A DNA stretch of 25,886 nucleotides from a virus (IMGVR_UViG_3300037574_000173:1-25886), one strand, 5' to 3'; shown: positions 1 through 25,886, counted from the first letter of the stretch. Made by a program: numbers and translations. The notes: generated from the letters alone by a model not told the origin.

Positions 1-34
1 GACTATATATACCTTCGGGCGTAAACGAGGGGAT

Positions 35-340
35 ATGTTCTTAAGATGCATTAGACATAACACCGTTACGATTGCTGAGGAGACGGAAGATGGTTGGGAA
101 GATCGTGATCTGGATGCCGTCGCCAAGCCTAAGTTGTTTGGTAACATACCTTATCTTGGAACCTCCACGCTCTATAACGGAGAATTCGTAGAGCTTATAT
201 TTACACGTGATAGTGTTACCATCACTGAAGCACAGAATAACATTGAGAGAGCAGAAGGATACCTTGCTCATAAGTACGGTGTATCCAAACTATTGTATCA
301 GACAGATCATCAATATTATTTAGACCCCCCCAGAATTTAA
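35..340 (+). CDS. Unrecognised 101-aa phage protein, possibly 5'-truncated by the window edge
   Basis: I do not recognise this protein. It is a small soluble-looking protein without signal peptide or membrane segment. It has an N-terminal half rich in Asp/Glu (EETEDGWEDRD) and a C-terminal predicted helix (AQNNIERAEGYLAHKYG). The reading frame is open to the left edge (from base 2), and the GAGG at 27-30 is only 4 bases from the ATG at 35. The true start may therefore lie upstream, with this being the C-terminal part of a longer protein. It ends 15 bases before the next gene and reads in the same direction, so it probably belongs to the same transcript. In T7-like phages this position, before scaffold, is usually occupied by the portal and small accessory virion genes. 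Nothing in the residues says portal. Confidence is high that it is coding and low for any function. Confidence 0.65.
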   Translation: MFLRCIRHNTVTIAEETEDGWEDRDLDAVAKPKLFGNIPYLGTSTLYNGEFVELIFTRDSVTITEAQNNIERAEGYLAHKYGVSKLLYQTDHQYYLDPPRI

Positions 341-347
341 AAAGGAG
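341..347 (+). promoter_or_regulatory. Ribosome binding site of the 44-aa basic peptide
   Basis: AAAGGAG lies 8 bases before the ATG at 356. This near-consensus site is the main argument that the very short downstream frame is a real gene. Confidence 0.75.
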
Positions 348-355
348 AATTAAAA

Positions 356-490
356 ATGGCAAAGAAAAAAGAAAAGAAAAAGGCAGCTACAGCTAGTGCT
401 AGTGCCAAGCAGGTTAAAACTAGGTACGTAGCACCTAAGCGTAAGGCAGGTAAGTCTAAAAAAACTAAACCTGCTGCAAGAGGACGTTAA
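356..490 (+). CDS. 44-aa lysine/alanine-rich basic peptide
   Basis: This very short gene runs from ATG 356 to TAA 488-490. The product has about 15 Lys, 4 Arg and 10 Ala with a single acidic residue, beginning MAKKKEKKKAATASASAK and ending KTKPAARGR. Such histone-tail-like composition is typical of small nucleic-acid-binding or packaging-associated peptides, but no family can be named. Support for a real gene comes from a near-perfect ribosome site at 341-347, tight spacing to both neighbours (15 bases upstream, 1 base downstream) and codon-sized packing in the late operon. Its own 3' end (AAGAGGA at 478-484) supplies the ribosome site of the next gene. Binding to DNA or RNA, or a role in the head, is inference from charge only. 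Confidence 0.7.
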   Translation: MAKKKEKKKAATASASAKQVKTRYVAPKRKAGKSKKTKPAARGR

Positions 491-491
491 T

Positions 492-740
492 ATGAGTGCT
501 GAAGATGCGTGGGAAACTGACCATGGTCATAAGAATGGCGGGACAAACGGATGGGCTGAGTATAAACGCTTGGTCATCCACGAATTGAAGCACACAAACA
601 TTAGACTAGATAGATTAGATAAAAGACTAGCAAAAATTGAACAAAGAATAACGATACTACAAACTAAGGCAGCTACGTATGCTGCAGGTATCGCTATTGT
701 AATTTCTGGAGGCGTGAGCTTCCTACTAAAAGTCCTATGA
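492..740 (+). CDS. Small coiled-coil protein with C-terminal membrane segment; possible holin (XhlA-like layout)
   Basis: The 82-residue product has three parts. Residues 1-22 are a polar stretch rich in Gly, His and Asn. Residues about 24-57 are a strongly charged helix with heptad spacing (IRLDRLDKRLAKIEQRI). Residues about 61-80 are a hydrophobic span (AAGIAIVISGGVSFLL) ending in Lys-Val-Leu. A charged helix followed by one membrane segment is the layout of XhlA-type haemolysin/holin-associated proteins and of several small phage holins, so a lysis role is plausible. A small membrane-anchored virion or assembly protein would look the same. Its ribosome site AAGAGGA (478-484) is inside the preceding gene, and the stop/start gap is one base, so the two are likely translationally coupled. 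The call rests on architecture, not on a recognised signature. Confidence 0.6.
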   Translation: MSAEDAWETDHGHKNGGTNGWAEYKRLVIHELKHTNIRLDRLDKRLAKIEQRITILQTKAATYAAGIAIVISGGVSFLLKVL

Positions 741-775
741 CTCGGGGGAACCGAATTATCAAAAGGAGATATTGA

Positions 776-1717
776 ATGGAAGATTATCAAGCACCGTTGG
801 GTGCATCACAATCAGTGGAAAAACTAGCACAAATGCAAACAGAACAAGCGAACGTAACTACTCATGATGACATGGGAGAGCAACGAGAGCGTGTGATGTT
901 CGAGAGGCATGTTGAAACCAACGGGGAGAAGATTCCTCAGAACTTTAAGACAGCTGGTGAATGGTTTGATTCCCTAAAGGAAGCACAGAAACAATATACA
1001 CAGGGGCAGCAAGAGATTTCTGCTCTTAAGGAACAGTACTCTAAAGGCGGGGTAACCAATCCTGATTACGTAGAGGATGCAGTAGCATCAGAAACTACAG
1101 ATCAGATGGAGACACCTAATATTACTGGAGAAGAGGAGTTAAGGTTACAAACTCCTGTTGAGCCAGAGGTAGTCCCTCCACCCGCATTAAGCGGAGAGCT
1201 TTGGGACACATGGTCTTCAGAGTTCGCTATAAACGGTGGGTTATCTGACGAGACTTATCAACAGATACAACAAGTAACTAATTTCCCACGTCAAGTCATT
1301 GACGATTACATCAGTGCTCAAGGAGCCAAAAGACGAGAGTCTTTTACTACTGCAGCAGGTCTAGTGGGAGGACAAGAACGATTAAAAACTATCTTTGACT
1401 GGGCGGAAAGCACATTGAGTGCAGACGAACAGGCACAGATTAATTTAGGACTAGCTAGCAACACCTACGAGGTAACACTCCGAGGTCTTGCTTCTATGTA
1501 TGATCAGAAGTCAGCAGCCGCTGTCAAAAGTCAGGAGCCTTCAACAACTCCTGGTTTAGAGAACGTCGCTGCTTCTGAGCAAGGTTTTACAGGGTATAAA
1601 ACCAAGCGTGAATTCTCAGCAGACCGCAACAACCCTCGGTTCGGTGTCGAACCTAAGTTCCGAGAGGCTGTGGAGCAGAGAATGATGCGTACTGATTTCA
1701 ATACGCTGTCACCGTAA
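776..1717 (+). CDS. Capsid assembly scaffolding protein (T7 gp9-like)
   Basis: This is the internal scaffold that guides major capsid protein into the prohead and leaves before or during DNA packaging. The 313-aa length matches T7 gp9 (307 aa), and it sits directly upstream of the capsid gene as in T7. The protein is acidic, with a low-complexity Glu/Gln/Thr-rich N-terminal half (about 1-125), a proline-rich hinge (PEVVPPP near 131), and a helical C-terminal half. The C-terminal half carries the block typical of the family: GGLSDETYQQIQQVTNFP, then a GG-Q-R-L segment and AESTLSADEQAQIN, ending in a basic tail for capsid contact. Start ATG 776 has AAGGAG at 763-768. The gene precedes a 178-base non-coding gap, so it may be in a transcript separate from, or overlapping, that of the capsid. 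Confidence 0.88.
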   Translation: MEDYQAPLGASQSVEKLAQMQTEQANVTTHDDMGEQRERVMFERHVETNGEKIPQNFKTAGEWFDSLKEAQKQYTQGQQEISALKEQYSKGGVTNPDYVEDAVASETTDQMETPNITGEEELRLQTPVEPEVVPPPALSGELWDTWSSEFAINGGLSDETYQQIQQVTNFPRQVIDDYISAQGAKRRESFTTAAGLVGGQERLKTIFDWAESTLSADEQAQINLGLASNTYEVTLRGLASMYDQKSAAAVKSQEPSTTPGLENVAASEQGFTGYKTKREFSADRNNPRFGVEPKFREAVEQRMMRTDFNTLSP

Positions 1718-1895
1718 GGAAGACGGACCTTACAAACAGGTAAAGGTTAAGTGTGAACAATCCCTCCTGAAAAGGACAACGGATATTCACGAGTTACTGG
1801 AACCGCATGATAGAAGGACTCATTAGAACAATCCTATATGTGATGTTAACTACACCGTTATTTTAAACAGTAAGAAAATATAGGAGGATAAGCAC
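1718..1895 (+). promoter_or_regulatory. 178-base non-coding leader upstream of the capsid gene; likely site of a phage promoter
   Basis: This is the largest gap in an otherwise gapless operon. In T7 the strongest late promoter (phi10) lies in the equivalent place. What can be seen is a small imperfect hairpin (arms 1726-1733 and 1740-1748, one bulged base, no U tract), a short TCCT-GAAA-AGGA stem-loop at 1765-1776, an A/T-rich stretch at 1850-1881 and the capsid ribosome site. I could not match a known T7/SP6-type promoter, so the promoter role is inferred from position only. Confidence 0.4.
1882..1887 (+). promoter_or_regulatory. Strong ribosome binding site of the major capsid gene
   Basis: Perfect AGGAGG, 8 bases before the ATG at 1896. 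This is in keeping with the very high expression expected of the major head protein. Confidence 0.85.
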
Positions 1896-3176
1896 ATGCC
1901 TTATTCACAATCAACAGGGAACGATGTTGGATTCGCCAACATGCCCTATCGTGCAGGAGATGCACTAGCAACATCAGGAGTTAACCCTCCTGGTAAATTA
2001 TGGATCCCGATTTGGTCGGGCGAGGTCATCAATGCGTATGACCAATACAATAAGTTTGAGGGAATGGTAGATTCCAAAACTATTTCTAGCGGTACTACAA
2101 TGGAATTTCCCATTACAGGTACTGTATCACTGAAACCGGCTTGGTCAGCAGGTGAGGAACTCATCGGCGGCGAGAATGCTACAGCGACAACATTCCAGGT
2201 TAAACTGGATGCTCGTCCTATGGCAGCTCACTTCGAACTAGATAACATCGACTTGATGGTATCTCAGTGGGAGTACCGAACAGAGCTTGCACGTCAAGCA
2301 GGTATGACTTTGGCAAACACACGAGATAAGCAGATCGCTACTTATATTGCTCGTGCAGGTGCTGAAGATGCAGCATCTGGTGACCCTCGTGGTACATCAT
2401 TGATGCATCAGGGTTTCTATTCTACAGATTACAACGAAATGGCTTCGTTGGCTGCGGCTGATTCTACAGCTGCAACAACAGCTTGTCTATTGCTTCTCAA
2501 GAATATTGAGGACTGGATGGTTCACTTGCAACTAAAAGATATCTCTACAGAGGGTGTCTATTGTGCAGTAGAACCAGGTACGTTTGCTAACATCCGTGCT
2601 TTGGGTGTTGCTCGTGAAGCTGTTGACCTCGGCGGTGGTTCTGCAACGAGTGCTTCTGAACCATTGTTCGCTGGCATTGCTGAGCGTGGTGGTCTAGGTA
2701 GCAGCTTGGCTGGTCGACCGTACATTGAGGATACTCTCGAGTACATGGGTTGTACAATCTGCAAGACTAATCACGGACCATTCGGTATAGATTATGGTGT
2801 AGCAGGGGATGCGAATTCTATCGGTGAGGGTCGTTATAATCTTAACTTCCTAGGTGAAGATGCAGGTTTTGTTGGTGAAGACCTTACCACACTTCCAGTA
2901 TACTCCGCAGCTCCTAAAGCTATCCTATGGCAACGCAGCTGTGTTGCTGCTATGAAGCTTCAGGGTCTTAAGGTTGATGTTGTTGACGACGTTCGTCGTA
3001 ACACCACGTTCACCGTAGCAAGCATGATGAGTGGTACTGGCGTACTGCGTCCAGAGTGTGCTGCTGTTGTTTGCGATGTTACAGATGCTGGCGGTGCTGG
3101 AACACCAACAGTAGGAGCGTCACGAGCTCACTGTCGTGAAGCTTGGGGAATGACACAAGAATATGTGAAAGCATAA
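1896..3176 (+). CDS. Major capsid protein (T7 gp10-like)
   Basis: This protein forms the icosahedral head shell. It is 426 aa, longer than T7 gp10A (345 aa). The sequence shows the T7-type head protein pattern: an N-terminal segment running into KLWIPIWSGEVINAYDQYN, then a fibre-like segment SGTTMEFPITGTVSLK, then GEELIGG, LDARPMAAHFELDNID, and the helix with ELARQAGMTLANTRDKQIA. These correspond to the N-arm, E-loop and spine-helix region of the HK97 fold. It sits between scaffold and a strong terminator, as in T7. The stop lies 15 bases before the terminator stem, leaving no room for a 10B-like frameshifted extension. It has about nine cysteines (for example GCTIC near 287), more than expected for a T7-type head protein. 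The identity call is firm. Confidence 0.93.
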   Translation: MPYSQSTGNDVGFANMPYRAGDALATSGVNPPGKLWIPIWSGEVINAYDQYNKFEGMVDSKTISSGTTMEFPITGTVSLKPAWSAGEELIGGENATATTFQVKLDARPMAAHFELDNIDLMVSQWEYRTELARQAGMTLANTRDKQIATYIARAGAEDAASGDPRGTSLMHQGFYSTDYNEMASLAAADSTAATTACLLLLKNIEDWMVHLQLKDISTEGVYCAVEPGTFANIRALGVAREAVDLGGGSATSASEPLFAGIAERGGLGSSLAGRPYIEDTLEYMGCTICKTNHGPFGIDYGVAGDANSIGEGRYNLNFLGEDAGFVGEDLTTLPVYSAAPKAILWQRSCVAAMKLQGLKVDVVDDVRRNTTFTVASMMSGTGVLRPECAAVVCDVTDAGGAGTPTVGASRAHCREAWGMTQEYVKA

Positions 3177-3191
3177 GTAGTTTATAATTAG

Positions 3192-3232
3192 AAACCTGAG
3201 TTCCCTCCACAAGGAGGGGACTTGGGTTTTTT
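3192..3232 (+). terminator. Intrinsic terminator after the capsid gene (T7 T-phi position)
   Basis: A 17-bp stem (arms 3192-3208 and 3213-3229) pairs without mismatches apart from three G-U pairs. It is capped by the tetraloop ACAA and followed by a run of T to 3232. It lies just after the capsid stop and before the gp11-like gene, the same place as T-phi in T7. There it lets most polymerases stop after the capsid and a fraction read on into the tail genes. Partial readthrough here is inference from that analogy. Confidence 0.93.
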
Positions 3233-3251
3233 CTACAGAAGGAGATAAGAA

Positions 3252-3929
3252 ATGGGAGTAATTACCAAACAATCGGCTGTGAATCACATGCTTTTATTAG
3301 CAGGAGAATCCACTGTCAGTAGTCTAGATAACGATGCTGGTATAGATACAACAACAGCTGTATTTATATTGAATCAAGTTATACAGGACTACCTACTAAG
3401 AGGTACGGTGGGCAATAGGTCTATTGTCAAGGTAAAACTTGATGTAGAGGGTACTATAGAGCTGGGGAGTGTAGGTAATTACCCTATCATGTCAGCGGAA
3501 CTTATATCTTATCATACAAACGATGATCAGATGCTGATTCAAGCAAACATACGAGGTATAGATGGAGATTCTACACCCCATCTATGGAATATAACAGACA
3601 ATAAAAGTTCATGGAAAGCAAATACAGAGTACACACTAGAAAAAATACTAGAGCTACCTTGGGAAGATGTGGATACACCCTATCAGCGAGCTATGATGTC
3701 AACTGCTGCTCGACAGTATCAGTTAATCATGCAGGGTGACGCAGATCTAGATAAATATCTAGCTAATGCAGAATCGGTACACATGACCAAGGCTAGGGCA
3801 GCTAATGCAGATGATAAAAGAAGGCATGTATTTGACCAAATCACAGGCTTAAGTAGGGACGCTATATCACGACAGGGATATGGAAGCGACACCTCAAGGT
3901 TTAGATTCTGGAAAACGAGTACCCAATAA
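3252..3929 (+). CDS. Tail tubular protein A / head-tail adaptor (T7 gp11-like)
   Basis: This protein forms the ring joining the portal to the tail nozzle in T7-type podoviruses. The 225-aa product is slightly longer than T7 gp11 (196 aa). Family features are an N-terminal helix bundle with AVNHMLLLAGESTVSSL, followed by DAGIDTTTAVFILNQVIQDY, then a beta-rich middle. A C-terminal helical part contains YQRAMMSTAARQYQ and QGDADLDKYLANAE, which is the characteristic end region of gp11 proteins. Ribosome site AAGGAG is at 3239-3244, 7 bases from the ATG. It is the first gene after the terminator and is followed 18 bases later by the nozzle gene, the conserved gp11-gp12 pair. Confidence 0.9.
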   Translation: MGVITKQSAVNHMLLLAGESTVSSLDNDAGIDTTTAVFILNQVIQDYLLRGTVGNRSIVKVKLDVEGTIELGSVGNYPIMSAELISYHTNDDQMLIQANIRGIDGDSTPHLWNITDNKSSWKANTEYTLEKILELPWEDVDTPYQRAMMSTAARQYQLIMQGDADLDKYLANAESVHMTKARAANADDKRRHVFDQITGLSRDAISRQGYGSDTSRFRFWKTSTQ

Positions 3930-3947
3930 CTATAAGGAGTATATGAT

Positions 3948-6900
3948 ATGGCATCACAAGGCATGAGATCTTTCTTTCCTGTGCGAGTAGATATACCTTC
4001 TTTATCAGGAGGGGTGGGGCGAGCAAGCCCAGCAAAAAGAGTACCTACGGAATCTGAATCTATGGATAACATAATCTGTTCTCTAGAGCACTCAGGAGAG
4101 AAGAGGCAAGGAGCAGAATTACTTAAGTGGAACGCAAATTATCCTGAAAACGTAACCGGAAGATTGACTGAGCTATCTCATGACCCAGATGACATGGGCG
4201 GTCCTCTCAGGAAGCTGTGGTTCCATTGGTTCAATGTCTCATCCGATGCACGATATCTCATATCTGTCGACACGTCATGTACCGTAGCAGTAATGGCAGC
4301 TGACTCGACGAGAAAACTATTGACAATACATCGTGTAGACAAGAATGGTGAGCTGAACCCTCAAACTATAAACGAGGATTGGATAGCGAACGAGGATAAT
4401 ATCAATTACTTAACCCATAATCCAGATAACAAGCCAGCTGAGGAGATTCTAAGGGCGGTATCTGTAGGTTCTACAGTTCTTATCTTGAATAAGGAAGTCA
4501 AGGCGGGGTTCTCTTCTGACGAGGATGCAGACGGGCATAATATGGATGGGGTAAAGGACTTAAGTCTTGATGATCTTACTGGACAGGAAGTAGAGTACAT
4601 GACAGCGTACACTGTAGATCCGGATGGTGAAGCAGAGATATGGACAGAGTTTACTCAGTATATCGCAGGAGATACTTGTTTCGACCCTAAAGACCTGCTA
4701 TCAGATCTATCAGAGGACGATGGGACAAGCTACCCTGATGATTATGATAGCTTGAGGAAAGGTATATGGAAAGTTAAGGATCAAGCCCCTGATATTGTAG
4801 GACCAGATGGGTATGGGACCAAAGTTCGTAGACCTTTGCACGGTATCCCGCTTGATCAAATGAATTTCTCACCAACATGTTCGAACGACAACCATATGAC
4901 AATGACTCATTGGTCAGGCGGCGGGATAGCCAAGCCAACCTCGTCAACCATAACAATGGTTGTCGACGGTGAGGTGCTAAAGGATGGCGACAGTGACACC
5001 GAAAATGTTACCGATTGGACAGCAGCAATGGACGGTGGTGTGTCGGGATTTTCAGGTTCTCCACCTGTATCTACCTATAACGGAACTCGTCTTAAGGTAC
5101 CTCACTGGTTACACACAAAGGAAGGTACAACCAAATTCCCACGTGTTGTTTTTGATAACACCATTGCTTGGAACGGGGCTTACAACGGTAAGATATGCGT
5201 GATAGAGCATGCTACAAGTACATCAGGTAGAATGCGACCGCCAGGTGCCTCGTACGGATCGTCGGTATTTCTTAAAGCGTTTGGAGAAACTGGTTGGGAG
5301 GCAGGAACCGAAGACTCAGGAGACAGACCTTGGGATCCAGAGAATCCTTATGTGAATCCGTACCCAGACGAGAATGAGGCATACATGAGCCCGGGTCAGG
5401 CATATCTGGTGATAGGGGTGAAGGGTAGTGAGATTACTACAAAGCAAGCACTTACTAAACATATTGTATCTACGTTACAAATTGGTTATGAAAAAGGATT
5501 GTTCCATATTACCACTGAAGTTTCGGCAGGTTTGAATGGGTGGGAAATGGAAGGTGTGTACACGGCACAGAACTGGGAACGAGATCCCGAGGATGAAGAC
5601 GGAGTGGACGAGGATGGTAATGATATCGAGGGCTGGGGAAATGAAGAACGAGCAGATGAGTGGGCAAGATGGACTGATTTCATCAAGGTTGCTGACTACT
5701 TCTACCCGAATCCAGCTAAGAAATTCTTAGGTCAAGCTATATCGGCATTCACAGATCTTAAGTTTCCTCCTGATGAATCAGATCTTAACGCTTTTAACGG
5801 TAAAGCCAACGTTAAAGAAATGATAAGAGAGTTGTATCCCGAGGAGTGCGAACATCAAACTGGTAACGATAAGGGTTTAGGCAAAATATACTACCTCAGT
5901 CAACAGTATCTCGGATTATCCGAAGGTTACTATAGAGTGAGGAGCGTAACAGAACAACCCTACATTCATAAGATAAGAACACCAGATTTAATGGGCGTTA
6001 TAGATAAAAAAAGAATGCCACGACAGCTAGCACTAGAGGATTTTAGTGAGGATGTAGAGGTTATAGATAACCAATGGACTATACGGGAATTAGACTGGGA
6101 TCCCAGAGATTCCGGTAGTATTATAGCTAACCCAGGTCCCTCGCTATTCCATGATGGGGACGGCAAGGCTATACAACGCGGTCTATCCGCAATGGCTTTC
6201 TACAGAGGTAGGTTATTCTTAGCATCCGAGGATATTCTTGTTTCTTCTAGGATTAATAACTGGGATAACTTCTGGGTAGATAGTTCTTCTACAATAGGGC
6301 TATCAGACCCGCTAGACTTGAGAGTATCATCTAATGCTTATACACCTATAACTTATCTACAACCGTACAGGAGTTTTTTATTCCTAGCTACAGAAGGTAG
6401 TATACAATACGAATTAATAGGTTCAGAAAATCAGATATCTCCGCTAACAGCTGAGATTGCACCAACATCCTTCTATAGTATGACACAAGATGTGCAGCCT
6501 GTTCTACTCAACAATAACTTATTCTTTTTAGATGATCAAAAACTATATATATACTTCGGAGAGCAATCTGACTCACCTCAGAATGCGATGGAAATATCTA
6601 TCAACTGCCCTGAGTATATTCCTAAGAATTTCAAGTCTCTTGCCTCATCCTCTGTAAATAATACGTTATTCATAGTAGACGCGGATGCTTTGAATCATGT
6701 TTACTGCTATACCAACAGGGTCAGCGGAGATTCTCTTGCTCAAAATGCTTTTTATAGATTTGTATTTCCTAGTTCATGGTCTATTCAAAGCGTAAGTGCT
6801 ATTGATGATTACTTATACATGGTTTGGCAAGAAGAAGGCAAGGTTGATGATGATGATTACTATACAAGTACAAACATAGGGCGTATACTTATACAAAATA

Positions 6901-7547
6901 CTGATCTAAAGAAGCCTCGTATGGATTCTTTGCTTAAATATACAAACAGTGACCTACTAGCAGATGCAGTGCATACTGGTGGGTACACTTTTTGTGATGT
7001 CAAGAGCCCCACTGATGATTTAGATTTTGCTGTGTTCTTAGATCCAGACCACGAAGGAGATTCGACCACCTTAACAACCATAGTATCCACATCTAATGCA
7101 GATGGCTATGTAAGGCTGTCTTTAGAAGGCAGCCATGCAGAAAGCCTCAACTCAACAGAAGGATTTTATATAGGGAAACGATTTAACCTATCAGTAGAGC
7201 TATCCCCTGTCTTTTATAGAGACGATAAGATGGACGCAGTCAACGGAACACTTAACCTCAGGTACGGTATGTTTAGATTCCGTAATTCTGGAGACTTTAG
7301 TGTCAGCGTAGCTCGTAAGGGAAGGGAAGCTAAACTAACGAAGCATGTTATAGACATTGTAGGACAGAGGGCAACTCTGGGCTATGTACCTTATGCAGAA
7401 TTCGGGGTATTTAAGGTACCTGTACTAGGTTTTAACAATGATCTTGTAATTAAGTTGGAAAGTAACTCAGTACATCCTCTATCTATCTCTGATATTGAAT
7501 TTGCATGCAAGTTTAAATTCAAGATGACTTCATTGGGAGGAATGTAA
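3948..7547 (+). CDS. Tail tubular protein B / tail nozzle (T7 gp12-like), enlarged
   Basis: This is the nozzle at the tip of the short tail, which carries the fibres and is the channel for DNA exit. The N-terminus has the family's GGV...P-A segment (residues about 20-30) followed by the NIICSLEHSGEKR element. The most recognisable block is at residues about 743-850: MAFYRGRLFLASED, INNWDNFW, then DPLDLRVSSN, a hydrophobic strand pair, and PLTAEIAPTSFYS. These are the conserved beta-propeller signatures of gp12 proteins. At 1199 aa it is about 400 residues longer than T7 gp12 (794 aa). Most of the excess lies between about residues 150 and 720 and includes two acidic D-x-D-G-rich loops (191-201 and 546-560). 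The stop overlaps the next start by one base (TAATG), and its 3' end carries that gene's ribosome site (GGGAGG, 7535-7540). Confidence 0.9.
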   Translation: MASQGMRSFFPVRVDIPSLSGGVGRASPAKRVPTESESMDNIICSLEHSGEKRQGAELLKWNANYPENVTGRLTELSHDPDDMGGPLRKLWFHWFNVSSDARYLISVDTSCTVAVMAADSTRKLLTIHRVDKNGELNPQTINEDWIANEDNINYLTHNPDNKPAEEILRAVSVGSTVLILNKEVKAGFSSDEDADGHNMDGVKDLSLDDLTGQEVEYMTAYTVDPDGEAEIWTEFTQYIAGDTCFDPKDLLSDLSEDDGTSYPDDYDSLRKGIWKVKDQAPDIVGPDGYGTKVRRPLHGIPLDQMNFSPTCSNDNHMTMTHWSGGGIAKPTSSTITMVVDGEVLKDGDSDTENVTDWTAAMDGGVSGFSGSPPVSTYNGTRLKVPHWLHTKEGTTKFPRVVFDNTIAWNGAYNGKICVIEHATSTSGRMRPPGASYGSSVFLKAFGETGWEAGTEDSGDRPWDPENPYVNPYPDENEAYMSPGQAYLVIGVKGSEITTKQALTKHIVSTLQIGYEKGLFHITTEVSAGLNGWEMEGVYTAQNWERDPEDEDGVDEDGNDIEGWGNEERADEWARWTDFIKVADYFYPNPAKKFLGQAISAFTDLKFPPDESDLNAFNGKANVKEMIRELYPEECEHQTGNDKGLGKIYYLSQQYLGLSEGYYRVRSVTEQPYIHKIRTPDLMGVIDKKRMPRQLALEDFSEDVEVIDNQWTIRELDWDPRDSGSIIANPGPSLFHDGDGKAIQRGLSAMAFYRGRLFLASEDILVSSRINNWDNFWVDSSSTIGLSDPLDLRVSSNAYTPITYLQPYRSFLFLATEGSIQYELIGSENQISPLTAEIAPTSFYSMTQDVQPVLLNNNLFFLDDQKLYIYFGEQSDSPQNAMEISINCPEYIPKNFKSLASSSVNNTLFIVDADALNHVYCYTNRVSGDSLAQNAFYRFVFPSSWSIQSVSAIDDYLYMVWQEEGKVDDDDYYTSTNIGRILIQNTDLKKPRMDSLLKYTNSDLLADAVHTGGYTFCDVKSPTDDLDFAVFLDPDHEGDSTTLTTIVSTSNADGYVRLSLEGSHAESLNSTEGFYIGKRFNLSVELSPVFYRDDKMDAVNGTLNLRYGMFRFRNSGDFSVSVARKGREAKLTKHVIDIVGQRATLGYVPYAEFGVFKVPVLGFNNDLVIKLESNSVHPLSISDIEFACKFKFKMTSLGGM

Positions 7548-9820
7548 TGGCTAATAATAATTCAGAAGCTATTACGTTTATTAAATTTGCTGCTGGAGAG
7601 TCCGACGACCCCTTGGGGTTATCTTATTCATACAGCTCTATAGACCTTAGCTCTAGTTTTATTGATGAGGATCAATTAGAGATCATAAGAGTTTTTGATA
7701 TAAGTACTGTACCAGAGTTAGTCACTAATGCTCCTACGGGTAAGGAGTTAGAAGGGATATATTCCTTACCTTATGTAGCTATATCAGGAAGTTCGATGTA
7801 TACGGTAGATGCTTCGACACAAGAAATTACATTTAGCACCTCTGCTTCCGACTTTATATGGACAGCGGCTGTTAACGGACGGGGAGGGGACATCGCTCTA
7901 CCTGTGTTTGATTACATTACTGATGTAGTGATAATTAGAAGAAAGACTTTTTCGTACTCACCTAATACAGTGTGGGTAGATGGCTCTAAAATTACCGCTG
8001 CGGGTTTGAACGCAAGAACTTCACAACTAATGCAGCTTACGCAGGAGATGAGGTCTATTCTCTTGAATCCTGAGTTATTCGATTATGCTTTAGGTGCGGC
8101 GGAGGGTGTATGTCCATTAGATGCTAACGGAGTTGTCCCTCTAAAACATATTAGCGAACAGCTAGGTGGTGGTGGTATCTTGGCAGTGGATTTATCTACT
8201 AGAGACTTGACAGAGTTGAAAGATGTTGATATAACTTACCCTATAACCGACGGAGATGTTATATCTTGGGATAACGCTTCGCAAAACTGGATCAATATCA
8301 AGCCTCTCTCTAAAACTGTAGATACCAGTGGGGCAGATAATCATTCGGTACTCATATGGGAAGACTCGACTAGTACATGGCAGCTTAAAACTTTTGAAAT
8401 GGAAGATTTGACAGATGTTAACGTAAACAATGCAAGTTTAGTACATGGTCAGTTATTAATGTACGATGACCCTGCCGTAAAATGGCAGCCCACTGATCTT
8501 GTGTATTATACAGGTGAAATTGACGGGGTTAGCTATACAAATGAACTCACCCCAGCCCATGTACTCACATGGAACACTACTACGAATAAATGGGAAGCTA
8601 GGGTAAGACCTGATGTTACTTACGAGGTGTTTAATCTTAATGACACTTCTCTGTTTGATCTCATGGACGTAAACCCTAGACTTGAGGGACAAGATCCTTA
8701 CGAGGGGGTAGTAGAGGGAGATATCCTCTCCTTTTTCTACTGGGATGGTGTCAGCCCTCAAGGAGGGTGGAGAGCTCAGAGTATAGACACGTGGGACTGG
8801 AATAATTGTTGGAACGGTGACGATGAGATATTAGATCCGTCTCATATTGGTTACACAGGCGGTTATCAGGGACCTATAATGTGGCGATGGCATGATTCTG
8901 GGTGGACACTTTACTGGCAGGAGGGACTTGCTCAGAAAGACCATTATCAGTTACCAGACGGGTCTGAAGGACCTTACAGAGGCTCCTTTAAAACAGGTCC
9001 TATGTTCGCTCCGTTTAACTTAGAAGCCGTGGGTTCAAAAGACATTGTTAATTGGGCACAGGCTGGCACTGTTGACGGAGTTGACTTACCTGGTCGATGG
9101 ACAGTACAGCCCTTGAACATGAATCACTTGTCTGATGTTGATGCACGGGTGTTTCCAATAGATCCAGACGGAAATCCTATATATAACGAGGGTTCTGAGT
9201 ACCCTGACACGGGGTCTTATTTAGTATGGGATCCCCAAAGAGAGAAATGGAGGGTAGAAGACCCCCCTGAAGGAGGAACGTTTGGAGACGCTCCTGTATA
9301 CCACACAGCTAGTTTTAAATTCAGAATTAGGGACGAGACCGGAGGGGATAATGTACTATGGTCACCTTCTAATCACTTTGCAGGATGTTGGATGGAGATG
9401 TGGACTAATCCTTTTACTAGTATAACTATAGAAAGCTGGTCACTGTTCGCTAACGCTAATTGTAGGTGCAGATGCAGGGTGTATAAAACAACACTTGCAC
9501 ATTTTGGTAATATCTACAATGAAGAGGATAAACCTGGCGGTTTAACAGCATGGGACAATGTAACTTATAATGACCTTGACAATAGTCAAAACCATAAATC
9601 ACATTATGTCCTGGGATTTGGTCAAGGCGGTGGGTCTCAGCCAGGTTACGGTAAGAAAAAAATAAGCTATAGTTTTCCCGACGGGAATTATTACTTCGAG
9701 AAAGAGACCTTCGTTAAAGATGATATGATTGTAGTAGAATTAGAGAATTTTATACGAGCAAACGGCAATCCAACAAATCAATTACACCTAGAACTTAGAT
9801 TCAAGATAAACATACTATGA
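7547..9820 (+). CDS. Tail fibre / adhesin 1, T7 gp17-type N-terminal anchor
   Basis: This is probably a trimeric fibre that attaches to the tail and contacts the host surface. Residues 1 to about 215 resemble the T7 gp17 tail-attachment domain: a beta-rich part, then VIIRRKT, a short V-W-x-D-G element, and a long helix beginning ITAAGLNARTSQLMQLTQEM. Residues about 223-574 contain roughly seven copies of a degenerate module of the form L-x-D-V...G-x-L-x-W-D...W, also known from other phage tail fibres. Residues about 590-757 form a distinct C-terminal domain, probably receptor-binding, with a CRCRCR motif near 640. The N-terminal part is clearly paralogous to the next gene. No chaperone or peptidase signature was seen at the C-terminus. 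The start is coupled to the gp12 stop. Confidence 0.82.
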   Translation: MANNNSEAITFIKFAAGESDDPLGLSYSYSSIDLSSSFIDEDQLEIIRVFDISTVPELVTNAPTGKELEGIYSLPYVAISGSSMYTVDASTQEITFSTSASDFIWTAAVNGRGGDIALPVFDYITDVVIIRRKTFSYSPNTVWVDGSKITAAGLNARTSQLMQLTQEMRSILLNPELFDYALGAAEGVCPLDANGVVPLKHISEQLGGGGILAVDLSTRDLTELKDVDITYPITDGDVISWDNASQNWINIKPLSKTVDTSGADNHSVLIWEDSTSTWQLKTFEMEDLTDVNVNNASLVHGQLLMYDDPAVKWQPTDLVYYTGEIDGVSYTNELTPAHVLTWNTTTNKWEARVRPDVTYEVFNLNDTSLFDLMDVNPRLEGQDPYEGVVEGDILSFFYWDGVSPQGGWRAQSIDTWDWNNCWNGDDEILDPSHIGYTGGYQGPIMWRWHDSGWTLYWQEGLAQKDHYQLPDGSEGPYRGSFKTGPMFAPFNLEAVGSKDIVNWAQAGTVDGVDLPGRWTVQPLNMNHLSDVDARVFPIDPDGNPIYNEGSEYPDTGSYLVWDPQREKWRVEDPPEGGTFGDAPVYHTASFKFRIRDETGGDNVLWSPSNHFAGCWMEMWTNPFTSITIESWSLFANANCRCRCRVYKTTLAHFGNIYNEEDKPGGLTAWDNVTYNDLDNSQNHKSHYVLGFGQGGGSQPGYGKKKISYSFPDGNYYFEKETFVKDDMIVVELENFIRANGNPTNQLHLELRFKINIL

Positions 9821-12696
9821 TTTCTAATAGAGATGTTATTATTTACGACCCCGGAGATCTTACAGATGTCTTTGGTTTCCTAGAGTACGGTAATATAGCT
9901 TTAGAAGACATAGACACAGACGAAAATCAGCTAGAAGTGGTCAGGAAATTTGATATTACTGCTCTGGAGGCTACATTAGTAGGACTAGGAGAACCTGTTC
10001 TAACAGGAGCAGAAAAAAGAACTCTGTTTACCTTGCCGAACGAAGATACTTCGGGCAGTTCAATGTATATTGTAGATTCACGACAGAAAACTATAGTTTT
10101 CTCTAAAGATACCGAAGATTATTGGTGGCAAGGGTTCGGTGTTCATCACTCACGTACATATAACTTGACGCTTCCATTGCCGACGAGTGATGATGTAATA
10201 ATAATACGACGAAAGACTCCTGTGTTAAACCCCGCTGTTGTTTGGAGAGATTATGACACCCCAACTAGCTTAAAATTCAATGCTGACTTTGAACAGATAT
10301 TAAAACTCACTAGGGAAATAAGGATAGAGGAGGAGGAGGACGGCTACTTTCGTTTCCATAGAGGTGCTAGAGAAGGTTATGCCCCCTTAGATGAAGATTA
10401 CTTAGTGCCTGATAATAAGTTTCCGTCTGGGATAGGACCGACAGGGGTACCTTTATCTAATAATTTAGAAGGAACACGTGTAGAAACCTTTTCTGACGTA
10501 CTGGATATACTTCCGGTAGAGGGTTATGATTTTGCATACTTAGCACAATATGACAAATGGGTACCTAGCTATCCTTTTGAGAGTATTGACAAGTTCGATG
10601 GTGGCATTCTGAGATTGGTCTGGTATGCTAGTGGATGGACTGGTGTAGGGTACAAGATTAACTACCTTGGCGAAGTCTTAGCCAAGAGAGATAGGACAGG
10701 GGACGGAGCTATGTACCAACCAGAGACAGGTGAAATACTCCAGTGGTATGATGTAGCTAGTCAGGACTCTCCTCACTCTGAAGCAGATCAGTGGGGATTA
10801 AGCGGAATTACTGTGGTTAATAACGAACCGTTAGAACCCGGTGACCGATGGAACTTAATGTGGAGTACAATTAGTAACAGGTGGTTAGCAAGCTCTATTA
10901 TTATAGACGAGATGCCTGTATATATATGGGAAGATGAGGAACATCTTTTAACAGCCATTGGAGATGTAGAGGATAATTATATTGATCCTCTAGGAAGGAT
11001 AGTAGATCAACCAGGGAATGCAGATGTAGTCATGTGGGATAGCACGGCAGAAAAGTGGAGGAGTAAACCTGGTAGTTCCTGGACTGGAAGAAGCAACTAC
11101 AGGGGAAGTGCTACGATTACAGATCCCACTGATCCGGGATATACAGCAGGATATACTGGGGATGACTTATGGCAGTTCTACAAAAACGGATTTGTTATGT
11201 ACTGGCACAAAGAATTATTTCCTAATAGTCCTTATGAAGACCCGCAAGATCCTCTGGAATGTGGTGCTTATACGGCAGGTCTTCCTTTGTGTTGGGATCC
11301 TCAGATTGTAACAGATCAGGGTAATGTAGGTGCACACGTAGAACTGAATGGTGGGTACTGGTATACATTTACCATGCTTTATGATCAAGACGGGGAGACT
11401 CACGAGGTTACAGAAGACCTTGAGAGGCAGTATAACCCCGTACCAATTCTAAGATATATAGACGGTGTCCTCCGGTTAGAGAAAATGTACTTAAAAAACA
11501 TGGGTAAGGTGGGCGACCCTGTAAATGGTTACTGGGGTGATAAAGGATTAGTACCTGTAGACGGGGCATGGTTAGAATTTAAAAACCCAGATAATAATAA
11601 CCAAGGTTATTGGGCACCTAACAGATACACTACAGATACAATGCCTACTAATCAAAATGTTACAACATACTCTATGAATATAACCCTCGATACAGAGTAC
11701 CATAGAGCCTCCAATGTTACGGAGGGGCTTAACTTGTGGGATACGCTGAGTACTAACACCACGGGATCAAATGTTGGGGTATATAAGAATATAGCCTCTT
11801 GTGCCCAAATAGATCTAGAGTCATATTCTCCTGGTCAAACATCTGCATCATACTTAGGTGGAGAAATGTGTGTCAATTCAGATTGCCGTATAACTCATTA
11901 CGCCTTTAGGGATATGTCAGAGATATTGAGATCTATGGATCGAGGTCCTAACCCGTACCCAGACCCTAAGAGCAATAGAATAGCTGACCATCAGAATACA
12001 GGGTATGGTAACACACCTACTTACTTTGGTGGTCTCTTTAAGTTAGTTAACCCCAATCCTGGGTACGCCAACTACCAGCCCTATTCACCACGAGTAGGAT
12101 GGATTCCTTCTGCACAATCAAGTGTTGGTCTACGACCAACGGGTGACATACACCATGGCTATTGTGAAGACGGACCGCCAGGGTACTCCGATGATAACCA
12201 ACCTGGTAATTCTAGTTACTGGGAACGGCGATTGATATACGCCTTTGAGAAGTTTAGAATATATAAGGTAGAAAGTGGGGATATTACAGCAAATGTGTTA
12301 CCAGAAGAAGAAATTGGACATGAAGATTACGATGTCAATGACGGACCAACTCAGACAGCTCCTATTTTGCATACCATAACAACCGTAGGATCGGTAGGCA
12401 CAAGCTTATCCTTGGCAGATGGCTATACAGGCACCTGGAAATCCTTACCTAACAACGCAAATACAAACCTTTTGAAAGGGGACAGGATAAGGGTAAGGGC
12501 GTGGATGCCTACTAACTATGAGAATGCGGGACCGCTTGACATACCTCACGATGACGATGCATGGGATCACAACCCTAGATACGGGGCATGGCAGGACCCA
12601 ATCCCAGCACAATCACTCGCTGAGATGGTAACAGTGCACTCAATAGCAATGGCAAATATATTATTTAAAGTAGAAAACACAGAGGATGGATATTAA
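9817..12696 (+). CDS. Tail fibre / adhesin 2, paralogue of the preceding gene
   Basis: This 959-aa fibre shares its first ~170 residues with fibre 1. Matching elements in the same order are DENQLEVVRKFDIT, SGSSMYIVD, a DDVIIIRRKT strand, and the helix after the V-W-x-D element. Residues about 221-423 hold several W-D...W modules. A second matched block, YTAGYTG...MYWHKEL at 442-467, aligns with fibre 1 residues 436-461. The distal ~490 residues are different, rich in Asn, Tyr, Pro and Gly, and likely set a different receptor specificity or form a branch or auxiliary subunit. The start overlaps the previous stop (ATGA). I see no ribosome site in the 30 bases before it, so translation probably depends on ribosomes finishing fibre 1. 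That would tie the amounts of the two proteins together. Confidence 0.8.
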   Translation: MISNRDVIIYDPGDLTDVFGFLEYGNIALEDIDTDENQLEVVRKFDITALEATLVGLGEPVLTGAEKRTLFTLPNEDTSGSSMYIVDSRQKTIVFSKDTEDYWWQGFGVHHSRTYNLTLPLPTSDDVIIIRRKTPVLNPAVVWRDYDTPTSLKFNADFEQILKLTREIRIEEEEDGYFRFHRGAREGYAPLDEDYLVPDNKFPSGIGPTGVPLSNNLEGTRVETFSDVLDILPVEGYDFAYLAQYDKWVPSYPFESIDKFDGGILRLVWYASGWTGVGYKINYLGEVLAKRDRTGDGAMYQPETGEILQWYDVASQDSPHSEADQWGLSGITVVNNEPLEPGDRWNLMWSTISNRWLASSIIIDEMPVYIWEDEEHLLTAIGDVEDNYIDPLGRIVDQPGNADVVMWDSTAEKWRSKPGSSWTGRSNYRGSATITDPTDPGYTAGYTGDDLWQFYKNGFVMYWHKELFPNSPYEDPQDPLECGAYTAGLPLCWDPQIVTDQGNVGAHVELNGGYWYTFTMLYDQDGETHEVTEDLERQYNPVPILRYIDGVLRLEKMYLKNMGKVGDPVNGYWGDKGLVPVDGAWLEFKNPDNNNQGYWAPNRYTTDTMPTNQNVTTYSMNITLDTEYHRASNVTEGLNLWDTLSTNTTGSNVGVYKNIASCAQIDLESYSPGQTSASYLGGEMCVNSDCRITHYAFRDMSEILRSMDRGPNPYPDPKSNRIADHQNTGYGNTPTYFGGLFKLVNPNPGYANYQPYSPRVGWIPSAQSSVGLRPTGDIHHGYCEDGPPGYSDDNQPGNSSYWERRLIYAFEKFRIYKVESGDITANVLPEEEIGHEDYDVNDGPTQTAPILHTITTVGSVGTSLSLADGYTGTWKSLPNNANTNLLKGDRIRVRAWMPTNYENAGPLDIPHDDDAWDHNPRYGAWQDPIPAQSLAEMVTVHSIAMANILFKVENTEDGY

Positions 12697-12914
12697 TGGA
12701 ACACGATAAACAAAAGTTATTACAGCAGTTACTTATTGACTGTATGTTAGAAGATTTAAAAGACCCCGATAAGTGTACACCTGGTTTATATCAGGTAGTA
12801 CGGGGTGTACTAAACGATAGTAAACAGGATATAGATGATATACCTAGAGAAACATTATCATTCCTTGAGGAGAGGCTCAGCAATGCTGTGCCATTTAAGA
12901 GGGAATCTGCATGA
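12696..12914 (+). CDS. Small terminase subunit (T7 gp18-like)
   Basis: This is the DNA-recognition/regulatory partner of the packaging motor. The 72-aa helical, acidic product is in the size class of T7 gp18 (89 aa). It shows a similar pattern: an N-terminal helix with D-x-M-L-E-D-L, then a TPGLYQVVRGVLNDSKQDID segment resembling the gp18 core. Its position directly before, and overlapping, the large terminase (ATGA at 12911-12914) is the strongest support. AGAGGA at 12681-12686 serves as ribosome site. The assignment rests on context plus a weak sequence match. Confidence 0.78.
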   Translation: MEHDKQKLLQQLLIDCMLEDLKDPDKCTPGLYQVVRGVLNDSKQDIDDIPRETLSFLEERLSNAVPFKRESA

Positions 12915-14596
12915 ACATACCACAGGAAATGTTAGACGATTTTAGAAATCACCTATGGGCTTGCTTCAAGTACCTAGGACTAGGAGACCCTACAGCAGCA
13001 CAGTATGCTATGGCAGATGCTCTACAGAACGGTGCTAAGGATATGCAGCTACAAGCAGGAAGAGGCTTCGGTAAGTCTGTTATTACAGCATGCTTAGCTT
13101 CTTGGTTCTTATTACAAGACCCTAACACTACTATAATGGTTGTATCAGCGACAGGGAACAAAGCTACGGAGTTTATTTCTATGACCCGTAAGATTTTAGA
13201 TCTTGTACCGTACTGTGAATTCATGCGACCTGGTGATCATACTACAGATAATGCCTTTGCATTTGACATAGAGTGCAGGACAAAGATTGGACAGGATAAG
13301 TCTTGTTTCGCAAGGGGCATTAGCTCTCAGATCACAGGTAGTCATGCTGACTATGTTATTGGAGACGATATTGAAATCGAAGGTAACTGTGAGACAGCCA
13401 ATGCTCGTGCAAAGCTTTTAAATAAAGTCTCTGAGTTTGAGCAGATACGTAACGTAGGGGGAAGAGTTATATTCCTGGGTACTCCTCAGATTAAGGACAG
13501 TATCTATAACCAACTTGCCTCTGGATACCCTGTAACAAAGTTTCCAGCAGTGATGCCAGATAGAAACAATCTATCTGAAATAGAGAATGTAAACGAATGG
13601 GTACTGCAATTAGGTATAGAAGAGGGTGAGCCAGTACAACCTGAGCGGTTCCCTATAGATGTATTATTAGAGAGAATGGCAAAGATTGGACCAAAACTAT
13701 TTGCCTTACACTATAAACTAGATACAACCCTAGCGGACTTTGAGAAGTATCCGTTACGATTATCAGATCTATTAGTTATAGATATGCATCCTGAGATAGC
13801 ACCAGAGAAACTAGTATGGGCTAAATCTGAACCTATGAAGAGCATGCCTAGCTTTGGTATGAGCGGGGATGTTATATATAATCCTATGTGGATATCCGAT
13901 AAGTTTGTTCCTTATGTTCAAACAATAATGACAGTAGATCCCTCAGGTAGGGGTAGCGACGAGACAGCTGTGTGTGTGGCTAGCCTAATTAACGGCTATG
14001 TCTACATACACGAGCTTATAGGCTATCCTGGTGGGTATGAAGCGGGTGTTCTAAAGAAGATTGCTCAAGTAGCATTGGAGTACAATGTTAAACAAATCAG
14101 AGTTGAGTCTAACTTTGGTGATGCCATGTATTGTCAGCTTCTTATACCAGTTGTCAAGAAGTTTTCAAACTCCATTGGAGTAATAGATTTCAAGGTAATG
14201 GGGAGAAAAGAAACACGTATACTAGCTGCGTTAGAGCCTGTGATGGCTCAGCATAGGCTGGTATTTAGTAAAAAAGCTATATCTCAAGAGGAGACTCAGA
14301 AGCAAATAACAAGGCTGCACGATGCACGTGGTGCTTTAAGGCACGATGATAGGGTGGATGTCCTTGCCTCGGCTATAGCTTATTGGGAAGATTCTCTTGC
14401 TTTAGATGTGGATAGGATCATAGCAAAAAACGAGGGTAAGGCAAGGAATGAGGTGATCAAGGATTGGGTTAATGATGATAGACGATTAGGGTTATTCAGT
14501 TCTCGATTACAGGATACCTTAACTAAAAATTCTAGAAGGCAGCAACCTGTCTCGAAATGGACAGGAACAAGATTTTATAAAGGAGGTCGCTTATGA
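12911..14596 (+). CDS. Large terminase subunit, packaging ATPase/nuclease (T7 gp19-like)
   Basis: This is the motor that translocates concatemeric DNA into the prohead and cuts it. The 561-aa length is close to T7 gp19 (586 aa). The ATPase half has a Walker A GRGFGKS at residues 50-56, then a hydrophobic strand IMVVSATG, and Walker B VIGDD at 149-153 followed by the catalytic acidic pair region D-I-E. The RNase H-like nuclease half has its three metal-binding positions: D343 in MTVDPSGRGSDETAV, E399 in IRVESNFGDAMY, and D479/D483 in LRHDDRVDVLASA, the typical T7-type C-terminal motif. AGAGGG at 12898-12903 is the ribosome site. All key residues are present, so the protein should be active. 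Confidence 0.96.
   Translation: MNIPQEMLDDFRNHLWACFKYLGLGDPTAAQYAMADALQNGAKDMQLQAGRGFGKSVITACLASWFLLQDPNTTIMVVSATGNKATEFISMTRKILDLVPYCEFMRPGDHTTDNAFAFDIECRTKIGQDKSCFARGISSQITGSHADYVIGDDIEIEGNCETANARAKLLNKVSEFEQIRNVGGRVIFLGTPQIKDSIYNQLASGYPVTKFPAVMPDRNNLSEIENVNEWVLQLGIEEGEPVQPERFPIDVLLERMAKIGPKLFALHYKLDTTLADFEKYPLRLSDLLVIDMHPEIAPEKLVWAKSEPMKSMPSFGMSGDVIYNPMWISDKFVPYVQTIMTVDPSGRGSDETAVCVASLINGYVYIHELIGYPGGYEAGVLKKIAQVALEYNVKQIRVESNFGDAMYCQLLIPVVKKFSNSIGVIDFKVMGRKETRILAALEPVMAQHRLVFSKKAISQEETQKQITRLHDARGALRHDDRVDVLASAIAYWEDSLALDVDRIIAKNEGKARNEVIKDWVNDDRRLGLFSSRLQDTLTKNSRRQQPVSKWTGTRFYKGGRL
14579..14587 (+). promoter_or_regulatory. Near-perfect ribosome binding site for the gp14-like gene, inside the terminase 3' end
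   Basis: AAAGGAGGT, 5 bases before the ATG at 14593, is complementary to the 16S 3' end. It is also read as the last codons of the large terminase (K-G-G-R-L). This suggests strong independent initiation for the internal virion protein block. Confidence 0.8.
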
Positions 14597-15357
14597 GTTA
14601 TATGTGGCTAGGACAGATGGGGATGGGACTGCTTTCTGGGTACTTGGGTTCTAAAGCAGCAGGTAATGAAGCTATGATGGCTGCTTGGGAGAAGAAGTCT
14701 CAGATTGCATGGGGTAATCACCGAGCGACTATGGATTTACTATCCAAGAATAGGAATATAAACAGTCAGGCTGTAGCTCAAGAGGAAGCAGCAACTGAAA
14801 TACGTAAAGAAGCCTTCGGTACTGAAGCTGAACAGAAGATCTATCTTCGATATCGTTACGATAATATGGATGGTAAGTTCTCAACGCAACACAAGTCGTC
14901 TACGGACATGCTTCAGATGTCTCTCACGAATAGGAACATAAACGGTCAAACTAAATACGCTCTGGACAGGGCAGTACGTGAGACAACTATGAATATAATG
15001 GTGGATTCAGGTATCAACAGACTAAATGACGAGAGAGATATCGAGAGAACTAGAGAAGCCAAGTTAAACAGTATACAGAGTAGCTACGTACAGCATGAGA
15101 AGTATATCTCAACACCAGGAGAACACATAGATCCTGCCGCTATGGGGAAAGCTGCAGAAAAAGTGGCGATGCAGGGAGCTGTGTTAAACACTGGTATACA
15201 AGCTGTAGGAAACTTTAGGTCAGAGGGTTTGCAAAACGAGCAGAGTGCTTGGCTAGAAACTCAGAAGTTAGACCTAGAGAAACGGACAAGTGAGTTCGGG
15301 GTCGAAACAAAATCCATGTGGGATGAGTTCTTCGCAAGAATGAATTGGGGGATGTAA
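14593..15357 (+). CDS. Internal virion protein (T7 gp14-like)
   Basis: This is probably the smallest of the ejected core proteins, which in T7 inserts in the outer membrane at the start of DNA ejection. The 254-aa protein (T7 gp14: 196 aa) opens with a Met/Gly-rich hydrophobic segment (LGQMGMGLLSGYLGSKAAG), followed by a long, almost uninterrupted helical region. That region has the family's layout: a helix with N-x-N-I-N-x-Q, a second NRNINGQ repeat-like element about 44 residues on, charged helices, and a late EKVAMQGAVLNTG segment. It starts 4 bases inside the terminase gene and leads the run of internal proteins. The assignment comes from pattern and context and is fairly confident. Confidence 0.8.
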   Translation: MSYMWLGQMGMGLLSGYLGSKAAGNEAMMAAWEKKSQIAWGNHRATMDLLSKNRNINSQAVAQEEAATEIRKEAFGTEAEQKIYLRYRYDNMDGKFSTQHKSSTDMLQMSLTNRNINGQTKYALDRAVRETTMNIMVDSGINRLNDERDIERTREAKLNSIQSSYVQHEKYISTPGEHIDPAAMGKAAEKVAMQGAVLNTGIQAVGNFRSEGLQNEQSAWLETQKLDLEKRTSEFGVETKSMWDEFFARMNWGM

Positions 15358-15361
15358 ACCT

Positions 15362-16405
15362 ATGAGAAACGACGACAAAGCCATAGCTGCATTAAACAAT
15401 ATAGCACAGAAGAAAAAGACACCTGTTGCGGATACCAGAAGAGACCCTGAAGAGTTAGCTGGAGACGTAGCTGTCAATACAAAGAATCGTTGGATGCAGG
15501 ATACTCAGGGTATGGAGCCAGCAAAAAGATCCGCACGATATAAGACAGAGGTTTTAGATAAGGTTCTAATTACTGATAGCAATAATGAAGAGCTACATGA
15601 CGAGTGGTTTGGTCTACACCCAATGGGTTATAACGCAGGAAGGACTGCTTACGAAAAGGAAACCATGGACACTGTCCAATCTTGGGCAGACAAGAACAAG
15701 ATAGCCTTAGAAACTGGCATACGAAATAACTTCACCCGTTTTTACAAACCATTATTCCCAGAGATTGATAGGATTTTCAAAAGAAACTCTGTCGAGTTAA
15801 TGGCTCAACAGCGAGACTGGACAGGGATCACTAGAGTGTTGAGTGTAGAGCCTATGATGGAAAACGTAGATTATAACAACTTGAATACCAACGGTTCCCT
15901 TAAAGGGAATGCTCGGGTGATACTAAAGATGAAACAAAACGGGGTTGAAGAGGGACATGAGGTAGATAGTGACGGTGTGATAGTGTACCCTACACCAGAA
16001 GGCTTTAGACCTGCATGGGACTTACCAGAAGAATTGGATTTAATAACAGCGTTATATGACGAGATACATACCTTACCTCTTATTGAAAAAAAACTTAAAC
16101 CTTACTATGATTCCTCTATAGGGAAACGACAAGATGAACACAAGGTATTATTAAAAAATTTATATGATAACAGACACAGGTTACCAGAAGATAGTAAGGA
16201 TAACGCTGTAATAGACTATGCTTTATCTACAGATAATCCGAATGCTGTGCTATGGGAGGCTATCTATGCAGATACTTTAAGTCAGATAGATAGAGCTTTA
16301 AATTTCAAGGATGTAACGAGACTCTGGATGAGCTCTCAAAGAAAATTAAACGACAGGTTGTCGGAAAGGATAAGTGGCGATGCCGAGCGAACAAGACAAA
16401 TATAA
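15362..16405 (+). CDS. Unrecognised 347-aa protein, probable internal virion protein
   Basis: I cannot name the family. The protein is soluble and charged, with no signal or membrane segment. It has a basic N-terminus (about 1-60), a W-rich region (SWADKNKIALETG near 108-122) and a helical C-terminal third rich in Lys, Asp and Leu. It lies 4 bases after the gp14-like gene and overlaps the next gene by about 26 bases. It is therefore embedded in the ejection-protein operon and is probably a virion component. It might correspond by position to the N-terminal part of a gp15-type protein, but no sequence signature supports that. The ribosome site is weak (GGGGGA about 10 bases upstream), suggesting coupling to the preceding gene. 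Confidence 0.75.
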   Translation: MRNDDKAIAALNNIAQKKKTPVADTRRDPEELAGDVAVNTKNRWMQDTQGMEPAKRSARYKTEVLDKVLITDSNNEELHDEWFGLHPMGYNAGRTAYEKETMDTVQSWADKNKIALETGIRNNFTRFYKPLFPEIDRIFKRNSVELMAQQRDWTGITRVLSVEPMMENVDYNNLNTNGSLKGNARVILKMKQNGVEEGHEVDSDGVIVYPTPEGFRPAWDLPEELDLITALYDEIHTLPLIEKKLKPYYDSSIGKRQDEHKVLLKNLYDNRHRLPEDSKDNAVIDYALSTDNPNAVLWEAIYADTLSQIDRALNFKDVTRLWMSSQRKLNDRLSERISGDAERTRQI

Positions 16406-16844
16406 ACAAGGCGGATTAAATGCTCCTAGAACGGCTGCTTATTCTAAGCGTGGTGGTTCGATGTATTCAGAGAGTGGGATAACAGGAGGTCAAGTAGACT
16501 TTACTATATACCGACCAGAGGGTAACTTATGGGCGGATCTAGCGACTAATATCGCTAAGGCTCTAGGTGACTGGAGGAAATTAGATAGAGCCCGTGAGGA
16601 TTTTCAACAGAAGAAAGTGACTGCGGAGTATAAAGATGCACAGGAGAGATATAACCATGCTTATGACCTTTTTGTAAATACCCCTGAACTGTTCACTAAA
16701 ACAAACTCCACTTGGACTGCTCCTGTACCCCGACGTATAACCAATCCCCTACCAGGAGATCCTAACTGGGTTCCTAAGCCGAGTGCTCCTGACGTAATAC
16801 ATCTAGATCCAGAAGAAGAAGAAGAGGATGATAACAATGTTTAA
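16380..16844 (+). CDS. Unrecognised 154-aa protein with acidic C-terminal tail, probable virion component
   Basis: No family is recognised. The N-terminal ~60 residues are Gly/Ser/Tyr-rich and look flexible. Residues about 55-105 form a charged helix (WRKLDRAREDFQQKK). The rest is Pro-rich, ending in an extremely acidic tail (EEEEEDD). I prefer ATG 16380, which has AAGGA at 16366-16370, 9 bases upstream. A GTG at 16374 in the same frame would add two residues but is only 3 bases from that site. The gene overlaps its upstream neighbour by 26 bases and the giant downstream gene by 8-17 bases. This tight embedding points to a shared assembly or ejection role. Confidence 0.72.
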   Translation: MPSEQDKYKQGGLNAPRTAAYSKRGGSMYSESGITGGQVDFTIYRPEGNLWADLATNIAKALGDWRKLDRAREDFQQKKVTAEYKDAQERYNHAYDLFVNTPELFTKTNSTWTAPVPRRITNPLPGDPNWVPKPSAPDVIHLDPEEEEEDDNNV

Positions 16845-19800
16845 TGATAATATACCTGCTGAAACAATGGATCAGATCTATAGTGGATATGGCACAATAC
16901 AAGAACTACATGATAATATTCCTGACCTAAAGGAAATACCACCCGATATCCTAGACTCCGATTTCATCAGAGCTATTAACGATGTGGATGATACTTCTTC
17001 AGGGTTTCTGGTAGAAGAGTATACACGTATGCGAAAGCAACATGAGTACAATACTTCTGTAGGTAGTTGGCAACATGTAAAGCCTGGCGGCATGGCAGCG
17101 TATATAAAAGAAAGAATACAATATACAGGAAGACCTCCAAGCGACGAAGTAATTCACGGTGGTGTGTCAGAAGCCTCTATCTATGCAGGAGAGGGTGTTT
17201 GGGAAGGTGATCGAATTGAGAACTTCATGATGAGCTTTCCAGGCTCTGACTTTATGGAATTACATGATCCAGAGAATCTAGGTAATTGGCTACCTGATGC
17301 GAAGCAGATGTTTGAAGATGCTGTTCGGCAGCACCCCGATGCAGCAGACTTCATCTTCCCTTGGACTTCCTTCGAGAGTCAGGATGAAGAAACTAGGACA
17401 GCACGTTATGCTTCAGAGGGGGCAGACTTAATGCACCTCTATAGATTGAATCAAGAAAGAAATAATCAGGTTGCTAAGAACGCAGCACTAGGGATTGTTA
17501 ATACATCCCCACCATTTACAACCAATACAAGCGGCGGTCCTACTCCCTTTACTGATCCTAAAATGGTCAGTCAAACTAAGGCTGAGTTGGAGCAATTCGT
17601 AGTAGATATGTCTGAACATGATGATGAACATCTTGTGGGCTATGTACGACATGTTATGAGAGGAGGTCTTAATACAGATGATGACCGTCTTATGATGGAG
17701 GGTGTGGGAGATGTAGAGAGAGCTGAGCACTTTAGGAAAGGTATTAAGAAGTTCAGTAGGGATGTTATATTACTAGAGGAGAGGGTATTCAATGCTTGGT
17801 ATACAGAGTTCACTTATGATGATGATGAAAGCTGGGATCTAGACGCTGAGATTATTTTTGATATAGCTATGACAGACGGACAGTTAATGAATCTGTTTCC
17901 CGATGGGGAAAGGGATCTTGAGTATGACGAAATGAGTTCGCAACAACAAGCTAAATTTAATCAGTTTAAAAACAGAGCATTCATAAGAGAGTTTTATTTT
18001 CAAGGGCATAAAAAAATTACTAGCGTCGATGCTATGGCATTAGGGCAGTTACACATGCCTCAATTATTTGACACTAATGATATAGGTTATCTAAAAAGAC
18101 TATCAGATGAGCAGCGTCTGGCTGAAGCTACGTTCAATCCTGAGCGAGCTGACTGGGGAGATACACGTATAACATGGCAAGCTGCTAGGAATGAAGTTGA
18201 ACGGCTCTATAGAGAAGATATGACAGAGATCGATGGTTGGATGACTGGACAGCAGGATGTTAATAAACAGCGACATAATTATATAGTCGAAGCTAGTAGA
18301 GTTCTCATATCTCCTGAGATAAACTCAGTGGAAGAATTGATAGGTAGTATAAAAACAATACACGATGATCCCGATATGAGTAATCAAATGAAGGGTTTAA
18401 AATACGGAGCGATTTCAAAGATTCTAAAGGAGTCTGCTAAGTTTGTAGCTAATTCTGTGGGCAAACGTAACGCTACTTGGGAGAAAGTCAGTATTTTGAA
18501 ACGGAGGGTTACAGAATCTAAACCAGGTAACAGACAGCCCTCGTCGCTCTCCAACGGTCTATTCGCATTCTCAAGCAACAACAGTACAACAATGAAATCG
18601 GAGTCTGATAATCCAGGAATGAACAATGCGAGGCTCACAGTAGTTGATCCTTGGTGGAACAATAAATTACAGAGCATTTACGAAACTATAACCCCCCAAC
18701 AAATTCTACAGGTAAATCCAACAATATTGGCTTTAGATGGCACACCGCTGAACTATGCAAAGCACATAACAGGGGTTGAGATGAGTCCAGATATGGTTGA
18801 AGTCTCTAGGCAAGGGTTTGGTTTAATGTCATCAGGTGAAATAATGATAGGGTCTTCGAAGTGGGAACTAATCCCAGTACTGGATCCAGATACTGGTGAA
18901 CCGGTACTTGATAAGCATGGGCTACCTACAGAGGAGATGAAGTTAACCGGTGAAGAGGCTGCACAGTATGTCATATTACCTCACGGTCCGATGACATCAG
19001 CGGTTATTATGATTGCTGCCATGGAAGCGGAGATTACAACTCCGAGCAACGAGGGGAACCCTGCGATAGCGTCAATAGCTAATCTAATAGCAGAGGCATT
19101 CAAGGGATTAAGTTATACTGGAAAAGATCTTGCGTGGGCTATGCAGAACGACCAGCAGGGTGTGGAAGCTTGGAAAAAAGCACAGGTTATTATGGTATCG
19201 GCAGTGTCTCAAGTTATTGATCATATGCAAGGAAGACCAGACTTTCAAAAGTTGTTAAGGACGGAACTAGGTATTAATCAAAAGGAATATTCTTCAATAG
19301 AGTTATATCTAAATGCCTTTACTCAGAAATTGTCATCTGGAAAAATTGGTGGAACAAGAAATGCCGTTGAGATATGGTATGATGTACTAAAGGATGCTGA
19401 GACGCAGGATGGATTCTATGATCGTGTAATGTTTACACTCGATGGAGAAATGAAAGCAATGGGAGACATGTTATACGAAACGGTAACCGTTGGGTATGAG
19501 CCTAATGCTGATGCAAGTCGCCTGACCTTCAGACCTGTATTTATGGGACATATTCCACAGGATACTGGTGGTGTATACCAGAAGACGGTACTACCTTATA
19601 TGGGGGGAGGTACTCAGTCAATTACTACCTTGGGTGACGGAGAGTTCTATTCACAGCCTGGACCTAATAACTCATTCCCAAAGGGTGAAGTAAACCAGAA
19701 ACCTAAAAGTATAACTACGAATGCTTGGGAACGTATTGCAGACTGGAAGAAGAAAGAAATACTTGCTCCCGCACCTGCGACTCTATGGAGCAGTGCATCG

Positions 19801-22551
19801 GCGATACATCAGGACTTCGGTCGTTGGGATAAAATGGGTTTTGATTTAAGCGGTATGCACATGGACGATTCTAAAGAACTATGGAATACGGTTGCCGATA
19901 ATAGCCTAGCATACCGTACGGGCGAGCATCCATTAAAGCAGCTACCAATAGAAATAATTAACTGGGTAAAGGAAGCTCCAGACAAGAACGTTTATGTATA
20001 TAACCAAATTAGTGGAGATAAGATACAACATACAGGTAGAACGTACAGGAGATCTCAATTAGGTATTCTGTGGTATCTTCAGGGGCTAGCGTCTAATAAA
20101 CAAACGTCCGAGATAGCTAGAAATGTTTATAACTCCTTGTACCACGAGAAAGATAAAGGCAGAGATGCTGGAAAACAACGGGGAGGGATACGTATAAATA
20201 TTAAAAGATTCTCCGAGCAAATAAGAAACTTCTGGCTAAGGGGTCGTCCTCAAAAACCACCGATTGCACCGCAATCTATGAATGACGGTGCCACAACACC
20301 TTCATTAGAGAACTCTAACCAGATGGCAGCATGGTCTCCAGGAATGGGAGCGATTCCGAGTATGATAGCCCAAATAGCGATGGGACTCACACCAGAGGCT
20401 ATGGGTATCGGGAGGGAAGAAGATCGTGTGATGGCACTACAAGAGGTACGCCCATCTTCTGCCCGAGGCGGTGCTAGAATAATGGCGGAGCATCTATGGA
20501 ACCACAACCCTAACGTATATCAACCACTAGTTGGATATACAGAGGGTGATAACAATGACGTACCGCTAGTATCGTCTGGGTTATGGAGAGACGAGAGAGA
20601 GGGCTTTTGGGAGCACATGAATCGCAAGGAAGATTACCTAGGTAATGAAGAACTTACTAACGCTAGTTACTCCCCTACAGGGGCTGGTCCTACATTGTTT
20701 GCCTACGGTTATCATCCAGAACGTTTAGAAAAAGCATTGTTAGATAACTTCTTACTGAATGATACGTACTCGGAGTACGGAGAGCCTACACAGTTACTCT
20801 ATACAGATACAATGAAGCGTCTGGGTATGACAGACCGGCAGAATTGGAATGATATAGTGACAGCAATTATTAAAAATAAGGTGGGACATATTTCTCAAAG
20901 AGCGAGAGATTTGATATCTGATGGTAAGCCATCTATAGATAACATAACCAAACCTTACTGGTCATCTTGGGGACGTGTAAAACAAGCGTTCTTAGGCGGT
21001 GCCCCTCACGATACACATAATTTAAGCAGACCGGATGGGTTTGGCATGAGTCCTGAACAGTGGGCGGAGCAAGGTCACGAAACGATTCAGTTCCAGCAGT
21101 ATCAGAGATCGTCCACTCATTATGGCTCTGGAGTAGTAAGAGACTCAGAGGACGTAGGTAATTATTTCCCGGGAGCAATGGAGATGATGCCATTGATATT
21201 CAACGAGCTCATACAGGCACGAGTTGGAAGATACGTTAACGGGGCGTGGCAAGAGCCACAGATACCGGAGTATCTAGAAGGACTTATAGAACCTAAGATA
21301 TCTCAAAGAGCGTCCCTCACAAGCGACCAGAATATCTTTCCGTTTTATCATGCACTACAAAGAAATATAATAGATAGAAACGGTACACAGCGGATAAAGG
21401 TCTCACAAGGAGGTGTTCCTATGATAGCACCAGACAGTTATATACACGATGAGGAGCGTAATACCGGCGTGTTCACCATGCGTTTTGAAAACCCTGGTGA
21501 TGAAGGATGGGCACAAGAGCTTACCATCCGAGCACCTTGGGCACTTAACGAAGGATTTTTCGATACTAATTTCGATCCTGAGATAGACAAAAGACAGATA
21601 TCACAACGAAGTAATTTGCATAAAGATGCTTACATAGGTGGTATGGATATGTTGGCGGGTGTGAAGGACTCAGCGAATTGGCATGAGCGTGACGAGTGGA
21701 ACAAATCAGCTAATACTAATCTAAGTATGGATACGGCACTACATCCTGAGCACCAAGGATCAAGGACACAGCCAATTATGGTTAAAGAGATAACGTCTGA
21801 TGAAGAGCTAGAAGAGTTGATCGGTACAGCTGTACATGAACAAAAGATAAAAGTACAACAAGGGGAAACATTATCCCACATAGCTGAGGCAGCTAATGTA
21901 ACGGTTTCTGACATACTTAAAGCGAACCCTGAAATTAAAGACCCGAACAAGATATCAGTAGGGCAGGAATTATGGATACCTAAACCGAAAGCAACACCTA
22001 CTAAAATATTGGAAAGAGATAAAAGAGAATCCCCCTTACTTCACACACATGTAGAAGAGTTAGAGGGATGGGCAGCGAAGCCTACCATAGTTGAGGTTGT
22101 GGAAGGCAAGAAAGATTACACGGTAGGATACGGACACCTGTTAGACGGCGGCACTAGAAGTAGAAAAGCTTTTGCAGAAGCGTTCCCCAAGAAGAACTAT
22201 AACCTGTTTAAAGGTGGCGGCGGTAAGCTTAGTAAAGAGGAGTCAAAAGCGTTACTTAAAATAGACCTACCTTGGTATACAGATAAGGCAAGAGATATTA
22301 CAGAACACTTTGATACATATAGTTTCAACTTAAGAAAACATATTGTGTCGGCTACGTTTAGAGGAATGTGGCAACTATCCCCAGAGGCACGTAGACTGCT
22401 GGCAGCGGGGCAATTCAACGAAGCAGCTAAAGAATATTTAAATGCCGACGATTACAGAGATGCAATAACAGATGGCTTACCTGGCGTTAGAATCCGAATG
22501 GATAACGTTGCAGACGCTATTAGAGAAGAAGGACAAAGGAGAAATAAATGA
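16828..22551 (+). CDS. Giant internal virion protein with C-terminal LysM and GH24-like lysozyme domains
   Basis: This is probably an ejected core protein (role of T7 gp15/gp16) that also cuts peptidoglycan during DNA entry. It has 1907 aa counted from ATG 16828. An ATG at 16837 with AGAGG 9 bases upstream is a better start and would remove three residues. Residues 1 to about 1660 are a long, mostly helical, Asp/Glu-rich region I cannot assign. Residues about 1675-1720 are a clear LysM peptidoglycan-binding motif: VQQGETLSHIAEAANVT, then ILKANP and ISVGQELWIP. Residues about 1735-1907 resemble phage lysozyme (GH24): ELEGW with candidate catalytic E1746, then DYTVGYGHLL with T1765, LSKEE, and a C-terminal helix bundle ending GLPGVRIRMDNVADAI. 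The residue equivalent to T4 lysozyme D20 is not obvious. The stop overlaps the next start (ATGA). Confidence 0.85.
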   Translation: MITMFNDNIPAETMDQIYSGYGTIQELHDNIPDLKEIPPDILDSDFIRAINDVDDTSSGFLVEEYTRMRKQHEYNTSVGSWQHVKPGGMAAYIKERIQYTGRPPSDEVIHGGVSEASIYAGEGVWEGDRIENFMMSFPGSDFMELHDPENLGNWLPDAKQMFEDAVRQHPDAADFIFPWTSFESQDEETRTARYASEGADLMHLYRLNQERNNQVAKNAALGIVNTSPPFTTNTSGGPTPFTDPKMVSQTKAELEQFVVDMSEHDDEHLVGYVRHVMRGGLNTDDDRLMMEGVGDVERAEHFRKGIKKFSRDVILLEERVFNAWYTEFTYDDDESWDLDAEIIFDIAMTDGQLMNLFPDGERDLEYDEMSSQQQAKFNQFKNRAFIREFYFQGHKKITSVDAMALGQLHMPQLFDTNDIGYLKRLSDEQRLAEATFNPERADWGDTRITWQAARNEVERLYREDMTEIDGWMTGQQDVNKQRHNYIVEASRVLISPEINSVEELIGSIKTIHDDPDMSNQMKGLKYGAISKILKESAKFVANSVGKRNATWEKVSILKRRVTESKPGNRQPSSLSNGLFAFSSNNSTTMKSESDNPGMNNARLTVVDPWWNNKLQSIYETITPQQILQVNPTILALDGTPLNYAKHITGVEMSPDMVEVSRQGFGLMSSGEIMIGSSKWELIPVLDPDTGEPVLDKHGLPTEEMKLTGEEAAQYVILPHGPMTSAVIMIAAMEAEITTPSNEGNPAIASIANLIAEAFKGLSYTGKDLAWAMQNDQQGVEAWKKAQVIMVSAVSQVIDHMQGRPDFQKLLRTELGINQKEYSSIELYLNAFTQKLSSGKIGGTRNAVEIWYDVLKDAETQDGFYDRVMFTLDGEMKAMGDMLYETVTVGYEPNADASRLTFRPVFMGHIPQDTGGVYQKTVLPYMGGGTQSITTLGDGEFYSQPGPNNSFPKGEVNQKPKSITTNAWERIADWKKKEILAPAPATLWSSASAIHQDFGRWDKMGFDLSGMHMDDSKELWNTVADNSLAYRTGEHPLKQLPIEIINWVKEAPDKNVYVYNQISGDKIQHTGRTYRRSQLGILWYLQGLASNKQTSEIARNVYNSLYHEKDKGRDAGKQRGGIRINIKRFSEQIRNFWLRGRPQKPPIAPQSMNDGATTPSLENSNQMAAWSPGMGAIPSMIAQIAMGLTPEAMGIGREEDRVMALQEVRPSSARGGARIMAEHLWNHNPNVYQPLVGYTEGDNNDVPLVSSGLWRDEREGFWEHMNRKEDYLGNEELTNASYSPTGAGPTLFAYGYHPERLEKALLDNFLLNDTYSEYGEPTQLLYTDTMKRLGMTDRQNWNDIVTAIIKNKVGHISQRARDLISDGKPSIDNITKPYWSSWGRVKQAFLGGAPHDTHNLSRPDGFGMSPEQWAEQGHETIQFQQYQRSSTHYGSGVVRDSEDVGNYFPGAMEMMPLIFNELIQARVGRYVNGAWQEPQIPEYLEGLIEPKISQRASLTSDQNIFPFYHALQRNIIDRNGTQRIKVSQGGVPMIAPDSYIHDEERNTGVFTMRFENPGDEGWAQELTIRAPWALNEGFFDTNFDPEIDKRQISQRSNLHKDAYIGGMDMLAGVKDSANWHERDEWNKSANTNLSMDTALHPEHQGSRTQPIMVKEITSDEELEELIGTAVHEQKIKVQQGETLSHIAEAANVTVSDILKANPEIKDPNKISVGQELWIPKPKATPTKILERDKRESPLLHTHVEELEGWAAKPTIVEVVEGKKDYTVGYGHLLDGGTRSRKAFAEAFPKKNYNLFKGGGGKLSKEESKALLKIDLPWYTDKARDITEHFDTYSFNLRKHIVSATFRGMWQLSPEARRLLAAGQFNEAAKEYLNADDYRDAITDGLPGVRIRMDNVADAIREEGQRRNK

Positions 22552-25500
22552 CCCCAGTTGAACCATTAAATAACGGAGGAGCTGACCCCTATACTAATTA
22601 CGGGATTTCTGGAGAGATCCTACAGGGAGAGCTACCCGAAGAAGATAAGGTTAAGGACTATGGTAGTAGCCAAGACTGGTCACCTACGGTTGGTCCTGCA
22701 TTAGGCGACAGTACTACCAGACAGGCTTTATCTACGGGTGCCCCTAGTTTACAAGCCTCTCCAATACATCTATCACAAGAGTCGATGCAGTTCAGTAATG
22801 AGTGGGTTGATAAACAGATGCGTGATATAGTATCCACGATTCCGTTTGCCTCAGGGGATAGAGCACAAGTAGACGAAGAGTATCCTAATATATGGATTGA
22901 CTTACAGAATGGAGATCTTGTACAAGGTAGGATGGGGCTTGATAACGCATTCGCTATAGGCAGTGCGGCAGGATTTGTACAGGGAACTTTCGGAGATAAC
23001 ATCAGGTATGAACAACAGAGTGCTAGGGTTCTGGGGAATTACTGGAAAGAAGGAGGGTGGGGAGAAGGCTCTAAGTACTTCGATATGCCTGACAGATTCA
23101 AACCCATATTTAAATTCCTTACAGAGAACGACGAGGGTAATGTTGTTAAGCATATTCCATGGGCATCTGATTATCAATACAAAATAACAGGATTGATACC
23201 CTTCAACCCCTTCGATGACGAAGGTATGAGTCTAAGACCTATTGATTTATTCTCTATTCCGCAAGAAGGGTTTACTGTACACAAGGGTATGGAGGAGTTT
23301 ATAGAGCTGGCTCCGGAAGCTTACACTCAGTATGCATTCGCATTAGGAGCTGTAAAGGTAGAGATGGGTGCTGACGGTGTTCCTCATGTAGTTGCTGATA
23401 TGCAAAAGATGGTTAAGTTTGCAGGAAATGCCCGTGATGGACATGAGCTTATGTTAAGACTTGGTTCTGTTTTAGAGCTTCAAGCGGCAGGGCGTGTCAT
23501 AGCAAAATGGGAGAATAATCCAGAGGTAAGTAAGGGTGATATCTTTAGGCAATATGCTAAGGTATTTATAATGCACGGACTACTGGATGATCCTGACTTA
23601 GCGGGTGAGATGATAATGTCTGGTATTCTTACGCTAGCGACATGGGGTGTAGGTGGAATATCTACAGCAGCGTTAGCACTTCGGCAGACTAAAAGATTTG
23701 GTAAGGTCATAAAGCAAACTAAGTGGCTTAACAAGATGACTCTAAATGTAGGGGACTGGGCTGCACCTGTTCAGAAATGGTCAAGGAATTTCGCCAGGTG
23801 GGGTATCGTAGAAAACATACCTACTAGTGTTTTGACGTTCACTCGAGTGGGTAAGTGGATGAAGAGGCAACCGGCGATGCATCGAAATGCTGTAAAGATA
23901 TTTGCAAACTTTGTGCAAGGTGGTGCATCGGGCGGCATTGCAGAAGTTTTCAATCAAGTTGGACTCGATCGTCATAAGTTGCAAGACGGTATTAACTGGG
24001 GATCTGTATACGAAGAAGCATACGTAGAAGCGTGGCTCGGTCCTATCTTAAACCCTGTGCTTGGCGGGGGTATGGCACTCGCTATAAATTCTCCTGGTTT
24101 TGTGTACGGACTTGCTATGACGCGGAGCAATAAAAACGTTTCTAAGAAAACTTTTGGTAGTAAATGGAAAGGTTATATGGGGCATATCTTCGGAGCGGGT
24201 ATAGAATGGAGAGCCAGATGGGCACACTCTGAAGAAAGATTATCAGGATTGTTTGGGCAGTTAAGAGTAGACGGTAAGCCTGTAGATGTCACTAATAATA
24301 TAGAACTTCTTATATTGATGGAAGATGTCGTCAATAAGAATCACCTAGAAGATCCTGAAGCAATGGATCTGCTAAGTGATATAACCGAACAGATCATCGC
24401 CGCCAATAACGAATTAGGTGGTAAGCCTATGACGGATGCCGAGATCAGTATAGAGCTGGCATCAGAGATACTGAAGAAGATTGATAAGGGAGAATTAGAG
24501 GCATCGGGAAGAAGCAGGGAAGGCATAAAGGCGATATTGGAAATGAAGCTATCCATGCTGGAGGATTTTAAAAAGAGTGAGAACCAAGTTGAAACAGAAG
24601 ATGGAACGTTTCGTGATCAGACACTGGATGAATTCTTTGATGATGTAATTGAAACAGGTGAGGGATGGAAATATGTAGACTCAGCGACTAAGGTTTTAGT
24701 TAAAGAACGACTTGGAGATGATGCTTATGACTCTGCAGACTCTGCGACTCTATGGGCAGCGGCGGATAAGATACAAGAAGAACTTGACTCAGCGAAGCGA
24801 GCTGAGTTTGAGGCATCAGGAACATCAATCAACGATACTCTTTCTGAGATCAAGCATACAGCAGAAGAGCTAACAGGTAAAGACTTCTCTCTAGAGGTAG
24901 ATCCAGAAGGTAAGGTTGTTGATGCTGATCCTGATGCTGATGCTGAGGGTCCAGATGCTGAGGGAGTAACGGGAGATAAACCAAAGGGTGGGAAGTACCC
25001 AGGTGCTCGTAGAGGTTTTATAGATAAGCCCAAGTGGTTAACCGCTGATCAAGTGGATAGAAAAGTAAGAGGAATCATTAAGGAAAAGAAGAAAGCACTA
25101 GCCGAAGGACGTAGTGAGATGACTCCTGAACAGCAGTTAGAACAAGAGCGTTTAATTGACGCACTAGAGACTAGTCTGTTTAAACTCGAAAAAGAGTATG
25201 AAGCTCTTAACAACTTGAATGGATTGGATGCGGATGGTGTAGCTCTTCAACGTACGGCACTAGGACATCTTGATGATTTTCTAAAAATGAAAAAAGAATA
25301 TTACGCTAAGCACGGGGAAAAAGAAAAACTATTCATGCAACATTTTGACCCATACCGAGGACACTTTAAAAGTGCTCTTGAGATTGAAGCACTGTTCTAT
25401 GATGACGATGGTAAGCGAATAGCGAGTAAAATTTCCGTTACCGATATAACTGCAGAACAGATTACTAATCTTAAGGCAGTGAGAGATTATATAGATGATC

Positions 25501-25886
25501 CGAAGGTTCGTACACTCATCGATGAGATTGTAACTACGCATGAAGCAGGAGTGGGTTCTGTTAAAGTAGGAAGCCTAACCTCTATTAATAAAACGATGCT
25601 GAGAAAGAAGAGGGCGGTTCATAAGGAACTGCACGAGTCTGATGCGTATAAGGCTGCACAGGAGGGGGAGAAGAAATACGAAGAGTCTAAAGATAAATTA
25701 GAAACACGTAGGTTAATGCTTCTTATGAAAACAAATAAAGAGAAGAGACTAAAGGGTGAACAAGTTTACCTCACAGCAAAAAGCTGGAGACTAGTCTTAG
25801 CGGAGCGAGCATCTAAGAAAGAAGCGTTGAACGCAAGAGAGACTGAAGTTGGTGTTATTCAAAAAGAGAAAGAAGCTGCTGGAGAG
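22548..25886 (+). CDS. Second giant internal virion protein, incomplete at the right edge
   Basis: The frame from ATG 22548 is open for 1113 codons to the window end, so the 3' end is missing. A ribosome site AAAGGAG (22535-22541) lies 6 bases upstream, and the start overlaps the previous stop as ATGA. Size and position fit a T7 gp16-like ejected core protein (1318 aa), though I see no N-terminal transglycosylase as in gp16. Two hydrophobic Gly/Ala-rich spans could enter a membrane: residues about 353-378 (MIMSGILTLATWGVGGIS) and 499-522 (PVLGGGMALAINSPGFVYG). Residues 792-806 are a repetitive acidic DAD/DAEG linker. After it the protein becomes strongly charged and helical (Lys/Glu-rich, coiled-coil-like) to the edge. 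An ejectosome function is inferred. Confidence 0.82.
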   Translation, partial: MTPVEPLNNGGADPYTNYGISGEILQGELPEEDKVKDYGSSQDWSPTVGPALGDSTTRQALSTGAPSLQASPIHLSQESMQFSNEWVDKQMRDIVSTIPFASGDRAQVDEEYPNIWIDLQNGDLVQGRMGLDNAFAIGSAAGFVQGTFGDNIRYEQQSARVLGNYWKEGGWGEGSKYFDMPDRFKPIFKFLTENDEGNVVKHIPWASDYQYKITGLIPFNPFDDEGMSLRPIDLFSIPQEGFTVHKGMEEFIELAPEAYTQYAFALGAVKVEMGADGVPHVVADMQKMVKFAGNARDGHELMLRLGSVLELQAAGRVIAKWENNPEVSKGDIFRQYAKVFIMHGLLDDPDLAGEMIMSGILTLATWGVGGISTAALALRQTKRFGKVIKQTKWLNKMTLNVGDWAAPVQKWSRNFARWGIVENIPTSVLTFTRVGKWMKRQPAMHRNAVKIFANFVQGGASGGIAEVFNQVGLDRHKLQDGINWGSVYEEAYVEAWLGPILNPVLGGGMALAINSPGFVYGLAMTRSNKNVSKKTFGSKWKGYMGHIFGAGIEWRARWAHSEERLSGLFGQLRVDGKPVDVTNNIELLILMEDVVNKNHLEDPEAMDLLSDITEQIIAANNELGGKPMTDAEISIELASEILKKIDKGELEASGRSREGIKAILEMKLSMLEDFKKSENQVETEDGTFRDQTLDEFFDDVIETGEGWKYVDSATKVLVKERLGDDAYDSADSATLWAAADKIQEELDSAKRAEFEASGTSINDTLSEIKHTAEELTGKDFSLEVDPEGKVVDADPDADAEGPDAEGVTGDKPKGGKYPGARRGFIDKPKWLTADQVDRKVRGIIKEKKKALAEGRSEMTPEQQLEQERLIDALETSLFKLEKEYEALNNLNGLDADGVALQRTALGHLDDFLKMKKEYYAKHGEKEKLFMQHFDPYRGHFKSALEIEALFYDDDGKRIASKISVTDITAEQITNLKAVRDYIDDPKVRTLIDEIVTTHEAGVGSVKVGSLTSINKTMLRKKRAVHKELHESDAYKAAQEGEKKYEESKDKLETRRLMLLMKTNKEKRLKGEQVYLTAKSWRLVLAERASKKEALNARETEVGVIQKEKEAAGE
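24921..24965 (+). repeat. Imperfect GATGCT tandem repeat coding an acidic linker
   Basis: Short in-frame repeats of GATGCT/GATCCT/GATGCTGAG encode an Asp-Ala/Glu-Gly linker (residues 792-806) inside the giant protein at the right edge. It separates a hydrophobic-span-containing N-terminal part from a lysine/glutamate-rich helical part. Such simple repeats can change length by slippage. Confidence 0.7.

Follow-up and report, generated by a model that had tools for sequence, protein, structure and literature searches.

Late gene block and tandem fibre genes

The window, that is the whole stretch of 25,886 nt that was analysed (IMGVR_UViG_3300037574_000173:1-25886), derives from an uncultured T7-like virus, which is assumed to be marine on the basis of the phages that its terminase resembles. 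Searches with Pfam and PHROGs place in it a T7-like late gene block extending from a scaffold-like ORF through the large terminase (Table 1). The adaptor gene is the sole adaptor match of the record, and its product is expected to make up one half of the fibre seat, with the nozzle as the other half. Downstream of the nozzle gene lie two fibre genes, exactly where an initial annotation of this DNA had placed a tandem pair of paralogous tail fibres. The start codon of fibre 1 overlaps the stop codon of the nozzle gene (TAATG) with GGAGG upstream, the start codon of fibre 2 overlaps the stop codon of fibre 1 (ATGA), and no clear ribosome-binding site was found upstream of fibre 2 in the window.

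Table 1. Genes and gene parts of the late block in the window
Feature	Position	Strand	Match or remark
Scaffold-like ORF	776-1717		weak PF05396
Major capsid	1896-3176		PF21703
Adaptor (tail tube A, T7 gp11 type)	3252..3929	+	PF17212 above its cut-off
Nozzle (T7 gp12 type, 1199 aa)	3948..7547	+	PF25675 (E 4e-60), phrog_457; T7 gp12 by profile
Nozzle insert, residues 241-575	4668..5672	+	
Fibre 1 (757 aa)	7547..9820	+	
Fibre 1 anchor, jelly-roll part, residues about 10-133	7574..7945	+	resembles T7 gp17 and P-SCSP1u gp28 in profile and predicted fold
Fibre 1 hinge (residues 143-153, GSKITA inside) and helix (151-173)	7973..8065	+	canonical
Fibre 1 middle module, residues 340-471	8564..8959	+	common to fibre 2
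Fibre 1 distal part, residues 476-757	8972..9817	+	unrelated to fibre 2
Fibre 2 (959 aa)	9817..12696	+	
Fibre 2 anchor, jelly-roll part, residues about 6-133	9832..10215	+	
Fibre 2 hinge (residues 143-153) and helix (151-173)	10243..10335	+	GSxxTA motif eroded
Fibre 2 middle module, residues 347-476	10855..11244	+	
Fibre 2 distal part, residues 486-959	11272..12693	+	without match to fibre 1
Small-terminase-like ORF	12696-12914		
Large terminase	12911-14596		

Fibre homology, gp17-type anchors and the hinge of fibre 2

BLASTP aligned residues 12-470 of fibre 1 with residues 8-476 of fibre 2 at 27% identity (126 bits, E 7e-34), a similarity far above chance that bears out the proposed paralogy. 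It was strongest in the first ~190 residues and in the middle module (340-470 versus 347-476; GYTGGY in one fibre and GYTAGY in the other), which was significant by itself (E 4e-9 against 1,053 proteins). The initial annotation had described two separate stretches of similarity followed by unrelated distal halves; the homology is real, but it runs continuously to about residue 470 rather than forming two islands. Beyond residue ~475 of fibre 1 and ~485 of fibre 2, no significant mutual match was found by BLASTP, and the distal halves are unrelated.

The N-terminal similarity, for which profile searches had been suggested as a check, persisted in them. The fibre-1 profile matched the fibre-2 profile with a probability of 100% (E 4e-41), and against nine gp17-type anchors drawn from named T7-like phages hhalign gave 91.7% for fibre 1 (E 7.6e-7) and a weaker match for fibre 2 (90.8%, E 1.2e-6, 52 columns); with all anchors pooled the E value was 1.2e-11. 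Among solved structures, the pooled anchor profile matched P-SCSP1u gp28 (E 6e-6) and T7 gp17 (E 1e-4 to 5e-4). The fibre-2-only profile found no gp17 chains in the PDB by itself, and a direct PF03906 scan called neither fibre of the window. Single chains were predicted with AlphaFold2, whose models were confident in the anchors only and poor in the middle and distal parts. Both anchor models align to the structures of T7 gp17 and P-SCSP1u gp28, with Z 9.6 to 7ey9 and 8i4m for fibre 1 and Z 9.2 to 7ey9 for fibre 2 (next unrelated chain 3.5), the fold of fibre 2 being not fully independent, as its input alignment included fibre-1 and single anchors. According to these models, both fibres are predicted to carry the gp17-type N-terminus of jelly roll and helix. 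Structural similarities between the tip of fibre 1 and beta-sandwich proteins (Z about 6 to 7) were set aside since they came from a low-confidence model, and the model of the fibre 2 distal part was too poor for use.

A leave-one-out profile built from fibre-1 and single anchors was then used to score each anchor, with the hinge taken as the eleven columns between jelly roll and helix. The hinge of fibre 1 reads GSKITAAGLN (24.4 bits) and fits the motif G-S-x-[LIV]-T-[AS]-x-x-L-N that precedes the helix, while fibre 2 has DYDTPTS at this place (-6.0 bits) and lacks G-S-x-[LIV]-T-[AS]. The motif was eroded in all five fibre-2 copies, which scored -20.2 to +2.8 bits over the hinge versus 13.9 to 32.2 bits in 22/22 fibre-1 and single anchors; the label-permutation chance of this complete separation is 1.2e-5, but the five copies are related, so that the erosion may be a single event. 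In the jelly roll the scores were alike (98-138 bits in fibre-2 copies, 87-143 bits in fibre-1 copies). The helix also scored lower in fibre-2 copies, the L002 value nearly overlapping the others, and it is still predicted in the fibre 2 model. The hinge motif is common to fibre 1, T7 gp17 and cyanophage P-SCSP1u gp28, indicating that its conservation is deep. As judged from these alignments, the fibre 1 and fibre 2 anchors are not equivalent, and the claim of a shared anchor stands for the gp17-type fold but not for the hinge and helix segment, which has diverged in fibre 2. Since its hinge motif is eroded, fibre 2 is a paralogue of the gp17-type fibres and not a standard member.

Distribution and variability of the tandem pair

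A full-length fibre 1 query returned nothing from viral contigs, and the terminase served as the seed instead, yielding 80 loci of uncultured relatives on contigs of up to about 67 kb. All close relatives are metagenomic contigs, and the tandem sample comprises four lineages and one fragment. In named phages, tblastn of fibre 1 gave only a weak mid-shaft repeat match. Scans with anchor profiles detected pairs of anchors in the window and in L001 (and L085), L002, and L006 (and L094, L095); in L009, the gene ahead of a fibre-2-type anchor is truncated. Every other anchor-bearing record had one anchor, including those of 54-67 kb, although in records of unrated completeness this does not prove that a second is missing, and one PF03906 anchor over the cut-off was present in 10/10 genomes of named T7-like phages.

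In the terminase tree, the tandem loci and L009 made up a fully supported clade of 13 rows that contained no single-fibre member, and a branch with full support set the 21 typed single-anchor relatives apart. In the anchor tree, the singles belonging to the same large group clustered in a single starred clade that excluded the tandem copies, the grouping of all tandem copies as one clade was not rejected, the monophyly of fibre 2 was neither supported nor rejected, and the fibre-2 anchors had long branches. The dN/dS between close relatives gave no signal, the pairs being identical or nearly so. Because tandem pairs are confined to one terminase clade and the other relatives are single, the simplest account is probably one old, retained tandem duplication. 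Duplication followed by divergence, as first proposed, is also supported by the 470-residue homology and the tandem position. A second PF03906 match in MedDCM-OCT-S28-C3 was rejected as a precedent, being weak and falling in the nozzle gene of that phage, and a literature search for tandem gp17-type fibres, with limited coverage of subscription papers, found no precedent.

For fibre 1, the copies of the window, L001 and L002 could be aligned over nearly their whole length, and its tip has a homologous counterpart in L002, whereas fibre 2 of the window could be aligned only to residue 500 (L001), 630 (L002) or 256 (L006), its distal part being the most variable part across lineages. This difference in alignable length between lineages indicates that, of the two, fibre 2 is probably the specificity determinant that varies more. 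At the tandem loci, the stop codon of fibre 1 and the start codon of fibre 2 are separated by -4 to +3 nt, a proximity that suggests coupled translation of fibre 2, with its amount linked to that of fibre 1. The L002 copy of fibre 2 carries two inserts, one of them of about 137 aa and within the anchor, and its gene is split in two at a clean TAATG boundary, the second part having its own AGGAGG. With this junction, the separate AGGAGG and about 500 extra residues, a sequencing frameshift is the less likely cause of the split.

One adaptor match was found in each record having any, in tandem and single phages alike, which suggests that both fibre species probably share one tail ring. Parts of the nozzle insert gave phmmer matches only in L001, L085/L099, L094, L095 and L103 and were recognisable in tandem-fibre relatives only; several single-fibre nozzles carry unrelated inserts at the same place. 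The insert was not accepted as proof of a second dock, since the tandem loci are one clade and the co-occurrence is not independent. Phages of the clade probably bear two fibre types, against one in their relatives.

Proposed arrangement of the two fibres on the tail

In P-SCSP1u, the three chains reach the nozzle platform and two adaptors with their helices, and two of them also touch adaptor docks with their jelly rolls (PMC10575957). By analogy with these contacts, the altered segment of fibre 2 would adjoin the tail-contacting helix, and we infer that its docking pose differs. The account we favour, with confidence slightly above even, is that of two homotrimeric fibres descended from an old gp17-type duplication, both seated on one adaptor-nozzle ring, with fibre 2 re-posed. 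The gp17-type fibre gene would have been duplicated in tandem in one clade of uncultured T7-like podoviruses and the pair kept; each fibre would form its own homotrimer, and both would plug into the same ring, sharing the six fibre positions or adjoining surfaces. Fibre 1 would dock like gp17, whereas fibre 2, which kept the jelly roll and changed the joint to the helix, would adopt another angle or occupy an altered seat, bear the more variable tip and be produced by coupled translation in ratio to fibre 1. It is conceivable, although held only tentatively, that the fibre 2 anchor has been re-fitted to a second seat, either a new pose on the ring or the nozzle insert of the clade, giving two coordinated sets of fibres; no description of two such sets on a single adaptor-nozzle ring was found for T7-like phages in the literature examined.

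The initial annotation had offered either two fibres competing for the same nozzle site or a heteromeric or branched fibre. Competition in its plain form, with identical docking at the same six sites, random occupancy and a hinge changed by neutral drift, is consistent with the shared fold, the same single adaptor and nozzle, the helix still predicted in fibre 2 and the alignment of the fibre-2 profile to gp17 across the hinge segment. What makes it improbable is that the segment is kept in all 22 other anchors and in T7 gp17 and cyanophage gp28, that the fibre-2 jelly roll is also kept, and that drift is not expected to be so local; the eroded hinge means that the idea of competition at one nozzle site has to be qualified. 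A branched fibre, in which fibre 1 holds the tail and fibre 2 is attached to fibre 1 through its old anchor as a coupling domain, would account for a hinge eroded beside the tail-contacting helix, with the helix eroded as well, and agrees with the coupled gene order and with the often branched dual receptor-binding proteins of related phage groups (PMC6872550). It is considered rather unlikely, since the known second proteins have a short peptide in place of an anchor (PMC6872550) whereas fibre 2 keeps the whole gp17-type anchor fold, and Pfam and PHROGs searches of fibre 1, a protein modelled poorly in its middle and distal parts, found no T4 gp10-like branching domain.

Mixed trimers of fibre 1 and fibre 2 at all six positions, dividing three non-equivalent chain places between them, are quite improbable. 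The three chains of the gp17-type trimer do differ in their contacts in P-SCSP1u (PMC10575957), and the two fibres are near co-linear for 470 residues in the window and over 500 in L001, but the inserts and split of L002 fibre 2, not shared by fibre 1, make in-register shafts unlikely there. Of the heteromeric or branched proposal, the strict in-register heterotrimer is thus disfavoured in L002 and the branched form keeps a modest probability. A decaying duplicate, with fibre 2 as no working part of the virion, is highly improbable: the long branches of the fibre-2 anchors and their lack of a family match would suit it, but fibre 2 has long open frames at every tandem-clade locus covering the position, its anchors keep 21 invariant columns at roughly 30% identity, and the distal part in L002 has an open frame and an AGGAGG of its own.

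Compared with known systems, the pair resembles T7 gp17 and P-SCSP1u gp28 (Phage_T7_tail, PF03906) in the N-terminal jelly roll and helix, in the position beside adaptor and nozzle genes and in the hinge motif of fibre 1, and differs from them in the two tandem copies, the eroded hinge of fibre 2 and the lack of a direct PF03906 call. The anchor-branched systems (KP32, KP34, G7C and the K1-5/SP6 adapter type) likewise have two receptor-binding proteins per short tail, but the second protein there is anchorless and attaches by a conserved peptide (PMC6872550), whereas both fibres of the window have an anchor fold; fibre 2 accordingly departs from the anchor-branched KP32/K1-5 scheme, in which the second receptor-binding protein has only a short N-terminal peptide. 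Other short-tailed phages, GP4 (cited in PMC11784390) and PhiGT1 (PMC10386132), are also known or suggested to bear several fibre types or adaptors; PhiGT1 has dual tubeA with two adaptor paralogues, unlike the one adaptor match per record in the tandem clade. Among the relatives, the single-anchor contigs L042, L067, L048, L043, L049, L050 and L088 have after the fibre a gene for an anchorless protein that starts M-x-x-T-[KR]-[TS]-N-L-R-M, with beta-helix and tail-spike family matches in those scanned. This group resembles the K1-5/KP32 passenger scheme, and the clade of the window appears from these gene contents to have taken a different route to two receptor-binding proteins.

That short tails can bear more than one receptor-binding protein or fibre type was already known or suggested, and the T7-like systems described with two receptor proteins have one anchor and a passenger protein (PMC6872550). 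What is new, as read from the compared loci, is the tandem anchors in four lineages of one fully supported terminase clade whose relatives are single, the erosion of the fibre 2 hinge with the jelly roll kept, the single adaptor match per record, and the downstream beta-helix spike of a related single-anchor group. The clade is a natural experiment on the function of the gp17 hinge, in which an anchored fibre was duplicated and one small joint changed, and it also informs how six tail positions could be divided between two fibres. The specific hinge residues named here are targets for testing, with the single-anchor relatives on the usual passenger route as the contrast.

Fibre genes and their downstream neighbours

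In L002, a relative with two anchored fibres, the counterpart of fibre 2 is divided between two genes, the first (626 aa) corresponding to residues 1-291 of the window's fibre 2 and the second (1154 aa) to residues 295-630. The junction between them reads TAATG and is accompanied by AGGAGG, and this L002 counterpart also holds additional inserted stretches. In the fibre 1 shaft (residues 217-364, window 8195-8638), repeated L-x-D-V ... W units were observed, with matches to phrog_24501, phrog_9627 and phrog_11660; among these phage families are functionally uncharacterised ones and one tail protein.

In L042 and six other single-anchor relatives, the gene immediately downstream of the gp17-type fibre encodes a β-helix tail spike, which is without an anchor and has a conserved N-terminal peptide.

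Features of the tail genes and their positions
Feature	Position	Detail
β-helix tail spike	L042 7188-9449	equivalent position in L043, L048, L049, L050, L067, L088
Split fibre 2	L002 4448-9783	two adjoining genes, 626 and 1154 aa
Large nozzle insert	window 4668-5672	nozzle residues 241-575

Gene order 3' of the fibres

In window 12696-25886, the terminase genes come first, followed by large ORFs presumed to encode internal virion proteins, an arrangement from which the T7 gene order differs. The ORF at 16828-22551 (1907 aa) contains a transglycosylase-like stretch around residues 1670-1726.

Nozzle insert

Among the relatives, parts of the nozzle insert were recognisable in the tandem-fibre ones only. 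In the others, the corresponding position carries sequence that is either short or unrelated, indicating that this nozzle site is an insertion hot spot.
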